Shown here: in pieces, positions 1 to 64,000 of the stretch
Layout: every line of letters begins with the position of its first letter
How positions within the stretch are numbered: the stretch's first letter is position 1
Assembly: GCA_013791935.1 (NCBI GenBank)
Contig: VMSV01000238.1
Span: 18,045-82,044, forward strand
Direction: 5' to 3'
DNA length: 64,000 nucleotides
Origin: Desulfobacteraceae bacterium
GTDB taxonomy: Bacteria; Desulfobacterota; Desulfobacteria; Desulfobacterales; UBA5616
Program-made: the position numbers and the translations under genes
Notes under the pieces: model-generated
Database searches by the model: none
Told to the model about the DNA's origin: nothing
What the model saw: the letters and a program-made list of their open reading frames with translations, nothing else

Positions 1-384
1 AGGCAGATGAACATGGTGTCCAGTTTGGGAAAGATTATGGACCCCCTGGCGGACAAGCTTCTGGTTTCCTCCTCTTTCATCATGTTGACGTCCCTGGGAT
101 GGATTCCGGCCTGGATCGTCTGCATTATCATCGGCAGGGAGCTTGCCATCACAGGGTTCAGGAATATTCTCGCGGAAAAAGGCAAGGATGTTTCGGCCTC
201 CGAGCTGGGAAAATACAAGACAGGGTTTCAGATCGCCGCCATCATTCCCCTGATGATCCACTATTCCTATTTAACCATTGATTTCCATGCCATCGGGTTT
301 TTCTTCCTGTGGGGCGCTCTGGTGTTGACCGTATGGTCTGCCGTGGATTACTTTGTGAGGTTCAGGAGCCTGATCGATTTCTAA
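1..384 (+). CDS. pgsA: CDP-diacylglycerol-glycerol-3-phosphate 3-phosphatidyltransferase, C-terminal part
   Basis: Makes phosphatidylglycerol phosphate from CDP-diacylglycerol and glycerol-3-phosphate in the inner membrane. The gene begins upstream of the window, and the frame is open from base 1. The first visible codon is the Arg that closes the AR part of the CDP-alcohol phosphotransferase motif; eight residues later comes G-x3-D-x3-D (GKIMDPLAD), the metal-binding half of the signature. Several hydrophobic segments follow and the protein ends in a normal short tail. A tRNA-Gly lies 81 bases downstream on the same strand, as in the pgsA-glyW-cysT order of E. coli, which supports the assignment and probable co-transcription. 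Confidence 0.93.
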   Translation, partial: RQMNMVSSLGKIMDPLADKLLVSSSFIMLTSLGWIPAWIVCIIIGRELAITGFRNILAEKGKDVSASELGKYKTGFQIAAIIPLMIHYSYLTIDFHAIGFFFLWGALVLTVWSAVDYFVRFRSLIDF

Positions 385-465
385 ATTTTTTGTTGACAAA
401 AAGATCATAAAAAATTAGATAAACGTCTCCCGTGCGGGAAAAGCGAGCCCACGGGAACCCATAGA

Positions 466-540
466 GCGGGAATAACTCAGTGGTAGAGTGCGACCTTGCC
501 AAGGTCGAAGTCGCGGGTTCAAATCCCGTTTCCCGCTCCA
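466..540 (+). tRNA. glyW: tRNA-Gly(GCC)
   Basis: Cloverleaf folds fully: acceptor GCGGGAA pairs with TTCCCGC, D-arm ACTC/GAGT, anticodon stem CGACC/GGTCG around loop TTGCCAA (anticodon GCC), T-stem GCGGG/CCCGT with TTCAAAT loop, encoded CCA. It is intact although the phage is integrated in its 3' end, because the phage attachment core restores the same bases. The symbol is by analogy with E. coli synteny. Confidence 0.97.
512..540 (+). repeat. attL core (29-bp direct repeat with 63078-63106)
   Basis: The last 29 bases of tRNA-Gly, covering T-stem, T-loop, acceptor and CCA, recur exactly at 63078-63106. The bases on either side differ, so this is the limit of identity. An integrase gene starts its stop codon 30 bases inside this end. 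This is the usual footprint of a tyrosine-integrase phage using a tRNA 3' end. Confidence 0.95.
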
Positions 541-570
541 ACTTATCAATATAAAATCGGGGATTTACGT

Positions 571-1782
571 TCATCCCCGATTCGTTTTTGGTGGCACCAC
601 CGTGGCACCACCCTTGAGTGGCACCACCTTCCCTTTTTTCTCAGCGGTAGCCTTCACAATATCAAAGGAAAAATCATCCACCTGGCAATATCGGTCAAAG
701 GCTTTGTTCGTTTCATGGCCGGATGATTCCTTAGCTTTTTCGCGGCCAAATTCCACCGCTCTCCATGTTGTGGTACTGTGCCGGGTCCCGCCATAAAGAT
801 CCACACCTTCAATCCCGAGATTCGTGCAAGCCTGCTTCCAGTATTTCCAAAAAAAGTGGACCCCGAAAGCCTGGTCAGCTTTTACACCCCTGGTCTTTGT
901 GGTGTGCCGGAAAAAAGGCATATCGGGATGGCCGGGGAATTCGGCTTTCATGTTTGAGATTTCGTCAATGTGGTAATCGAGCAAGCGGATACGGATTACC
1001 TTGTTTTTGTCTTTCTTCTTGGTAGGGCGCCAAAAGGTGATAATCCCGTTTTTGTGGTCAACATCTTTTTCTTTGATTTTTAGAAGATCACCCGGGCGGA
1101 TGTTGGTATGCAGACTCAGGATATCAATACCAAGCCATATTTTAGGATTGTCCACATAAGATATCGCGCGGACCTCTTCAATAATTTTAGCCTGGGTATC
1201 CATATCAACCATATTTCGATAGGCAAGCTGGTATGGGATATCCGGAATTTTCGGAGCCTGGGACAGCGTGATTATTTCAAGATCATCCACCAGGAAGTTG
1301 AAAAAGAAATCATGAAGGGCACTGGCGTGATTGTGGCGGGTCTTTTCGGAGATTCCTTTTATCATATAAAGGAACTCTTTAATATCGGCCTTCTTGATCG
1401 ATTTGACGTTTCTATCCTTAAAGAATTCTAGTGCCCGGACCATGTAATTTCGGATGTTACCGATGGATTTCATGCCGGTGCGTTCTTTTTCTTCAAGGAA
1501 TTGTTCAGCGAGGCCCGCGAATCCGAGTGGATTATCGGCTTGATAATCCCTCATGTCAAAAGATCCTTTGTCAGTTTCAAATCTGAGGCCCATCAGAAAC
1601 CGGCTTGCGGCCTGATAATGTTGAAACTGCCTTCTGACATTGCGCCCGAATTTAACTATGAAACGACGGGACGCTGCAATGGTTCGATGTTCCGGACAAA
1701 AAAGACCCTGCCTGCGTTCGTCATGCTCAAATGCAGAGCCACAAACAGGGCATTTATCTTTTGAATAAATTGACCCAAGCAT
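571..1782 (-). CDS. Tyrosine recombinase (phage integrase)
   Basis: Integrates and excises the phage at tRNA-Gly. About 403 aa. An N-terminal zinc-ribbon-like stretch (CPVCG and FCPEH) precedes a core-binding helical domain. The catalytic part shows NIRPGDLL (box I Arg), TRHSTTT (Arg-His of box II), SSGHET and a closing Tyr in FDRYCQ. The first His of the usual HxxR is Gly in this protein (GGTR). An upstream in-frame start exists at 1842, but the ATG at 1782 has a GGGGGG Shine-Dalgarno 5 bases away and keeps the zinc ribbon, so I prefer it. Its last codons (GATVVPP) are made by the direct repeats that look like integrase arm sites. Adjacent to attL, as expected. Confidence 0.95.
   Translation of the reverse strand: MLGSIYSKDKCPVCGSAFEHDERRQGLFCPEHRTIAASRRFIVKFGRNVRRQFQHYQAASRFLMGLRFETDKGSFDMRDYQADNPLGFAGLAEQFLEEKERTGMKSIGNIRNYMVRALEFFKDRNVKSIKKADIKEFLYMIKGISEKTRHNHASALHDFFFNFLVDDLEIITLSQAPKIPDIPYQLAYRNMVDMDTQAKIIEEVRAISYVDNPKIWLGIDILSLHTNIRPGDLLKIKEKDVDHKNGIITFWRPTKKKDKNKVIRIRLLDYHIDEISNMKAEFPGHPDMPFFRHTTKTRGVKADQAFGVHFFWKYWKQACTNLGIEGVDLYGGTRHSTTTWRAVEFGREKAKESSGHETNKAFDRYCQVDDFSFDIVKATAEKKGKVVPLKGGATVVPPKTNRG
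591..628 (+). repeat. Left arm-type integrase sites: three direct copies of GTGGCACCACC
   Basis: GTGGCACCACC occurs at 591-601, 602-612 and 618-628; the first two are back to back and the third is 5 bases on. One exact and one imperfect copy lie at 63024-63045, inside the other end. Copies at both ends at 33-90 bases from the core are what arm-type sites of a lambda-like integrase look like. They overlap the 3' end of the integrase gene. Confidence 0.75.
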
Positions 1783-1832
1783 ACAATCCCCCCATGTTTG
1801 GTTTATGGGGGCCATATTATATTTATGGGGGG
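1782..1832 (-). promoter_or_regulatory. Possible Shine-Dalgarno-sequestering hairpin in the integrase leader
   Basis: Read on the minus strand, the integrase Shine-Dalgarno (GGGGGG, 1788-1793) lies in ATGGGGGG. Two upstream copies of CCCCCAT (1805-1811) and CCCCCCAT (1825-1832) can each pair with it, the nearer with a 9-base loop. Pairing would hide the only ribosome site of the integrase. Inferred from sequence only. Confidence 0.45.
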
Positions 1833-1838
1833 ATGGTG

Positions 1839-2039
1839 TCAAATCGGTTTAATCTCATTAAGAGTTGTCAAAGCCAATTCCATGCATTGTTTTGCGTCAA
1901 GCCCATGGCTGGCAATAGATTCAAGGGCGTCTTTCATTTTTCTAAATTTATGCTCAAGAACCCTTGTTGAAAACGCTTCGCACTGATCAAAAACAACCGG
2001 GGGCATTTCATCCCAGGTTTTAACTATTTTGGGTCCCAT
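1839..2039 (-). CDS. Small hypothetical phage protein (66 aa)
   Basis: I do not recognise it. Predicted mostly helical and soluble, with two Cys and an acidic-basic middle (KFRKMKDALES). It starts 9 bases after the stop of the 139-aa gene and ends just before the integrase leader, so it is the penultimate gene of the leftward early operon. The Shine-Dalgarno is weak, which fits translational coupling with the gene before it. Confidence 0.6.
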   Translation of the reverse strand: MGPKIVKTWDEMPPVVFDQCEAFSTRVLEHKFRKMKDALESIASHGLDAKQCMELALTTLNEIKPI

Positions 2040-2048
2040 TTTTTTAGC

Positions 2049-2468
2049 TCAAGCCGCCAAATCAAAAGTTCTGAAAGATATCCCAGCCCCTTTAAAATCA
2101 ATTAAATATTGCCTCCGTAAGGCATCAAAAACGGTCTGAAGTTGCCTTCTCAATTCTGAGAAATCCCGAAATAAAATATCGCGGTAAGCGTTATCAACTT
2201 CAAAAAGTGAAAGCTGCTTGGGCTTCTTTTTCTCATTCGGGTCATACAGTAACATCCCCTTGTCCTTCACCTTATCAGCTACGAAAGTGATTGATGTCTC
2301 AACTTTCATACAGTTTTTTTCTTCCGAAAACTTGGCACTGAGATTTACGGTTAGAATTCCTTCTTCAATATTCAGATAGGCGTGATTTAGCGCCGTTTCA
2401 TAATCCAACAAGTGGCCGGTTAATTTTTCTCCTGTTAACTTCAGCACAGTTTTATTGATCGTTGTCAT
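2049..2468 (-). CDS. Hypothetical phage early protein (139 aa)
   Basis: Not recognised. The N-terminal half alternates polar and hydrophobic residues as in a beta domain (YLNIEEGILTVNLS, METSITF-like run), a KKKPKQLSLFE stretch links it to a helical C-terminus rich in Arg. The KKPKQLSLF piece resembles a sliding-clamp binding box (QLSLF), which I note as a hint only. Strong Shine-Dalgarno AAAGGAGGG sits just before the ATG. Part of the leftward early operon. Confidence 0.7.
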   Translation of the reverse strand: MTTINKTVLKLTGEKLTGHLLDYETALNHAYLNIEEGILTVNLSAKFSEEKNCMKVETSITFVADKVKDKGMLLYDPNEKKKPKQLSLFEVDNAYRDILFRDFSELRRQLQTVFDALRRQYLIDFKGAGISFRTFDLAA

Positions 2469-2504
2469 TTTCCCTCCTTTGATTAAGATTTAGGCTGTTT
2501 ATAC

Positions 2505-2544
2505 GGCTTGCACAGAGCCGCGACCGTTGAGACCTGTGCAAGCC
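2505..2544. repeat. Perfect 11-bp inverted repeat in the early operon
   Basis: GGCTTGCACAG (2505-2515) and CTGTGCAAGCC (2534-2544) are exact inverted repeats with an 18-base spacer, located in the only sizeable gap between the ASCH gene and the 139-aa gene. There is no T-run, so it is not a plain terminator; it may be an RNA hairpin controlling the downstream genes or a protein site. Confidence 0.6.
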
Positions 2545-2548
2545 AGGG

Positions 2549-2893
2549 TTAAAGGTATTCAAATTCAATTCGTGTAACCGGCTGAAGAACACCTAATTTT
2601 GTATTCATTTCATCGATAAAAAACTTTATAAATTCACTCCTGTTTATGTCTGGAAATCCCTCTTTCACAACATCTTCATCTGTAATCTGATTAAGCCGTT
2701 CGCTACGAACATCAGTTACGCGAATCAAGCCAAGTCGTTCTATTTTCTCACCATGCCTTAATCCCATACATTTTTTGCAACCCATGAGGACATCGCCGGG
2801 TTTAAGAAATTTCCACCCAAGACGGCGGGTGACAGTTTTTGACTTGTTAATAAACTGCTCAGTGGTGAGCGCAAAACTTATATTTCTTGGCAT
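2549..2893 (-). CDS. ASCH-domain-like phage protein
   Basis: 114 aa. The run TVTRRLGWKFLKPGD, the conserved basic CMGLRHGEKI segment and the closing VTRIEFEYL match the short phage ASCH-like proteins I know. ASCH is a small beta-barrel fold thought to bind RNA; its role in phages is not settled. Lies in the leftward early operon between the Gp49-like gene and a 139-aa gene. Start chosen at the first ATG, with a modest GGTAT ribosome site. Confidence 0.75.
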   Translation of the reverse strand: MPRNISFALTTEQFINKSKTVTRRLGWKFLKPGDVLMGCKKCMGLRHGEKIERLGLIRVTDVRSERLNQITDEDVVKEGFPDINRSEFIKFFIDEMNTKLGVLQPVTRIEFEYL

Positions 2894-2967
2894 TCTGATA
2901 CCTATAAATTATTAAACACTTGCCCGTGTGGTTGCTCTGTATAGGTGGAAAATCTTTCGAGCCTCAT

Positions 2968-3378
2968 CTATTGCTTAAGCCCGAACCTGCCCCACTGAAC
3001 CACAAACCCCAGGCACTTCCATATCGTATTTTTGATTCGGTTGAGGGCTATCTCCCTGCCTACAACTTCATCATAATTGGCAGGGTCCACACATGAAGCG
3101 GTTTCGTATTGCGTGAAACCGGTCAGCATTTTTGATTTAACCAGCGTGGTTTTTCCATCTTCAAGGTTCCGAGCTTCAGCAGTTCCAAGGAAGCTATCCA
3201 CCATGACCGGGTTAACCTTTGATGGATCTTCGCCCATGGGGAAAAACGCCCTTTCAAACGCTTCTTTCGGTCTCCATGAAACATGGTCGTCTTCATATTT
3301 CACTCCATAACCGGGTATGTCCCCTTGCATTTCCGGCCATGCCTCTACGATTTTCACACCTAAAAAAAATTGAGCCAT
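2968..3378 (-). CDS. Phage Gp49/Gp66-like protein
   Basis: 136 aa from the ATG at 3378, which has GGAGA upstream; an earlier in-frame ATG at 3417 lies inside the gene before it and is less likely. N-terminal part (YEDDHVSWRPKEAFERAF) is a small conserved phage motif. The C-terminal half (LTGFTQYETASCVDPANYD, then GREIALNRIKNTIWKCLGF) follows the pattern of the Gp49-like family (Phage_gp49_66). Function unknown; usually found in early operons beside integrase and repressor genes, as here. Confidence 0.75.
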   Translation of the reverse strand: MAQFFLGVKIVEAWPEMQGDIPGYGVKYEDDHVSWRPKEAFERAFFPMGEDPSKVNPVMVDSFLGTAEARNLEDGKTTLVKSKMLTGFTQYETASCVDPANYDEVVGREIALNRIKNTIWKCLGFVVQWGRFGLKQ

Positions 3379-3385
3379 TTTTGTT

Positions 3386-3568
3386 TTATTCTCCTTCCAG
3401 GTTGATGTTAAGTTCATTTATAAAATCTTGCGCCAAACAGTAGCCGTCACAGGTTGTTTCATCGTAATCCACTGTGCATTCTGCGGCTATTCCATTTTCC
3501 TTAATGAAGGCGTGAAGGACCCTTGCCAAATATTCAATCCTTGGTTCGTCCTCGCGTGGTGTAATCAT
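3386..3568 (-). CDS. Small hypothetical phage protein (60 aa)
   Basis: Acidic 60-aa protein with three Cys in ECTVDYDETTCDGYCLA, possibly a metal-binding or disulfide knot; I do not recognise a family. Its ATG overlaps the stop of the preceding gene (ATGA), a sign of translational coupling and of a real gene. Confidence 0.65.
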   Translation of the reverse strand: MITPREDEPRIEYLARVLHAFIKENGIAAECTVDYDETTCDGYCLAQDFINELNINLEGE

Positions 3569-3750
3569 GATTCACGCCTGTTCGCTCTCCGGGATGCCTT
3601 GACCATCTTCCGTTTATTTTTCCTGTCCACGGCATCCCCCTTTTTTTTAGAATGAAGGGCTTTCTTCGGTTTATTTTTTCGTGGTCTCCGCATATTCATT
3701 TCGGTAAGAGCGTCATACATCTGTTGTAAAGCCGCCAATTTTCGATACAT
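3565..3750 (-). CDS. Small very basic phage protein (61 aa)
   Basis: About a third of the residues are Lys or Arg, concentrated after residue 20 (RRPRKNKPKKALHSKKKGD). It looks like a disordered nucleic-acid-binding tail behind a short helix (YRKLAALQQMYDALTEM). Strong Shine-Dalgarno AAAGGAG six bases from the ATG. Overlaps the next gene by 4 bases. No family recognised. Confidence 0.65.
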   Translation of the reverse strand: MYRKLAALQQMYDALTEMNMRRPRKNKPKKALHSKKKGDAVDRKNKRKMVKASRRANRRES

Positions 3751-3762
3751 TTTATCTCCTTT

Positions 3763-3936
3763 CTATTTGGCCGCAAGCGTCAGAATCACAGGGACCGCCA
3801 TGGATACAATAATAAGAACGGCCAAGATGATCCTTTTCATCCACTCCCGCATTTCCTTCGCCCGTCTAATTTTCTGCATCTCAACGACGGTATGACGGAT
3901 AAAATACAAATCCCCGAACTTCCAATATTGCTCCAC
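3763..3936 (-). CDS. Small single-span membrane protein (57 aa, GTG start)
   Basis: Begins VEQYWKFGDLYFIRHTVVEM and ends in one hydrophobic helix (RIILAVLIIVSMAVPVILTL) after a basic, amphipathic segment, so the N-terminus is probably cytoplasmic. Start GTG at 3936 has GGGAGGT five bases upstream. First gene of the leftward early operon, right after a promoter-like sequence at 4065-4093. Function unknown; small inner-membrane proteins at this place are often exclusion factors, which is only a suggestion. Confidence 0.65.
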   Translation of the reverse strand: MEQYWKFGDLYFIRHTVVEMQKIRRAKEMREWMKRIILAVLIIVSMAVPVILTLAAK

Positions 3937-4064
3937 TTGGCACCTCCCTTTTTATTGACTTACCTTTTTGGCCTTCGTGCCTCCCGCGTGAGCAGTTCTC
4001 GCATGGCCGATCCCCTAACCGCACCCCAGCCATTCAAGGCGGGTTTGTTGATTAGGTTGTGTAG

Positions 4065-4093
4065 ATGATACACAAATATAATTGAATAATCAA
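4065..4093 (-). promoter_or_regulatory. Promoter for the leftward early operon
   Basis: On the minus strand TTGATT (-35) and TATCAT (-10) are 17 bases apart, in an AT-rich stretch, about 130 bases upstream of the 57-aa gene start and just after the hicBA terminator. Confidence 0.5.
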
Positions 4094-4128
4094 TAAGAAA
4101 AATACAAATAAAGATGTATTATGGGAAA

Positions 4129-4157
4129 CAAAAAAAACCCGGTCAAAAGACCGGGTT
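4129..4157 (-). terminator. Rho-independent terminator after hicBA
   Basis: Minus-strand stem AACCCGGTC, loop TTTT, GACCGGGTT, followed by a run of T. Nine perfect pairs. Placed 20 bases after the hicA stop codon. Confidence 0.93.
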
Positions 4158-4176
4158 CAATTATTGGGGGTGGGGC

Positions 4177-4410
4177 TTATTTACATTGGTTTAGATATTT
4201 GAAATATTTTTCACGGCTCATGTTTGCCGTGCGCATGTTGGATTTGATTATTTCTGTGTCAATTTCGCTATAAACCGGAATTATGACAGGGCGAGCAATT
4301 CCCTTTTTGGAATAAGAGCGATGGCTGCTGCTTTGGCGGACAAAAACAAAACCATCCTTAAAAAATACACATTCTAAAACCTTCCATCCTATGGGGGTTA
4401 TGCGTGGCAA
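4177..4410 (-). CDS. hicA: HicA-like mRNA interferase toxin
   Basis: 77 aa, the usual HicA length. HicA toxins cut mRNA through a double-stranded-RNA-binding-like fold with one catalytic His. Here the pattern is GFVFVRQSSSHRSY (the His), then RPVIIPVYSEID and a closing helix with NMSREKYFKYL, as in the family. The usual second conserved His near VPVH is replaced by Tyr (IPVYSE). Overlaps the upstream antitoxin gene by 13 bases. The order antitoxin-then-toxin is the less common one for hicAB but is known. Confidence 0.82.
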   Translation of the reverse strand: MPRITPIGWKVLECVFFKDGFVFVRQSSSHRSYSKKGIARPVIIPVYSEIDTEIIKSNMRTANMSREKYFKYLNQCK

Positions 4411-4718
4411 GCCTTTGTTCCAAGTTGATTCGCAAGGAGGTGGATGGGGATATTTATATAATCTTCTTGATTGGTGCTTGATGCAGGCGCTTCAGACGTT
4501 CTGAACCCGCACTGTTTTAAAACCTCGTTCAGGGTGCCCATCTCGATACTTGTGCTCAAAAACAAGGTCAAGGCATCTATAAGGCTATCACGGGCCTTTT
4601 TTTCTGTATCTCCCTGAGTCACTACATCAAGAATGGGGCATGATGCAATATACCACTTTCTTTTTTTTAAAAGCTTCACAGGCAGCCTAAACTTTAATTC
4701 AATTGTTAATTTTTGCAT
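4398..4718 (-). CDS. hicB: HicB-like antitoxin
   Basis: 106 aa. The degraded RNase-H-like HicB domain is clear: WYIASCPILDVVTQGDT followed by KARDSLIDALTLFL and GTLNEVLKQCGF. HicB binds and blocks HicA and, with a DNA-binding tail, represses the operon. The C-terminal tail here is short (INIPIHLLANQLG) with no obvious HTH or ribbon-helix-helix, so repression may come from another protein. Co-transcribed with a 71-aa gene upstream and hicA downstream. Confidence 0.85.
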   Translation of the reverse strand: MQKLTIELKFRLPVKLLKKRKWYIASCPILDVVTQGDTEKKARDSLIDALTLFLSTSIEMGTLNEVLKQCGFRTSEAPASSTNQEDYINIPIHLLANQLGTKACHA

Positions 4719-4721
4719 AGC

Positions 4722-4937
4722 TTATTCCTGTGTTTCATGGACATATTGGTACGCTGTAAGGGTGTTTCTCATGTCATCGCCTATCGCATTCCAGTCTTCT
4801 TGAAATGCGCGCATATCGGCTAAATTCCCAGAAGCATATAAATTATAATTATTAAGGGTTCCGCCAAGATCAAACAGTTTTGACAGTCCGCCAAGGAAGC
4901 TTGGTTTCGTAAATAAAAGGCAACTGTATCTGTTCAC
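4722..4937 (-). CDS. Small conserved protein at the head of the hicBA operon (71 aa)
   Basis: GTG start with AAAGGGGTG upstream. The run PSFLGGLSKLFDLGGTLNNY, then ADMRAFQEDWNAIGDD, is a pattern I have seen in small unnamed proteins next to toxin-antitoxin genes in proteobacteria; no function is known to me. Ends 3 bases before hicB, so the three genes form one operon. Confidence 0.7.
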   Translation of the reverse strand: MNRYSCLLFTKPSFLGGLSKLFDLGGTLNNYNLYASGNLADMRAFQEDWNAIGDDMRNTLTAYQYVHETQE

Positions 4938-5005
4938 TTTTTACACCCCTTTATTTACTTGAATCCTAAAGTAATATCGGTAAGTTCAATAATTTCTTTA
5001 ATTGG

Positions 5006-5021
5006 GCATAATTTATTATGC
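5006..5021. promoter_or_regulatory. Palindrome upstream of the hicBA operon (operator candidate)
   Basis: GCATAAT-TT-ATTATGC: perfect 7-base arms, 2-base spacer, 69 bases before the first start codon of the operon. Fits an autoregulatory operator. The rest of the gap 4938-5248 is AT-rich with no further gene that I can support. Confidence 0.5.
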
Positions 5022-5248
5022 GTAACTAATGCTCCAAACGATAGTTGTTCAGGGCAAAATTGTCAACTGGAGATTTTGCTGAGAGCCAGCCTCCGGACAC
5101 TGCAAGACCTTTAACACGATAGAAAATATTATTTTTACGAAAAAAAGTGCCATTGTTGAAGAAATTTTAATAAATGCCGATCATTTTAATTTTTAACTAT
5201 GGCGCATCAAAAAACGCACACCGGATAAAATCTCGAAGGTGTATGATT

Positions 5249-5683
5249 TTACACTGTGCCGGTTCGTTTTTTTATATCATACAGCCGGACCTCTTTTTCC
5301 AGCGACGCTTTTATTTCCGCCACCAGCTCCGGGAACGGTCTTTCCACCTCGGCATTCTCATTAATTTCCGCAATGCATTTCTTCAGCTCCGGGTATTCCT
5401 CCATAGCCTTTGTGGATAGGGTCCACTCGCCAGGGGCAGCGGTTGCTGTTGTGGAGGCTGGGGCTTTTTCACCAGTTAAAATCCAATCTACAGAAACGTT
5501 GCCAGCCGTAGCAATCTTTAACAACATAATCCCACCAGGAATCGATCCAGCTATATATTTTCTAAATAATTGATCTGATATCCCGGATTTTTTTGCAAAA
5601 GCGGCTATCGACTCATCTTTGTCGGCAAGGAGCTTTATTCTATCTGAAATTTCCAATGCTAAATTATAGTTGTATTTTTTCAT
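5249..5683 (-). CDS. CI-type phage repressor, HTH domain protein (144 aa)
   Basis: The N-terminal half is a lambda-repressor-like HTH (AAFAKKSGISDQLFRKYIAG, SVDWILTGE), as in phage CI N-terminal domains. It has an acidic helical tail instead of a S24 peptidase domain, so it should not be cut in a RecA/LexA way; induction would need another route. Divergent from the small HTH gene at 5720, with only 36 bases between the two starts, the layout of a lysogeny switch. Confidence 0.85.
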   Translation of the reverse strand: MKKYNYNLALEISDRIKLLADKDESIAAFAKKSGISDQLFRKYIAGSIPGGIMLLKIATAGNVSVDWILTGEKAPASTTATAAPGEWTLSTKAMEEYPELKKCIAEINENAEVERPFPELVAEIKASLEKEVRLYDIKKRTGTV

Positions 5684-5713
5684 TTGACATATTCAACTTT
5701 AATTGTGTATTAT
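5684..5713 (+). promoter_or_regulatory. Rightward promoter of the switch region
   Basis: TTGACA (5684-5689), 18-base spacer, TATTAT (5708-5713). The expected start of transcription falls at about 5720, the A of the ATG of the Cro-like gene, so this mRNA would be leaderless. The promoter begins at the repressor start codon, so both proteins could act here. Confidence 0.75.
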
Positions 5714-5719
5714 AACCAC

Positions 5720-5908
5720 ATGAACAGCATACCAGCATATATCAAAAATATTAGGAGCCGCCTGGGTCTGACGCAAACCGAATTTGCGGCGATGATCGGA
5801 AAGCGGCGCTATGTCATTTCCGATTACGAAACTGGTAGATCAAGCCCTCCAGGCAAGGTTCTTGTTAAGATTCAAGAGATCGAGAAAAAGGAACTTAACC
5901 CGGTGTAA
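5720..5908 (+). CDS. Cro-like HTH regulator (62 aa)
   Basis: A single XRE-type HTH: IRSRLGLTQTEFAAMIGKRR then ISDYETGRSSP. Start taken at 5720 because the earlier in-frame start lies inside the promoter and because the fold begins here. No Shine-Dalgarno is possible if transcription starts at the ATG, as for lambda cI made from PRM. Divergent from the repressor gene. It could equally be the true lysogeny repressor, with the 144-aa protein as its antagonist. Confidence 0.82.
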   Translation: MNSIPAYIKNIRSRLGLTQTEFAAMIGKRRYVISDYETGRSSPPGKVLVKIQEIEKKELNPV

Positions 5909-6023
5909 AGCAGTTTTTAAATGGCTCGTAAATCGTAAGGCATACGAATTCTGAATTTTCATAATATTTAAACTCTTAAAAATCAAGCGATATCCCCAAA
6001 ACCATTTTTTATGAGGTTAAAAA

Positions 6024-6227
6024 ATGCCAGATTTCGACATCGACAAATGCACGGAAGTTTTCAATATCCGCATCCCGGAAATTACGAAAAAGAATCTTGA
6101 TTCACTCCCACAAAATTTAAAGTCAAAACTCAAAGATTTGATTCTGAACGACATGGAATTGATCATTCACGAATCAAAGTTCAAGCCTGGGCAATATCTT
6201 AAAACGAACATTGAAGATTGTCTATGA
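6024..6227 (+). CDS. Small conserved phage protein (67 aa)
   Basis: Starts MPDFDIDKCTEVFNIRIPEI, with a helical middle and KFKPGQYLKT near the end. The beginning looks like an RHH or short beta-strand plus helix DNA-binding type (FNIRIPE), but I do not claim that. GAGG Shine-Dalgarno. First gene after the Cro-like gene in the rightward early operon. Confidence 0.6.
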   Translation: MPDFDIDKCTEVFNIRIPEITKKNLDSLPQNLKSKLKDLILNDMELIIHESKFKPGQYLKTNIEDCL

Positions 6228-6251
6228 ATACAATGTCATACTTTGTATTCA
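6225..6251. repeat. 9-bp perfect inverted repeat at the end of the 67-aa gene
   Basis: TGAATACAA (6225-6233) and TTGTATTCA (6243-6251) with a 9-base spacer, beginning at the stop codon. No T-run follows. Operator or attenuator are possible. Confidence 0.4.
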
Positions 6252-6353
6252 TCAACATATTGATTGAATCATTGGTTTAATCACAAGATGCGGGAAACCT
6301 TGACTTTTCATGTAGGGAGATCCTGACAAGGGAGAATGTTGAAAGGAGTTGAT

Positions 6354-6521
6354 ATGAAACAGGACAAAGAACGAGCGTGCGAAGAAATAGCGAAAATAAT
6401 AAAAACCTTATGTAACAAGCATGGTGTGGCCCCATTCTCGTTGAAACTTGGGAACCAGATAGACCACAGTCAAGGCGGCACCCAATGGGATGGAACTGTT
6501 AAGCTGACCATCGGTTGTTAA
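6354..6521 (+). CDS. Small hypothetical phage protein (55 aa)
   Basis: Start at 6354 is chosen for the GAAAGGAG Shine-Dalgarno 6 bases before it; an upstream ATG at 6336 has none. Polar N-terminal helix (ACEEIAKIIKTLCNKHGVAP) then a short beta-like tail (GGTQWDGTVKLTIGC). No family recognised. Ends in a 4-base convergent overlap with the next gene. Confidence 0.5.
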   Translation: MKQDKERACEEIAKIIKTLCNKHGVAPFSLKLGNQIDHSQGGTQWDGTVKLTIGC

Positions 6522-6682
6522 TCCGAATTCGCTTGAATATATGTTTTCTCTGCCCATTTAAGGCTTAGTAATATTCTTAACTGTAGGATGTCATTTAAGG
6601 ACACGTCGAATTCTTTAGTTAAATTTCTACATTCTAATAATAATTCTTTAAAGGCTGAATATTCGTTTTCGTTCATTAACAT
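6518..6682 (-). CDS. Small hypothetical protein on the opposite strand (54 aa)
   Basis: Start at 6682 follows AAAGGAAT. All-helical, leucine-rich (NEYSAFKELLLECRNLTKEF, DILQLRILLSLKWAEKTY). It is the only leftward gene inside the rightward early block and overlaps the end of the 55-aa gene by 4 bases. It could be a regulator or a chance ORF. Confidence 0.35.
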   Translation of the reverse strand: MLMNENEYSAFKELLLECRNLTKEFDVSLNDILQLRILLSLKWAEKTYIQANSD

Positions 6683-6746
6683 GATGGATTCCTTTTCTTT
6701 ACTAATAAATGGGCACATTTTACTTATCATTCATATCGGTCATATT

Positions 6747-6860
6747 GTCTAAAGGTTTAGACTATTTCTAAAGCACCTTTTTTAGACCAGGGATCTGAAG
6801 AATGCCAAAATCAAATATTTTCAGGAAACACTGTATTTTTATGTAGGGAATCGCCCTACA
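6747..6860. promoter_or_regulatory. Operator-like palindromes before the main early operon
   Basis: GTCTAAA-GG-TTTAGAC at 6747-6762 is a perfect 7-base-arm palindrome; a looser copy of the same half sites (TCTAAA and TTTAGA) follows within 25 bases. A second palindrome, TGTAGGG-AATCG-CCCTACA at 6842-6860, sits 24 bases before the start of the 404-aa gene, and TGTAGGG recurs at about 6312. These are good places for binding by the two HTH proteins. Confidence 0.5.
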
Positions 6861-6883
6861 CACTTTTAACCCTGGGAGGAAGC

Positions 6884-8098
6884 ATGTCGAATTTGCCAGC
6901 AATACGAAATGACTCTATTAATCAAGCTCTTTCGAGCATTAAAGAGCTATCGCCGGAGGCCTATGGTGTCTTAGCGGCAGTTGTGAGCCAAAATGTTGTT
7001 GTTCTTGGAGAGGATGAAGCATTTACCTTGCGGGATAAAGACGGTGAGATCCGGGCTTTCAGGAAAAAATTAACCTTGTCCGCAAAAAATGGCGGTTTGA
7101 TTAAGCCGACCCATGATGGACCTCATGTGATATCGGCGCAGGGATATGAGATATGGGCTGAATCCTCCGGGACCTGTGTTATTTTCCCTAAAGAGGTTTT
7201 GGTGGGCAGCGCATTTCTACCCAATCCCTACGCCGAGCGTGATCCTCAAAACCGGCGTATCCTTGCCGTTCATGCCAGAGCTGTTGCTTTCCGGTTTTCT
7301 TCTGTCGGTATCCCGCAGGTAAGCGACTGGACGACAATTTTTGATACCCCTTCCTACAGACTGATTGATTTACTGGCCAAGGCCAAAAAGTTTCCCCAGG
7401 CCTTTCAGCTTCTTCCCCAAGGGATGACACCCAAAGAAGATGGAACATGGGCAAGTTACCCTTTTGATGAAAGCACAAGCCTTTTTGTGAATACTCAGCA
7501 CGAAGAAGCCCTTCAATGGTTTGCCCAGATCCTGAATCGTGAAAAAAAAGCCATGGACTTTGCTCAGACTTTCGCCAAAAGAAACGCCCTGAAACATTTA
7601 TCCGGCCTTCAGAAGGTCCCTGGCGGGGGTGCTGAGTGGACTATTAGCGTTCTTTGCTGGCGTCCGACTTCCGGTAACATCATTAAATGGGATGGGACCG
7701 AATACGCCAATCTTCAGAAGCGTATCGGAAACATGATTGATGGGGATGGAAAAGAGTTTGATCAGATCGAATATCACCACGGCAAAGAGGCTGTGAGCGA
7801 CGAACCAGGGTTCGAAGTTCATGAGGCTGAAACAGACCCGGAAGATCAAACACCCATTGATACCAAAAATGAACCTCCTGAAGCCGAGCCTGTTCTTGAA
7901 AAACAAAATGACCTGCCTGTTTTGTCCGAAGAAGACACCAAACTTATGATGCAGTTTTCACAACTGGAAAAGGACTTCCCGGATGAAACCGCCCAGGCCC
8001 TAAAAGAAATGAACATCCCTGGAAAACCAAAGCCCAATCAAATGAAGCTGGTCTTTAAAAAGGTCAATCAAATTGTTGACCAGGCAGGGGGTGAATAA
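6884..8098 (+). CDS. Phage early protein of unknown function, possibly recombination-related (404 aa)
   Basis: Strong GGGAGGA Shine-Dalgarno. Residues 1 to about 290 form one globular region, with a core run RRILAVHARAVAFRFSSVG and WTTIFDTPSYRLIDLLAKAK. An acidic linker follows (residues about 300-350) and then a short helical end (PNQMKLVFKKVNQIVDQAGG). I do not recognise a family. It is the first gene of a cluster with a Rad50-like ATPase, a UvrD helicase and SSB, where phages often place a single-strand annealing protein of the RecT or Erf kind, and a globular domain plus acidic linker would suit that; this is context only. Overlaps the next gene (TAATG). Confidence 0.75.
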   Translation: MSNLPAIRNDSINQALSSIKELSPEAYGVLAAVVSQNVVVLGEDEAFTLRDKDGEIRAFRKKLTLSAKNGGLIKPTHDGPHVISAQGYEIWAESSGTCVIFPKEVLVGSAFLPNPYAERDPQNRRILAVHARAVAFRFSSVGIPQVSDWTTIFDTPSYRLIDLLAKAKKFPQAFQLLPQGMTPKEDGTWASYPFDESTSLFVNTQHEEALQWFAQILNREKKAMDFAQTFAKRNALKHLSGLQKVPGGGAEWTISVLCWRPTSGNIIKWDGTEYANLQKRIGNMIDGDGKEFDQIEYHHGKEAVSDEPGFEVHEAETDPEDQTPIDTKNEPPEAEPVLEKQNDLPVLSEEDTKLMMQFSQLEKDFPDETAQALKEMNIPGKPKPNQMKLVFKKVNQIVDQAGGE

Positions 8099-9027
8099 TG
8101 CCGATCACCAGCATCATGGTCAAAAACTTCAAGGGGGCCACATTTGAACAACCCCTTGGGAAATTAAACCTTTTCATCGGTCCGAATGGTGCCGGGAAAT
8201 CCGCCCGGTCCGGCGCGATCCTTTTAACCCGGCTTGGCTTTGTTCCTGGATCATCAAAGGCGAACCCTGAAATATATTCCGCATACGCAGGCAATGCCAA
8301 AGATCAAATGTCTGTGGGTTTTACGGCAAACGGTCTTTCCTTTGAGCGGATTTTTATAAAGAAAAGAGGCGGTGCTGTCAGTCAGAAATTCACCATCGGA
8401 GGAAGCCACAACCAGACCAAAGAGGACTTTGCATCATATCTGAAGACCAAGGCCCCATCAATTTTTGACCTTGAAAATTTCTTTTCTCTTTCTGACCAGA
8501 AAAAAATTGATCTGATTTTTGCCATGTTCCCGCCTTCGGGAGACCCGGTAAAGCTCACGAACGAGATTGAAGATAAATCCGAAGAGGTAAAGAGAAAACA
8601 GAAGACCAGTACTGAGCTTGAAGGGATTGTCTCCCGCCTGACGAAAAGCAGAACCGAATTAAAGCTACCGGCCGGGAACCTTGCCAGTGTCAAAGAAGAG
8701 ATTTCCAAAATTGAGGAAGCCTTGGCCAATGCCAGGGCCGAGCTTACCAAAGTTGTAAAAGATCGGATTGAGTCCGAGGCAAAATTAAAAGCTGAAGCCG
8801 CAATACAACCCGCTATTGATTCCCTGGAAGCCACCCGCCAGCAAGCGGAATCCTCCTTGAAAGCCAAAACCGACCGAGCCGGTCTTATTCCCATGGCATC
8901 AACCGCCATTTCAAGCATTACTCGCATATTGGAAACCCTGAAAGGAGCTGGTTGCGATACTTGCGCGGCGGTAATGACTGCAAAGGCTGAATTTAAAAAG
9001 CATAAATCCCAGGAAATGAGGTTTTAA
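8098..9027 (+). CDS. Rad50/SbcC-like ATPase, N-terminal half (Walker A to zinc hook)
   Basis: 309 aa. Walker A GPNGAGKS at residues 28-35, an ABC-ATPase N-lobe to about 165, a coiled coil to about 270, then CDTC at 286-289, like the CxxC zinc hook at the tip of Rad50. It stops 20 residues later. The next gene starts 2 bases after this stop and holds the other half of the ATPase. SbcC/Rad50 proteins work with an SbcD/Mre11 nuclease on DNA ends; no such nuclease is seen here. It may be a natural two-gene form or a frameshifted gene; each half has its own start and intact motifs. Confidence 0.85.
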   Translation: MPITSIMVKNFKGATFEQPLGKLNLFIGPNGAGKSARSGAILLTRLGFVPGSSKANPEIYSAYAGNAKDQMSVGFTANGLSFERIFIKKRGGAVSQKFTIGGSHNQTKEDFASYLKTKAPSIFDLENFFSLSDQKKIDLIFAMFPPSGDPVKLTNEIEDKSEEVKRKQKTSTELEGIVSRLTKSRTELKLPAGNLASVKEEISKIEEALANARAELTKVVKDRIESEAKLKAEAAIQPAIDSLEATRQQAESSLKAKTDRAGLIPMASTAISSITRILETLKGAGCDTCAAVMTAKAEFKKHKSQEMRF

Positions 9028-9028
9028 A

Positions 9029-9598
9029 ATGGAACAGATGCTTACACAGCAAATCGAAGGACTCAGGGCCAAAAAAAAGGAACTTGAAGGCGTTGAAAAG
9101 CTTTTTATCAAAGCCCAGGGGATTGATGAAGAGATAGAAAAAAGCCGGTCCGAAATTTCGGATCTTGGCCCGGAAATTCAAGCCATTAAAGAAACCATAT
9201 CCGAATTGAAAGCCAAAAAACGGGAGTCCCTTTCAAAGACCATGGAGTCCTTGGCCGGTAAAATGAGCGAGGTCATGCCTGTGGGCAAAGCCCTGTTTGA
9301 TATTGACGAAGATGGAAAGGTTTTCATTGGAATACAGACCGAGGCTGGGGCCGTCCCTTACGCCGGGTTATCCGGGGGGCAGAAGGCGGCGTTTGATTCT
9401 GCCTTATCCTATGCCCTTCTTGGTGCCGGTGAAAAATTGATCATCATCGAGGCCGCTGAAATGGATTACACCCGGCTGATTGATACCCTGAAATCCATTG
9501 AGGAAAACGTGGATGATCAAACTCAGTATATCGTCAATACTTGGACCCGGCCCCGCCCCGGAGCTGTGTCTGAGAAATGGGTGGTGGTGACCCTATGA
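9029..9598 (+). CDS. Rad50/SbcC-like ATPase, C-terminal half (signature and Walker B)
   Basis: 189 aa. Coiled coil to about residue 75, ABC signature LSGGQ at 114-118, and a Walker B-like LIIIEAAEMD at 137-146 in which the usual first Asp is Glu. Closes the ATPase begun by the upstream gene; the two proteins must pair to build ATP sites. AGG-type ribosome site lies in the end of the upstream gene. The next gene's ATG overlaps its stop (ATGA). Confidence 0.85.
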   Translation: MEQMLTQQIEGLRAKKKELEGVEKLFIKAQGIDEEIEKSRSEISDLGPEIQAIKETISELKAKKRESLSKTMESLAGKMSEVMPVGKALFDIDEDGKVFIGIQTEAGAVPYAGLSGGQKAAFDSALSYALLGAGEKLIIIEAAEMDYTRLIDTLKSIEENVDDQTQYIVNTWTRPRPGAVSEKWVVVTL

Positions 9599-9780
9599 AA
9601 ATGCCATACGGAAAATTCAAGGGGCAAGATATTGATAAACTTCCTTCAGGATATTTGAAATGGGTTGCAGAGAATTTTGACGAAAGTAGAGGCCAGGGCA
9701 AGGCCATTTGCAAGGAAGCAGATGAGGAATATCAATTTCGAGAAAAAACAGGAACCCATTTTTATGAGGAAATGCCATGA
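9595..9780 (+). CDS. DUF3820-like small protein (61 aa)
   Basis: MPYGKFKGQDIDKLPSGYL, then KWVAENF, is the DUF3820 pattern (FGKYKG then LP-x2-YL-W), a small domain common in phages and often found near exonucleases or helicases. Start taken at 9595, where the ATG overlaps the previous stop; an earlier ATG lies inside that gene. Overlaps the helicase start by 4 bases. Confidence 0.8.
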   Translation: MKMPYGKFKGQDIDKLPSGYLKWVAENFDESRGQGKAICKEADEEYQFREKTGTHFYEEMP

Positions 9781-11513
9781 ACCTTGAAAATCTTGATTTA
9801 CAACAGCGCATAGCGGTTACCACCGACTCCAAAAAGGTCATGGTTATTGCCGGGGCAGGGAGTGGTAAAACGAGGGTCCTGACTTCCAGGGTCGAATATC
9901 TGATCCATGAAAAGAAGGTGAGCCCATTTGAAATCATGTGCTTTACCTTCACCCGGGCAGGCGCAAACGAAATGAAAACCCGGCTTGAGAAGTCCATCGG
10001 GAGCGATGTTTACAAACTCCACATCGGAACCATGCACAGCCTCGCTTTAAACTATATCCGGCGCTTTGGTGAAGTCCTGGGGATTCGGCCGGCGACCGTG
10101 ACCGTGTATAACGAATGGGAAAGTCAATTTCTCTTGAAAGAGGTTGCCAAGGATTTGGGCGTCTACAACGGCAAAGCGTGGAAAATCCCCAAAAAAGAAA
10201 TCGATGAGATATTCAACGATTATTATGCTGCGGGTATTGAGCCATGGGAGTCCCACAAGGCTTTCATTCTTTTTAAAGCCTTCCTTCAGCGGTGCCGGGA
10301 GAATAACGCCCTGACTTATGGAGGATTGATCCTTGGTTTTCGGATGCTGATTCCTGAGCTTAAAAAACGCCTGCATGTTCGGCATATCCTCATCGATGAG
10401 GTTCAAGATATCGACATGCTTCAGCATGACATTATTTCTCTGTTATCAGGGGCCTTTGATGCTTCGGTTTTCATGGTGGGTGATTTAAGCCAGTCCATTT
10501 TTGCATGGCGGGGGGCTGTCCCGGAATTCATGCTGGACCTGCAGACTCATTTTGACGTTCACAAACTCGAAACGAATTATCGATCTGTCTCCGGGATCGT
10601 TGAAGCCGCAAACCGCGTGATCCGGCATAATGAGATCCGGATACCCTTGGATATGAGGCCTACAAGAATCGGTGTCGGGGTTCAGGAACTTTATGACACT
10701 GATTCAGAAGCGGTCATAAAATTTATTCAAACTCTTATCCCCTATGCTGCAATCCAGCCAAAAGATATTACAATCCTTGCCCGGAATCACGTTTTATTAA
10801 AGCGCATTTCGTCCCTGATGGACGAACAGGAGATAAGGCACCAGTATGTAGGCCGGAAGTCTGACCTTGCCCATTCTGAGGGTTTAAGGCGGTTCATTGC
10901 CTTCTTTAAACTGCTTTTGAACAAACAGGATAATTTCAGCTTTCTTTTGATTAAAGATATCCTCGGTCTGGATAGGCAGCAATATGGCCAGATCAGAAAA
11001 AACGCTGTTGAAAGTGGCGTCAGTCATTTTGAAGCCTGGTTTAATTCTGATACCGGAGACTTTAAAAATTTGTTTTCGGCGGAGTATTCAGATTTCGACG
11101 AAATTATTGACGCGGTTGATTCCGCAACCTCATCCCCTGAAAATCAAGAAATCACCTCGTTTATCAGAGCCTCCGAAACCAGCGACTTAAAATCTTTCCT
11201 GGACTGGATAACCACATACGACATCAGCGACGAAGCAGCAGAAACCTTTGAAGGTATCCGCCTTATGACCATCCATGCGGCCAAGGGCCTTGAGTGGCCC
11301 GTGGTTATTCTTGCCGGGTGCAATGAAGGGCTTTTACCCTCCAAAAAGGCTGTTGGAAGCGGCCAAATTGAAGAAGAAAGAAGGCTTTTCTATGTGGCCA
11401 TGACCAGGGCCAGAGACAACCTTGTTTTGACGATCCGGCCAGAAAAAAAGGAAGCTGATTCCGGCAAGATTTATGAAAGCCCGGTGTCGAGATTTATCCA
11501 TGAATTATCTTGA
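9777..11513 (+). CDS. UvrD/PcrA-type superfamily 1A DNA helicase
   Basis: 578 aa, all SF1A motifs in order: Q motif (LDLQQRIAV), Walker A AGAGSGKT at residues 25-32, motif Ia FTFTRAGANEM, DEVQD at 207-211, motif III MVGDLSQSIFAWRG, motif IV ETNYRS, motif V LMTIHAAKGLEWP, motif VI FYVAMTRARDNL. Moves 3' to 5' on single-stranded DNA in known relatives. Shorter than cellular UvrD (about 720 aa), lacking the C-terminal tail. Likely serves phage replication or recombination together with the split Rad50-like protein. Confidence 0.95.
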   Translation: MNLENLDLQQRIAVTTDSKKVMVIAGAGSGKTRVLTSRVEYLIHEKKVSPFEIMCFTFTRAGANEMKTRLEKSIGSDVYKLHIGTMHSLALNYIRRFGEVLGIRPATVTVYNEWESQFLLKEVAKDLGVYNGKAWKIPKKEIDEIFNDYYAAGIEPWESHKAFILFKAFLQRCRENNALTYGGLILGFRMLIPELKKRLHVRHILIDEVQDIDMLQHDIISLLSGAFDASVFMVGDLSQSIFAWRGAVPEFMLDLQTHFDVHKLETNYRSVSGIVEAANRVIRHNEIRIPLDMRPTRIGVGVQELYDTDSEAVIKFIQTLIPYAAIQPKDITILARNHVLLKRISSLMDEQEIRHQYVGRKSDLAHSEGLRRFIAFFKLLLNKQDNFSFLLIKDILGLDRQQYGQIRKNAVESGVSHFEAWFNSDTGDFKNLFSAEYSDFDEIIDAVDSATSSPENQEITSFIRASETSDLKSFLDWITTYDISDEAAETFEGIRLMTIHAAKGLEWPVVILAGCNEGLLPSKKAVGSGQIEEERRLFYVAMTRARDNLVLTIRPEKKEADSGKIYESPVSRFIHELS

Positions 11514-11540
11514 ACGACTTTAAGTCAAAAGGATGAACAA

Positions 11541-11801
11541 GTGGCCTTTTATCGTTCACAAAAATACCATGTGTGGTTAAAAAAACAAGAATGCATTAGA
11601 TGCGGAAACCCGGATACTACACCGCACCATATTAAAGGGATAGGTCATCTTTCCGGGTGCGCTTTACGGGCTCCTGATTGGGCTCAAATGCCTCTTTGCA
11701 TCCCATGCCATGAAGAAGTCCAAAAAATGGTTCCGATTGAGCAATGGGAATGGGCGCTACGAACCCTTGGACAGGCTATCGAGCAGGGTGTTTTTAAATG
11801 A
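11541..11801 (+). CDS. HNH-type nuclease-like zinc protein (86 aa)
   Basis: GTG start with AAAGGATG upstream. Zinc-site pattern C-x2-C (ECIRCGNPD), the HHIKG segment, and PLCIPCHEEVQ form the layout of short phage HNH/DUF968 or NinG-like proteins: conserved HH, then C-x2-CH. Such proteins act on recombination or replication DNA in lambdoid phages. Placed between a helicase and the replication initiator. Confidence 0.7.
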   Translation: MAFYRSQKYHVWLKKQECIRCGNPDTTPHHIKGIGHLSGCALRAPDWAQMPLCIPCHEEVQKMVPIEQWEWALRTLGQAIEQGVFK

Positions 11802-11846
11802 ACCTATATCCTGAAACCATCCAGATGAAGCCGAAGGGTCTATGAT

Positions 11847-12635
11847 ATGGCAAGAAGCAGAATGATACGCCCTGAGTTTTTCGATGATGAAAAGCTCAGT
11901 GAGTGCTCACTGAGGGCTCGATTACTATTCATTGCATTGTGGGTGAATAGTGATGATTACGGTGTTGTGAAGGGAAATCCCGCATGGTTGAGAGCGCAAG
12001 CGTTCCCCTATGACAATGTGGGTCCGAAAGATATCCTGGAGGATTTGAAGTCCCTCCAAAAAATAAAGAGCATTGCTCCATTCACACATAGCGGTGAATC
12101 GTACTACTACATAAGGCATTGGAAAAAGTATCAAAAAGTAAACAGACCTTCCAAAGAAAATAGAAATCCCGCCCCCCCTCACGAACTACTCACTGAGCCT
12201 TCACTGAGCCCTCACGGAATACTCATTGACCAAACAGAAACAGAAACAGAAACAGAAACAGAAACAGAAACTGAAACAGAATATGATTGCTCGGAGCTGA
12301 AAAACAACTCCGAGCCGGAACCAGTTCTCCCTGTCATTGAAATTCCCCTAATTCCAAAGCATGGAACATATCAGATTTTTCGAAAAGACATCGACGAATG
12401 GGAAAAAGATTTTCCGGGTATAGATGTCCATCAGTCCCTGAGAAATTTGAAACAATGGAATCTCTCAAGCCCCAACAGGAGAAAGACCAAAGCTGGTATC
12501 AGAAAGCACATTACCGGTTGGCTTGCCCGTGATCAGGATAACTCCAAGTGCCAAAAAAGGGGATCGTTGTTGGAAAATAACATGCAGGCGGCGGTAGAGG
12601 CGGAAAGGTTGTTATTTGGCCATGAACCAGAATGA
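11847..12635 (+). CDS. Phage replication initiator (O/DnaD-like winged helix protein)
   Basis: 262 aa. N-terminal winged-helix region (RMIRPEFFDDEKLSECSLRA, WVNSDDYGVVKGNP, YIRHWKKYQKVNRPS) is that of phage replisome organisers. Eight Thr-Glu pairs, encoded by a hexamer repeat, separate it from a C-terminal segment (HQSLRNLKQWNLSSPNRRK, HITGWLARDQD) also typical of these proteins. It would bind the origin and bring in the host helicase through the next gene. The middle of the gene holds iteron-like repeats, as lambda O does. Confidence 0.85.
   Translation: MARSRMIRPEFFDDEKLSECSLRARLLFIALWVNSDDYGVVKGNPAWLRAQAFPYDNVGPKDILEDLKSLQKIKSIAPFTHSGESYYYIRHWKKYQKVNRPSKENRNPAPPHELLTEPSLSPHGILIDQTETETETETETETETEYDCSELKNNSEPEPVLPVIEIPLIPKHGTYQIFRKDIDEWEKDFPGIDVHQSLRNLKQWNLSSPNRRKTKAGIRKHITGWLARDQDNSKCQKRGSLLENNMQAAVEAERLLFGHEPE
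12189..12281 (+). other. Candidate replication origin inside the initiator gene
   Basis: Two 11-bp direct repeats, CTCACTGAGCC (12189-12199) and TTCACTGAGCC (12200-12210), plus a partial third, are followed by eight A-rich hexamers (ACAGAA type, 12234-12281). The core TCACTGAG also occurs as a palindrome at 11895-11914 near the start of the gene. Iterons next to an easily melted repeat inside the initiator gene match the lambda O/ori plan. Confidence 0.5.
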
Positions 12636-13131
12636 TTTTAAAAAGTTTTCCCATGATATCGTTTTGCTGGCTGAAGTCCACGGGAAAACGGTTACCGCTG
12701 GTATGGTCGGGATCTATTTCAAAGTTCTGGAAGAATATAACACCGAAGCCGTCAACATGGCCATGACAGTCGCAGTTAAGACCCTGAAGTTTTTTCCAAA
12801 GCCTGCGGAGCTTATTGAAATCATCGAAAGCAAAAACCAGACTTTGAACATTGAGGATCGTGCGCTCATGGTCTCAACTCGGATCATCTCTCACATGCGG
12901 GCCTATGGCGGGACAAAGCTTCCTGATTTGGAAGATGATCCCATTGCCAGGGATTTAATGACCAGAAGATGGCCGTATCTGAACTTTGCAAGCTCTGTTT
13001 TGGAGTCAGAATTGAAGTGGTGGCAGAAGGAGTTCATGGAGGCATACAGGGTTTTTTCAGAAACGAGCCTTCAGATCACAAGTGAATCTCAAAAATTAAA
13101 ACAAATCGTGGACGGAATTTTCGGAGGATAA
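12622..13131 (+). CDS. Helicase-loader-like replication protein
   Basis: 169 aa from the ATG at 12622; a TTG six bases earlier is possible. N-terminal helical domain with [20 protein letters not shown] and then [16 protein letters not shown] matches the N-domain of phage G39P-type helicase loaders/inhibitors (the FFPKPAE segment is typical). Follows and slightly overlaps the initiator gene, the normal partner order: initiator then loader. The phage would rely on the host replicative helicase and polymerase, neither of which it encodes. Confidence 0.7.
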
Positions 13132-13132
13132 A

Positions 13133-13552
13133 ATGTCAGGAGTAAACAAAGCAATAATTTTGGGGCGATTGGGGAAAGATCCTGAAGTCAGATATACCCA
13201 GGATGGACGTGCCATCGCAAATTTCAGTGTAGCCACATCGGAAGAATGGAAAGATAAGTCCACCGGTGAGAAAATGGAGCGAACCGAATGGCATCGGATT
13301 GTTGCGTTCAATAAACTCGGGGAAATCTGTGGTGAATATCTGTCTAAGGGTTCGCAGGTATATCTGGAAGGCAAGATCCAAACCCGCGAATGGACCGACA
13401 AGGACGGCAACAAGAGATATACCACGGAGATTGTGGCTTCATCGATTCAATTCATCGGTTCAAGGTCTGAAGGCCAGGGATCATCGGAGAGAGGAAACCA
13501 CGATCAAGGGCAATCTTATTCAGACATGCCGGATGATGATATCCCGTTTTGA
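13133..13552 (+). CDS. ssb: Single-stranded DNA-binding protein
   Basis: 139 aa. OB fold typical of bacterial SSB ([38 protein letters not shown]), a short Gly/Ser/Gln linker and the acidic tip DDDIPF that binds partner enzymes such as helicases and nucleases. Starts 1 base after the previous stop with GGAGG. Confidence 0.97.
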
Positions 13553-13567
13553 GAAGGAGGTGAAAAA

Positions 13568-13987
13568 GTGATTCGAATAGGCATTGATCCTGATTTGGAA
13601 AAAAACGGTTATGCGCTCATGGTGAATGATAAAATAGTGGCCTTGGATAATCTTCCATTCTTCGATCTGTGTGAACGGCTCAGAGTTCACAACCAGAAGT
13701 CAAATCGGCTCATGGTTGTCATCGAGGGCGGTTGGATCATTAAAAAATCCAACTGGCACGAGGCTCAGGGGCGGGGCATGGCGGAGCGGATAGCAAAGAA
13801 CGTCGGAGAGAACCACGGAGCCGGGAAATTGATCGTTGAATGGTGTAAGCGCATGAATATCCCGCATGAGATCGTGAAGCCCAAGGGAAAATTAGATTCA
13901 GATCATTTTAAAAAAATGACCGGATGGAACGGTAGGACAAACCAGGAGCAGCGAGACGCTGCAATGCTGATCTGGGGGAGGCAATAA
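13568..13987 (+). CDS. RuvC-like Holliday junction resolvase
   Basis: 139 aa, GTG start with AGGAGGTG. RNase-H-like fold with acidic residues in the right places: D7 in RIGIDPDL, E53 in VVIEGG, D130 in EQRDAAMLIWG. Resolves recombination or replication branches and clears DNA for packaging. Shorter than cellular RuvC (about 170 aa), as phage versions often are. Overlaps the next gene (TAATG). Confidence 0.82.
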   Translation: MIRIGIDPDLEKNGYALMVNDKIVALDNLPFFDLCERLRVHNQKSNRLMVVIEGGWIIKKSNWHEAQGRGMAERIAKNVGENHGAGKLIVEWCKRMNIPHEIVKPKGKLDSDHFKKMTGWNGRTNQEQRDAAMLIWGRQ

Positions 13988-14448
13988 TGGCAAACCGAGA
14001 AGCGTGCGAACTGTATATCGAGCAAGAAATCAAAGAAGGCTTGGCAGAGGGGAAAAAGCCCCATTCCATCGGCAAAGACTTGTCTGCGTGGGTTGGGAAG
14101 ATGTTTGAAGTGAATATCAGCCCAAGAACTCTTGAAACGAGGGCCAGGCGAATAAAGAAGGTCACTTCAAATGGAGTGAAAAAATCAAAGCCAACTGAAA
14201 TCATTGAAAATCCAACCCCTGAAATTATTAAAAATCGGCATCCTCAAGGCGGCGGTGCAAGAGAAGGTGCCGGGAGACCCCCCGTCATTCCCCCCGTCGA
14301 AAAAGAGTATGTGAGAACAGATACCGAAGCAATGCAGATGGTAACAATCGCTATTTTACAGCTTGAGAGAATAAGGATCGAAGACCCTAAGCGGATCGAG
14401 GGCCTGAATAAAGTCAAATCATGGATAGAGGATCAATTAAAATTATAA
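13987..14448 (+). CDS. Hypothetical phage protein with N-terminal HTH-like region (153 aa)
   Basis: Residues 5-60 are helical and basic (PHSIGKDLSAWVGKMFEVNI, SPRTLETRARRIKK), resembling a DNA-binding helical domain. A GGGAREGAGRPPVIPP linker, of the type that precedes terminase or transposase domains, leads to a short C-terminal helix pair. Not recognised as a family. Located between the resolvase and the ParB-domain gene. Confidence 0.65.
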   Translation: MANREACELYIEQEIKEGLAEGKKPHSIGKDLSAWVGKMFEVNISPRTLETRARRIKKVTSNGVKKSKPTEIIENPTPEIIKNRHPQGGGAREGAGRPPVIPPVEKEYVRTDTEAMQMVTIAILQLERIRIEDPKRIEGLNKVKSWIEDQLKL

Positions 14449-14459
14449 CGGAGGCTAAA

Positions 14460-15233
14460 ATGACACAGAAAATTCAAGAGAGCAAAAATTATGGGATGTT
14501 TCAATTGCATGAGTTCAACCGGGATGTTTTCAATACTATAAAACTTGAGGTGTCCATGAAAAAACATGGATGGATAGATGCTTATCCGATGCACGTTACA
14601 AGAAATTATGATGGCAAACTGAAGATAAAAGAAGGACATCACAGGTTTGAAGCCGCCAAAAAGATAGGAATAGCAGTCAAATATGTGGTTTGCTCCGATA
14701 GCTCGACTCTTGCAGAATTGGTCGATTCAACAAGGGCATGGATCATGTTGGATCATTTGCGGTCAAAGACCAGATCAGGCAACCCCAATTATATCGCTAT
14801 CAAGGATTACTGTGATGAAACAGGCATCCCCGTGGGCTTATCAATATCGTTGATTGCTGGTCAAAACGCTGGATCATCCAACCACACAAAAGCTTTTAAG
14901 TTGGGAACCTTTAAGGTAGGTGACCCATTACATGCAAACCAGGTCAAGAATATTGTATTGCACATGAAAAAGATCGGTATCAGGTTCGCGTCAACCTCGC
15001 TTTTTATACAAGCCCTTTCAAAAGTCCTTCGAGTAGATGAATTTTCAATTATTCGGTTTAAAGAGAAAATCTCCGCCCATGCAACCCTTTTTGACAGGCA
15101 ACCAAATTTGCGAGGTTATTTAAACGCGATAGAATTGATTTACAACCGGCAAAGTAAAGAGAAGATCCCCCTTGCATTTTTAGCGGATGAAAAAAACAAA
15201 GAACGGCAGATTAATTTTGGAAGACGCGAATAA
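14460..15233 (+). CDS. ParB/sulfiredoxin-fold domain protein (257 aa)
   Basis: Start at 14460 has GGAGGC; the longer frame begins inside the previous gene. N-terminal ParB-type domain: LEVSMKKHGWIDAYPMHVTR, then IKEGHHRFEAAKKIGI, where GHHRFEAA is the ParB motif (GHRR-like). Later residues are helical (about 120-250) without a clear HTH. ParB-like domains in phages bind DNA, cleave it or hydrolyse CTP; which applies here cannot be told. Confidence 0.8.
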   Translation: MTQKIQESKNYGMFQLHEFNRDVFNTIKLEVSMKKHGWIDAYPMHVTRNYDGKLKIKEGHHRFEAAKKIGIAVKYVVCSDSSTLAELVDSTRAWIMLDHLRSKTRSGNPNYIAIKDYCDETGIPVGLSISLIAGQNAGSSNHTKAFKLGTFKVGDPLHANQVKNIVLHMKKIGIRFASTSLFIQALSKVLRVDEFSIIRFKEKISAHATLFDRQPNLRGYLNAIELIYNRQSKEKIPLAFLADEKNKERQINFGRRE

Positions 15234-15247
15234 AAGCGGGGGAAAGG

Positions 15248-15664
15248 ATGAAAGAAACGTCATACCCTCAATACGTTTTTTCGTGCGGTTGCATTACCGA
15301 AACGGCCCGGAAAACTTACCTTACAAATTATCGCATGACCTGCCCAAAGCCTGAGCACCTTGGCGCGACCCTGGAAGAAAGGATCATCAAGTGCCAATGC
15401 GGGACGATTTTTAGAGTGCTTCCGAAAGACAACCGGTCTTTATGTGACAATTGCAGAGAGGGCAAACTCCCTGTTGAGTTGGTTCCCAAGCGCGGGAATA
15501 GAAACGGGGGCTCTGTGTGGCACGATCCTGGACTCGAGGTTAAGCGATTGGAAAGAAACCCATGTTTGGACTGTCCGAACGTGGTGAAATCAAAAATAGT
15601 TGAACCTTGTAGGTCATGTGCTTATCCAGGAATCTGGGATGACCAAATCAGATTTGGCGCATAG
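15248..15664 (+). CDS. Cys-rich zinc-binding hypothetical protein (138 aa)
   Basis: Twelve Cys arranged in pairs: FSCGC, KCQCG, LCDNC, NPCLDC, EPCRSC. Probably several zinc ribbons. No family recognised. Last gene of the rightward early block; GGAAAGG ribosome site. Confidence 0.6.
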   Translation: MKETSYPQYVFSCGCITETARKTYLTNYRMTCPKPEHLGATLEERIIKCQCGTIFRVLPKDNRSLCDNCREGKLPVELVPKRGNRNGGSVWHDPGLEVKRLERNPCLDCPNVVKSKIVEPCRSCAYPGIWDDQIRFGA

Positions 15665-15761
15665 AAAGATATTTCTAAGTCCACACTAAAAAACCACAAT
15701 ATGAGGACAAAACCATTTTTTTACATGCTACCATTATGCCTAATTATCCTCCTGTCCCATA

Positions 15762-15796
15762 GTATCGCCTGCCCACCGCCCAGGGGCAGGCGATAC
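15762..15796. repeat. 13-bp perfect hairpin between early and late blocks
   Basis: GTATCGCCTGCCC (15762-15774), 9-base loop, GGGCAGGCGATAC (15784-15796). GC-rich and stable, 22 bases before the lysozyme start. An A-run, not a T-run, follows on the plus strand, so it is not a classical terminator. Possible roles: anti-termination or RNA stability element, packaging recognition site, or late-promoter control. The remaining bases of the gap 15665-15818 show nothing else I can support. Confidence 0.65.
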
Positions 15797-15818
15797 GCCT
15801 CAAAAAAAAAGGTGGTTT

Positions 15819-16307
15819 ATGGCATACAACAAAATTCAATTCGAAGCCCTGATCCGCAGGGTTCTCGCCAAGATGGAAAAATATGTCCCTAAAGTCAATT
15901 CCCCCTCAGCTTTAAATCTTCTCCTTGGAACCGCAGCCGTTGAATCCGAATTCGGAACCTTCCTTCAACAACTTGATAATGGCCCTGGACTTGGCCCATT
16001 TCAGATGGAACCGAATACCGAGGCCGACAACTGGTTAAATTATATTCAGTTCCGGAAACCTCTGAAAGAGTGCCTTTATGATCTATGTGAGGCCACAGGA
16101 CCCCAGCCGGAAAAGCTTGAGACTGATCTTGTCTATGCCATCGCCATGGCCCGGATCAAATACCTCAGAGCCAATGGGAATATCCCGGCTTCGGATAATG
16201 TCTCTGGATTGGCTGTCTATTGGAAGGTGCATTACAACACCGTCAAGGGCAAGGGCAGGGTGGAGGATTTTATCCGAAAATATAATGCCTTTGTGGTGGG
16301 GGTGTAG
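15819..16307 (+). CDS. Lysozyme-like (lytic transglycosylase-type) protein
   Basis: 162 aa, no signal peptide. LLGTAAVESEFGTFLQQ has the Glu expected of a lysozyme-like catalytic site, followed by GPGLGPFQMEPNT, the QMEP element of a phage muramidase group. Probably cuts peptidoglycan, as the endolysin or during DNA entry. It is placed directly before the terminase genes, away from the holin. GGTGG Shine-Dalgarno. Confidence 0.72.
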   Translation: MAYNKIQFEALIRRVLAKMEKYVPKVNSPSALNLLLGTAAVESEFGTFLQQLDNGPGLGPFQMEPNTEADNWLNYIQFRKPLKECLYDLCEATGPQPEKLETDLVYAIAMARIKYLRANGNIPASDNVSGLAVYWKVHYNTVKGKGRVEDFIRKYNAFVVGV

Positions 16308-16928
16308 ATGGCCGCTCAAGTTAAGATAGATTGGGACAGAATAGAACCCGGATGGAGGGCAGGGGTATTAAGCGTTCTCCAGCTTGCCGCTGAATATGAG
16401 GCCGCAACAAAACAAAGCGTGTCCCACACCGCGATCAACAAGCATTTCAAGGCGCTCAACATCCCCAGAGACCTCAAGGCCAAAATTAGAGCCAGGGCAG
16501 ATGCCAAGGTTTCAGCTTCCATGGTTTCAGCGAAGGTTTCAAAGGTGAAGGAAAGAGACATTATTGAAACCAATGCCGACATCCTGGCAGGCATTCAGAT
16601 AGCCCACCGTAAGGACATTCCGCTTAAACGTGCGTTGGTTTCAAAACTGTTTGCAGAGGTCGAGGCCTTGACCGACAACAGCGACATGATCAAGGACCTT
16701 CTCAAAGCACTCAAAAAAAATGACAACACACTCCTTGCTTCCATCGCCCAGAAAATAGCCTCCCTCCCTCAACGGATCAAAGGGGTTGCTGAATTGGTCA
16801 CGGCTTATAAATCCCTCATCGGTTTGGAGCGTGAGGCGTTTGGGTTGAATGACCCGGGTGTGAGCGATCCCAATGCGCCGGATGCAATTTCAGTCACTTT
16901 CAGAAGGGCCAGCTTTGAAAAAGATTAA
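16308..16928 (+). CDS. Terminase small subunit
   Basis: 206 aa. N-terminal HTH (LQLAAEYEAATKQSVSHTAI, NKHFKALNIP), a long helical oligomerisation middle and a C-terminal tail with ERE and GLNDP. Recognises phage DNA for packaging. Immediately before the large subunit and overlapping its start, which makes the assignment firm. Confidence 0.85.
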   Translation: MAAQVKIDWDRIEPGWRAGVLSVLQLAAEYEAATKQSVSHTAINKHFKALNIPRDLKAKIRARADAKVSASMVSAKVSKVKERDIIETNADILAGIQIAHRKDIPLKRALVSKLFAEVEALTDNSDMIKDLLKALKKNDNTLLASIAQKIASLPQRIKGVAELVTAYKSLIGLEREAFGLNDPGVSDPNAPDAISVTFRRASFEKD

Positions 16929-18435
16929 CATTGACGATATGGCAGGATTTCAACCGAGGCAATTGACCGCCTTGGAACTGCTGGATTCTGGCCTTATCAA
17001 GTTTCTGCTATATGGCGGAGCCCTTGGGGGTGGAAAGTCCTATTTCCTTCGTTGGTATGCAGTCCGCCGTCTCGTTTTGCTTTTTCATTTGTGGGGTATC
17101 CGTGGAGCCCAGGGAATGCTTGCTTGTGAGAATTACCCCGCATTGCAGGACCGGCAGCTATCCAAGATCGGCATTGAGTTTCCCCCATGGCTTGGAAGAA
17201 TGTACGATTCCCACCGGATGTATGGCAGATGCTTTATCCTTAAACCAAAGTGGGGCGGCGGCGTGATCTGTTTTCGAAACCTGGACGATCCCTCAAAATA
17301 TGCTTCTTCCGAATTCGCCTTCATCCTCGTTGATGAGCTCACAAAAAACCCCCTGGACACATTCACCCACCTTCGGACCCGGTTACGATGTCCCGGGTTG
17401 CCCGATATTGAATGCCAGTTTGTAGGAGCCACAAACCCCGGTTCAATCGGCCATGGTTGGGTTAAAGCCCTTTGGATGGATAAAGTCTTCGGGGAGGAAT
17501 GGATAACCCCCGTTGATTACCGGGGATCATTTGCCTATGTGCCATCGACTGCCCAGGACAATAAGTTTTTGGGTCCTGATTATTGGGCGGTCCTGGCCAC
17601 ACTTCCGGAAAACCTTAGAAAAGCATTCCGTGATGGTAATTGGGATGTCTTTGTCGGTCAGGCATTTCCTCAATTCTCGAAGGAGATCCATGTTTGTAAG
17701 CCTTTCCCGGTCCCGCGAGAAGCCCCGCTCTATTTAACATTTGATTGGGGATACGGAAAACCTTTCTCTATTGGATGGTGGTTTATCGATGCAGATGGCC
17801 GCTGTTTCAGGTTTTCAGAGTGGTATGGATGGGCCAAGGTGCCGGACGAAGGACTCAGAATAACAGACCCGCAGATTGCCGAAGGAATCAAGGAGCGCGA
17901 AATCAAGCTTGATATTGCCGGTAGGCATATCACCCACATCACCCGTCTTGCCGGACCGGATTGTTGGAACCGCAAACCGGATTACAAGGGCGGCGGTCAA
18001 GGTCCATCGACCGCGGAGGTTTTTGCAGAGTATGGCATCTATCTCACCCCGGGAGATCCGAGCAGGGCTTTAAAAATCAGACAATTCCGGCAAAGGTTGG
18101 ATGTCCCGGGTGATGGTTCCATGCCCATGATGATGATTTTTGAGAACTGCCATCAGTTTATCCGGACCATCCCGAACATCGTCATGGACAAGAACAACGT
18201 CGAGGATGTGGATACGGACACCGAGGACCATATCTATGATGAGGCTTGCCATATTTGCATGGCCAGGCCCATCGCCATGCGATTACCGAAACCGGAAGGA
18301 TCGAAGTTCGACAAGAGGATTGAAGATCTGTACCGGAAACCTCCGGTCCCAGGCGCCGATACATGGGATTACGGTCCCCAGGATGATTTTAACCGGCAGG
18401 CCCGGGGAGACGTTTTTGACACGATAATGGAGTGA
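16915..18435 (+). CDS. Terminase large subunit
   Basis: 506 aa from the TTG at 16915 (AGAAGGG 6 bases upstream); an ATG at 16939 and a longer frame from 16873 are alternatives. Walker A GGALGGGKS near residues 34-42, Walker B FAFILVDE ending at D140-E141, coupling motif GATNPGS, and the nuclease domain beginning LYLTFDWGYG with D277. Powers DNA translocation into the procapsid and cuts the concatemer. Confidence 0.95.
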   Translation: MKKINIDDMAGFQPRQLTALELLDSGLIKFLLYGGALGGGKSYFLRWYAVRRLVLLFHLWGIRGAQGMLACENYPALQDRQLSKIGIEFPPWLGRMYDSHRMYGRCFILKPKWGGGVICFRNLDDPSKYASSEFAFILVDELTKNPLDTFTHLRTRLRCPGLPDIECQFVGATNPGSIGHGWVKALWMDKVFGEEWITPVDYRGSFAYVPSTAQDNKFLGPDYWAVLATLPENLRKAFRDGNWDVFVGQAFPQFSKEIHVCKPFPVPREAPLYLTFDWGYGKPFSIGWWFIDADGRCFRFSEWYGWAKVPDEGLRITDPQIAEGIKEREIKLDIAGRHITHITRLAGPDCWNRKPDYKGGGQGPSTAEVFAEYGIYLTPGDPSRALKIRQFRQRLDVPGDGSMPMMMIFENCHQFIRTIPNIVMDKNNVEDVDTDTEDHIYDEACHICMARPIAMRLPKPEGSKFDKRIEDLYRKPPVPGADTWDYGPQDDFNRQARGDVFDTIME

Positions 18436-18436
18436 G

Positions 18437-18667
18437 ATGATGATTAAAGACACGATGCTTATTGTTTCGTTTCATATGATTTGGGCTCTTGTCTGCGTCG
18501 CTTTCGGCTTCTACATGGGCCGGAAGACACGGACAGATGAACCCCTGATCAAGATCAAGTTACCAGAACTCAAGAAGGATTCACCTTATATCGATAACGG
18601 CGGAAGCCCCTTCAATGATGCCCAATGGGATAGTAAAGGTCCAGAGAGGATTGATACAATCAAATGA
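18437..18667 (+). CDS. Small single-span membrane protein (76 aa)
   Basis: One hydrophobic helix at residues 7-27 (IVSFHMIWALVCVAFGFYMG) followed by a polar C-terminal tail. Sits between terminase and portal genes, which is an odd place for a membrane protein; it could be a spanin-like or exclusion protein. GGAG ribosome site. Confidence 0.65.
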   Translation: MMIKDTMLIVSFHMIWALVCVAFGFYMGRKTRTDEPLIKIKLPELKKDSPYIDNGGSPFNDAQWDSKGPERIDTIK

Positions 18668-19128
18668 TACCTGTTTATTGCGAAGTTTGCGAAGCCCAAT
18701 TTGCACAAGCCGACCATGAAGAACTGAAGGCCCCGATGAAGGGAGCCATGTTCATTTCTCACCTGGCCAAAAATGGAGTACCGGCCCCGTTTCATCCGAA
18801 CGCTGAATGGCAATACATGAGATGTCCGTATTGCAAGTTTAGGCCATTCACGTTTGAGGACCGGGTTTTGATTTTTCCCCCTGCCAGGAAATTCTATGTT
18901 TTCGGTGAACCCTTGGATAAGCCAGACAGCGAGAAGACGCTGTATGATCGGAATCAGGAGACCATTAACAAATTTATCGAGAACTTCGACTCGCAAAATG
19001 ATTTTGTTAACAATTCTGACGAAGAGGGTTTGAAATTGACCTGCTTTCAATGCAGACATTGCGGGAAGCCTTATAAAACTCTAATTCGAATGATGAAACA
19101 CGAAGCGGATTGCAGCCATGGAAAATAA
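18664..19128 (+). CDS. Zinc-finger hypothetical protein (154 aa)
   Basis: Three metal-site pairs: YCEVC, RCPYC with KFRPF, and QCRHCGKPYKTLIRMM with a following H-x4-C, the last like a classical zinc finger. ATGA overlap with the previous gene. Overlaps the portal start by 11 bases. No family recognised; may assist packaging or portal assembly by position. Confidence 0.65.
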   Translation: MIPVYCEVCEAQFAQADHEELKAPMKGAMFISHLAKNGVPAPFHPNAEWQYMRCPYCKFRPFTFEDRVLIFPPARKFYVFGEPLDKPDSEKTLYDRNQETINKFIENFDSQNDFVNNSDEEGLKLTCFQCRHCGKPYKTLIRMMKHEADCSHGK

Positions 19129-21307
19129 ACCAAGTACGGAATTGGTTCCGCCTAAAAATGACTTGAAAGTCGGTCTTGTCATCTTTTCTATATTGGATGA
19201 GATCCTGAAATACAGAGATTCCCAGGGCATGCCTGAAAAATGGAATCGGTATTATCAACTCCGGAGAAATAATCACTGGAAGAATAAGGCCGCCGCAACC
19301 GTCTCCCTGGTATCTGCCAACCTTTTGGGCTCACACCATGTAAAAACGGTGAACACCCTCACCGATAACAACCCCACGTTTGATGCTACCATCGTGGGGA
19401 AAATTGATGATGAAGAGCAGCTTAGGACCGTGATCCGCCTTTGTGAACATTGGTGGAATGATCAGGAGCAGCAGCACGTCCTTGAAGAATCCGTCTCCGA
19501 GGGCGAAATCAACGGCACCACGGTTGAGAAGGTGTCTTTCAACCTGGACCTGGAATACCCCTATGGAGAGGTTGAGACCGAGACCCTATCCTTGTTCAAT
19601 TTTGGATGGTACCCGGTCAAGGCGAAGAAGTTGCAGAAATGCGAAGCCACTCTTCACTTCTGGCCCATGTCATTAAGGGAAGCACGAAGGCGCTGGCCTG
19701 ATTGCGCTGATAAACTCGTTGCTGATGATGAGTATATCAAGGCGATCAATGACCAGCGCAACGAACTGACCGGAGCAAATAAAGGGGAGCAGGGTTTCAT
19801 TACCAAGATTTCCAACGTGATAAAAAATCTTATTGCCTCCAAGGGTATAAATTCAGAATCAAACCAGGAAACCGTGGTTGTCGAGGCCTGGGTTAAAGAT
19901 TATTCAAAAGATAAAGATGGCAATAATTTATACACCGGGAATATCCGCCGTATCCAATGCGGGTGTTGCGGTAATGTTGTTTTTTCGGATGAAAACAATC
20001 CGAGTATCAACCCTCTATTGGCCAAAAAAGCCGCGAATACCTACCTGTATGACAAATTCCCTTTTTCCGTTACCCAATCGGTCACAGATCCTACCTGCAT
20101 GACCGGTATGCCAGATTTCGAGCAGTTGGAAGGGATGAATATCGAGATCAACAAGACGATCAGCCAGATGACCCTGGTGAAGGACAAGGCATCCACCCCG
20201 AAATTCATCAACCCCAAGGATTCAGGGGTTCACAATGATGATCTGACGAACTATCCCGGCATTTTAAACCCTACCGATTCATTCAAAGCCCAGGCCCTGA
20301 AATACGTTGACCCGATGAAGATTGATCCCCACATGATGACCGTCCTTGAAATCTATAAGGACTTCTTCTTCATGGTTGCCGGGACCTTTGACATGGAATC
20401 CGCACAGACACCCGGGCAGAATGTGATTGCATACAAGGCCATTGCTGCTGTCCTGGAAAACGCTGCCCGAATGCTCAAAGGGAAAACCCGGAACTATTCT
20501 AAAATGATCAGGGAGCGGGGCCGGATGTACCTTTCCCATGTCCAAAACTGGTACACGGAAGAGAGGTGGATATCATTTTCCGATGAAACCGGAAGCAACC
20601 AGGCAATGCCGATCAAGGGAGAAGAATTGATCCTCCCAATCAAATTGACCGTTGTGAATGGCTCCACTATGCCCAGGTCTCAGATCCAAAGGCGGGAAGA
20701 AGCCTTGGCCGTTGCAGACAAAGGGCATATCGACTCTGAAGAACTTTTGAAAGCCCTGGATTGGCCGGATTACATGAACGTGGTGAAGAGGATGCAGGCC
20801 GGTCCCCTTGGAAGCTTCTTTGACAAGCTTATGGGTGTTGGAGTCCCCGAAGAGTTGATTCAATATTTCCAAGAACTGTCCCAAATGAAGGATACAAAGG
20901 AAGTCGATAGGGCCGTGAAGTCCGGTGACGTTTCAATTTTCCCCGAGGTCATCCAATCCATGATGGGGGACCAGCCCGAGCCCCAAGGCGATCCCGGCAT
21001 GGAGGCAGAGGCGCAATTGAAAGGCGCTCAGGCACAAAAGACCATAGCAGAAATGGAGCTAATCCGGGAGAAAGTTCTCACCGAGCGGGTTATGCAGTTG
21101 GTGAAAACCAAGGGGGTCGATTTCGATGAAGAGAAGTTGCGAATATTGAGGGCTCAGGTTGTGTCAGAAATGGAAGCAAAGGGCCGCGAGCTGGATAACA
21201 AGACCGTTGAGACCGAAGCCAAGGCCAAAGCCCTTACGACTTCAGATAAAAGCAAAGTTCCAGGCCCGTATAGAGAGAAAGGTTTGAAATCTAATAATCA
21301 GGAGTAA
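19118..21307 (+). CDS. Portal protein
   Basis: 729 aa, the size of large podovirus portals. Sequence features: N-terminal KWNRYYQLRRNNHWKNK, the central FDMESAQTPGQNVIAYKAI, and a long helical C-terminal barrel rich in Gln/Glu/Lys (residues about 620-729) that would reach into the capsid. Dodecamer at the unique vertex through which DNA enters and leaves. Follows terminase, precedes scaffold and coat. Confidence 0.85.
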   Translation: MENKPSTELVPPKNDLKVGLVIFSILDEILKYRDSQGMPEKWNRYYQLRRNNHWKNKAAATVSLVSANLLGSHHVKTVNTLTDNNPTFDATIVGKIDDEEQLRTVIRLCEHWWNDQEQQHVLEESVSEGEINGTTVEKVSFNLDLEYPYGEVETETLSLFNFGWYPVKAKKLQKCEATLHFWPMSLREARRRWPDCADKLVADDEYIKAINDQRNELTGANKGEQGFITKISNVIKNLIASKGINSESNQETVVVEAWVKDYSKDKDGNNLYTGNIRRIQCGCCGNVVFSDENNPSINPLLAKKAANTYLYDKFPFSVTQSVTDPTCMTGMPDFEQLEGMNIEINKTISQMTLVKDKASTPKFINPKDSGVHNDDLTNYPGILNPTDSFKAQALKYVDPMKIDPHMMTVLEIYKDFFFMVAGTFDMESAQTPGQNVIAYKAIAAVLENAARMLKGKTRNYSKMIRERGRMYLSHVQNWYTEERWISFSDETGSNQAMPIKGEELILPIKLTVVNGSTMPRSQIQRREEALAVADKGHIDSEELLKALDWPDYMNVVKRMQAGPLGSFFDKLMGVGVPEELIQYFQELSQMKDTKEVDRAVKSGDVSIFPEVIQSMMGDQPEPQGDPGMEAEAQLKGAQAQKTIAEMELIREKVLTERVMQLVKTKGVDFDEEKLRILRAQVVSEMEAKGRELDNKTVETEAKAKALTTSDKSKVPGPYREKGLKSNNQE

Positions 21308-21312
21308 CAGCC

Positions 21313-21612
21313 ATGGCATTGATAGACATGAAGTTCACGAAAAGCGAAAAGAAAAAACGGTTGATGGACTATCCCTGTTCAATCGGGAGTAAGCACAAAG
21401 GCCCTGAATACCCATGGGGACTGGATATCAACCTTGAGAAAGAACAGATAGACAAGCTCGGGCTTAATTTAAAAAAGCTGAAGGTCGGGGATGAAATCCC
21501 GGTTGATGCAGTCTTGAAGATCCGGAGCCTTTCTGAATCCGAAGGCGAAAGCGGGAAGTCCCAGAATCTCAGCCTTCAGATGATCAAGATTGCCGTGAAA
21601 AAGAAAGGGTAG
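21313..21612 (+). CDS. Capsid staple-like small virion protein (99 aa)
   Basis: MALIDMKFTKSEKKK, then YPWGLDINLEKEQIDKLGLN and GDEIPVDAVLKIRSL: the pattern of small head proteins that some phages place next to the portal and that are annotated as capsid staple. Predicted beta-rich domain with basic N-terminal extension. Would clamp capsomers; assignment by resemblance and position. Confidence 0.6.
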   Translation: MALIDMKFTKSEKKKRLMDYPCSIGSKHKGPEYPWGLDINLEKEQIDKLGLNLKKLKVGDEIPVDAVLKIRSLSESEGESGKSQNLSLQMIKIAVKKKG

Positions 21613-21615
21613 ACC

Positions 21616-21972
21616 ATGCCAGACCATTTCGATGAAGAAATAGTGTCACGGTTAGAATATGAAAATTTTCAGGACAGATATTATAGAATGGGGATTTTGC
21701 TTGAGAAATACGTCAATCAAGACCCTGAGAAGGCGGTCATAGAACTTGCCAAGGTTAAAAAACGAAACGAGAGACTTCAATTTGCATTATCCGGACGGCC
21801 CGGAAAAATCCGTGTTTTAAGGGGGGAGATTCTAAGCCTTAAAGCGCAAGTCCAAGCACTTCAACAGGAGAATCGAAAATTTAAGATTAAGCTGAAGCAA
21901 CAGCACAAAGCCACGATAAAGGTTAAAAAAGCTGCTGAAGCCCTTATGGAGATAAACGATGCCAGTATATGA
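21616..21972 (+). CDS. Coiled-coil hypothetical protein (118 aa)
   Basis: Almost entirely helical, with heptad runs in ILSLKAQVQALQQENRKFKI and a basic second half (KLKQQHKATIKVKKAAEAL). No family recognised. Overlaps the FmdB-like gene by 14 bases, so the two are coupled. Confidence 0.6.
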   Translation: MPDHFDEEIVSRLEYENFQDRYYRMGILLEKYVNQDPEKAVIELAKVKKRNERLQFALSGRPGKIRVLRGEILSLKAQVQALQQENRKFKIKLKQQHKATIKVKKAAEALMEINDASI

Positions 21973-22351
21973 CCATCTATGTAAAAGCTGTGAGACCGTC
22001 ACCGAGAGCATTCAGCCCATTAATAAAAAGTCCATCAAATGCCCTCATTGTGGGAAACGGGCCGTCCGGATTATCTCATGCAATGGCGTTTATACCGGCA
22101 ATGATGATGCAACCTGGTTAAAGTCCGTTCGTGACGTTGTTGAAAAGAACTCTGGTAAGCCCCATGCAGAAGAGTTTTTGAAAAACCCAACCCGGACCAA
22201 TCTGAAAAACTGGATGGAAAAAGAGAATTTGCGAAACCTGGAACCCGGTGAAGGGAATCGAGATCCTACACCCTGGAAGCCGGATGCAAGGTTTACCGAC
22301 AAGCTAAGGCAGAAGCACATGGAACGAAACGCAATTTCTATTTACCGATGA
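21959..22351 (+). CDS. FmdB-type zinc ribbon protein (130 aa)
   Basis: N-terminal FmdB/regulatory-protein-type ribbon: MPVYDHLCKSCETVTESIQP, then IKCPHCGKRAVRIIS, giving two C-x2-C pairs. The rest is charged and without a recognised domain. Common in phage structural blocks with unknown role. Confidence 0.75.
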   Translation: MPVYDHLCKSCETVTESIQPINKKSIKCPHCGKRAVRIISCNGVYTGNDDATWLKSVRDVVEKNSGKPHAEEFLKNPTRTNLKNWMEKENLRNLEPGEGNRDPTPWKPDARFTDKLRQKHMERNAISIYR

Positions 22352-22367
22352 CATATTTTACTTTAAA

Positions 22368-22565
22368 ATGCAGACGATTCTAAAAAAACAGGAACACAAA
22401 ATCCACTCTGATATGGAAACTGTTTTTGCATCCATCAGAGGCATTCTTTTAAAGAAGCATCAGGAGAAATCAAATGTAAGCATCACTTTTAGCGTTGATA
22501 TGGTCAATGGCGGCATTGGCCCGGTGAACGCAGATATGAAAGAAAAGATAACCATCAAGAAATAA
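22368..22565 (+). CDS. Small hypothetical protein (65 aa)
   Basis: Helical N-terminus, beta-like C-terminus (SNVSITFSVDMVNGGIGPVN). No strong Shine-Dalgarno is seen, so the start is uncertain. Last gene before a strong terminator. No family recognised. Confidence 0.5.
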   Translation: MQTILKKQEHKIHSDMETVFASIRGILLKKHQEKSNVSITFSVDMVNGGIGPVNADMKEKITIKK

Positions 22566-22606
22566 AATCGGATACGATTTAGCCCCGTAAGTTTTGGGAT
22601 ACTGAA

Positions 22607-22651
22607 AAGCCCGGTTGAGAGTGGGAAACCACTCTTGGCCGGGCTTTTTTT
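22607..22651 (+). terminator. Strong rho-independent terminator between portal block and scaffold/capsid
   Basis: AAGCCCGG pairs with CCGGGCTT around an inner stem GAGAGTGG-GAAA-CCACTC, followed by a run of T. It splits the late region in two, so scaffold and capsid genes need read-through or their own promoter; partial termination could set the ratio of portal to coat. Confidence 0.93.
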
Positions 22652-22707
22652 ATTTGGCGCTACCGAAGACTCGCCTCCTTCACAACTTTCAAGAACGGAG
22701 ATCACCC

Positions 22708-23607
22708 ATGCAAGAATCAGGAACGACGATAACAGACGCCGGAGCCCCGTCAGCATCGGCAGGATCACAGATCGAAGAAGGCAATGTTGATTTTGGTGTT
22801 GGACTTTTTGAAACCATTGGAATTCAGGAAGCCCCAAAAACTGACAAGCCTGAAGATCAACCCGGGAAGACTCAGGAGACTCCCGAAGAAAAAGCGGCAG
22901 CAGACAAGGCAGCAGCAGACAAGACCCTTGAGGATACCGGTCGTTATGACCAGATCCCCCGCTTTCAAGAGCTTCTTCAAAGGGCTGTGGCAGCGGAAAC
23001 CAAACTTCAAATGTTGGAGCAAGGGACTGGTAACCCTGATGCTGGAAAAGCTGAAACCGGTGCAGCGCCTGCCAAGAAAACAGCCGAAGAGCTTGGATTC
23101 AAGGACATCTCCGAGATGGATGCTCAGGAGATTCAGGACTGGCAAGATGAGGACCCCAAGGGCTACGCGGCCAATCTCCTGAAACAGGCCAAGTACGAGA
23201 TCAAGCAGGAAATGGCAACAGAGACGGCAGCCAAAACACAGGAGCAGGAAGTCGAGAAAACCTACCAATCCTATGCGGATTCCAACCCTGATTTTCTGAA
23301 AAAGTGGGAGGCCGGGGAGATCCAAAATTTTATGGCCAAGAACCCCGGAGTCATTGCCGCGCATATCGCCATGTCTACTGAAGACCGCATCAAAGAGGCC
23401 GTGGCAAAGGCCGAGAAAGACACGGAAACAAGGATTTACGAAACATTGAAGGCGAAAGGAACCGCCAAAACCCTCAGCGCAGGGCCAGCAGACGCGGGAC
23501 ACACCGTGGATTCTGAAACTGACGAACTCAAAAACCCAGACAAGTACGGGGGGGCCGATAAAGTTCTTCTTGACCGAATGTTAAGAAGGCAGCGAGGCAC
23601 CACGTAA
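22708..23607 (+). CDS. Scaffolding protein
   Basis: 299 aa from the ATG with GGAGA at 22708 (a longer frame runs back into the terminator). Acidic, Ala/Glu/Lys-rich and predicted mostly helical or disordered, with a conserved LPD-like AEELGFKDISEMDAQEIQDW and a basic C-terminus (LLDRMLRRQRG), the usual coat-binding end of scaffolds. Directly before the major capsid gene. Confidence 0.82.
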   Translation: MQESGTTITDAGAPSASAGSQIEEGNVDFGVGLFETIGIQEAPKTDKPEDQPGKTQETPEEKAAADKAAADKTLEDTGRYDQIPRFQELLQRAVAAETKLQMLEQGTGNPDAGKAETGAAPAKKTAEELGFKDISEMDAQEIQDWQDEDPKGYAANLLKQAKYEIKQEMATETAAKTQEQEVEKTYQSYADSNPDFLKKWEAGEIQNFMAKNPGVIAAHIAMSTEDRIKEAVAKAEKDTETRIYETLKAKGTAKTLSAGPADAGHTVDSETDELKNPDKYGGADKVLLDRMLRRQRGTT

Positions 23608-23625
23608 AAATTAAGGAGTAAAATC

Positions 23626-24618
23626 ATGGACGTAACTATAGGACAAGTTTTAAGCCAGATGGATGCCGTTACCAACGATTATTTTATGATCGATAATGGT
23701 AAAGCGGCGGATTTGTATTTTCAAACCTCATTTCTGCTCAATTATCTGTTGAAGCAGAAAAAAGGCCTTTTCAAACGCCCTGGTGGAGGCCGTGATATCC
23801 GAGTTCCCTTCCGGTATGACGGCAACGAATCCGGGTTTTACCGGAGAGGTGGAACCCTGTCTTCCGACAAGAGAGACGCGATCACAGCGGTATTTTATCG
23901 GTGGATTCATGCCTACGGCAATGGAACCATTTACCGGGTTGATGAATTGGAGAACTCCGGCGCGGCTGCAATGATTGACCTCGTAAAAGAAGAAGCCTAC
24001 GGAGCACAGGAATCAATCACAAAGACCCTGGCCGAAAGCCTTTTCGATGCTCCTTCCGGGAGCACTGACAGGTTGACCGGCATTCGTGCGATGTGCAACG
24101 AAAACGCGGACCTGGATTTCGGAAACATTTCAGAAAATGACGTGGTTGCCCAGGACGGGACCAAACCATGGGCCGGGTATCTCAACAGCACCCCCGCTGC
24201 CATTTCCCTGGATATCATCAGAGACCTGAAAACGGCTGCTGATTACGGCAATGGGAAGAAAGAAGAGCCGGACCTGGTTGTTACCACCAAAACGATCTTC
24301 AACAAGATCCTGAGTATCCTTCAGCTTCAGCAAAGGTTTACGGAAAAAGACTCCGAGCCCGTGAAAGTCGGTTTTGTCGGCGTCCATTTTGAGGGATCTG
24401 ATATTTTCCCGGATCGTTTTTGCCCGGCCACTTTTATGGCCGCATTGAATACGAACCATTACGGGTTTGCGGTCCACCAGAAGGGTATGTTTGTCCGAAC
24501 CCCATGGGAAATCATTGCCAATTCTGCACAGGATAAGACCTTTAAGATCCTGTTCGATGGCAATACGATTTGCAACAACAGACGCGCACAGTCTGCAAGA
24601 ACTGGCCTGACCGTATAA
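23626..24618 (+). CDS. Major capsid protein
   Basis: 330 aa, GGAG start signal. Position after scaffold, length and composition fit an HK97-fold coat protein. Visible segments: GRDIRVPFRYDGNESGFYRR (E-loop-like), then WIHAYGNGTIYRVDELENSG and the C-terminal VGVHFEGSDIFPDRFCP with TPWEIIANSAQ. Forms the icosahedral shell. No cross-link or protease motif is evident, and no phage maturation protease gene is seen. Confidence 0.85.
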   Translation: MDVTIGQVLSQMDAVTNDYFMIDNGKAADLYFQTSFLLNYLLKQKKGLFKRPGGGRDIRVPFRYDGNESGFYRRGGTLSSDKRDAITAVFYRWIHAYGNGTIYRVDELENSGAAAMIDLVKEEAYGAQESITKTLAESLFDAPSGSTDRLTGIRAMCNENADLDFGNISENDVVAQDGTKPWAGYLNSTPAAISLDIIRDLKTAADYGNGKKEEPDLVVTTKTIFNKILSILQLQQRFTEKDSEPVKVGFVGVHFEGSDIFPDRFCPATFMAALNTNHYGFAVHQKGMFVRTPWEIIANSAQDKTFKILFDGNTICNNRRAQSARTGLTV

Positions 24619-24667
24619 CCAGGATTTTCAACAGCAATCAACATTCTCATAAAGGAGATTATAGAAA

Positions 24668-25402
24668 ATGAGTGGAAACAGACCTTTAAAAACTCACGGT
24701 TGGACCCAAGGCCTTTATCAGGTCTCCTCAACCATCAAGGAAGTCATTGGCCAGAAACGGGAAACCGATGATGGTCGTATTTTCCGTTATGCAAAAGCTG
24801 GCGCTGCTGCCCTCGCAGCCGGGAAGCTTGGGATTGCGGCGAATATCGCGGCTGAACATCTAAATCAAGCAATCCTCGCGGCTGTGGCTGCTGGTGAATA
24901 CTGTTTGACTCTGGTAGTCACCGCAGGCACTGCAATCGCGGAAAACGCGCTTAGAGGCGGTCAATTTCAAATCAATGATGCAGTCGGAGAAGGTAGCATC
25001 TATGGCATTGAAAGCAACTCCGCCATTTCCGCTTCCGGAACCGAGATCGTGATCACCCTGACCGATCCCATTAAGGTTGCATTAACCACAGCATCGGAAT
25101 TTACCCTGGCTCACAACCCCTGGAATGGCGTGGTTGAATCCACCACCCTGGGTAAAGCTTGCGGCGTTCCCTTGGTAGCCGTCCCGGAGAGTAATTTCTA
25201 TTGGGCTCAGACCGGAGGGCTTGGGATTGGGTTGATTGATGGCACCCCGGCAGTAGGTTCTTTGCTGCAACAGTCCAATGCCACTGCGGGAGCAATGGAA
25301 ATCTATGCGGCAGAAACCATTGTTTTTAAGCCGGTAGCTGAAATCTTCGGGACCGCAGGAATTTCGACGGAATACAAGCCCGTTGTGTACTGCATAGACT
25401 AA
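24668..25402 (+). CDS. Head decoration-type virion protein (244 aa)
   Basis: Beta-rich, Ala/Gly/Thr-rich sequence ending WAQTGGLGIGLIDGTPAVGS and YKPVVYCID. The FYWAQTGG/DGTPAVGS segment recurs in proteins next to the major capsid gene in podoviruses. Likely decorates the capsid. AAGGAG ribosome site. Confidence 0.65.
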   Translation: MSGNRPLKTHGWTQGLYQVSSTIKEVIGQKRETDDGRIFRYAKAGAAALAAGKLGIAANIAAEHLNQAILAAVAAGEYCLTLVVTAGTAIAENALRGGQFQINDAVGEGSIYGIESNSAISASGTEIVITLTDPIKVALTTASEFTLAHNPWNGVVESTTLGKACGVPLVAVPESNFYWAQTGGLGIGLIDGTPAVGSLLQQSNATAGAMEIYAAETIVFKPVAEIFGTAGISTEYKPVVYCID

Positions 25403-25417
25403 AGCGGAGCATAAAAG

Positions 25418-26077
25418 ATGATCACCATAAAAGAGATTTCAGCGGAAGTTTTAGGGATCATTCAGGATAATAGTTATAACGATACCGATGTCTTACGGCT
25501 TTGCAACAATGCCTTGACTGAGATATCCGGGATCATTCTATTGCCTGAACTGCAAGCCGAGGATACCGTCGATACCGTTGCCGGTGTCAACTTTACGGCC
25601 CTTCCATCGGACTTCCAAAGAAATCTCTTTTATTGTTACAGCGAAGCCAATCTTAGGCGGGTGACGATCTATTCTGATTTTCGGAAGATCCTTGCCATGG
25701 CCGGGGTGATTGATCAACCTGGATATGTCTATGGCGTGGCCACCAGGGGGAGCAATCTTCATTACCAAAGAATTCCTGGGACTGCTGAAACTCTTCAGAT
25801 CCATTATTACCGGAATCCCACGGTTTTAACTTCGATTGATAATTTGCCATCCTGTTTGCCTGTTCATTTGGCCAGGCCCCTGCTTGTCAACTATTGCAGC
25901 AAAGAGCTTTACGACTTGATTGAGGACGGAGCAGACGGAAAAACCCCGAATACCGACAAGTATACTGGAAGGTTTACAGGGGACATGGCCCTTTTAGAGG
26001 CCTTCATTGGCCCCGAGCCTCGTTTGCCGGAAGAAATCCCACAAGCGATAGACTGGAATTTAATGGCCAATGACTAA
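25418..26077 (+). CDS. Head-tail adaptor (neck) protein
   Basis: 219 aa. N-terminal helical bundle (VLRLCNNALTEISGIILLPE) and a beta section (YQRIPGTAETLQIHYYRNPT) are characteristic of the small gp4/gp6-like connector proteins that cap the portal. Position after capsid genes agrees. Overlaps the next gene by 8 bases. Confidence 0.72.
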   Translation: MITIKEISAEVLGIIQDNSYNDTDVLRLCNNALTEISGIILLPELQAEDTVDTVAGVNFTALPSDFQRNLFYCYSEANLRRVTIYSDFRKILAMAGVIDQPGYVYGVATRGSNLHYQRIPGTAETLQIHYYRNPTVLTSIDNLPSCLPVHLARPLLVNYCSKELYDLIEDGADGKTPNTDKYTGRFTGDMALLEAFIGPEPRLPEEIPQAIDWNLMAND

Positions 26078-27383
26078 CAGCATCAAAATAAACGCATTCA
26101 CCGGAATGAATAACGTCCGGACTGCAAGCGACAACCTCAAAACCCCGTCTCTTATCCTGAATGCGGACACGACCGCAGAAGGACGATTGACCCGAAGGGG
26201 AGGCCATACCAAGGTAATCGATTTGGCCGGGGCATATAGTCTCTGGGCCTGTAAATTTGCCATGCTGGTTGCTGCTGGCGGAAGCCTTTACCGGATCAGC
26301 CAGGGGGTTGCTTCTTCCCTTGGGAGTCTTTCCGGGCCTGAAGCCCCATTGTCCTATTCAGAAGCCAACGGCAAGGCCTACATTTCAAACCAGCACTGGA
26401 ACGGTGTCTTCAACCCTGGAACTCTTTTGCTTGAGCCCTGGGGAATACCCTTGCCGGAAGCCCCGAGGCTTTCAGCTGTTGCCGGGAACCTGCCGGGAGG
26501 GATTTATCATGTTTGTTTTACGGTTTCGAACGGGGATGAGATCAGTGGGAATGGACCGATATCCCGAATCGTACTTGAAGACAATGAAGGAATTGGGATC
26601 AGTAATTTACCTGAAAATGGACTGGTGTGGGTCACAGATCCGGACGGGGAGAAGTTTTTCTATGCCGGGAACGCAAGCTCAATCGTTTCCTTGATCAGTG
26701 TTGAGCCCTTGCCGACCTTCCTTTGCTACCCGCCCGAGCCCATGGGCAATATTTGCTTTGCCTTTGGGAGGATGTGGGGAAGCCGGGATAATGTTTTAAT
26801 CTACACAGAGCCCTACCAGCTTGGATTGACCCAGAACACGAACCGGTTTGAGCTTGATCAGAAGATTACCATGATTGCCCGGGTGACCACCGGCCTCTTT
26901 GTGGGACTTGAAAACAGAACCGTATTTTTCGCCGGTACAGAGCCCACAAAGATGATCCAAATGGATGCAGGCTCCGGCGCCGTGAAAGGTACCCTTTGCT
27001 ACTGCAATAACCTTGGAGAATTAGGGGATGTCCTGGGAACCAGCGAGAAGGTTTATGTCGATGTTCCCGTTTGGTTATCTCAAGAGGGGATAGTGGCCGG
27101 GAACCCGAGCGGAAGGCTGTTTAATCTGACCAACAACAAGGTCAAGTTCTCCCCGCCTGAATCCGGGGCAGCTCTTTACCGGGATGTGAACGGGGTTTTT
27201 CAGTTCTTGACCAGCTTCCCGAGCGGCCAGACCGGTTCAGGGGTCCGGGCCAATGACCCCAAAGTACTCGAAGCTTTTAAGAATGGGCACCTCCGGGGAA
27301 CTCAGACCGGGGGTGATGTGGATATCGCGGCATTTTCAGACAATGCCGTTTGTGAAGTTTATCGCGCTGGACAATTAATTTAA
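26070..27383 (+). CDS. Tail hub / beta-propeller-like stabilisation protein (437 aa)
   Basis: Repeating beta-blade pattern (SEANGKAYISNQHWNGVFNP, AFGRMWGSRDNVLIYTEPY, RTVFFAGTEPTKMIQMD) as in podovirus packaged-DNA stabilisation proteins of the P22 gp10 kind. It would close the neck after packaging. The assignment rests on fold pattern and on place after the adaptor. Confidence 0.6.
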   Translation: MTNSIKINAFTGMNNVRTASDNLKTPSLILNADTTAEGRLTRRGGHTKVIDLAGAYSLWACKFAMLVAAGGSLYRISQGVASSLGSLSGPEAPLSYSEANGKAYISNQHWNGVFNPGTLLLEPWGIPLPEAPRLSAVAGNLPGGIYHVCFTVSNGDEISGNGPISRIVLEDNEGIGISNLPENGLVWVTDPDGEKFFYAGNASSIVSLISVEPLPTFLCYPPEPMGNICFAFGRMWGSRDNVLIYTEPYQLGLTQNTNRFELDQKITMIARVTTGLFVGLENRTVFFAGTEPTKMIQMDAGSGAVKGTLCYCNNLGELGDVLGTSEKVYVDVPVWLSQEGIVAGNPSGRLFNLTNNKVKFSPPESGAALYRDVNGVFQFLTSFPSGQTGSGVRANDPKVLEAFKNGHLRGTQTGGDVDIAAFSDNAVCEVYRAGQLI

Positions 27384-27394
27384 CAGGAGAAAAC

Positions 27395-27742
27395 ATGCCA
27401 GATTCAATTCAAGCCGAAACGAGTTTTTCTTACAGCCGAGCACTTTTCAGCGACAGTTTTGACCTTCATGCAGAGAAAGAAGCATCTTTTGTAATAGAGT
27501 TCAACAGCATAAAGGATGGAGAAGTCTCAACTATTCTTCATAAAGAGTCCGGTGACGGCAAAAAAGAAACGAAGTCTCTGACTTTAATGGAGGGCGACAC
27601 GCTGCACTTAAACCATGTTTTTCATGTAGAAGCCGAAACAGAAGTTAGGGATGATCATCCATTTCCGATCAAGTTGGAGTTCAAAGGCCAGACCTATTTC
27701 TTAAAAAGAACAAAAGCCGACAAGCTGATTTTAACAAAATAA
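27395..27742 (+). CDS. Hypothetical virion-block protein (115 aa)
   Basis: Beta-rich small domain, ends in basic LKRTKADKLILTK. No recognised family. AGGAG start signal; lies in the tail block and is probably a minor virion or assembly protein. Confidence 0.6.
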   Translation: MPDSIQAETSFSYSRALFSDSFDLHAEKEASFVIEFNSIKDGEVSTILHKESGDGKKETKSLTLMEGDTLHLNHVFHVEAETEVRDDHPFPIKLEFKGQTYFLKRTKADKLILTK

Positions 27743-27814
27743 TTTCAAATGACCTACCAGCCAGAACGCATTTGCGATCCAGCCATAGGAATAAATCCAA
27801 AAGGAGATAAACCA

Positions 27815-28432
27815 ATGCCGGATATCAAATGCGTTAAGAACAAGATCATCAACCCCTTTGCTGAGAATAAAGAGCTTGCCTATGCGGCAAAGCATCATCG
27901 TGACGGGGTTATCTTCACCGGGAATGTCCGGTGTGAGCAGTTCAGAGGTGGTCAGATCATCGGCCCGAATGGATGGGAGCCCAAACCCAACACCTTTACC
28001 ACGGAAGGCATGGCCAGGCTTTTGAATATCATGTTCCACGATATCACAAAGCCAGCTTCGGAAATCTTCTATGTTGGTATTTTCAAGAACAATGTTACCC
28101 CGGCGCTGGCGGATACAGCAGCGGCCAAGCTGGGAGCGGCAGGGTCTTACGGTGAGTGCCAGGATGCAGACTATGACGATCCGGCTACCAATAAGCCAGG
28201 TTACACAACTGCCGACACCGCAACGGCGGTTATCACCAATGCCGTTGCCGGTAAAGCTCATTTTGTCATGGCGGACGCTTTGACAGTTTACGGAGCCTTC
28301 CTGTCCACGGAAGCGGCCAAAACTGCGACAACCGGATATCTGATGGCGGCTAAGAAGTTCGCCACCGCACGGGCGGTTATTGCTGACGATGAGCTTTATG
28401 TAACCTATCAGATCACGGCTTCCACGTCCTAA
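27815..28432 (+). CDS. Structural virion protein (205 aa)
   Basis: Start at 27815 is set by AAAAGGAGAT; an upstream ATG at 27749 lacks one. KPNTFTTEGMARLLNIMFHD and EIFYVGIFKNNVTPALADTA form a pattern I know from unnamed structural proteins in podovirus and siphovirus tails. Ala/Thr-rich C-terminal half. Its stop and the next start share one base pair step (TAATG), so they are coupled. Confidence 0.65.
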   Translation: MPDIKCVKNKIINPFAENKELAYAAKHHRDGVIFTGNVRCEQFRGGQIIGPNGWEPKPNTFTTEGMARLLNIMFHDITKPASEIFYVGIFKNNVTPALADTAAAKLGAAGSYGECQDADYDDPATNKPGYTTADTATAVITNAVAGKAHFVMADALTVYGAFLSTEAAKTATTGYLMAAKKFATARAVIADDELYVTYQITASTS

Positions 28433-29496
28433 TGCCGAAATTCAACCATCAGAATTTCGGAGATATTCAGAAGTATGTTTATCTCCTGGCGCGGGTGTTG
28501 TCTGTCAATGGGGCGGATGACACCGCGAGCCTTGCCCTTACCGATACAGCCCTGGTTGCTTCGGGCATTCCTATTTTCTTTCATTGCGCCATGGATTCGG
28601 AACAGCGGGAGAACGGGGCTCTGGTTGGAGCAGCAGGGGCTTTCCGGGAAGAAGATTCGGTGATTGTACGATGCCGCCTTGACGATTCGGGGGCGACCAT
28701 TACACCGGTTTGCGTTGTGGCCAGGGATCAGGGCCCTAGAACTTGCTGTGAGTGGTTTGAGGAAATAGGCTCTACGATCTGCCAGAATCATAACTGGCGG
28801 GTACCCTATGCCATTCCTTATTATCAATTGAATCCCCCTGGTGATGATGGCTGGTTTGCGATGTGCGGAACTCTCCCATACTATAAACTTTGGACCGCAA
28901 CATTGGGAGGGCTTGGGCTTTTTCTCATTGAAGTTGATTGTAGTCTTTCAGACGGGAAGTATCACGCTAAAAACAAGGTTAACATTCTTCGGGAAAGCGA
29001 CCGTTTCTTTGAAGAATATCCCTATGGACTTTACTGGAAAGCTTCCGACAACCCAGGGGATCTACCTCAGAAAGACGGTGTTCTGAAATTCAATTTCAGC
29101 AATGTTCAAACAGAGGTTTATCGAGGTGAGGGGGCTATAGATCATGTCGATTATCTTCGAGGGCAAGTTTACATAAAGATTTTTTGGGACTCGGGGCTTC
29201 CTGTTGAGATTATTGTGTCAAGGTCTATTTATTCGTACCATGATCCTTATATGCCTCCTGAAATGGTTGACAGGACCATTATTCTTTCTCATGAAAACGG
29301 CAAAGAATATTCAATCGATCTATCTGATTACTATGATGAAAGCATGGGGGAGATCAGCAGAATGCTTGTCGGTTGTGCTGCAATAGCTGAACAGCCACTT
29401 ACGTCAACCTTTGGCTGGACCATCGCGGGGGACCCTGTGGACCTTTGGGCCTTGGCTGAATATACTCTCGATTATTTTAAAATTTGTTCTACATGA
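28432..29496 (+). CDS. Hypothetical virion protein (354 aa)
   Basis: Mixed alpha/beta, with many aromatic residues and several Cys (CCEWFEEIGSTICQNHNW, LFLIEVDCSL). No family recognised. Between two structural genes and translationally coupled to the first, so likely a tail component. Confidence 0.65.
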   Translation: MPKFNHQNFGDIQKYVYLLARVLSVNGADDTASLALTDTALVASGIPIFFHCAMDSEQRENGALVGAAGAFREEDSVIVRCRLDDSGATITPVCVVARDQGPRTCCEWFEEIGSTICQNHNWRVPYAIPYYQLNPPGDDGWFAMCGTLPYYKLWTATLGGLGLFLIEVDCSLSDGKYHAKNKVNILRESDRFFEEYPYGLYWKASDNPGDLPQKDGVLKFNFSNVQTEVYRGEGAIDHVDYLRGQVYIKIFWDSGLPVEIIVSRSIYSYHDPYMPPEMVDRTIILSHENGKEYSIDLSDYYDESMGEISRMLVGCAAIAEQPLTSTFGWTIAGDPVDLWALAEYTLDYFKICST

Positions 29497-29505
29497 GGTG
29501 ATTAA

Positions 29506-30198
29506 ATGGCTGAGACTATTTATTTTGCGGATAGGATAAAAGAAACCACCCTAACTGTCGGAACCGGGGTTTTGGTTTTGGAAGGCCCATCAACGGGATT
29601 CATGTCGATAGATGATGGCATGGGCTCTGGAGATGCTTGGTTTTGCTGTACTGATGGAGTTGATTGGGAAGTGTTCCAAGGACATCTTGATGTGAATGGT
29701 GATCTGACAAGGGATTACTGTTCATATTCTTCAACCTACGGGGATTTCATCGATTGGGGAGCGGGAACAAAAGAAGTATTTAATGTTTTCCCGGCTGAGT
29801 TGATCGCGGAAATGCTCAGATTATCTTCGGGCATAAAAACTGAAATTTTTGCATCTTCAACCGGCGAACTTACCGTTTCAGACTGTTTAGGCAAACTTAT
29901 TTCCAACCGAGGGCAATCAGCAGAAAATACGCAAACGCTCCCGGATTGTGAAGAGGGATTGAGCGGAACAATCGTTATCGCTACGGCAGGCGCAGGGGCT
30001 TTTATATTAGAGCCAGGTACAAACGATCAAATATATTACAATAGTGTTGGACTTGGTGATGGGTTCTCTATTTCCATTGATACGCCTGGAATAGGCAATT
30101 ACCTGACTTTCTTTTCCTTTCTTAATGGCTCCAATGCGTGGGATTGGATCGTTGCCCCCGGACCAGGAACAACAGTGAATACCGGAGGGGGTCCATAG
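29506..30198 (+). CDS. Tail fibre-like structural protein (230 aa)
   Basis: Starts with FADRIKETTLTVGTGVLVLE, the ADR-KET-T-TGTG motif seen at the beginning of many phage tail or fibre proteins, then WFCCTDGVDWEVFQGHLD. C-terminal half is Gly-rich. AGGTG start signal. Confidence 0.7.
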   Translation: MAETIYFADRIKETTLTVGTGVLVLEGPSTGFMSIDDGMGSGDAWFCCTDGVDWEVFQGHLDVNGDLTRDYCSYSSTYGDFIDWGAGTKEVFNVFPAELIAEMLRLSSGIKTEIFASSTGELTVSDCLGKLISNRGQSAENTQTLPDCEEGLSGTIVIATAGAGAFILEPGTNDQIYYNSVGLGDGFSISIDTPGIGNYLTFFSFLNGSNAWDWIVAPGPGTTVNTGGGP

Positions 30199-30262
30199 TA
30201 ACATCGCAAGAAACTGGCAAGGGGAACTTCCATAATTGATTAATTTTAGGGGCCATTAATAA

Positions 30263-32440
30263 ATGATATCTCAGCATCCCATATCAGGAGCGCCCATAAG
30301 CGCAGCAGAAGAGGCCCCAGGGTCTTCAGGGTCACAAACCTATGAACTTGAGATCAATGACGGGCTCGGTCTTTCTGAATATATTGCTGACCGCAATCCT
30401 GATACGTTTGAAGATATCATTGAGGAATCTTTAGGGGTTGAAGACCTTCCATCGGTGCCTTCTGCCTATAATGAGATCATTGATGAATCTTTAGCGGTTG
30501 AAGACACTCATGCAAATGGGAACCTTCCCGTAGAATTCACAAAACTCCCTTATGGAGACCATCTTGTTACTATAACCTTGGAACTCCTGGAAGGGTACTC
30601 GGTTATTATCAATTGGGGGGATTTATCAAGTGTTGAGATTGAGGGGCCTTCAAGTGAATCTTTTACACATGAGTATGTAAACCAAAGCCAGACTTATAAT
30701 ATAAGCATAGTCGGAGATGTTGACCAGCTTACGGGCTTTTTCATTTCCGGCAATGGGACGCTTGTCAGTTTCGAGGCATTATCCCAGATGGTGAGCCTGT
30801 TAAACCTTGGCTTTTCGGGAAGTTATATTACCGGGAATTTGACGGCGATAGAAAATATGATTGGATTACAGGGCTTTCAGTTATGGGGCGTGACTTGCTC
30901 GTTAATTGGTTTTTCTGCTAATATATCGTCTCTTGCAAATTTCCCGGATCTTAGGAAAGTCGTTTTTGGGGGTAATGGAGCAAAGTTATCTGGGGACGTA
31001 TCTGATCTGGCAGGATTAACTCAGCTTTCTCAGCTAATTTTTGCGGATAGCTTTGTAGAAGACCTAAGATTTACACCATCATTGTTATCGTGGGACGTAA
31101 ATACAGATAACCCTGAAGGGTCGGAAGCTGATTGTACGCTGTCTTTTGATACCACACGCTTTCTTGAATCAGAAGTTGACGCTATTTTAAATAATCTCGA
31201 TAGCATTTCTGAATCCCTGCCACTGTTAAGCAGGAACATATATTTTTCTGGCACAAACGGCACTCGATCATCAGCAAGCTCTGACGCTGTAATCTCTTTG
31301 AGGGAAAAGGGATGGGTCATCACTTTTGATTTAGAGGAAATGGTAGTTGATTCCGCCGTTTTTTCTGATTATTCACTTTGGGTAACTGGATATTCCAAGG
31401 TTATCATCGAAACCCTCCGCATGCTGGACACTGGCAAGATCGGGTTTCACCTTCAAGTGGCGGAGAGCCTTGGGGTTGCGGAGCAGCTTAAAGAGGCTTT
31501 GGGTATCCTTGCCCATGACTTTCTGAACCTTAACCCTGGTCTATTCTCAAACTGGAAAGGATCTGAAGGAGTAGGCTCCGGGCTTTCCATTTCCGATGTG
31601 TCTTCTTTTGGGAAACAGTTCCTTGATTCCCTGGACGAAAACATAGGCCTTTCTGATTTCTCAATGTTCTCGTTTCATCTTTTGATTCTGGATTCCATTA
31701 CATGCTCATCCTCAGTCGAAGCCGCTGGTCTTTTCCAAAGACAGATCATGGAAGCCATGGCCTTGACGGATTCAGCTTTGAAAGCCTGGGAAAGCCTGAT
31801 TGAAGATGTCTTCAGCGTGGTTGAATCTGCATCGCTTATCTACGGTGTCATGGCCACGGTGGAAGAGTCGGTTTCCCTTTCTGGAAATTCCGCCTACTTG
31901 CTTTTTGCAAATGAAGCCATCAACGACAGCTTTCAACTTCAGCCATCCATTGCCCTCCGCTCTGTCCTGGGCGCTATTGTTCAAGAGTCCTTGGGTCTTT
32001 TTGGTCAGGTATTGATTGACGGAGAAGTCTGGGAATGTTGGGTCTTGAACACGAATAAGTTTCACCCTTCCATTTATTCCGGATTCGATTTCAACTCCTA
32101 CGCCATCTTTGAGGGCAGGGCCTACGGGGCAAAGGCTGATGGCATTTACGAGTTGTCCGGAGACACGGATAACGGTTCCGGGGTTCGCTCGGGGGTTGCT
32201 TTTCCTGAAACAGATTTCGGGACAACCGCAGGGAAGCGATTCAGAAAAGCCTTTTTAGGGGTTTCGGGCGATTCAACAGTTTTAAAAGTTGAGAATGAAA
32301 ATGATTATGGGTTCTATTCTATTGAAAAAGACAAAACGACCATAAACAGAAGCCTGTACGGCAAAAAATGGAAACTTTCCGTTCTTGATTTTGAGAACCT
32401 GCATTTCATTGAACTCTTTCCGGTAATTTTAACGAGGTAA
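30263..32440 (+). CDS. Tail protein with PKD-like and leucine-rich-repeat module (725 aa)
   Basis: Three parts. (1) Residues 1-85 and again 375-590: short repeats of the form ESLGVED/ESLAVED/ESVSLSG, as in fibre shafts. (2) About 95-350: a PKD-like unit (SVIINWGD, FTHEY) then BspA-like leucine-rich repeats and a typical cap ending KGWVITFD. (3) A C-terminal beta domain (residues about 590-725) with YAIFEGRAYGAKADGIYELS. The LRR module looks inserted between shaft repeats. Probably the receptor-binding fibre or spike; the LRR would be the contact surface. Confidence 0.72.
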   Translation: MISQHPISGAPISAAEEAPGSSGSQTYELEINDGLGLSEYIADRNPDTFEDIIEESLGVEDLPSVPSAYNEIIDESLAVEDTHANGNLPVEFTKLPYGDHLVTITLELLEGYSVIINWGDLSSVEIEGPSSESFTHEYVNQSQTYNISIVGDVDQLTGFFISGNGTLVSFEALSQMVSLLNLGFSGSYITGNLTAIENMIGLQGFQLWGVTCSLIGFSANISSLANFPDLRKVVFGGNGAKLSGDVSDLAGLTQLSQLIFADSFVEDLRFTPSLLSWDVNTDNPEGSEADCTLSFDTTRFLESEVDAILNNLDSISESLPLLSRNIYFSGTNGTRSSASSDAVISLREKGWVITFDLEEMVVDSAVFSDYSLWVTGYSKVIIETLRMLDTGKIGFHLQVAESLGVAEQLKEALGILAHDFLNLNPGLFSNWKGSEGVGSGLSISDVSSFGKQFLDSLDENIGLSDFSMFSFHLLILDSITCSSSVEAAGLFQRQIMEAMALTDSALKAWESLIEDVFSVVESASLIYGVMATVEESVSLSGNSAYLLFANEAINDSFQLQPSIALRSVLGAIVQESLGLFGQVLIDGEVWECWVLNTNKFHPSIYSGFDFNSYAIFEGRAYGAKADGIYELSGDTDNGSGVRSGVAFPETDFGTTAGKRFRKAFLGVSGDSTVLKVENENDYGFYSIEKDKTTINRSLYGKKWKLSVLDFENLHFIELFPVILTR

Positions 32441-32442
32441 AC

Positions 32443-33651
32443 ATGGGAACCCTTGATGAAAATGCCCTTTGGTTTAAAGGGAAAAGGCCGATTATCGCGG
32501 AATATGAGAAAGGCCGGGAAGCTGTCCTGTCCACCATTGCCGGCCAATCTTTTTGCCGGATGCCGGGTTTCGTGAAGAAGGTTTTGACCAGCCTTGAAAT
32601 CGGGACCAAGGAAAAACTTACCGCCCTGAACTATGACATCCTGCAATCGGCCATTGAGCGTGAGCTCCGGCAAGCCGGAATCGCCTATGATCTTTCATAC
32701 CGTCAGGCCGCGCTAAGTTGGGAGATTGAACGCCAAGGCCTTCTTGATGCACTTGATAGAGAATTTGCAGGGATGAAAAGAGCACAGGCATTCACCGAGG
32801 AAGCCTTGAGCCGGATGGATATCGAAATCGGGCTCCGGGCCCTAGTGGTTGAAGCGGCCAAGCTGGCCTTTTCTCAGACCGAGGAAGAATATAAGCGCAG
32901 GGTCCTTGTTTCTGATTCAACCGTGAACACGGCAGAAACCAGCTTGATCAATGAAAAATTGTTCACGGCCCAGAAACGCCTTGCCTTGATCACCTACCTG
33001 GAAGAGATCCTTGAAGCCGAGCAACGGGTTTTGATTGCAGAAACGGCCAATATCGTCCTGGAAACCGATCTGGTGGAGGCCAAGGGCGAACTTATTGCCA
33101 AAGAGGCCACAAAGATACCCGCCATGATCGAACTTGCCGCACAAAAGACCCTACTGGCTCGGTCGATCATTGACCGGATAGAACACGAAAGGCAAATCCT
33201 CCTTCTTGCCCTGGCGCGGGTTTTTCTGGAACGGGATAAAACCGATGCAGGTCTTTCCATCATGGCAGCAGATACGGCCCTCAATACCCTCCGGAGAACT
33301 CTGAACGATGAAAAAGTAAGCCTGTCCATCCTGAAATCAAACAACATGATTGCCATCGAGCGCCAGGAGAACCGGAACAAGACCCAAATCATGATGGATA
33401 CGGAAGCATCCCAGGTCATCACCATGAACGCCGATGGTGCTGCCGTTGATCAGGTTCTTTCCATCAATGTCCAGGAAAACAATATTGCCCATCAATCCGA
33501 GCGGGAAAGTTCAGCCCGGATGATGGCAGAAAATAAAAAATCGATTACCTACCAAATGGCTGATACGATCAGGGAGATAGAAGACTCCGCAGAGATATCG
33601 GCCAATCAAAAGATTACGGCACAATTAACCCACCTCTTCCTTGCGGAGTAG
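32443..33651 (+). CDS. Long coiled-coil virion protein A (402 aa)
   Basis: After a short N-terminal piece (NALWFKGKRP), the chain is nearly all helix rich in Glu, Ala, Leu, Arg. It ends SANQKITAQLTHLF, similar to the end of the next protein. Two bases after the tail-fibre gene. No family recognised. Candidates: internal or ejected virion protein, or tail needle. Confidence 0.65.
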   Translation: MGTLDENALWFKGKRPIIAEYEKGREAVLSTIAGQSFCRMPGFVKKVLTSLEIGTKEKLTALNYDILQSAIERELRQAGIAYDLSYRQAALSWEIERQGLLDALDREFAGMKRAQAFTEEALSRMDIEIGLRALVVEAAKLAFSQTEEEYKRRVLVSDSTVNTAETSLINEKLFTAQKRLALITYLEEILEAEQRVLIAETANIVLETDLVEAKGELIAKEATKIPAMIELAAQKTLLARSIIDRIEHERQILLLALARVFLERDKTDAGLSIMAADTALNTLRRTLNDEKVSLSILKSNNMIAIERQENRNKTQIMMDTEASQVITMNADGAAVDQVLSINVQENNIAHQSERESSARMMAENKKSITYQMADTIREIEDSAEISANQKITAQLTHLFLAE

Positions 33652-33654
33652 AAT

Positions 33655-34812
33655 ATGAGCATAGACGCTTTTAACAGGGCCATGGTTCGGGAACTTGCAG
33701 CCTGGAAGCCCTTCACGTCGAATAACCTATTTCTGAATGCTGATGACAAGACGGAACGGGCCATCATCCTTGGCCTGTATGCCGGGGTTTATAAGTTTGG
33801 CCATAATTACCTTGAAGTGATCGAAGCGGAGCAGCTTCAGGCCGTGATCGACGAATTCACCCAGAACATGGCACAGCTTTCCAATGAAAGCGCAAAGCTT
33901 GTGCTTGAAATCGCAGCAAAAAGGTATCTGGCCTCAATTGATCAGCAGATTTTTGACGAAAAGGTTTTAACAAAGCAAGGTGCCCTCGATGCTGAAAACC
34001 AGAAATGGGATTCCAGAATCGCAGCACTGTCAGCAGACAGGGAAGCCCTGGAAACCCTTCGGCAGAGGACAGTCTTGTCTGAAGCCCAAGCCGTGAACCG
34101 GGTCAATGAGATATCCGCCCAGGTTAGAAACGAGCAATACACCCAATCGGAATTGGACAATGAAGAACTGAAGCAGCGCCTTGAAGTCTCAAAAGCTGAA
34201 TTGCGAATTTTGCAATCTGCAAATCGTGGTCTTGAGATCCAGGCCCAAATCAATGATGCAGCTTTCCAACTATTCGCCGTGGATGCTGATATCGCCGGGT
34301 TGAATGCCCAGGTTGCCGGGACCCTGGCGGATATTGCCCGGAACCAGAGGGTTGAAGAAGAACTCACGATAGAGCGGCAAAAGAATTCAAACCTGGAATA
34401 TGAGATTGCAGAAGAGACCGCGGCAAAACTTGCAGGTATTTTATCCCATGAAAGGTTGATCCAGGATGAAATTGATTCAATGGATGATTTCGAGCGACAA
34501 GAAGCAAAAGAACACGCCGAAAAACTGAATGGATTGAATGTCGATAATACGTCAAAGCAGAAAAACATAGAGCTTTCCATGGAAGAAAGTTTGTTCCGTT
34601 CAGGAATGAGAGTTCGCGCCCATGCCAATGATATCGCTTTTGTGACTCAGAATAAGCAAACCACTGTGCTAAAAGACGCGGATGAAACCATTCTCATCCA
34701 GCAAAGGGTATGGGCCAAGGATCAAATTGTTGACGCCTCCATTAAAGCCGCCCAATTCATCGCGGATGCAAACATAGCGACAAGTCTCCTGCACAAGATT
34801 GGTTCTGAATGA
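33655..34812 (+). CDS. Long coiled-coil virion protein B (385 aa)
   Basis: Same type as the preceding gene: continuous helix rich in Glu/Ala/Gln/Asn. Its end, DANIATSLLHKIGSE, resembles the end of protein A, suggesting a shared C-terminal docking motif. Overlaps the next gene by 4 bases. Likely acts with protein A as a pair. Confidence 0.65.
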   Translation: MSIDAFNRAMVRELAAWKPFTSNNLFLNADDKTERAIILGLYAGVYKFGHNYLEVIEAEQLQAVIDEFTQNMAQLSNESAKLVLEIAAKRYLASIDQQIFDEKVLTKQGALDAENQKWDSRIAALSADREALETLRQRTVLSEAQAVNRVNEISAQVRNEQYTQSELDNEELKQRLEVSKAELRILQSANRGLEIQAQINDAAFQLFAVDADIAGLNAQVAGTLADIARNQRVEEELTIERQKNSNLEYEIAEETAAKLAGILSHERLIQDEIDSMDDFERQEAKEHAEKLNGLNVDNTSKQKNIELSMEESLFRSGMRVRAHANDIAFVTQNKQTTVLKDADETILIQQRVWAKDQIVDASIKAAQFIADANIATSLLHKIGSE

Positions 34813-36008
34813 ACTTTGACTTAGAAAAAATCCTCAGCAAGGCCTCTATCACAATCCCCAAGGGGGTGATGCCAACTTCTGGCTTGACGCAAAGAATCAA
34901 CCAGCTACGGAACCTTTCAAGGGAGGGATTGAGACCCAATTCCGTAACGATGATCGATCCCGGAGACTTTGCCAGGCTTGGCGGAAAAAATACACCCGAT
35001 ATCCAAATATCAGCACCTATTGCTTCTGACATTTGGTATCTTTGGAAAACAAAAAGCATTCTTCCTGAAGATCCGGAGGACTCTGAAGAATTTGTCACTG
35101 AAAGAATGACCTTTTTAGAAGAACTTTTTGGCGGGATCAAGCCTTTACGGACGGTTAACCAGCGCAAGGATTTATTGCTTTACCCGGAAAGCTGGTCTTC
35201 CAAGGGCTTTTTTGAGAACAACGGGCCGTACTGTATCAAAGAGATGAGATATGAAATGGCTTTTGAGGGAAAATCAATCTTGAACGTATCCCATGGGCAA
35301 CCAGAAGGCTTTTTCCCTGCCTTCCTGGCTTTTCCTGTTGGTCAGTTGGGGGTTATGCGCGTCCTTTCCATCATGTCTGAATCCATGGCTGAAGCTGAAG
35401 GCTTTGAGATAGAAGACGATTTTAAGCCGGTTACCGGTGGAGAGTTCTTCCCCCCGGTTCATACCAACGGCAATAGATGCCTTGGCCTTCATCTTTACGA
35501 GAACTGTTACCAGAAAAAAGATCCGGGCCGGGTTGAATACCCTGCCGGGAAATGCGGGGATGATGTTCTTCCTCATCTTTGGATGAGATATTACATCAAA
35601 CCAGAAGATACCTGGCCGGTTCCGGGTGAGTTCATAGGCCTGCTTTGCAAGCCCTTGAGCGTACCGCCTCATGTTTGGTGGTTCCAAGAGACTTCCCCTC
35701 TTCTAACGGTCGGCAATTGGTTCGAGACTTCATGCTATACGTCCGGAATCATCACGGAAATCATGGAACCGCAGGGAGAGGAAGCATTCAGCCGTTATAA
35801 AATCAAAGTTCAAGGTGCTGAAATCGTTTTGGCGCCATCTGATTTCTATGAGTATGCCGTGGGGGAGAGGGTTACTGTCATTCGCTCCATGGATGCAGAC
35901 ATTCAAGGTTTCTCATGGCTCGATCTTGTTGCCCTGGAAGCATCCGGGGATTTAAATTTAACCATGTTCATTGCGCCGGTATCTTTTTACTCGGAAGGAG
36001 GGGTTTAA
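34809..36008 (+). CDS. Hypothetical virion-associated protein (399 aa)
   Basis: Globular, aromatic-rich (HVWWFQETSPLLTVGNWFE, WSSKGFFENNGPYCIKEM). No family recognised. Position between the coiled-coil pair and the giant ejected protein suggests a virion role. Confidence 0.6.
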   Translation: MNFDLEKILSKASITIPKGVMPTSGLTQRINQLRNLSREGLRPNSVTMIDPGDFARLGGKNTPDIQISAPIASDIWYLWKTKSILPEDPEDSEEFVTERMTFLEELFGGIKPLRTVNQRKDLLLYPESWSSKGFFENNGPYCIKEMRYEMAFEGKSILNVSHGQPEGFFPAFLAFPVGQLGVMRVLSIMSESMAEAEGFEIEDDFKPVTGGEFFPPVHTNGNRCLGLHLYENCYQKKDPGRVEYPAGKCGDDVLPHLWMRYYIKPEDTWPVPGEFIGLLCKPLSVPPHVWWFQETSPLLTVGNWFETSCYTSGIITEIMEPQGEEAFSRYKIKVQGAEIVLAPSDFYEYAVGERVTVIRSMDADIQGFSWLDLVALEASGDLNLTMFIAPVSFYSEGGV

Positions 36009-36009
36009 A

Positions 36010-37098
36010 ATGGCTCTGAATAATAATTTCATGCAAGAGGCTTTACGTATGGCTCAAAGGGAAGCCGAGGCAAGGCGAAGGGATAAGGCGGCTTTGGATA
36101 AAGTTTCAGCGAATTCAGCCAAACTTGATCGCTCCAACGCCATTTGGGATCAACAGCAGGGGCAACAATTCGCCCAGAAACTTGAAGGGACTCAGCAGGC
36201 CGGTCGTGAAAACCTTGAAAGGATTCAGCAGGCCGGGGCCTTGGATGTTGCGAAGGTCAATGCTGATGCTTCTACCAAGGCCAAAGCAAGTGCCGGGGCT
36301 TTCACCCCGAATCAGGTTGCAGACTTGCGCCGAAACTCTTTAAACGATGCCAGGGAGGAAGTTCTTGGAATGGCCGATGCCAGTGGAAATATTCCGAATC
36401 CCATGTATTTGGACAAAGACGGCAAGCCCAGTGCCGGTCAACCTCAGTTTCTTGACCAGGCAGGGGTTCAGGAAATGATAGACCGAAGATCAATGGACCT
36501 TTACCAGAGCTATACCAATGGCCTGATGGACACGGGGCAGGCGGCGGCACCGCAGGCAGCAGCAGCCCCAGGAGTTGCCCCGATAACACCAGAGGCAGAA
36601 CAATTGAAAGGCTTCACCGGTCTTAACGCAGGAAATGATGATTATCAAAAAAACATTATCCGTTCCATGGTGAATGCAGATGGCCAGCCGGGGGGAGATT
36701 TCAAGAAATTTTCAATGAATGGAGCTCCACAAGCCCCTGTTGTTCCGGTAGCGGCACCGATTTTAAATCCTGGTAATGCCCAGGCGGCACCAGCGGGAGG
36801 AACAGCGGGAGCAATCAAAGCTATGGCCAATACTCAAGCGGTACAGACCGCAGAACCAGCAATCCCGCAATCGCTGTATTCAAGATTCATGAAGCCTGTG
36901 GTTGCAGGGGTTAAAACCCAGGCCAGCAATATCCGGGATGTCATGTCCTGGCATGGCGGAGACACCCCTCCACCGGAATCCGTGGTCAAGAAGAAAAAGC
37001 CCTTCACCATTCCCACAACGACAATGACGAATCAAGAAATCATGGCCAAAAGGGGAAATAAGCCCATTGATAGAGCATTTAACCTGTTTGCACGATAA
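36010..37098 (+). CDS. Internal/ejection-type virion protein (362 aa)
   Basis: Start at 36010 chosen for GGAGGGG; a longer frame begins in the previous gene. N-terminal helix very rich in Arg/Glu/Gln (MAQREAEARRRDKAALDKV), a low-complexity Ala/Gln/Pro middle (QAAAPQAAAAPGVAPITPE) and a basic C-terminus. This composition and the place just upstream of the giant polyvalent gene suggest a companion ejected with the DNA. No catalytic motif seen. Confidence 0.6.
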   Translation: MALNNNFMQEALRMAQREAEARRRDKAALDKVSANSAKLDRSNAIWDQQQGQQFAQKLEGTQQAGRENLERIQQAGALDVAKVNADASTKAKASAGAFTPNQVADLRRNSLNDAREEVLGMADASGNIPNPMYLDKDGKPSAGQPQFLDQAGVQEMIDRRSMDLYQSYTNGLMDTGQAAAPQAAAAPGVAPITPEAEQLKGFTGLNAGNDDYQKNIIRSMVNADGQPGGDFKKFSMNGAPQAPVVPVAAPILNPGNAQAAPAGGTAGAIKAMANTQAVQTAEPAIPQSLYSRFMKPVVAGVKTQASNIRDVMSWHGGDTPPPESVVKKKKPFTIPTTTMTNQEIMAKRGNKPIDRAFNLFAR

Positions 37099-37112
37099 AG
37101 GGGATTCCGGCC

Positions 37113-40100
37113 ATGGGTCTTTTAGATTTCCAAAGTACTTACACCCCGAAGAAAAAAACCTTTTATGATGAAGATGAAACAAAGGTTGCGCCCGACATAA
37201 AAAAAGCTTTCCAGGAAGGTAAAAAGGTTTTGAAGTCCCAGGTTGAACGGGTCGGAGATCCGCTTATGCCTATTTCTCAAGACCAGATTGTTGAAATGGG
37301 CAAGGCCAGCATCCAGGACCAAAGGGGATATGACTTTCTTGGAGGCGCAAAAGTTCTTGCAGCCGGGTTGCCACGGGTCCCGGTTCACATGGTAGGCAAA
37401 GCAATTGAAACGGTCCAGGGCCAGGCCGGGGCCGATGTGGTGAATCCGGATTTCTTTGAGCGGATATCCCAAGGGGTCCGGAAGTGGGAATCTGATAAGC
37501 AGGCTGAGATAGGGGAAAAGTACAAGGACCGGAAGTTTCTGCCGGGAATTAAAGTTTCTGATGTTGGTTCTTTGCCGGAAAACCTTGCCTATTCCGTGAA
37601 CTCAGCCGGGGCCGGTATCGGTGCGGGTATGGCTTCTTCAGCGGCCACCGGTGGAAACCCGGTCGCTGGTTATACGGCTGGTATGGCCGCAGCCGGTGAG
37701 GTTGCCTATCGTGGTACGACTTATGATTTCATGAGAGAGGTCTTGACCGAGTTTGATAATAACCTAAAGACTGAAAGAGGAAGCGGCCTTACTGAGGAAG
37801 AACAGACGGTTGTTAAAAATCAGTTTGAAAAAGAAGCCACGGAAACGGGCCTTTGGGAAGCTTTGCCGGAAGCCATCGGCGGCGGGATAGGGTTTAAAAT
37901 ACTGACCTCTCCACTCAAGGGTATCATGACCAAGATCCTGGGGGAAAAACTCGGGGAGAAGGCAACCACCAATATCCTTGCCAAAATAGCCGGTAGTCAG
38001 ATTGAAGAGCTTTCCACGGAAACCATTACGCAGATGGGTCAAACCGATGTCCGGGGGAGGGCAGGGCTCGAAGGCGGGAAGAAGGTTGACTGGACAAAAG
38101 CCGGGGATTGGATTGAAGCTTTAAAAGAAGTCGCTCCCCAAACTGTTCTATTATCCGCCGTCATGGGCGGAGCAATTGCCGGAGGAAACCGGGTCCACGA
38201 TAACCGGAAAATCAGGGCCTTGGATAAGTCCATCAAAGACGATGAATACAAGAAGATCCCCAATGATGAATTCGGGAATGAGGTTTTAGCCAGGACCCTT
38301 GATTATGCCACTGAGCTCCAAAAGACCAGGCCCAAAGAACAGCGGGTTCAAAATGCCGTCCAAAAACTTACCGATGAGATTGCTTTCCGGAAACAGAGCC
38401 CGGATGCAGCCATTGCACCTGAAGAACCGAAAGCGGTTTTTGTTGCAGAGGTTGGCCGGAAGCTGGCCACGGATGAAATTTCCATAAGTGACATTCAGGA
38501 ATTAAAGAAAGATCCCAATGTCCAAGGCCTTGGGGTCGATGATGATTTAAACAAGATCATCATTTCCAAGAAGGGAGAGGCCCTGGCACCGAAGCCAGAG
38601 GAAGAACCTGCCCAGGCTGTTGAAACCCAAGCCCAAGCCGTGGAGCCGGAACAATCCGCCCTACCTGTGACCCCTGAAGAGGTTCAGGCTCAGGAACCGG
38701 AAGCCAATGGCATGCTCCAGATGGAGAGTGAAGACATTGGAGGCCTGGTTCAATGGGCTGATAGGTTTAATTCCGGACTGGATCAAAAAAGCCAGCGTCA
38801 GCTATCCAGTGTGATCGATGGCGCGAAGAAGGGCAACCCGGAAGACATCGAAACCCTTTGGAAGAATTTTGAGTTTACAACCAACTCTGAAACCGGGGTT
38901 TCTCCGCCTGTACCCGAAGATATTAAATCGCTTACGATTTCCACAAATGGAACCAACATAGAAAGCTCCGGGGATGAAACCTTTGTTCGGTCTCCCTCAA
39001 AGGCTGAGAATGTTGGAGGGAAAGCAAGGCAAACCGGTTTCAACAAGATCCCGGATGCCCCTGAAGGATTTGAGAAGGTTTACAAGCCGTATGGGGCTCA
39101 AGGGGCTGGTTATTATTATGCGAGAATAGCGGAATCCTCCGTTAACGATATTTCCACAAATACCCCTGAAATCGTGAACGCAGAAAGTGTCGGTCAAGGG
39201 GAAGTCCCAACTGACAAGGAAACCTTAACAGTTGAAAAACCTCAAGACGAACTTGTTCAAAAAATTGATTCAGCTATTTCTCTTCCAACCGGACTATCAG
39301 GAGCAAAGCCACGTTATTCCTATGGCAATAAGCAATTTGACTTAACTTTCAAAAACGATATTGACAAGGCGGCATATATCGCCGCTCAAGAAAAACCATC
39401 CAAAAAAGATGCCGAATACCTGAAATTTGTCGCAGAGAAAACCGGATTATCAGAAGATGAGATCCGCGACCATGGGCGATCTGTGAAGCAGACAATCAAG
39501 GATATTGCGGCGAAGTCGAATGACATCGAGATTATTGTGCCTGGGCACCCAATCGTTAAAAAGACCGAGGCTGCCCCCTCAACTCCCAAATTAACCACGA
39601 AAGAACTAACACCCGTTGATAAAAGCGAAAAAGAACCTCATGGCAAGCGTGAAAAGGCCATGGCTGAATATAATGCTTTTATTGCCAGCATCCCGCAACA
39701 CCTGAAAGATAAAGTAGGGGATGTCATAAAAGAAAACCCGATTTCTCCTTCTTCTCAAAAATTGAGGGTTGCCAGGGCTTTGGCCAAGGCCACAACGGGA
39801 GCACAGGCCGAAACCTCAGTTTCAGCAGCCGAAGCACCGGCAGTGCCAAAACCGGTTGAAAAAAAGGCCGAGACCTCGGAGCCGGTAACCCGAGAAAGCT
39901 TCCAGAAAAGCCTTGAAAGAAAAGGGACCGCCATCGGCCCGAACGGTCAAACCTACTCTATTCAGGAGCAGGGAGAGGGAAATTATTATGTCCGTACCGT
40001 AAAAGACGGTATCAGGTTTGAAAATGGTGGAGGGTATCCGGCCAAGTGGAGCATGGAATATGCTAGGCAGAAAGCCGTTGATGAGGCCTTTGGTATAGAA

Positions 40101-43100
40101 TATGAATTCACTTCTCTTGAAACAGGTAAAAAAACCACGGAGACCATTCCGGATATACCGAGTGGAAAGGCTCCTATTGAGAAGGCCGTGGAACCAGCAG
40201 TAGAACCGGAGCCCACAGCAGCAGCAGAACCAAAAGCCAAGCCTACCTATGGTGAAGGAAACAAAGTCTTTACCAAAGAAGCAGCAGACGCAGCCAGGGA
40301 ACTTTTAAGGAAGAAATTGAGCCGGGTGAGCACCGGGCTTGATCCTGAACTCGTTCAGGCAGGCATTCAGCTTGCCGGTTACCACATCGAGGCCGGGGCC
40401 AGATCCTTTGTGAATTATGCAAAGGCAATGCTTGAAGACCTGGGGGCAGCAGCAAAACCTTATCTTCGATCATGGTATGAGGCGGTTAGGTATTATCCTG
40501 GATTTGAGAACAAGGACATGACGGAGGCCGCCGATATAGAAAAAGTTGACATTGACGATATAACAGACTATAATAATAAGGAAACAGCAGTTAACAAAGG
40601 AGGGCAAGATGAACAGATACGCCCAATTAACGAAAGACTTCCTGAAAGAGAAGGCTCCCAAGAAGGTCAAGGAGATGTCCAGCGACCAATTGAATCAGCT
40701 TTGCCAAGCCAAGGCAGAACAGGCGATAAAACAGAAAGAAAGCCTGATAAACGCCGGGTGGATGGATCACGAAGCCGAGGAAATGGTGAGAGCGGACCTT
40801 CTGACTATTCCATAACCAATGCTGATAGCCTTGGTAAAGGTGGACCGAAGCAGAAGTTCAAAGACAACCTTGCCGCGATACGTCTATTAAAGCAGATCGG
40901 AGACCATGGGGATTCACTTGGTTATGATCAGGCCAGACCTGAAGAGCAATCAATCCTTGTAAAATATGTTGGGTGGGGAGGTCTTCAGCAGGCCTTCAGA
41001 AGACCCGATGGCTCCATAGCCAAAGGATGGGAATCTGAGGTTGCAGAACTTGAGGATCTTCTTTCCGAAAAAGAATATGCCGCCGCAATCAAATCCACAC
41101 GAAACGCCCATTACACCAATCAACCTATTATCAAAGCTGTTTATTCTGCCCTTGGGAGACTCGGGTTCACCCATGGGAAGATTCTTGAGCCTGCCGTAGG
41201 GACTGGAAATTTTATAGGGTTAATGCCCAAAAAAACAAGGTCCAAGTCAAGGATAACCGGCATTGAGCTCGAACCATTGACCGCTTCAATCTCTAAACAG
41301 CTTTACCCGAATCAAAATATCGTCCAGTCCGGATTCCAAAACGTCACCCTCGCACCGAATTCCTATGATCTTGCAATAGGCAACCCGCCTTTCGGGGATG
41401 AGAAGCTTTTCGACCCGGAAAACAAGGATCTCAAAAACTTCTCCATTCATAATTATTTCTTTGCCAAATCCCTCAAAGCCATTCGCCCGAATGGTCTCCT
41501 TGCCATGGTTGTTTCTTCATCCATGATGGATAAGATCAGCGATTCCCAAAGGTCCTGGATCAATGACCGGGCTGAATTCCTTGGAGCCATAAGGCTTCCC
41601 AATAATGCTTTCAGAGGGAGCGCCGGAACTGACGTTACCACCGATATCGTTTTTTTGAGAAAACTTGAGGAAGGCGAAACCTCCAAGGGCGAAGCATGGT
41701 TGAATTTAAAACGGGTTAAAGGCAATGGGAATGATTGGCGGATAAATGAGTACTTCGCCAATCATCCGGACATGATGCTTGGAGCATTGGCTCCGAATAA
41801 ATTGTTTCCTGCCGAGATCGTTGATGGGGTTTACGATGCCGTTCCTGGAATGACGGCCATTGAGGGAATCGATTTTGAAAAAGCTCTGGCTGAAGCAGTC
41901 CAAAGGCTCCCGGAAAAAGTATATAAAGCAGGAAAAACCTTTGAAGAGGTTCAAAAGGCTAAAATCCTTGTTTCTGATCCTGGATTTGCCATGCCGTTTG
42001 GATACACGCTCGACAATAAAGGGCAGGCTACACGGCGGTTACCCGATGTGAATGGGGAACGGCAATATGAGATGGTCGAGTATGCAGGTGCGCCCATTTC
42101 CGGGACTCGCCTTGAACGTTTTAAAGGGTTGCTCGGGTTAAGAGACGATGTCCGTAGGCTTATCAGGGCTGAAATAGCCGATGATTCTTCCATGGATTCT
42201 TTGAGGGCCAAATTAAACAAGGATTATGATGCCTTCATAAAGGAGTTCGGATTCATTTCCCAAACCGTCAACGCCAGCGTATTGCAGGATGATCCTTCCG
42301 ATCTTCCCCTGCTTCGGTCTCTTGAATCGAATTTTGATAAAGGTATTTCAAGGGCGGTAGCAAGAAGCACGGGCCAAGCGCATAGAGAGCCATCAGCCAA
42401 AAAATCAGCCATATTTACAGTAAGAACCAGGGAGCCCTATCGGGAAGTGACAAAGGCGGATAATGCAAAAGATGGCCTCTTTATCGTTCTCCGGGAAAAT
42501 GGGTTTGTTGATATCGACCGTATTGCTTCTTTGACCGGGAAAACGGTTGAAGAGGTTTCTCGGGAGCTGGAAGGAGACATTTTTCAAAATCCGGAAACAG
42601 AATCGTGGGAAACGGCTGAATATTATCTTGCCGGGAATGTAAAACAAAAGCTGAAAGATGCCCAGGCCGCAGCACAAAAAGAACCGTCTTTCCAGGTGAA
42701 TGTTAAAGAGCTGGAGAAAGTCCAGCCTGAAGATGTCCCACCGGATTTGATTACGTTTAAAATTGGTGCTTCATGGATGCCGAGCGAAGTGTATGAGGCC
42801 TTTTCCAGAGATGTTTTAAAAAGTGATATTCAGGTTCGGCACATTGAAAGCACTGGAACATGGTCAATAGGGGTTAATTCTTCGTCTCCCACAGAACACG
42901 GAACGCCGCAGATATCAGGCATAGAGCTTTATTCAAGGTTGCTTCAGGGCAAAGAAATAGCCATCTATGAAAGAGACAAGGACGGGAACCGGTTCTTAAA
43001 CCGTGACTATACCCAGGCAGCTAAGGATAAGGCTTCGGATCTCCACCAGGCGTTTCTGGATTGGGCTTTGTCGAACCAGAGATACAGGGATGTGATCGCC

Positions 43101-46100
43101 AAAGAATTTAACGACAAAGTCAACACGACAATTGAAACCAAGGCCAACGGTAGCCACATGATTTTTCCCGGCATGGGGATCATAAATACAGGGGCAAAAA
43201 GAGATGAACAGTTAAGGCCACACCAGAAAAACGCAATATGGAGATTCATCCAGAAAGGCAAGGGCATTGCAGATCATGTTGTGGGATCAGGTAAGACCTT
43301 CATATCGATAGCGACAGGGCTTGAAATGAAGCGCATGGGCCTTGTTAAAAAGCCTATGTACGCTGTTCCCAATCATTTGGTGGGGCAATGGGCTTCAGAC
43401 TTCCAAAAGCTTTATCCCGGGTCAAATGTGCTTGCCGTTACAAAAAAAGATTTTACGAAAAAGCGTAGGCAGGAATTTCTTGCCAGGATTGCAACCGGAG
43501 ATTGGGACGCTGTTTTGATTGCTCATTCTTCTTTCGGCTTTATCAAGATGCCATATGAGCATGAATATAAATTTTATCAGGAACAAATCAAACAATACAA
43601 GGAGGCTATTGTTGAAATCCGTGCTGCTGAAGGTGCAAAAAGCTTGACCGTAAAACAAATGCAGGATGCTCAGGGCAAGCTTGAAGAAAAGCTGAAGAAG
43701 CTTTCAGAAAAAGAGAAAGAAAATGTGGTCGATTTTTCAGAATTGGGAGTAGATGCCCTTTTCGTCGATGAGGCCCATGAATTCAAGAACCTGTTCTATG
43801 TGACCAAAAAGACGAGAATCGCAGGTTTGGGGAACCCTGAAGGCTCTAAGAAGGCCTTTGATATGTTTGTGAAAACTCAATACCTGTTAGATGCGAACAA
43901 TGACAAAGGAGTCTTCTTTTTAACCGGAACCCCCGTGTCAAATTCAATCTCAGAAATGTACACCATGATGCGATACCTGGATTACTCGAAAATGAAGAAG
44001 ATGGGTATCACGCATTTTGACCAATGGGCCAGCATGTTTGCTGATGATATCACCGATTGGGAGGTGGACCCGACCGGAACCAGATACAGGCTTCAAACCA
44101 AGCTTGATTTTATGAATGTCCCTGGAATGATGGCTTTCTACAATGACTTTGCGGATACCGTTTCAACCAACGATTTGAAACAAATTTCCAAAGACAATGG
44201 CGCGATCTGGCCGATTCCGGAGATTGAAGGCGGTAAACCTGAACTTGCGGTTGCTGAGAGTTCAGATTTGCAAAAATCTTTTGCCGATTATGTGGTTCAT
44301 CGATTTGACAACATGCCTAAAGATCCCAAGATCGATAACCCCCTGAAAGCCACAGGTGAAGCCATGAAGGCCGCTTTGGATATTCGGCTTATAAATCCTT
44401 CATTGCCTGATCATCCTGGTTCTAAGGTCAATAAGTGCGTAGAGAATGTTTTCAAGACGTATCAGGATTGGGCAAAGAAAAAAGGTACTCAGTTGGTTTT
44501 CTGTGATCTTTCGGTGCCGAAAAAAGGCCGGGGAAAACACGCCGCCGAAATCATGGCGGTTAAAGATGAAATGCGAGAGCTTGAAAAAAGAATGGCCGAT
44601 GAGACGGACGCAGAAGCTTCCGCAGAACTGGAAGAACGCTATTCAAGCCTGGCTGATCAATTTGAAAAATATTCGCCTGCTGAATTGATGGCAGCGGATT
44701 CCGAATTTTCAGTTTATGACGATATCAAGGCCAAGCTGATCAAAAAAGGTATTCCTTCAGATGAAATCGCCTTTATTCATGATGCCAATACCGATATCCA
44801 GAAAGAAACCCTGTTCGGAAGCGTGAGGTCCGGCAGTATAAGGGTCCTTATCGGATCGACCTCCAAGATGGGCGCGGGTATGAATGTACAAAACAAGTTG
44901 GTTGCCCTGCACCATTTGGATGCCCCATGGAGACCTTCAGACCTTGAGCAGAGGGAGGGCCGAATTGTAAGGCAGGGGAATGAATTTTTCAATGATAGCA
45001 TGAAAACAGGGGAGCCTTTTAAGGTTAAGGTTTTAAGGTATTCAACCAAGGAATCCCTTGATACCCGGCGCTGGCAAATCATTGAGAGAAAGGCTTCGAC
45101 AATTCAACAGCTCCGAAGTGGTGAAACGAAGTGGGGTGAAAAAATAGAGGACGTTTTAGGGGAGGCTGCAAACGCGGCGGAGATGAAAGCGGCCTCTTCC
45201 GGGAACCCTCTTATCCTTGAAGAAATTCAGACCAGAAAAGCTATCGAGAAGCTGGAAATCAAAAAGCGCAATGACCGCGGAATTCGTTTCAAATATGAAA
45301 GAGATATCAGCGCAGCCAACAATATGGAAGGCAGGCTTGAAGACATACTCAAGGACATTGAACGGGATGCCGAGCTTGTGGCAGCCAATCCGAAAGACAA
45401 GACCCCTCAAGGATGGGCGGTTCAGATTGATGGTCAGGTCTATAAGGCCAAAGTCGTTGATGTCCCGACAAATGACAAGCAAGCCGCCAAGGAAGCTGAG
45501 GAAAAGAACGCAGAGGCGTTAAAAACTGCCAAGGGAAAATTCGCTAAGGATCTTGGCAAAGCTTTAAAAAGGTTCGATCAACCGGGTGCCGTTGAAAGCT
45601 TTGATGTGGAATACCGTGGCTTAATCTGGAATGTGGACCGAACTGTTTGGGGTGACATAAAATTTATTCCGGACCTGAACGGTTTAGGGCTCCATAATAG
45701 AACCCCCAATATCCATTATAACCTGAAAGACGTAGTTTCTCCTGAAGGGCTGCTTGTCAGGATGGATAATGCCCTGGACGCGATTGTTGAAGGCAAAGAT
45801 AGGTCTCTTGGAATTCATAAGCGTGAAGCCGATTTTGCTTTTAAGAAAAGAGCAATTGCCCAGGCTGAGCTGGCAAAGAAGTCAAATAATTTCGACCAAC
45901 AGATTGCTGAATTAAAACTTCGTCATTCTCAGATCATTGCAGAGCTGCAAGCCGATAAAAAGCAGGATAACGGAAGAAAAGACTTCTCTATGTGGGGTGG
46001 TCCCGTAATAGAGGCTACCCAGGCGCCCGAGCAATATTCCAAAAAATCCGGCAAACGGAACTTTTCAAGTGTCAGTGAAAATGACATCCAATCAATCTTC

Positions 46101-49100
46101 AAAGGCCAGCACGTTGGCTTATCCCCCGATGGTTCCGTGTGGGTAAAGACAACGGCCGGCAACGGCCTGAATATTAAAAATGTCGATGTGGTTAATGCAG
46201 ATAAGGCCGCTTTTGAAATCGGTTATGGCCGGATGAAGGAATCCGGGGACCTCATTTCCGGAAAATACCATGATTCAAAAATCACGCTTCAACGAGATAT
46301 TGCAGATAAGTGGACCGTTTACCATGAAGCCGAGCATTGGGCTGAAGACATGGGTTTTCTTTCCTTGGGGGAAATCAATGCCATCAACCGGGCCATTCGC
46401 CAGGCAAAGGGTAAACCCTCAGCAGAAAGCCGAGCGAAATGGATAGAGGAAAATCTTTATAACCGGGACATAGATAGGGAATCAAGGCTTGGTCAGATCC
46501 TTCAGAAGATCCGGGACTTTATTGATGCCCTGGTGAATCTTGCCTTTAAAACTTCACGGGGCGTTGCCCGGTCTTTTGAAAGCGGTAAAGTGTTTGACCG
46601 GGAAGGAGCAGCGGCAGCGACAAGCCCGGAGAGATTCAAGCTTGCAGACCGGTCTGACCCAAACCATGCCATTGCCAAAAAATTCAACGAGGCTCACCCG
46701 GGTCATGACTTGCATTATGACGGGATTCAGGAAATGGACCCGTTGCCTTACCCGGATAAGTACCAGTTCACGGCATACGAAGGACCGGCAGAGGGTGCGA
46801 CCTTCCTTGTCGATTCTCTGGATACGACCGCCATTAAAAAGAGTCTTGATTACATGGTGGAGATCCGTAAGGGAAAGCTTCCGCAGTATTCCATTGCCGG
46901 ACCCCGTGGAGCCCGTGGAGAAACATCCATCAACCTGGATTATGCCAAAGACATGGACAGGAATAGTGCAAGCCGGGAAATGATATGGAGGGAAACCGGA
47001 TGGTGGATCGGCCCGGATGGTAAATGGCGTTTTGAGATTGACGATAGCAAAGCCGCACTGAACAAATTGAGCCGCACAACCATAGCGGATGCCATAGCCA
47101 TTAAAAAGGATGCTTTTGTACCCCTGTCTGAAATCCTGTCTCATGATGAGCTTTTTAAGGCCTACCCGTTTCTAAATAACGTCACTGTCCGACTTATCTA
47201 TGACTCCAAAATAGCATCACAGAACGGTGGTCTGATCATGATTGGCTATGACCAGCATGGCAAGGTTGACAGATCGGCATTGCTGCATGAGGTTCAACAC
47301 GCCATCCAGGATGAGGAAGGGTTCGCCGCTGGCGGAAACTACCGGAACATGCCCTCGGATCTTACCAACCCGAAAGTTGAAGAGCACAAAAATCTTGCGC
47401 TTTTTTACATCAAAAAGAGCCAGGGGGAAACGAACCAACTTAAAATCAAAGTATCCCACGATCTTGCCCGAAAGCATATCGAAATTGCAAAAACCTATGC
47501 CCAATTCCAGGCATATCAGCTTTTGGCCGGGGAAGCCGAGGCCCGTTTAACGCAGGAAAGGCTCAAAGTTGACAAGAATGAAGCCCCCTGGAAAACCCTT
47601 GAGAAGATGCTCAAGAAAGAAGGACTGTTGGGAGAGGGCCAGTTTCCCGAAGATGTTCTAATCAAAAAGGGGCAAACCGGCGCCAATCTCCTTGAAACCA
47701 TAGATGACGAACTGGAAGAGCACAGCCTTTCAGCCATCGAGTATCTTAAAGCCCTGGCGGCGAAGCCCAACTTGACCAGGAAGGGGAAAGATGATCTTTC
47801 ATATTTCAATGATCTGTTTTTGTCTATCCCTGCATTTTTCAAAGATAAAATCCCGGCAGTCGCGGCCATGTTCCGGGCCACACAGGAACGGCAAGATCAA
47901 TATCATGAGAATGTTTTTTACCTGGAAAATCATAATGACGTGAATACCGTCAAAGCCTTTTCAGATTTACGGAAGGCCGATCAGAAAAAATATGAAGAGG
48001 TTTCAAAATATCTGGTGAACAATGACCGGGATAGGAACGGATACCGGGTAAAGAAAAACAGAAAGGGTGAATGGAAGGTCCTTTCAAAAGACAGCAAGGA
48101 AGTTCTGGCCACTTTCAAAAATGAAGCCGAGGCCATTGAATCCGCCATGAAGCATGAGGCCAATGACTTGAGAGAATCCGGATTCAATCCGCAGCAGGTA
48201 GGGGCTGTAATGGCCTTCAGGACCTCCACGAACAAGGGCTTTGATGTTCTCATGGGTGCCATGAAGAACCTCATCCAGAAATATGCAGAGATAGGAAGGG
48301 AACTTCCCCCGGTGGTTACCATGGAGAACGGCAAAGAGGTTGAGATCAATCTTGAAACAGCCATGGCCATGATGGGGGATATGAGAGGTTATTATTTTCC
48401 CAGGATCAGGAAGAGGGGCGGTTATGTTCTGACGGCCTTTAAGGGTGAGGACAAGAAGCTGTTGACCTTCGGGACCCCGTTCGGAATGAACATAGAAAAA
48501 GCCCGATTGGAAAAGAATGGATGGGATGTCCAGACCTCAAAAAGCAAAAAGCTTGGTGAAGACGTTTTTGACATGGCCGGGGAGCTGGTGAAAACGCAGC
48601 AGATTGTCAATGCCGCCCTGAACAAGCTCGAAAAGTCCGGCGATACCCTGGCGGATAAAGACATCGAGGCCATTCTGAATGAAACGGAAAGCGTTTTTGC
48701 CGCGGCAATGGCGGAGCAGATCGCCAATGTGATCCGGGAAAGAGGTTCCAGGGTTCACATGACCCGGCGAAGTGAGGACTATTTCACCGGGTATAATGAA
48801 GATCCTGAAATCGTGATCGCTGAATATATCCGGTCCCTTTCCGGGGGAGAGGCCAAACGGGAAATGGTGGTCAAGCTTCTCCGGGCCTTCACCGGTACGG
48901 AAATATCGTGGAAAGAATTCAAGGAAATGAACGGCGAAGCTGAATTCAAGGATTATAAAAACTTTGTCCGGTCCAGGATGATCGATCAGACAGAACAACC
49001 GAACGCCTTTAAGTGGGGAAAAGCCTACATTTCCGAGGTCACGCGCAACCGTGAACTTTCTGAAGAGGTGATCGGGACCATCAAGGGACTGGCAGTGGCA

Positions 49101-50486
49101 AAATATCTTGCCTTCAGGGTTTTTTCCGCCCCCTTGATCAACCTTACGGCCCTGGCCACGTCGGTTCCGGCCTCCATGAAAGGGGCAGGAATTCCCCTCC
49201 GGAAGGTCCCCCGGTTGCTTGTGTCTGCAATGAACAAATACCGGATGCTGAAATTCACCGATGGTTCCGGATTGAGTGATGAGGACAAGCAGATTTTCCA
49301 CCATATTCAGTTGCAGGGATGGGATAACCCTCAGTTCAATTCAGAAGCGTTCAATGTTTTAAGGTCCAAGCTCGGAAGGGGATATGATTCAATCCTGGAA
49401 AAGGCCATGTTCACGTTTTCAGAATCGGAAAAGCTGAACCGGGTTGCTACCATTTTCGCAGCCTACAAAGGCCTGAAGGCAAAGAATCGGAATTTGTCTC
49501 TGGATGATTTGATGGAAAAGGCAAAACAGGTATCCGACGATTCTCACGGTATTTACAACAAAGGGAATTACCCCTTCATGGCCATGGGGAGCAACCCGGC
49601 TGCCCAGGTTGCAAAGATGTTTTACGTTTTTCGGACCTTCTCCCACACCTATCTGTTGAATATGCGGAAACTCGGATTCGAGCAAAAGGATTATGCCGCC
49701 CTGGCATATATGCTGATTTCACCGGCGATTATTGCCGGGGCCGGGGCTTCGGTTGCCATGGCCATTGCCAATGCCATCCTTCCGCTTTTTGGGGTGGATG
49801 ATCCGGAAGAGGACCTTTACCTTGCCATTGGAAAGCAGTTCGGGGGAACGGCGGAAAGCTTTGCACGGTTCGGTGCCGTGGGCGCTGGTGGTCATGGCAT
49901 TACGATGAAGGGTTCTCTGGCTATTGGTGTGGGTGACATGCCGACTTCCATGGGTGAACTTTTGGGCGCCCCTGGAAGCGTTTTATCGGACATCTTCATT
50001 GATGGCATCCCGGCCATGGCCAGGGGGGATGTTTCCAAGGGTTTTGAGAAAGTGTTGCCCACGGGCATCGGAAACCTTTTCAGGGCCTACCGCGAGAACG
50101 CAGAGGGGATTTCCACCAGGACAAACGCGCCTCTTTTTTACGGGACCGAACCGGTTTCGCCTTCGCCGGTGGAAACCTTTTACCGGACCCTTTCCTTGAA
50201 CCCTGCCAGGATTGCCGGGATCAGGGAAAGACAGTGGAAAGAGAAAGAAGTGGAAGCCCGATTGAACGAAGCGAGAGCCGCCATTTATGCAAGACTGAGA
50301 AAGTTTTATCTCGGAAAGGCAAGGGATAAGAGCCAATACGCAAAGATCATGGCCGAGATCCAAGACTTTAACGATGAAGCCATAGCCCGAAAGCTTTCCC
50401 CGATCACGGCAAGAAGCATCAAAACGAATATGAAGAGGGCCTTCAGGCCTTCTCGTCGGGAAAGGTTACGAGCGGTCAATGAGTAG
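37113..50486 (+). CDS. Giant polyvalent ejected protein: methyltransferase, SNF2-type helicase, two zincin-like sites, membrane-active end (4457 aa)
   Basis: One uninterrupted frame of 13.4 kb. Order of parts: N-terminal domain with Gly/Ala membrane-like segments (about 160-200); acidic linker with repeats of Glu/Pro/Ala; a conserved AGYHIEAGARSF region (about 1080); hydrophilic linker (1166-1235); N6-adenine methyltransferase with ILEPAVGTGNF at 1357 and NPPF at 1424-1427; SF2 helicase with GSGKT (K2061), DEAH (2219-2222), LTGTPVSNS and QREGRIVRQGN (2613); HExxH at 3071-3075 and again at 3392-3396 (LLHEVQHAIQ); a hydrophobic C-terminal domain (about 4100-4300) like LPD38. Such polyvalent proteins are injected with phage DNA (compare P1 DarB) and protect it from restriction. 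Confidence 0.9.
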   Translation: MGLLDFQSTYTPKKKTFYDEDETKVAPDIKKAFQEGKKVLKSQVERVGDPLMPISQDQIVEMGKASIQDQRGYDFLGGAKVLAAGLPRVPVHMVGKAIETVQGQAGADVVNPDFFERISQGVRKWESDKQAEIGEKYKDRKFLPGIKVSDVGSLPENLAYSVNSAGAGIGAGMASSAATGGNPVAGYTAGMAAAGEVAYRGTTYDFMREVLTEFDNNLKTERGSGLTEEEQTVVKNQFEKEATETGLWEALPEAIGGGIGFKILTSPLKGIMTKILGEKLGEKATTNILAKIAGSQIEELSTETITQMGQTDVRGRAGLEGGKKVDWTKAGDWIEALKEVAPQTVLLSAVMGGAIAGGNRVHDNRKIRALDKSIKDDEYKKIPNDEFGNEVLARTLDYATELQKTRPKEQRVQNAVQKLTDEIAFRKQSPDAAIAPEEPKAVFVAEVGRKLATDEISISDIQELKKDPNVQGLGVDDDLNKIIISKKGEALAPKPEEEPAQAVETQAQAVEPEQSALPVTPEEVQAQEPEANGMLQMESEDIGGLVQWADRFNSGLDQKSQRQLSSVIDGAKKGNPEDIETLWKNFEFTTNSETGVSPPVPEDIKSLTISTNGTNIESSGDETFVRSPSKAENVGGKARQTGFNKIPDAPEGFEKVYKPYGAQGAGYYYARIAESSVNDISTNTPEIVNAESVGQGEVPTDKETLTVEKPQDELVQKIDSAISLPTGLSGAKPRYSYGNKQFDLTFKNDIDKAAYIAAQEKPSKKDAEYLKFVAEKTGLSEDEIRDHGRSVKQTIKDIAAKSNDIEIIVPGHPIVKKTEAAPSTPKLTTKELTPVDKSEKEPHGKREKAMAEYNAFIASIPQHLKDKVGDVIKENPISPSSQKLRVARALAKATTGAQAETSVSAAEAPAVPKPVEKKAETSEPVTRESFQKSLERKGTAIGPNGQTYSIQEQGEGNYYVRTVKDGIRFENGGGYPAKWSMEYARQKAVDEAFGIEYEFTSLETGKKTTETIPDIPSGKAPIEKAVEPAVEPEPTAAAEPKAKPTYGEGNKVFTKEAADAARELLRKKLSRVSTGLDPELVQAGIQLAGYHIEAGARSFVNYAKAMLEDLGAAAKPYLRSWYEAVRYYPGFENKDMTEAADIEKVDIDDITDYNNKETAVNKGGQDEQIRPINERLPEREGSQEGQGDVQRPIESALPSQGRTGDKTERKPDKRRVDGSRSRGNGESGPSDYSITNADSLGKGGPKQKFKDNLAAIRLLKQIGDHGDSLGYDQARPEEQSILVKYVGWGGLQQAFRRPDGSIAKGWESEVAELEDLLSEKEYAAAIKSTRNAHYTNQPIIKAVYSALGRLGFTHGKILEPAVGTGNFIGLMPKKTRSKSRITGIELEPLTASISKQLYPNQNIVQSGFQNVTLAPNSYDLAIGNPPFGDEKLFDPENKDLKNFSIHNYFFAKSLKAIRPNGLLAMVVSSSMMDKISDSQRSWINDRAEFLGAIRLPNNAFRGSAGTDVTTDIVFLRKLEEGETSKGEAWLNLKRVKGNGNDWRINEYFANHPDMMLGALAPNKLFPAEIVDGVYDAVPGMTAIEGIDFEKALAEAVQRLPEKVYKAGKTFEEVQKAKILVSDPGFAMPFGYTLDNKGQATRRLPDVNGERQYEMVEYAGAPISGTRLERFKGLLGLRDDVRRLIRAEIADDSSMDSLRAKLNKDYDAFIKEFGFISQTVNASVLQDDPSDLPLLRSLESNFDKGISRAVARSTGQAHREPSAKKSAIFTVRTREPYREVTKADNAKDGLFIVLRENGFVDIDRIASLTGKTVEEVSRELEGDIFQNPETESWETAEYYLAGNVKQKLKDAQAAAQKEPSFQVNVKELEKVQPEDVPPDLITFKIGASWMPSEVYEAFSRDVLKSDIQVRHIESTGTWSIGVNSSSPTEHGTPQISGIELYSRLLQGKEIAIYERDKDGNRFLNRDYTQAAKDKASDLHQAFLDWALSNQRYRDVIAKEFNDKVNTTIETKANGSHMIFPGMGIINTGAKRDEQLRPHQKNAIWRFIQKGKGIADHVVGSGKTFISIATGLEMKRMGLVKKPMYAVPNHLVGQWASDFQKLYPGSNVLAVTKKDFTKKRRQEFLARIATGDWDAVLIAHSSFGFIKMPYEHEYKFYQEQIKQYKEAIVEIRAAEGAKSLTVKQMQDAQGKLEEKLKKLSEKEKENVVDFSELGVDALFVDEAHEFKNLFYVTKKTRIAGLGNPEGSKKAFDMFVKTQYLLDANNDKGVFFLTGTPVSNSISEMYTMMRYLDYSKMKKMGITHFDQWASMFADDITDWEVDPTGTRYRLQTKLDFMNVPGMMAFYNDFADTVSTNDLKQISKDNGAIWPIPEIEGGKPELAVAESSDLQKSFADYVVHRFDNMPKDPKIDNPLKATGEAMKAALDIRLINPSLPDHPGSKVNKCVENVFKTYQDWAKKKGTQLVFCDLSVPKKGRGKHAAEIMAVKDEMRELEKRMADETDAEASAELEERYSSLADQFEKYSPAELMAADSEFSVYDDIKAKLIKKGIPSDEIAFIHDANTDIQKETLFGSVRSGSIRVLIGSTSKMGAGMNVQNKLVALHHLDAPWRPSDLEQREGRIVRQGNEFFNDSMKTGEPFKVKVLRYSTKESLDTRRWQIIERKASTIQQLRSGETKWGEKIEDVLGEAANAAEMKAASSGNPLILEEIQTRKAIEKLEIKKRNDRGIRFKYERDISAANNMEGRLEDILKDIERDAELVAANPKDKTPQGWAVQIDGQVYKAKVVDVPTNDKQAAKEAEEKNAEALKTAKGKFAKDLGKALKRFDQPGAVESFDVEYRGLIWNVDRTVWGDIKFIPDLNGLGLHNRTPNIHYNLKDVVSPEGLLVRMDNALDAIVEGKDRSLGIHKREADFAFKKRAIAQAELAKKSNNFDQQIAELKLRHSQIIAELQADKKQDNGRKDFSMWGGPVIEATQAPEQYSKKSGKRNFSSVSENDIQSIFKGQHVGLSPDGSVWVKTTAGNGLNIKNVDVVNADKAAFEIGYGRMKESGDLISGKYHDSKITLQRDIADKWTVYHEAEHWAEDMGFLSLGEINAINRAIRQAKGKPSAESRAKWIEENLYNRDIDRESRLGQILQKIRDFIDALVNLAFKTSRGVARSFESGKVFDREGAAAATSPERFKLADRSDPNHAIAKKFNEAHPGHDLHYDGIQEMDPLPYPDKYQFTAYEGPAEGATFLVDSLDTTAIKKSLDYMVEIRKGKLPQYSIAGPRGARGETSINLDYAKDMDRNSASREMIWRETGWWIGPDGKWRFEIDDSKAALNKLSRTTIADAIAIKKDAFVPLSEILSHDELFKAYPFLNNVTVRLIYDSKIASQNGGLIMIGYDQHGKVDRSALLHEVQHAIQDEEGFAAGGNYRNMPSDLTNPKVEEHKNLALFYIKKSQGETNQLKIKVSHDLARKHIEIAKTYAQFQAYQLLAGEAEARLTQERLKVDKNEAPWKTLEKMLKKEGLLGEGQFPEDVLIKKGQTGANLLETIDDELEEHSLSAIEYLKALAAKPNLTRKGKDDLSYFNDLFLSIPAFFKDKIPAVAAMFRATQERQDQYHENVFYLENHNDVNTVKAFSDLRKADQKKYEEVSKYLVNNDRDRNGYRVKKNRKGEWKVLSKDSKEVLATFKNEAEAIESAMKHEANDLRESGFNPQQVGAVMAFRTSTNKGFDVLMGAMKNLIQKYAEIGRELPPVVTMENGKEVEINLETAMAMMGDMRGYYFPRIRKRGGYVLTAFKGEDKKLLTFGTPFGMNIEKARLEKNGWDVQTSKSKKLGEDVFDMAGELVKTQQIVNAALNKLEKSGDTLADKDIEAILNETESVFAAAMAEQIANVIRERGSRVHMTRRSEDYFTGYNEDPEIVIAEYIRSLSGGEAKREMVVKLLRAFTGTEISWKEFKEMNGEAEFKDYKNFVRSRMIDQTEQPNAFKWGKAYISEVTRNRELSEEVIGTIKGLAVAKYLAFRVFSAPLINLTALATSVPASMKGAGIPLRKVPRLLVSAMNKYRMLKFTDGSGLSDEDKQIFHHIQLQGWDNPQFNSEAFNVLRSKLGRGYDSILEKAMFTFSESEKLNRVATIFAAYKGLKAKNRNLSLDDLMEKAKQVSDDSHGIYNKGNYPFMAMGSNPAAQVAKMFYVFRTFSHTYLLNMRKLGFEQKDYAALAYMLISPAIIAGAGASVAMAIANAILPLFGVDDPEEDLYLAIGKQFGGTAESFARFGAVGAGGHGITMKGSLAIGVGDMPTSMGELLGAPGSVLSDIFIDGIPAMARGDVSKGFEKVLPTGIGNLFRAYRENAEGISTRTNAPLFYGTEPVSPSPVETFYRTLSLNPARIAGIRERQWKEKEVEARLNEARAAIYARLRKFYLGKARDKSQYAKIMAEIQDFNDEAIARKLSPITARSIKTNMKRAFRPSRRERLRAVNE
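40609..40815 (+). CDS. Small gene nested in the giant gene, +1 frame (68 aa)
   Basis: AAAGGAGG (40596-40603) lies 5 bases before an ATG. The product (MNRYAQLTKDFLKEKAPKKV, then AEEMVRADLL) looks like a folded helical protein and resembles the short MNRYAQ-type proteins I know from beside DarB-like helicase genes. In the main frame the same bases encode a hydrophilic linker without expected fold. So this seems to be a former separate gene, overprinted when two genes were fused, or a kept overlapping gene. Confidence 0.6.
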   Translation: MNRYAQLTKDFLKEKAPKKVKEMSSDQLNQLCQAKAEQAIKQKESLINAGWMDHEAEEMVRADLLTIP

Positions 50487-50562
50487 TTGAAAAGTGGATA
50501 TTTTTTCTATATTATAGAGTGAAATTCGGATACCCGAAGGCCCCTTTTGTGGACACCAAACG

Positions 50563-50609
50563 GCCCGGATGGAAAGGCTCTTGTCTTTCTGTCCGGGCTT
50601 TTTCTTTTT
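50563..50609 (+). terminator. Rho-independent terminator after the giant gene
   Basis: GCCCGGA-TGGAAAG pairs with CTTTCTG-TCCGGGC around a short loop, then TTTTTC-rich tail. Located 77 bases after the giant gene stop and overlapping the ribosome-site region of the next gene, so lysis genes follow through read-through or a nearby promoter. Confidence 0.9.
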
Positions 50610-50619
50610 CGGAGGCACC

Positions 50620-50916
50620 ATGCCAAAAATAATCGAGGATAATCTTGAAGTAGCTGCCCCCTTTTTAAAGTGGTGGGCCAAGATCATTGCAAGCGTGGCA
50701 GTTGGTTTTATCATCGGTTACACGACATGGGTTACGGTTGGGGTGAATAAGGCGTACTCACATGAGGACGCCCTTTCAAAAATATCCAACAGGAATTGCG
50801 AGAAAGATAAAGAGTGGGAAAGGTACCAGCAGGAAAGAGTTCTGAATTACTATTATTGGACACAAGTGGGGATCAAGCTTGGAATTCCACCCCCTCCCCA
50901 AGTGGATAAAAAATAA
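50620..50916 (+). CDS. Small membrane protein of the lysis cassette (98 aa)
   Basis: Start set by CGGAGG at 50620. One hydrophobic helix (residues about 15-42: WWAKIIASVAVGFIIGYTTW) followed by a charged helical tail and a Pro-rich end. Likely spanin-like, holin partner or antiholin, from its size and its place before the 3TM holin. Confidence 0.65.
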   Translation: MPKIIEDNLEVAAPFLKWWAKIIASVAVGFIIGYTTWVTVGVNKAYSHEDALSKISNRNCEKDKEWERYQQERVLNYYYWTQVGIKLGIPPPPQVDKK

Positions 50917-50944
50917 CAATGCTTAAATTTGTAGAGAGGCGAAA

Positions 50945-51415
50945 ATGGACATAAAGACAGATATCGGATCAGCTTTGGATTTTGCAAAAAGCCTTGTGGA
51001 TCGTTGGTTTCCCCCGAGCGCAAACCCCGAAGACAAATTGAAGGCCAGCATCGAGCTTGAAAAAATGCTCAATGACCGGGAAAATGTTCTGGTTCAGGCA
51101 AAAGCCAGCATTATGACGGCGGAAATGAACCAGGAGGACAAATACACCAAGCGAGGCAGGCCAACCATTATTTATGCAGGTTTGGCATTCATCGGTTTGG
51201 TTCATGTGGTTTTTCCCATTATCGCCTGGGCTGCATTGGTGATTAAGGGCGGTACGATTACGCTGCCTGCCATTGCTCTTCCAGATGAATTCTGGATGGC
51301 GTGGGGTGGTGCTGTATCCATTTACATTTTGGGGCGGTCCTCGGAGAAAGCCGGTGGAGAAGTGGGCGGGCTCATGGGCAAGATGTATGGCATGATCTCA
51401 GGAGCCAAAAAATAG
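50945..51415 (+). CDS. Holin, 3TM family type
   Basis: 156 aa. A soluble N-terminal helix with KASIELEKMLNDREN precedes RPTIIYAGLAFIGLVHVVFP, a second hydrophobic segment (WAALVIKGGTITLP) and a third (FWMAWGGAVSIYILGRSSEK), as in the 3TMs phage holin family. Makes the membrane pores that let endolysin reach the wall. Last gene of the core late region. Confidence 0.8.
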   Translation: MDIKTDIGSALDFAKSLVDRWFPPSANPEDKLKASIELEKMLNDRENVLVQAKASIMTAEMNQEDKYTKRGRPTIIYAGLAFIGLVHVVFPIIAWAALVIKGGTITLPAIALPDEFWMAWGGAVSIYILGRSSEKAGGEVGGLMGKMYGMISGAKK

Positions 51416-51626
51416 GCGCTTTACCAATCAAGTTTCTTCATATCCCTCCTCATCATTTTCAGTTCAAACCATTGATCATCAGGCTGCTGCTGGGCTTTTG
51501 GCGTTGTAGCGGTTCAATCTTCATTTTGTTTGGGGCCATTTCCATATCCCACGCCTCTAATTCTGTCTATCTGTCGGTTCAGTTTTCATTTTAGGTATGT
51601 TTTAAATTTATGTTTTTTTTGGATTG

Positions 51627-51749
51627 TTTCCATGTTATTGCATATCAAAGCGCAAACATGGAAATTTCAGCCCATTATTTTCCATGTTTACCCCTTTAAT
51701 ATCACAAAACATGGAAAATATTCTATGTTATATAGGTAATAACATAGAA
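51627..51749. repeat. Cluster of inverted TTTCCATGTT-type repeats at the start of the cargo
   Basis: TTTCCATGTT at 51627 faces AAACATGGAAA at 51654; TTTTCCATGTTT at 51678 faces AAAACATGGAAAA at 51706; a variant pair TTCTATGTTAT (51721) and ATAACATAGAA (51739) follows. Six related half sites in 123 bases. The gap 51416-51813 is otherwise AT-rich with a diverged CGGTTCA-TTTTCATTTT repeat (about 51509 and 51574) and no gene. Could be operators for the cargo or nested palindromic elements. Confidence 0.6.
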
Positions 51750-51813
51750 AATTTGCCATGTATCACCCGCTGTTGGCACAAGGAAATATAAGGTAAAGCT
51801 GGAGACTAAACTA

Positions 51814-52305
51814 ATGGAATTAATTTTGTTCTTTGCTTTTCTCTTTTTCGTCGCAGGCTTATTCGGTGAAATCGATAAGGACAAACAAAAACGCAATAGA
51901 ACTGAAAACGAACGGCGTGAAAAAGAAATACGAGAGAAACAACGACAAGAAAGATTTATTCAAGTAAACAAGAAAAAAGAAGAAAAATTATTGCAAGAAA
52001 AGAGAAGAAACAGTGAAATAGAAAAGGCAATTAGAGCAGGAAAAGATGTTTGTAATAATTGTAAAACGATAAAACCAAAACGATGCTCATGTGGAAATTG
52101 CATTGAATCATCAAGATGTCATATATCATTCCAATCAAATTCGCAATGCACTGATTGCGCCCTGAAAGAAGCCAAACAAAAAGGCCTGGATATTTGTTAC
52201 GGATGCAACACTATCAGACCGAGCAGATGCTATTGTGGTAATTGTAATACTTGCTATGGTGATGCAGGTGGCGGTGAATGTCAATCGTGCAGTAGTGATG
52301 ACTAA
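51814..52305 (+). CDS. Membrane-anchored protein with two matching Cys-rich modules (163 aa)
   Basis: N-terminal hydrophobic anchor (LILFFAFLFFVAGLFG), a charged coiled coil (about 20-75) and two related zinc-type modules: CNNCKTIKPKRCSCGNC and CYGCNTIRPSRCYCGNC, each C-x2-C and C-x-C-x2-C. It looks like a membrane-tethered internal tandem duplication. Family not recognised. No strong ribosome site (AAGGTAAAG). An attC-like palindrome follows the stop codon. Confidence 0.7.
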   Translation: MELILFFAFLFFVAGLFGEIDKDKQKRNRTENERREKEIREKQRQERFIQVNKKKEEKLLQEKRRNSEIEKAIRAGKDVCNNCKTIKPKRCSCGNCIESSRCHISFQSNSQCTDCALKEAKQKGLDICYGCNTIRPSRCYCGNCNTCYGDAGGGECQSCSSDD

Positions 52306-52334
52306 AAACAAATATAATATAAAATTTGAAAAAT

Positions 52335-52458
52335 GCCAACAATGCGCTTCACCGCGACCGGGGCCACGGTGGCCCTATTTTGCGTGTGTGTAGTTATCAT
52401 AATGTTGTTCCCTCGCCAGCGCTTTCCAGGCCCCGGCGGGTGAGCTTCAGCGTTATAC
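52335..52458 (+). repeat. attC-like site 1 (integron-type recombination palindrome)
   Basis: Left arm GCCAACAATGCGCTTCACC and right arm GGGTGAGCTTCAGCGTTAT pair imperfectly (CACC/GGTG, an unpaired extra T, AAC/GTT ends), with an inner GGGGCC/GGCCCC stem. About 124 bases, in range for attC. Lies after the stop of the 51814 gene and before the next gene, as in cassettes. Confidence 0.55.
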
Positions 52459-52471
52459 AAGAGAGTGATTT

Positions 52472-53095
52472 ATGTGGAGACTCATCGTAATTATTCTTTA
52501 TTTACTGATATTATGTCCATTTATAGCTTTTGCTGAAGAGGTTAGATATGGAGAAAGGGTCGTTATATTTGGTTCTTCTGCGCACGATATGTCTCTTCGA
52601 AAGGAGCTGGATTCGTGGTACAGGCAGCAATTTATGCAGGATTGCGAGGGTGTTTCAACATCAAGCAACAGCATTGATGCAGTTAAGCGAGCGCTTTCTG
52701 GTGATAAACAGCAATTTGTATATGGGCCAAATGATCCGTTTAACAGGAAAGCAGATGTGCAAAATCTTCGGAGTAGCTTAAATAAAAAAGGGCAAGGAGA
52801 GATTGTACATGGATGGATCGATGCTGATTCAAAGGGGTACGCTAATTTCCATCGAGAACGGTTTGTATGGTTAGTTCTGAATGATAAGGTGTATCCGCTT
52901 CATACGAATGCCAGCATGGCTCTCTCTCGGCTTTTTGATGGTGTCCCAGATTCTATACTGAAAAAGGCAGGGCTTGTGCATTCTTATGAGCGTGGAAAAA
53001 CCATTTTGGATCAATTGAAAATGGAAGAGCACTCATTCAAAAGGTTTCAAGCAGGGAGTGGTGGTCAACCTTTTCCAAACTGCTCGGAAAAATAA
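52472..53095 (+). CDS. Secreted protein of unknown function (207 aa)
   Basis: Clear signal peptide (MWRLIVIILYLLILCPFIAF, cleavage after FAEE-like AFA). Mature part about 185 aa with WIDADSKGYANFHRERFVWL and a Cys pair near the ends (C58-like QDCEG, C-terminal PNCSEK). No family recognised. Probably periplasmic. Confidence 0.7.
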   Translation: MWRLIVIILYLLILCPFIAFAEEVRYGERVVIFGSSAHDMSLRKELDSWYRQQFMQDCEGVSTSSNSIDAVKRALSGDKQQFVYGPNDPFNRKADVQNLRSSLNKKGQGEIVHGWIDADSKGYANFHRERFVWLVLNDKVYPLHTNASMALSRLFDGVPDSILKKAGLVHSYERGKTILDQLKMEEHSFKRFQAGSGGQPFPNCSEK

Positions 53096-53219
53096 TAACA
53101 ATATCTATACATAACTCTTAGGGCGATAAGATGAGTAGAGAGCAATACCAATTATATGCAATTGCTAAATACTATTTTGATTTGGCATAAAGAGGCTGTA
53201 ATAATTCCAGGGTGGAAAA

Positions 53220-53282
53220 CTGGTATCAGATCTTGAATAGTAAATAATCGCAATTTAATCACTATTCAAGATCTGACACCAG
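53220..53282. repeat. Near-perfect 22-bp inverted repeat (REP-like element)
   Basis: CTGGTATCAGATCTTGAATA plus GT faces the reverse of the same with one mismatch, around a 19-base loop. AGATCTTGA within GGTGTC-like ends resembles palindromes mobilised by IS200-like REP-associated transposases. Two looser relatives of a GGTCAAGT...TGACTCA element lie after the next genes (about 53643 and 54797). Confidence 0.7.
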
Positions 53283-53316
53283 TACTTTGCTATTTTTATT
53301 ACCAAAAGGGGGGTGT

Positions 53317-53637
53317 ATGAAAAGTATAGTAGCTAAGAGATTTATATTCACGGCAATCACATTGTGCGTGGGACTTATGATTTCGAGCTGCGCAATGAGC
53401 AAAAAAACATATTTACCAGATGGAAGTGAAGGCTACAGTATCAGCTGCGATGGGGCTGCTGTCGGAATTAATGTGTGTTTCGAAAAGGCTGGGGAAATAT
53501 GCGGTTCTCGTGGCTATGATATTCTGAATCGTGAAGGTCAATTTGTACCATTTGGTGTAGGTTCAGCGACTAATAACCAAGCCTTCGTCACATACGGAGG
53601 CTTCAACACAAAAAGTATTATGATTCGATGTAAGTAA
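53317..53637 (+). CDS. Small lipoprotein (106 aa)
   Basis: Start at 53317 is set by GGGGGG. Basic N-terminus, hydrophobic helix and lipobox LMISSC (lipidated Cys). Mature part GYSISCDGAAVGINVCFEKA, with CGSRGYDILN, matches small conserved Gram-negative lipoproteins. In prophages such proteins are sometimes superinfection-exclusion factors; not shown here. Confidence 0.75.
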   Translation: MKSIVAKRFIFTAITLCVGLMISSCAMSKKTYLPDGSEGYSISCDGAAVGINVCFEKAGEICGSRGYDILNREGQFVPFGVGSATNNQAFVTYGGFNTKSIMIRCK

Positions 53638-53765
53638 TAATCAGTGGGTCAAGTTTGCCGGTGACTCAAGTTGAAGACTTGCGTCAAACCATGATTTGTA
53701 AATTAAAAGAATTAAAATCACAAATCAAAATTTAACCATTAACCGTCTTAAAGGAGAGAAAAGTC

Positions 53766-54071
53766 ATGAGAAAAATTATTGGTGCGTTTTTTTTGATTAT
53801 GTTTTTCCTTGCGAATATTGCTATTGCAAAGGATGTTCACGTTGATGGCTATTACAGGAAAGACGGGACTTATGTAAGTCCGCATATCAGAAGCTCCCCC
53901 GACAGTTCAAAGGCTAATAATTACGGTCCTTCAAGAGATTCCTCGGAATTAATGAATCCTCAATCACGTGATAATGATAATGACGGAACACCAAATTATT
54001 TAGATAATGATGATAATAATGATGGAATATCTGATGACAATGATCCGAATCAATATTCTGATGAAGAATAA
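53766..54071 (+). CDS. Secreted protein with calcium-binding Asp repeats (101 aa)
   Basis: Signal peptide to about residue 21. Then YYRKDGTYVSPHIRSSPD, a small motif seen in many secreted proteins, and thrombospondin type-3-like Asp/Asn loops (DNDNDGTPNYLDNDDNNDG) that should bind calcium. AAGGAG ribosome site. Followed by the nuclease gene, possibly in one operon. Confidence 0.75.
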   Translation: MRKIIGAFFLIMFFLANIAIAKDVHVDGYYRKDGTYVSPHIRSSPDSSKANNYGPSRDSSELMNPQSRDNDNDGTPNYLDNDDNNDGISDDNDPNQYSDEE

Positions 54072-54091
54072 TCCAAGGAGGTAAATATTGT

Positions 54092-54775
54092 ATGAAATCA
54101 AATAGATTGATTAAATTCAGTGTATTTTTGTTTTTATTTTTTGCCGCATATTCCCTGGCATGGTCTGAACCACTGACAAAATGGACAGGAAAAGTTGTGG
54201 GTATATCAGATGGGGATACCATAACGGTTATGAAAGACGGAAAAGGCGAAAAGATTCGTTTGGCTGAAATTGATTGCCCTGAGAAAGCCCAGCCATTTGG
54301 TGCGAAAGCCAAAAAATTTACATCAGATTTATCTTTCGGGAAAGAAGTAACCGTTGCTCCATCAAACATAGATAAATATGGACGCATAGTGGCACAGATT
54401 ATTTTGCCGGATGGGACCAGTTTAAATGATAATTTGGTAAAAAATGGCTTTGCGTGGCAATATAAAGCATATTCATCAAGCAAAAGATTGGCGGATATTG
54501 AGGCCGAAGCTAAAAAGGATAAGGCAGGGCTATGGGCTGATGCAAATCCTGTTGCACCCTGGAAATGGAGGCATGGGAATGCCGAGAACAATACGCGTCC
54601 GGACAATGCTCTTGTGGCAAGCGGTTCCGCCACTTATCACGGGAATTTAAATTCAAGAATATTCCATTCCCAGACTTGCCGGTATTTCAATTGCAAAAAT
54701 TGCACGGCGGTATTTAACAGCAGGGAGGAGGCTATTAATGCAGGATATAGACCGTGTAAAATTTGCTCCCCATAA
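54092..54775 (+). CDS. Secreted thermonuclease with C-terminal Cys-rich Ada-like domain (227 aa)
   Basis: Signal peptide (LFLFFAAYSLAWS). SNase domain: ISDGDTITVMK (DGD), KIRLAEIDCPEKAQPFG (catalytic Arg and Asp region), NIDKYGRIVAQI (second Arg). The C-terminal FHSQTCRYFNCKNCTAVFNS and YRPCKICSP form a four-Cys metal-binding module, as in secreted nucleases. Cuts DNA or RNA in the periplasm using calcium; the calcium-binding upstream protein may be linked. Signal for export suggests action on incoming or external DNA. Confidence 0.88.
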   Translation: MKSNRLIKFSVFLFLFFAAYSLAWSEPLTKWTGKVVGISDGDTITVMKDGKGEKIRLAEIDCPEKAQPFGAKAKKFTSDLSFGKEVTVAPSNIDKYGRIVAQIILPDGTSLNDNLVKNGFAWQYKAYSSSKRLADIEAEAKKDKAGLWADANPVAPWKWRHGNAENNTRPDNALVASGSATYHGNLNSRIFHSQTCRYFNCKNCTAVFNSREEAINAGYRPCKICSP

Positions 54776-54948
54776 TTTTAGCATTAGTGGGCTGGGGTCA
54801 AGTCCGATGTTGACTCATGTTGAGGGTTAGAGCCAGACCATTTGCACATAAACAATCCGTCCCGGCTTTTTTGTGTGGGACAATGGATAAAATTCTATTC
54901 GTTAGAAGCAGCAACGGATAGACCTTCACACAATGGAGGATTCAAAAG

Positions 54949-55587
54949 ATGGGATCAATTACAAGAGATTGCCCTCATTGCCATTCCCGTAATAACACTT
55001 TTACTGCCTTTGCAAATATAAAAGATCCAAATTATCAAACCAATCAGACCTATTTAACTGCTTTTAGTTGTGGTAGTTGTTGCGGCGGATATTTTGCTAA
55101 AATTAAATTGCACGCTGCTGGTTACCCAGTAAATTTTCCAGGCGACATTGATAAAAATGGGAATATGTCCATTATGGAAGAATATCCCAAACCAATAACT
55201 TTAGAAACCCCTCAGTATTTACCTACAAATATAGAATCCTTTTTCATACAAGCAGCTGAAAGCCTGAATAACAAGAATTTTGACGCTTCTTCAATGATGT
55301 CAAGGAAGGTGTTAGAAGTCGCAGTAAAGTCTCTTAATCCAAGCGAAAGTGGAAATCTTTATAGCCGAATTGAGCAGCTTCATAGCCAGGGAAAAATCAC
55401 TGATGATCTAAAAGATTGGGCACACATTATCAGAGATGATGGCAATGAAGCCGCTCATGAGGCAGAACCTGTTAATTTAGCATTTGCGGACGAGCTTTTA
55501 TCATTTACAAAGCTGTTTTTATTGTACACATTTACAATGCCTGAAATGGTAAAAAATAAAAAAGGTTTGAGTGAAAATAGCTTATAA
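54949..55587 (+). CDS. Zinc-ribbon plus DUF4145 protein (212 aa)
   Basis: N-terminal ribbon (CPHCHSRNN, CGSCCGG) and a helical DUF4145 domain with SMMSRKVLEVAVKSL and IRDDGNEAAHE, the RDxGN-AAH signature. DUF4145 is HEPN-like and is often found in restriction and anti-phage genes. GGAGG start. An attC-like palindrome follows the stop. The gap 54776-54948 before it has a GTCCC/GGGAC hairpin with a GTTAGAA-type end that might be a degraded site of the same kind. Confidence 0.8.
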   Translation: MGSITRDCPHCHSRNNTFTAFANIKDPNYQTNQTYLTAFSCGSCCGGYFAKIKLHAAGYPVNFPGDIDKNGNMSIMEEYPKPITLETPQYLPTNIESFFIQAAESLNNKNFDASSMMSRKVLEVAVKSLNPSESGNLYSRIEQLHSQGKITDDLKDWAHIIRDDGNEAAHEAEPVNLAFADELLSFTKLFLLYTFTMPEMVKNKKGLSENSL

Positions 55588-55655
55588 TCACAGTGCTGGG
55601 CTCCGACTGGGGTTTCGCTGGCACTCAACCTCAACAGGGTCAGCACAACGTTAAC
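55583..55655 (+). repeat. attC-like site 2
   Basis: TAATCACAGTGCTG pairs with CAGCACAACGTTA over GTGCTG/CAGCAC and the TAA/TTA ends; length about 70 bases. It begins at the stop of the DUF4145 gene and ends just before the next start. The right box GTTAACC is one base off GTTRRRY. Confidence 0.5.
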
Positions 55656-55667
55656 CTTAGAGAAACA

Positions 55668-56267
55668 ATGGGGGAAAATTATTTAATAACGGATGGATTT
55701 GTTGAGGCAGTTTCATCTTTTGAAACGCTATCCGATTCGCTTAAACAGATACCATTTGACCCATATCGGTGGAAATGGGCTATCCTCGCCATGCATAGCG
55801 GATTGCAAGGAATGATGATTCTTGCACTTCAAGGATCACATGGTTTGCACGTTTTAAAAAAGGAAGATGCCAAGCGATGGCTTGATGCCCATGAAAATGG
55901 TGGCCCGTATCCTACCGATCTTCAGTTAGATGGTTTTTTAAGCCTTTATAAGAAAATAAAAGGCGAACTAATGATAATGTATGTGGATAGTAAGAAATTT
56001 ACCCCAAAGGGCACAGAAGGCGACTCGATCAAATTTTTAAACAGGTTAAGAAATGAATATGTGCATTTTACTCCGCGAGTTTGGGCGTTTGAATTGGTAG
56101 GGTTGCCCGATATTTTCATGGATTGTCAGAATATTGCTGAATTTTTAGCTTGGCAATCTGGCAACGTTTTTTGGAGGGAATCAAGTCTTAAAAAACGCAT
56201 TAAGAATGCTTTTAGCTTGTCTCGTTCGTCCCTATTGAAACTTAGAGAAAAGTATGAAAACGGTTAA
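55668..56267 (+). CDS. HEPN-like protein in a cassette (199 aa)
   Basis: Start at 55668, after the palindrome (the longer frame begins inside it). Predicted all-helical. RNEYVH (R-x4-H) in the second half matches the HEPN active motif of RNA-cutting toxins. The stop codon overlaps the next palindrome, and the piece between the two palindromes (about 665 bases, one gene) has exactly the make-up of an integron cassette. No antitoxin partner is seen next to it. Confidence 0.72.
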   Translation: MGENYLITDGFVEAVSSFETLSDSLKQIPFDPYRWKWAILAMHSGLQGMMILALQGSHGLHVLKKEDAKRWLDAHENGGPYPTDLQLDGFLSLYKKIKGELMIMYVDSKKFTPKGTEGDSIKFLNRLRNEYVHFTPRVWAFELVGLPDIFMDCQNIAEFLAWQSGNVFWRESSLKKRIKNAFSLSRSSLLKLREKYENG

Positions 56268-56320
56268 CCATTCGCTTGTGCCGACCCAAAAAGCCGGGCG
56301 GCACAGTTCAACCGTTATGC
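56262..56320 (+). repeat. attC-like site 3
   Basis: 59 bases, the classic attC size. Left end GGTTAACCATTCGCTTGTGCCG and right end CGGCACAGTTCAACCGTTAT pair through GTGCCG/CGGCAC, with one extra unpaired base in CTTGTGCC, then TAAC/GTTA. Overlaps the stop of the HEPN-like gene. This is the strongest of the three. Confidence 0.65.
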
Positions 56321-56344
56321 ATATAAAAATAAGGTGGCAATTCA

Positions 56345-57220
56345 ATGAAAAGTAACAGCCAAATGCCGAAATATCATGAACTAATGAACCCTCTGCTTAA
56401 GGCCTTGCAAGAATTAGGAGGATCTGGTTCTATTGAAGAAATAGCGCAAAAAGTTTCTGAATTGTCTGGCTTGCCAGAAGAAGTGTTGAATATTCCACAC
56501 AACCCAGAAAAAAGCAGTCAAACAGAAATCGAATATCGTTTAGCATGGGCTCGTACCTATTTAAAAAAATACGGCCTATTGGAAAATTCAGATAGAGGTA
56601 TTTGGTTAATTGTTCCAGAAAAGCATAATGTAAAATCGGTCGATCCTCAAGTTGTTATAAAAACTGTTCGAGACGAGCATAAGAGGCAAAAGGAAACTCC
56701 TGAAAAAGAAAAAGTTTCTGAAGAAGAAAAAGATATTGAAATCCCAGATGAAGCAGAGACTTGGCGTAGCACCCTCCATCAAACCCTCATAAATGAAATA
56801 TCGCCAGATGCTTTTGAGCGATTAGCAAAAAGAATTTTAAGAGAATCTGGTTTCGTACAAGTTGAAGTTACCGGCCGTTCTGGAGATGGTGGCATAGACG
56901 GTAAAGGTATAATGCGATTGAGTGGCCTATTGAGTTTTCACGTAATTTTTCAGTGCAAAAAATATAAGGGGGCTGTCACTGCCTCGGATATCCGTGATTT
57001 TCGGGGCGCCATGATTGGGCGAGCAGATAAGGGATTGTTTATCACAACAGGGACCTTTACTCGTGACGCCATACGAGAAGCGACAAGAGATGGCGCGCCA
57101 CCAATTGATCTTGTTGATGGAGACCAACTGGCGGATAAGCTCAAGGAATTGGGCCTCGGAATTAAAAAGGAAATGGTCGAAAAAATCTCAATTGATATCG
57201 AATGGTTCAAATCGATTTAA
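56345..57220 (+). CDS. Mrr-family type IV restriction endonuclease
   Basis: 291 aa. N-terminal Mrr winged helix (about 10-100, with RLAWARTYLKKYGLL and GIWLI), a charged linker and a PD-(D/E)xK domain: SGDGGIDGKG with D185 and IFQCKKY with Q203-x-K205. Mrr enzymes cut DNA with methylated bases. AAGGTGG start. It faces, and stops 67 bases from, the end of the methyltransferase operon on the other strand. Its fate with the three methyltransferases is a puzzle noted in the findings. Confidence 0.88.
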   Translation: MKSNSQMPKYHELMNPLLKALQELGGSGSIEEIAQKVSELSGLPEEVLNIPHNPEKSSQTEIEYRLAWARTYLKKYGLLENSDRGIWLIVPEKHNVKSVDPQVVIKTVRDEHKRQKETPEKEKVSEEEKDIEIPDEAETWRSTLHQTLINEISPDAFERLAKRILRESGFVQVEVTGRSGDGGIDGKGIMRLSGLLSFHVIFQCKKYKGAVTASDIRDFRGAMIGRADKGLFITTGTFTRDAIREATRDGAPPIDLVDGDQLADKLKELGLGIKKEMVEKISIDIEWFKSI

Positions 57221-57287
57221 ATTGTATAATTATAAAAAAAACTATGGGTTCGAGGTTTGGTTTCGGCGTAATATAAAGTAAATTAAA

Positions 57288-59630
57288 CTATTTTGTACCA
57301 AATATATCAAACATGTATTTGGCTATAAGTAGTTCAAGCTCTTTCCCATTAACAGTATCCGTGCCTGTATTTATGGCTTCTTGTTCTGCTTGCTTAGTGA
57401 AATAAGATGTGGTTACCAATAATTTCCGTATGGCTCCCCTAGTAACTGCAAAACTATGTAGCCTCTGGATGGGTTCGGCCGAAACGGGATTTTTAAAGTA
57501 CCGTTTGCACTGCACAACGGTACTTTCGCCACTCGGGTTTAGACCAATAACGTCAACCCCTCTATCCCCAGAACGGCCTAACAACGCAATCTGAGTATAT
57601 CCTTGTGCACGAAGTAACTGGGCAACGAAAGCTTCAAATTCATATGGATTCAGAGCCAAGACGTGGGTCAAGCCTTTGGGAAGTGTGGGCAGAGGGCGTA
57701 GACGGAAATGCAAACCATCGGGCAAGGGTTCAGCGTAGGGTTCAATCATTGCTTTCATATCAATATTTTCAATTGTTGCTATTAGCTGACGCGTCCCATT
57801 TTCTACAAATTCAGAAAGCCGTAATAAAAATTGATCATAAGTGAAAATTTTGTCCTTAGCAGAAAGGTCTTCAATTATTTTTGGGATATAGGTAAAGAGC
57901 CGTTCGGTAGCTGGAGTATCAAAAAGCTGAAAAGAAAATGGGGTTTCAATTTTGGGAAGAAACTGGCCCTCTATTTTATCACAGTATCTTTCGAATAATT
58001 TTACTATTCGTAGCTCTTCCTTGGGAGAATTTACTGAACTTAACCCTTTAGATAAAAGCTTTTCTGAAAAGGCCTTCCGCCATTCAGAGAAGAAGAACGG
58101 TCGCTTTAAATTTTCCTGTAATTCGACTGCGGATTGATACACATATTGGTCTAAATCGTGATCTTCATAAAACTCTCTTCGGATGACAGGTTCTAAACGT
58201 AGGAAGAGCATAACGACATCTTTGGAAAAAACGTAAGAAGCTGATTGCTGAATTCGCATTGATGGGTCTGAGCTTCCAACATCGATGCTTAATAATGGCT
58301 CAAATCCTGCCTTCCTTGCCACCAATTTGATGCGGTTGAGATTACTCAACCATTGGCTGGCGGGAATAGGCCTAAAGAAAAGTGCCACATACTGATTTCT
58401 TTTTAAAACTCGGTAGCTGCTATGGAAAAAAACTTCTAAATCGGACCACCAGCGGTGGATGTCATGAACTTTCTTTCGGGAAGGGGCATCAGAAACCACC
58501 ATCTCTTTTTCAAGTCTGGAGCGGTCCGTTTTCAAGTTATAATTGATCCAAGGATGGTATAATTGAGCGCGTTCAAAGTATGCTGTGCCATCAGTCCAAG
58601 GAGGGTCGGTAAAAACGAGGTCCACAGATTCATTACTCAGTGCGCTAAAAAAATCACGAAAATCGATCATTCGAATAGGGTTTCCCGGGGACTGAGTGAA
58701 TTTGTACTGTTTCATTCCATTCCAGCGCTTTTTATAATTTTCCTGATAAACGAAAAGCAGGTTATTTTCGCGTAACTTTTCGGGAGGACAATGCAAATCT
58801 TGGCTTTTGCTTCGGTAATCCTTATATTTTGCTTGCGGTAACATCGACAAAAAAACGTCCTCTAAAAAAAATTTTACGAGAAATGGGCTGCCCAAACCTT
58901 GTATGTTTTCCCATATTATTTTCAGCGCAAGTTTTGAACGATGTGGGAAAAGAGACCCATACACTGCAAATTTTTTTGAAAGATTTATGCGTGAGTTTTC
59001 AATCAATTTAGTATTGAATATTGTGTGCGTTGGAATAGAAGATAACAGAGAAAGGTGGTCTTCGTCGTTTTTATTAAAGAACTTCTCTTGGCAGTTACAG
59101 TATGGGCATTTGTAATTTCCACGATATTCAATGTTTTCACCCTTTTTGCCGAGGCGCTCATGATGAGTAACATCAGTGTACCTTAAGGGTTTACGATCAT
59201 AAAAAAGACTTTTGAATACGTGGTCAGCACCGCAGGTACATTTAGTCCAATAAAGTTTATCAAGTTCTGGCTTAATTTTCTTGATCAATTCATTATAGTT
59301 TGATTCCAATTCGGCCTTTGCTGGTAGTCTCCAAGGTGCACCCGAAAGGCGGTTTGTGTAAGGCTCCCATTCATTGGCAAGGAATTTGCGGCCTATAGAC
59401 AAAATAGCATAGGGATGAATACCTGAGCCGGAAAATGGATCTGCGACAATGCCTTCTTTAGGGGAAAGGTGCCTTACGATGGATTGGGCTTTACGTTTAT
59501 CCTTTCGTCCAACAAAGGGAAACAATTGATCAGTTTGAGGATTGCCATCAATGACTGACAATTCTGTGGTAAGTGCGTTTACTGTATCTCGAACCATCTC
59601 CTGCTCATTTTCGCTCAAAAGCCAATACAT
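57288..59630 (-). CDS. DNA methyltransferase fused to Mrr-type endonuclease (780 aa)
   Basis: Start at 59630 (GGTGATT); the frame opens earlier but overlaps the previous gene. SAM motif VADPFSGSG near residue 61, zinc-type Cys pairs (CTCGAD, CPYCNC), catalytic DPPW near 341, then a helical region and a C-terminal Mrr-like PD-(D/E)xK domain (about 680-780) with SGDRGVDVIG and VVQCKRYF. So one chain carries both modification and restriction, like type IIG/IIL enzymes but with an Mrr nuclease. N-terminal part resembles the 529-aa methyltransferase upstream. Confidence 0.85.
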   Translation of the reverse strand: MYWLLSENEQEMVRDTVNALTTELSVIDGNPQTDQLFPFVGRKDKRKAQSIVRHLSPKEGIVADPFSGSGIHPYAILSIGRKFLANEWEPYTNRLSGAPWRLPAKAELESNYNELIKKIKPELDKLYWTKCTCGADHVFKSLFYDRKPLRYTDVTHHERLGKKGENIEYRGNYKCPYCNCQEKFFNKNDEDHLSLLSSIPTHTIFNTKLIENSRINLSKKFAVYGSLFPHRSKLALKIIWENIQGLGSPFLVKFFLEDVFLSMLPQAKYKDYRSKSQDLHCPPEKLRENNLLFVYQENYKKRWNGMKQYKFTQSPGNPIRMIDFRDFFSALSNESVDLVFTDPPWTDGTAYFERAQLYHPWINYNLKTDRSRLEKEMVVSDAPSRKKVHDIHRWWSDLEVFFHSSYRVLKRNQYVALFFRPIPASQWLSNLNRIKLVARKAGFEPLLSIDVGSSDPSMRIQQSASYVFSKDVVMLFLRLEPVIRREFYEDHDLDQYVYQSAVELQENLKRPFFFSEWRKAFSEKLLSKGLSSVNSPKEELRIVKLFERYCDKIEGQFLPKIETPFSFQLFDTPATERLFTYIPKIIEDLSAKDKIFTYDQFLLRLSEFVENGTRQLIATIENIDMKAMIEPYAEPLPDGLHFRLRPLPTLPKGLTHVLALNPYEFEAFVAQLLRAQGYTQIALLGRSGDRGVDVIGLNPSGESTVVQCKRYFKNPVSAEPIQRLHSFAVTRGAIRKLLVTTSYFTKQAEQEAINTGTDTVNGKELELLIAKYMFDIFGTK

Positions 59631-59634
59631 ATAA

Positions 59635-61224
59635 TCACCAATTTTCGATGGATGTGAGTATTCTACGAATATCTTTGTATGATTTTGAAAGAAGACCAAA
59701 ATAATTGAATTTTAGACCTGTTTTGATAACCGCAGAGTATTTATTAAAATAGGGAGTGTCCTTCGGTAATCGTGACAGTTCGTCGAGGATAATTGTTCTG
59801 ACCTGATTGATATTATTGGGCGGACAGGTTTTGGTCTTTTCTTTTTTGAAGATAAGAATAAGGTCTCCGTCAAGGGTCTTGCCAGGCGAAGTTACGGTTT
59901 TTATTGAACGACGTTGCTTCGCTATGGGTATAACGTCAAGGATGGTTAAGTCATTCGCAATCGCTTCATCGCTTAGTGCTACCCAATGCTTGATGATGTG
60001 GTCCTGGTAAAACCAAATTAGAACACCCTCATGTCTCAAAAGGTCGGCGCATGCCTTTAAGCCTTTACGTAATCTCTGAATATAGTCGTTGGTATCATTA
60101 ACCCTTGAAGGTGCGTTAGTCTTAACGATCTCATATTGGAATGCACATGTGGGTAGTCTTAAACCAATCAACTCAATCCAAAGCGCCGAATATTCTAAAT
60201 AGGGGGCTTGGTCTGAGTATGGTGGATCTGTCAGGACCAGGTCGGCTTGCCCGGGTTTCACGTAATTGGGGATTAACGATTGGATCGGGGCGTTGTAAAG
60301 TTGTACCAATTTCGACAGTGTCTGCTTGTCCTTCATTGTGACATTTGCCTTCAGCCAGTCAACCGCACTCTCAATAGTCTGAATTTTATTAAATAGTATG
60401 GGTATTGGATTACGTGATGTCAGATATTTTTTAGGTCTCCAATATGGCCATTGCGATGAAGCCTTTTTATCGCTTAGTCGTAGAAGCGGCAAGGAAGCAG
60501 ACAGAAGCAATTTGAGCGTTGTCTCGTTTGCCGAGCCATACTTCCCTGAGGAGATCAATTGGAGAAATAAATTAATGGCTACTTGATTTTTATACTCATA
60601 GTAATGACTAAGGTTTGCACCGGCCGGGATTGCAATCCTCGAATTTTGGCGTAGATTCAATGATTTAAAGTCAATTGGGTTAGAGGATGAATTTGAAATT
60701 TCTCGTTTGTTCTTCCAATCGTCACTTGGCTCTTCAACCTTCCTGCCCTTCAGAGTATTCCCCACCTTTTTTTTAAGAACTACTTCAGTTGGATTGAGTG
60801 TGAATTTACCATCTTCGAATTCTCCGTTTACAAAAAACCTTTCTCTTTCTACGAAAAAATCATCACGATAGTGAAACAAAGGTAACAGCTGGGCACTTAA
60901 GTCATCAAGAAACTTATACGCGGCCTTTATTTTTTCTTCTGGATTTTCTATCAGTTCAACAATTGAATTAGTTATAAAGATTGCCAGAGGATTCAAATCC
61001 GATGCGATTACCTTCCTTCCTACCGAAAGGGATGCAAAAACAGTTGTTCCTGAACCCACGAAAGGGTCCGCAACTATATCACCGTCTTTAGAAAATTGGG
61101 TGATGAGATGTTTGACAATATTTAGGGGTTTTCTTGCCCAATATGGGTGTATCAACCCGACAGGGGTGTCGTGTTCTGGAGAGATGTTTTCGAAGATTTC
61201 GGTGAGGCTCAATACGTCTTTCAA
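59635..61224 (-). CDS. DNA methyltransferase, DPPY type (529 aa)
   Basis: TTG start (AAGAGG upstream). HPYWARKPLNIVKHL, then VADPFVGSGTT near residue 51 and DLNP, are features of the HPYWARKP group of N4/N6 methyltransferases; DPPYSDQAP is near 331. The motif I then DPPY order is the alpha/gamma type. 10 bases after the Dam-like gene stop. Residues about 120-200 are an insert with no recognised motif. Recognition probably depends on that region. Confidence 0.85.
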   Translation of the reverse strand: MKDVLSLTEIFENISPEHDTPVGLIHPYWARKPLNIVKHLITQFSKDGDIVADPFVGSGTTVFASLSVGRKVIASDLNPLAIFITNSIVELIENPEEKIKAAYKFLDDLSAQLLPLFHYRDDFFVERERFFVNGEFEDGKFTLNPTEVVLKKKVGNTLKGRKVEEPSDDWKNKREISNSSSNPIDFKSLNLRQNSRIAIPAGANLSHYYEYKNQVAINLFLQLISSGKYGSANETTLKLLLSASLPLLRLSDKKASSQWPYWRPKKYLTSRNPIPILFNKIQTIESAVDWLKANVTMKDKQTLSKLVQLYNAPIQSLIPNYVKPGQADLVLTDPPYSDQAPYLEYSALWIELIGLRLPTCAFQYEIVKTNAPSRVNDTNDYIQRLRKGLKACADLLRHEGVLIWFYQDHIIKHWVALSDEAIANDLTILDVIPIAKQRRSIKTVTSPGKTLDGDLILIFKKEKTKTCPPNNINQVRTIILDELSRLPKDTPYFNKYSAVIKTGLKFNYFGLLSKSYKDIRRILTSIENW

Positions 61225-61234
61225 AATAAACCTC

Positions 61235-62497
61235 TTAAAGAGTGCAAATGAATAAATATTCCTTTACAAGGTTGTTTCTAGGTTGTCCCTGCCCTGAGTG
61301 CATAATGATTATTTCTTTTGTATCAGCTTTGTAGCCATAGCCAATTGCAATGTCAATGAGTTCGTTCTTCCCTAGTAACGAGGTTTCAGCGTAGCTTATG
61401 ACTATGTTGGTTTTGTGTGAGGCACCCAACTTAAAAAGATCAGAAAATGCTTTTCTAACCGAGGATTTCAACCCAAATTCGGAAATAATTCTGCCTTCCC
61501 GATAACGGCCAGAGGTTACTGCATCAGTGCGAGGGTTATATGTTAGCATCGGGTAATCATACAGGCAAAAAGTATCCAGCACATGATAATATCTCGAATA
61601 ATGTTCCTTAAAATATGGAGGGTCAACGTAGATCACATGGTTTATATTTGGTTTAATCGAACAAATGGCAGAACGAAAATCACAATTGAAAATTCGATCA
61701 GTTGAAGTCGTTGGCTTTGTTTTGCTTAGGCCGGTCAACCTTTCTATTACATTGGAAATGATGTCAATTGACCTTTTGTTAATCAAATTTTTTGTGGAAG
61801 AATCCGAATTTGGTCTAAGATATTGAGCCAAATGGGTTGTGCTTGAGACTGAATAGGTCATTACAGCTAACGTTGCTGCAATGATATGATAAGAAATGTT
61901 TTCAGGATATTGGGACGCAGCTTTCCTCAGGAGATCAAGTTGAATGCACTGCCGAACGCCGAAATAGGTGTTGGCATAATAATTAATGAATAAGTCGTAA
62001 TTCTTTTCAGTTTTTTTGGATAAAATGAATTCTTTTGTTGGAGTTACAACCGGTGTTCCTTCGCAAAAGGCACGATATTTTTTCCAGTTCAATTTTTCTT
62101 TTTTGCTTTCGGAAAAGTACAAGTCTTCTTCTTCGACAAATGCGGCAATGTGGGGGCCAAACATAGACGATATAGAAATAGCGTTTAATTTTTTTAAGTC
62201 ACTAATTACCTTGCTCAATCCTTTTGTTGGTTGAGCAAACATTGATTGCAAAATACAATAGGAGTATGGCTGGATGTCGTTCGCATAAAGTTTATAACCA
62301 TTTTTAGCAGCTTCAGCACCTACCACACCTGTTCCAGCAAAAGCATCTATAAAGCAATCTGTATCAGGTAGGGACTTCATAATTTCATGAATGACCCAAT
62401 TTGAAATACGGGCTTTCGAACCGAGGTACTGCATTCTTAACGGAACGAGCTTTTTGGCATAAGCATTAAGGTCCACTTGTTTCTGGCTGCTTTTCAT
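61235..62497 (-). CDS. D12-class N6-adenine methyltransferase (420 aa)
   Basis: First gene of the operon (GAGG start). MQYLGSKARISNWVI, FIDAFAGTGVVGAEA and VIYVDPPYFKEHYSRYYHVL are Dam/D12-type motifs: motif X, motif I and DPPY. Longer than Dam (about 280 aa) by an insert after residue 100. Adds methyl to adenine, at a target that cannot be read from sequence. Confidence 0.9.
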   Translation of the reverse strand: MKSSQKQVDLNAYAKKLVPLRMQYLGSKARISNWVIHEIMKSLPDTDCFIDAFAGTGVVGAEAAKNGYKLYANDIQPYSYCILQSMFAQPTKGLSKVISDLKKLNAISISSMFGPHIAAFVEEEDLYFSESKKEKLNWKKYRAFCEGTPVVTPTKEFILSKKTEKNYDLFINYYANTYFGVRQCIQLDLLRKAASQYPENISYHIIAATLAVMTYSVSSTTHLAQYLRPNSDSSTKNLINKRSIDIISNVIERLTGLSKTKPTTSTDRIFNCDFRSAICSIKPNINHVIYVDPPYFKEHYSRYYHVLDTFCLYDYPMLTYNPRTDAVTSGRYREGRIISEFGLKSSVRKAFSDLFKLGASHKTNIVISYAETSLLGKNELIDIAIGYGYKADTKEIIIMHSGQGQPRNNLVKEYLFICTL

Positions 62498-62541
62498 TTT
62501 TCATCCTCACGTGCTTATTTTAGAATTCTGATTGCCTATAT

Positions 62542-62570
62542 CATGTGAGTGTTTTCAATACAATCACATG
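62542..62570. promoter_or_regulatory. Inverted repeat upstream of the methyltransferase operon
   Basis: CATGTGA and TCACATG, 7-base arms and 15-base spacer, lie 45 bases before the first methyltransferase start. Fits an operator; no controller (C) protein gene is seen. The rest of 62498-62744 is AT-rich, with one 35-codon ORF that I do not support. Confidence 0.4.
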
Positions 62571-62744
62571 GAACATTTTAAAAAATTAGCCTTCTGGATA
62601 AAAATTAACCAGCTCAAAAATGATGGAACTCCCCGTGAAGCTGATCAGTTTGTGATCAACCATTTTCATCATTGATAAATTGGAATTTTGGACGGCCCGG
62701 ATTTAGGCCTTTGATAAATGAATGATGAATAATAATTTAAGCAG

Positions 62745-62975
62745 TTAAAAAAACAAAATAAAACAAGTATTTAAACAATAGATCGTGGGTTCGAATCCCA
62801 CCCTCTCCGCCATTAACCTATTGAATAGAATAAGTGACCGACAGAACCAACCCCTGACCCAGTCAACGGACCCGTAACCCAGGATGACCCTGGCGACCTG
62901 ACCAGCACCGTTAATATTTATGACCCGGAATCCATCCACCTTGCCATAAATCAACCATCGCACTTTGACCTTCAT
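62745..62975 (-). CDS. Small protein of the right end (76 aa), doubtful
   Basis: ATG at 62975 has AAGAGG 8 bases upstream and opens MKVKVRWLIYGKVDGFRVIN, but the last quarter reads through the tRNA-Ser remnant (ERVGFEPTIYC is a tRNA-antisense reading), so the C-terminus is suspicious. It may be a remnant of a gene of the phage right end. No family recognised. Confidence 0.25.
   Translation of the reverse strand: MKVKVRWLIYGKVDGFRVININGAGQVARVILGYGSVDWVRGWFCRSLILFNRLMAERVGFEPTIYCLNTCFILFF
62784..62812 (+). pseudogene. 3' fragment of a tRNA-Ser gene
   Basis: T-arm GTGGG-TTCGAAT-CCCAC followed by CCTCTCC and GCCA: the T-arm, acceptor strand and CCA of a tRNA-Ser type gene, with no 5' half anywhere upstream. 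The 29-base length equals that of the real attachment core, so it looks like an attachment remnant. Confidence 0.65.
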
Positions 62976-62987
62976 CTTAAAAACCTC

Positions 62988-63016
62988 TTGACATAATTGG
63001 TCCGGTGTCATAGATA
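62988..63016 (+). promoter_or_regulatory. Possible promoter reading out toward tRNA-Cys
   Basis: Perfect TTGACA (62988-62993), 17-base spacer and TAGATA, about 100 bases before tRNA-Cys. Weak -10. It would replace the pgsA-side promoter that the phage has separated from tRNA-Cys. Confidence 0.35.
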
Positions 63017-63023
63017 GAGACCC

Positions 63024-63045
63024 GTGGCGCCTCCGTGGCACCACC
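63024..63045 (+). repeat. Right arm-type integrase sites
   Basis: GTGGCGCCTCC (imperfect) followed by GTGGCACCACC (exact), head to tail with an 11-bp step, 33 bases from the attR core. Same unit and same direction as the three copies at 591-628. Confidence 0.7.
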
Positions 63046-63077
63046 CATGCGATAAGGAGTTGAATTTATTATAGGAA

Positions 63078-63106
63078 CGCGGGTTCAAATCCCGTTTCCC
63101 GCTCCA
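63078..63106 (+). repeat. attR core (29-bp direct repeat)
   Basis: Exact copy of the tRNA-Gly 3' end at 512-540. It is preceded by unrelated DNA, so no second tRNA-Gly is made. Eight T then tRNA-Cys follow, the original chromosomal continuation. Confidence 0.95.
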
Positions 63107-63114
63107 TTTTTTTT

Positions 63115-63189
63115 GGCGGCATAGCCAAGTGGTAAGGCAGCGGCCTGCAAAGCCGTTATCCATCAGTTCGAATCTGATTGCCGCCTCCA
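63115..63189 (+). tRNA. cysT: tRNA-Cys(GCA)
   Basis: Acceptor GGCGGCA/TGCCGCC, D-arm, anticodon stem GCGGC/GCCGT around loop CTGCAAA (anticodon GCA), T-arm ATCAG-TTCGAAT-CTGAT, encoded CCA. Symbol by synteny with pgsA-glyW-cysT. Now 62.6 kb from pgsA and tRNA-Gly. Confidence 0.97.
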
Positions 63190-63197
63190 TAATGAAA

Positions 63198-63554
63198 TCA
63201 AGGGCTTAGAAGCAATTCTGAGCCTTTTTTTATTGGGTCAAAATATCCATACCCAACAGCAGAATAAACACCCCTATCCAAAGAATAATCAAAGATATGC
63301 TTTACAATCCCCATAGGCACTGGTAAATTCATTCTTCCGATCGGCCTGGGTTCGTCCGTCTGTTGCCCTGTGTCGTCATTCCCGATCAAAATATCAATTC
63401 GATGTGGTTTATCCGGGGCTCGTGGCCCCCAACAAAGAGGTGTCTCAAATTCATGAAGACCAAAAGGTTGATCAGGTTGGCCAATAACCCGGAGTTTATA
63501 ACCTCCATCCAAGGGCAAAAGACTTTTGTTGAACGGATTGTGGCCGGGCTGCAA
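63198..63554 (-). CDS. Hypothetical host ORF (118 aa), doubtful
   Basis: Reads MQPGHNPFNKSLLPLDGGYK and later PVPMGIVKHIFDYSLDRGVY. Composition is plausible for a protein, but there is no strong ribosome site, its stop lies in the tRNA terminator and a shorter plus-strand ORF overlaps it. Region 63232-63626 may be non-coding. Confidence 0.25.
   Translation of the reverse strand: MQPGHNPFNKSLLPLDGGYKLRVIGQPDQPFGLHEFETPLCWGPRAPDKPHRIDILIGNDDTGQQTDEPRPIGRMNLPVPMGIVKHIFDYSLDRGVYSAVGYGYFDPIKKGSELLLSP
63203..63231 (+). terminator. Terminator of the tRNA operon
   Basis: GGCTTAGAA, loop GCAA, TTCTGAGCC, then seven T. One G-U pair. 14 bases after tRNA-Cys. The end of the weak ORF on the other strand overlaps it. 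Confidence 0.9.
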
Positions 63555-63626
63555 AAGTTACGTCAGTTCATATCTTCCGGGTTCAAGCGGGGGAAACGGT
63601 AATACAGAAAAGGAAGAGGTGCCATT

Positions 63627-64000
63627 ATGATATTTTCACCCTGGCTCATTTGGTTTTTGGCCGGAATCGCCATTATGCTCGGCGAGATTGCCGTGCCCGG
63701 TTTCGTGATCATCTTTTTTGGTTTGGGGTGCTGGGGAGGCGCTGCCGTGGCACTCTTCTCCCCGGAAGCCTATTCAGTCCAAGTGGCTGTTTTTTTATTT
63801 GTATCCGTGGCCTCTCTGCTGATGTTGCGTAAGGTGGCCATGCGGGTGTTTGTGGGAAGCAGCGAAGGGCCTGCCGATGATCTGGGAAACATCACGCTCG
63901 GAGCCCGGATTAACCTGGACCATGATCTGGAAGCCGGACGGATTGGAAGGGTGCGTTTTCGCGGAACCCTGTGGGATGCTGTTTCCGAAGATCGAATCCC
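63627..64000 (+). CDS. NfeD-family membrane protein, N-terminal part
   Basis: AGGAAGAGGT precedes the ATG. Two close hydrophobic segments (WLIWFLAGIAIMLGEIAVPG, then VIIFFGLGCWGGAAVALFSP) and a third (VAVFLFVSVASLLML), then the start of the OB-fold domain (ARINLDHDLEAGRIGRVRFR, G-x-W). Typical of the short NfeD partner that works with an SPFH/stomatin protein. Runs out of the window. Confidence 0.85.
   Translation, partial: MIFSPWLIWFLAGIAIMLGEIAVPGFVIIFFGLGCWGGAAVALFSPEAYSVQVAVFLFVSVASLLMLRKVAMRVFVGSSEGPADDLGNITLGARINLDHDLEAGRIGRVRFRGTLWDAVSEDRI

Follow-up and report, generated by a model that had tools for sequence, protein, structure and literature searches.

How could gene cassettes of the integron type come to reside in a temperate phage, and which integrase would be at hand to move them? 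This question is posed by a stretch of 64,000 nucleotides (C104:18045-82044), referred to here as the window, with which contig C104 ends on the right; the genome measures 4.7 Mb (270 contigs, contamination of 5.79%). An earlier note, made from the sequence alone, had proposed that three palindromes in this window are attC sites carrying single-gene cassettes inside a prophage, with no IntI gene in their company. Our analysis leads us to consider it likely that a prophage residing in a tRNA-Gly gene carries an integron platform, made up of an attI-type site, 15 codons of intI, a pair of intact attC sites and two or more whole cassettes, and that this platform depends on host-encoded IntI for the movement of its cassettes.

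The limits of the prophage are sharply drawn. The left attachment site, attL (512-540, plus strand), is the 3' end of the tRNA-Gly gene (466-540) and forms a perfect 29-bp direct repeat with attR (63078-63106, plus strand), a copy of this 3' end. In the relative G030, the corresponding locus is empty, with tRNA-Gly and tRNA-Cys side by side and the same junction; in the window, it is tRNA-Cys that follows attR. A tyrosine integrase gene of the phage type, not of the IntI type, adjoins attL (571-1842, minus strand; phrog_1, E 8e-13); its match to Pfam Phage_integrase (E 0.005) stays under the cut-off, and the 22 matches that the IntI profile has in the genome do not include it. Phage genes recognized with PHROGs extend along the plus strand from 6884 to 51415 and include those for a helicase (9777-11513), the terminase (16873-18435), the portal (19118-21307), a head closure protein (26070-27383) and a holin (50945-51415), so that attachment repeats, an integrase, and structural and lysis genes, the marks of a temperate phage, are found together. 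The att repeat, the integrase, the phage genes and the empty site in G030 collectively place the array inside a prophage, as had been proposed, and this prophage may be able to excise. The array itself lies between the end of the holin gene at 51415 and the methyltransferase and Mrr-type restriction-modification-like genes that the prophage carries outside the array (57288-62497, minus strand; Pfam, PADLOC), and its GC content is 39-40% vs 47.6% for 6884-50486. The IMG/VR contig IMGVR_UViG_3300020171_000132 is identical to the window over 24136-37380. The integron stretch had no match in the phage collection, and scans of viral sequences with the holin, an exact 28-base stretch of attI and the cassette-4 family found no locus.

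As a scan of the window at Rfam gathering thresholds returned two tRNAs only, no library model of attC was applied and we built a covariance model (R1) of our own. It is based on alignment A1, which brings together 21 short sites of the attC type found in the phylum outside this genome; 20 of them are on loci with a full or partial IntI match (the exception is L061). The window was scanned with filters off. R1 recovers held-out sites, that of L046 with 51.5 bits and that of L009, which lies beside a host IntI gene, with 24.2 bits (E 0.021). A free-loop profile was made from the same alignment with the loop length left free, and 40 Markov-shuffled versions of the 64-kb window served as its null. 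For a further alignment, of long attC sites (A2), no model was derived, as its loops could not be aligned well. Two pairing scores were discarded as detectors: the first had site 1 as the sole place in the window at 30 or above and missed sites 2 and 3, and an orientation-sensitive version picked up none of the three sites at a cut of 31, where its null amounts to 2.2 per 64 kb.

Two of the three palindromes held up as attC sites. Site 3 (56262-56320, plus strand, 59 nt) scores 46.1 bits with R1 (E 6.3e-8) and 49.4 with the free-loop profile. Site 1 (52334-52458, plus strand, 125 nt) reaches 48.5 with the free-loop profile, far above both the best of the 40 shuffles (29.3) and the next-best place in the window (23.6); with R1 it ranks second in the window at 11.4 bits (E 3.2), a low score due to the penalty on its 75-nt loop. 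The palindrome between them (site 2, 55582-55656, plus strand) was not recognizable as an attC: R1 gave no match there in the window at E<=10, its relaxed profile score was 5.7 even with the left box free, and its bottom strand is as stable as that of shuffled sequences (z 0.16), 100 of 200 of which were at least as stable. The corresponding counts were 4 of 200 for site 3 and 23 of 200 for site 1, with 11 of 200 and 3 of 200 for two control attC sites. Site 1 begins 29 nt past the stop of its gene; the other two each share bases with a stop codon. Sites 1 and 3 thus provide, 3.8 kb apart, the two or more attC sites lacking an integrase gene by which an array or CALIN is recognized, only site 3 being significant in R1. 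Across the host genome, R1 produced 18 matches at E<=0.1 among the 150 scored of 594 first-look candidates, and site 3 was the second best of these.

The label of a CALIN-like element that had been given to the locus fits as far as integrase-less cassettes in a temperate prophage are concerned; it is incomplete, since an attI-type region and the first codons of intI precede the first cassette. The intI remnant (51586-51633, minus strand) comprises 15 codons followed by a stop, as judged by translation and by alignment with the start of intI from L009, L052 and L058, and is thus not the intact intI beside attI that defines a complete integron. The attI-type region (51634-51772, plus strand) has its crossover point, G|TT, at 51772, as identified by homology to the host contig C23. 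Positions 51579-51764 of the window match the reverse complement of positions 731-916 of locus L009 on this contig with 80% identity over 186 bp (E 5e-43), and the matched stretch of L009 represents the first codons of a host chromosomal intI gene together with its upstream region. In L009 and L052 this region adjoins an IntI that is intact, and in L058, L053 and L056 a partial one. Searching 96 genomes, its own included, for the region gave matches in 14, several of which are short pieces of its palindromes only. Directly in front of the first cassette, the homology ends at GTT (51772); it does so in L009, L052 and L053 as well, and in each case, as judged by eye, the first attC that follows has a complementary R'' box. 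The complementarity at the attI edge amounts to 6 of 7 positions in L047 and was not seen at attI in L046 and L055 (again by eye, with L051, L056 and L058 left out). For the first attC of L009 (92-149), the free-loop profile score of 27.9 is under the shuffle maximum of 29.3, and its call therefore rests on its position and boxes.

When a cassette has been inserted by integron recombination, the half-site at its left edge is the former partner of the R'' box in the cassette's attC. This rule is obeyed at all four variable positions by 25 of 36 cassettes in arrays of other genomes, while three match the right edge instead (14 loci were supplied, 11 contributed, and cassettes of up to 2500 bp were considered). 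Two such pairs stand out in the window, each complementary at 7 of 7 positions: GTTGGCA at 51772 with the R'' box of site 1, TGCCAAC, and GTTAACC at 55650 with the R'' box of site 3, GGTTAAC. Complementary pairs of 7 bases are not rare, and nearly all of the 39 listed in the region are due to chance; what gives these two their weight is that they fall on both attC sites, on the attI junction and on the edge beside site 2. They define cassette 1 (51773-52452, plus strand), with a gene for 163 amino acids (51814-52305), and cassette 4 (55651-56314, plus strand), with a gene for 199 amino acids (55668-56267). The expectation of a single-gene cassette between sites 2 and 3 is borne out by the latter, which is 664 bp long and holds one same-strand gene. 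By this complementarity, the right edge of site 2 (GTTAACC, 55650-55656) is a genuine cassette boundary, even though the hairpin is not a recognizable attC.

Between the two whole cassettes, a segment (52453-55650, plus strand) with five open reading frames contains no recognizable attC, and no profile match of 14 or higher occurs between sites 1 and 3. Three of the frames lie at 52472-53095, 53317-53637 and 53766-54071; the other two encode a protein with SNase and Ada zinc-binding domains (54092-54775; Pfam) and a DUF4145 protein (54949-55587; Pfam; PADLOC PD-T7-4, E 1e-5). We read this segment as decayed or composite cassettes. A real dispersed palindrome is present within it at 53219-53283. 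The last cassette-like gene (56345-57220, in 56315-57220, plus strand) encodes an Mrr-type endonuclease with Mrr_N and Mrr_cat domains, and neither R1 nor the profile found an attC behind it. Part of the array has thus decayed, as seen from site 2, the 3.2-kb segment and the region downstream of the Mrr gene, none of which has a recognizable attC.

No IntI gene is encoded in the window, in line with what had been noted before: the IntI profile has 22 matches in the genome at E<=1e-3, all of them outside C104:18045-82044, and tblastn with the two host IntI proteins found nothing in the window at E<=0.01. Two of the 22 matches are over the cut-off and represent full IntI genes, both of them outside the prophage, on contigs C23 and C266, and that of contig C23 (L009) is intact (TIGR02249, about 430.8 bits). 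This distribution lends itself to the following model. The source from which the phage took up the platform was presumably an integron of a bacterium or else a different integrated element, and the platform would have become a cargo slot behind the lysis genes. In view of the similarity of the attI regions, the host IntI might recognize the attI and attC sites of the prophage in trans and move cassettes there. At the cassette edges, attI x attC recombination has left its signature. Several observations weigh against the model: site 1 is weak in R1 and its fold is unremarkable, part of the array has decayed, the host attI is no more than 80% identical, the first attC of L009 scores low, and the edge rule was not seen at attI in L046 and L055.

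A second array shares this start. The sequence of the window from position 51567 onwards also opens contigs G000:C133 and G073:C125, which continue with other genes; G073:C148 is identical to the window over 51567-58665. The window version and the second version, array B, are identical for exactly 141 nt, and the contigs of both genomes break at 51567-51568. We infer a branch in the assembly graph, with two arrays behind one truncated-intI/attI start. The contig JAHIFE010000098.1 (MAG contig k141_509649, sample KR11_0.1) matches the window without a difference in the 5498 bases compared, and the groundwater study of the Olkiluoto drillholes that sampled OL-KR11 describes an assembly with MEGAHIT and a k-max of 141 (PMC8275790). 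Array B (L045) contains one cassette that obeys the left-edge rule, with GTTAGAG at 1655 and CTCTAAC at 2247, and its attI is about 34 nt shorter ahead of the junction than that of the window array, which rules out that the two differ by a single cassette swap. It stops at what resembles the 3' end of a tRNA-Ser, next to tRNA-Val and to genes that we take, going by their open reading frames, to be the housekeeping genes scpB, scpA, trpS and lysS. G073 gave no match to the portal, and the contigs that it has in common with the genome studied here may reflect mis-binning.

Could these features have arisen in another way? That the palindromes are ordinary terminators or attC-like dispersed repeats has hardly any likelihood left: it holds for site 2, which does no better than shuffles, and dispersed palindromes do exist here, as that at 53219-53283 attests, but for sites 1 and 3 it is refuted by the model and profile scores, by the left-edge rule and by the homology of the attI region. 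A more serious contender is a frozen relic, in which a decayed piece of an integron received its cassettes before or at its capture by the phage and has been immobile since. The decayed or missing attC at site 2, in 52453-55650 and after the Mrr gene, together with the loss of intI, speak in its favour, as does the truncated intI start that also precedes the array on contig C133, from which it follows that the loss of intI is older than the present arrays. We nevertheless regard this alternative as unlikely, because two attC sites and the attI junction have remained intact, the complementarity of the boxes is exact, and two different arrays are found behind the same 141-nt start.

The break of the contigs from both genomes at 51567-51568, the shared stretch that equals in length the k-mer with which one of the two was assembled, and a genome in 270 contigs with its 5.79% of contamination might instead raise the suspicion that the assembly fused a prophage with a fragment of a chromosomal integron. 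A misjoin would not be expected to come with a matching attachment site at its right end; that side terminates in the same 29-bp core of tRNA-Gly and continues with tRNA-Cys as in G030, so that an assembly error is very improbable. We therefore retain, as the likely reading, a prophage-borne platform served by the host integrase. If so, a route could be open by which cassettes of sedentary chromosomal integrons leave the cell, with the phage contributing a dock without the enzyme and the host the enzyme, and the use of integron sites by phages as exchangeable cargo slots for defence genes becomes testable. Much more tentatively, and with more doubt than confidence, we suggest that docks of this kind, with attI but lacking intI, are found in temperate phages and further integrated elements of the groundwater community, and that host integrases load and swap cassettes there in trans; the phage would then act as an interchangeable vehicle that brings cassettes, many with a defensive role, from the integrons of one cell to those of another.

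Integrons in phages are already known from the work of Qi et al. (2023), who report three complete integrons, an In0 element and 17 CALINs from a screen of 10,705 phage genomes, and found five of six tested phage attC sites to be functional with IntI1 (PMC9892861). Integrons and CALINs in phages thus being published, it is the prophage with an attI but no integrase that appears new here; a keyword search of the open-access literature returned no prophage with attI and cassettes but without any intI, a search by which absence is not provable. Among the elements described in that article, the 17 phage CALINs likewise have attC sites and cassettes but no integrase; attI and the start of intI are retained here. 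Similar in layout is the cryptic Shewanella prophage M16-3, in which an attI heads a cassette array or CALIN among phage genes (PMC9892861). As described there, M16-3 also has a complete integron with an intact IntI and a broken phage integrase, whereas the present prophage has just 15 codons of intI, and the known IntI genes are elsewhere in the host genome. Complete integrons of temperate phages, such as Vibrio anguillarum p16 (PMC9892861) and the viral contig L147, share attC sites and cassettes in phage DNA but encode an intact IntI of their own (335 bits in L147, against a cut-off of 265). With the chromosomal integron on contig C23, the platform has in common its attI region (80% over 186 bp), the crossover point and the edge rule of the first cassette; the chromosomal integron differs by its intact IntI and another first cassette.

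Some of the cargo is probably defensive, to go by the sequence relationships of the Mrr endonuclease, the HEPN-like protein and the DUF4145 protein. The product of cassette 1 matched nothing in Pfam, PADLOC or NCBIfam. That of cassette 4 has an all-helical predicted fold (mean pLDDT of 90.6), and its family has an invariant RN...H motif reminiscent of HEPN proteins. A fold search placed HEPN-MNT toxins nearest, although these matches are weak (best E 0.6, none at E<=0.001), and we take a HEPN-like nature, suggested by motif and fold type, as a lead. For 37 of 82 homologues of cassette 4, the longest contig has 2000 bases or fewer, and so many short contigs would be expected of cassettes that do not assemble. 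Homologues of cassette 4 were compared at 19 non-self genome loci. Scanned with R1 under default filters (E<=1), L128 alone among these had a match adjacent to the gene (20.8 bits, E 0.043). With the free-loop profile, an attC-type site lies directly behind the cassette 4 homologue in four of these 19 loci (L125, L128, L131 and L133) at a cut of 30 and within 40 bases of the end of the protein match, L129 being under the cut with 27.5. In L133, from Ramlibacter, there is a run of at least seven attC-type sites.

On the viral contig L147 (IMGVR_UViG_3300037424_003005), an intact IntI scored 335 bits against a cut-off of 265, and the attC model, a covariance model built from attC-type sites of other genomes, matched three times upstream of it on the opposite strand (24.7, 17.5 and 14.9 bits). 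Genes for portal, protease, decoration and major head proteins follow directly behind; the stretches of L147 concerned are 2258-4722 and 6412-10612. L147 thus looks like a complete integron within a phage head module.

Stretches resembling attI and followed by attC-type sites were also encountered at L047 (9508-15650, on contig C106 of the host genome), L051 and L055. Within the DNA fetched, no IntI match lies near any of these three stretches, and their surroundings look chromosomal; attI platforms lacking intI may be common in this order. The host genome additionally carries a truncated second intI copy on contig C227 (L011, 1-236), which is 97.9% identical to positions 1044-1279 of C23, the contig with the chromosomal integron, and then runs into other sequence.

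Window positions 62781-62812, which lie within the prophage some 270 bp short of attR, carry what resembles the 3' end of a tRNA-Ser together with part of the sequence downstream. An end of this kind also terminates array B on contig C133 and matches the intact tRNA-Ser of contig C173; the feature in the window may be left over from the attachment site of another element. The palindromic repeat at window 53219-53283, with AAGATCTGACACC at its ends, recurs with 92% identity at 11096-11157 of the attI-type locus L046 and is a dispersed element. Immediately 5' of the lysis region, a single phage ORF of 4457 aa occupies window positions 37113-50486.
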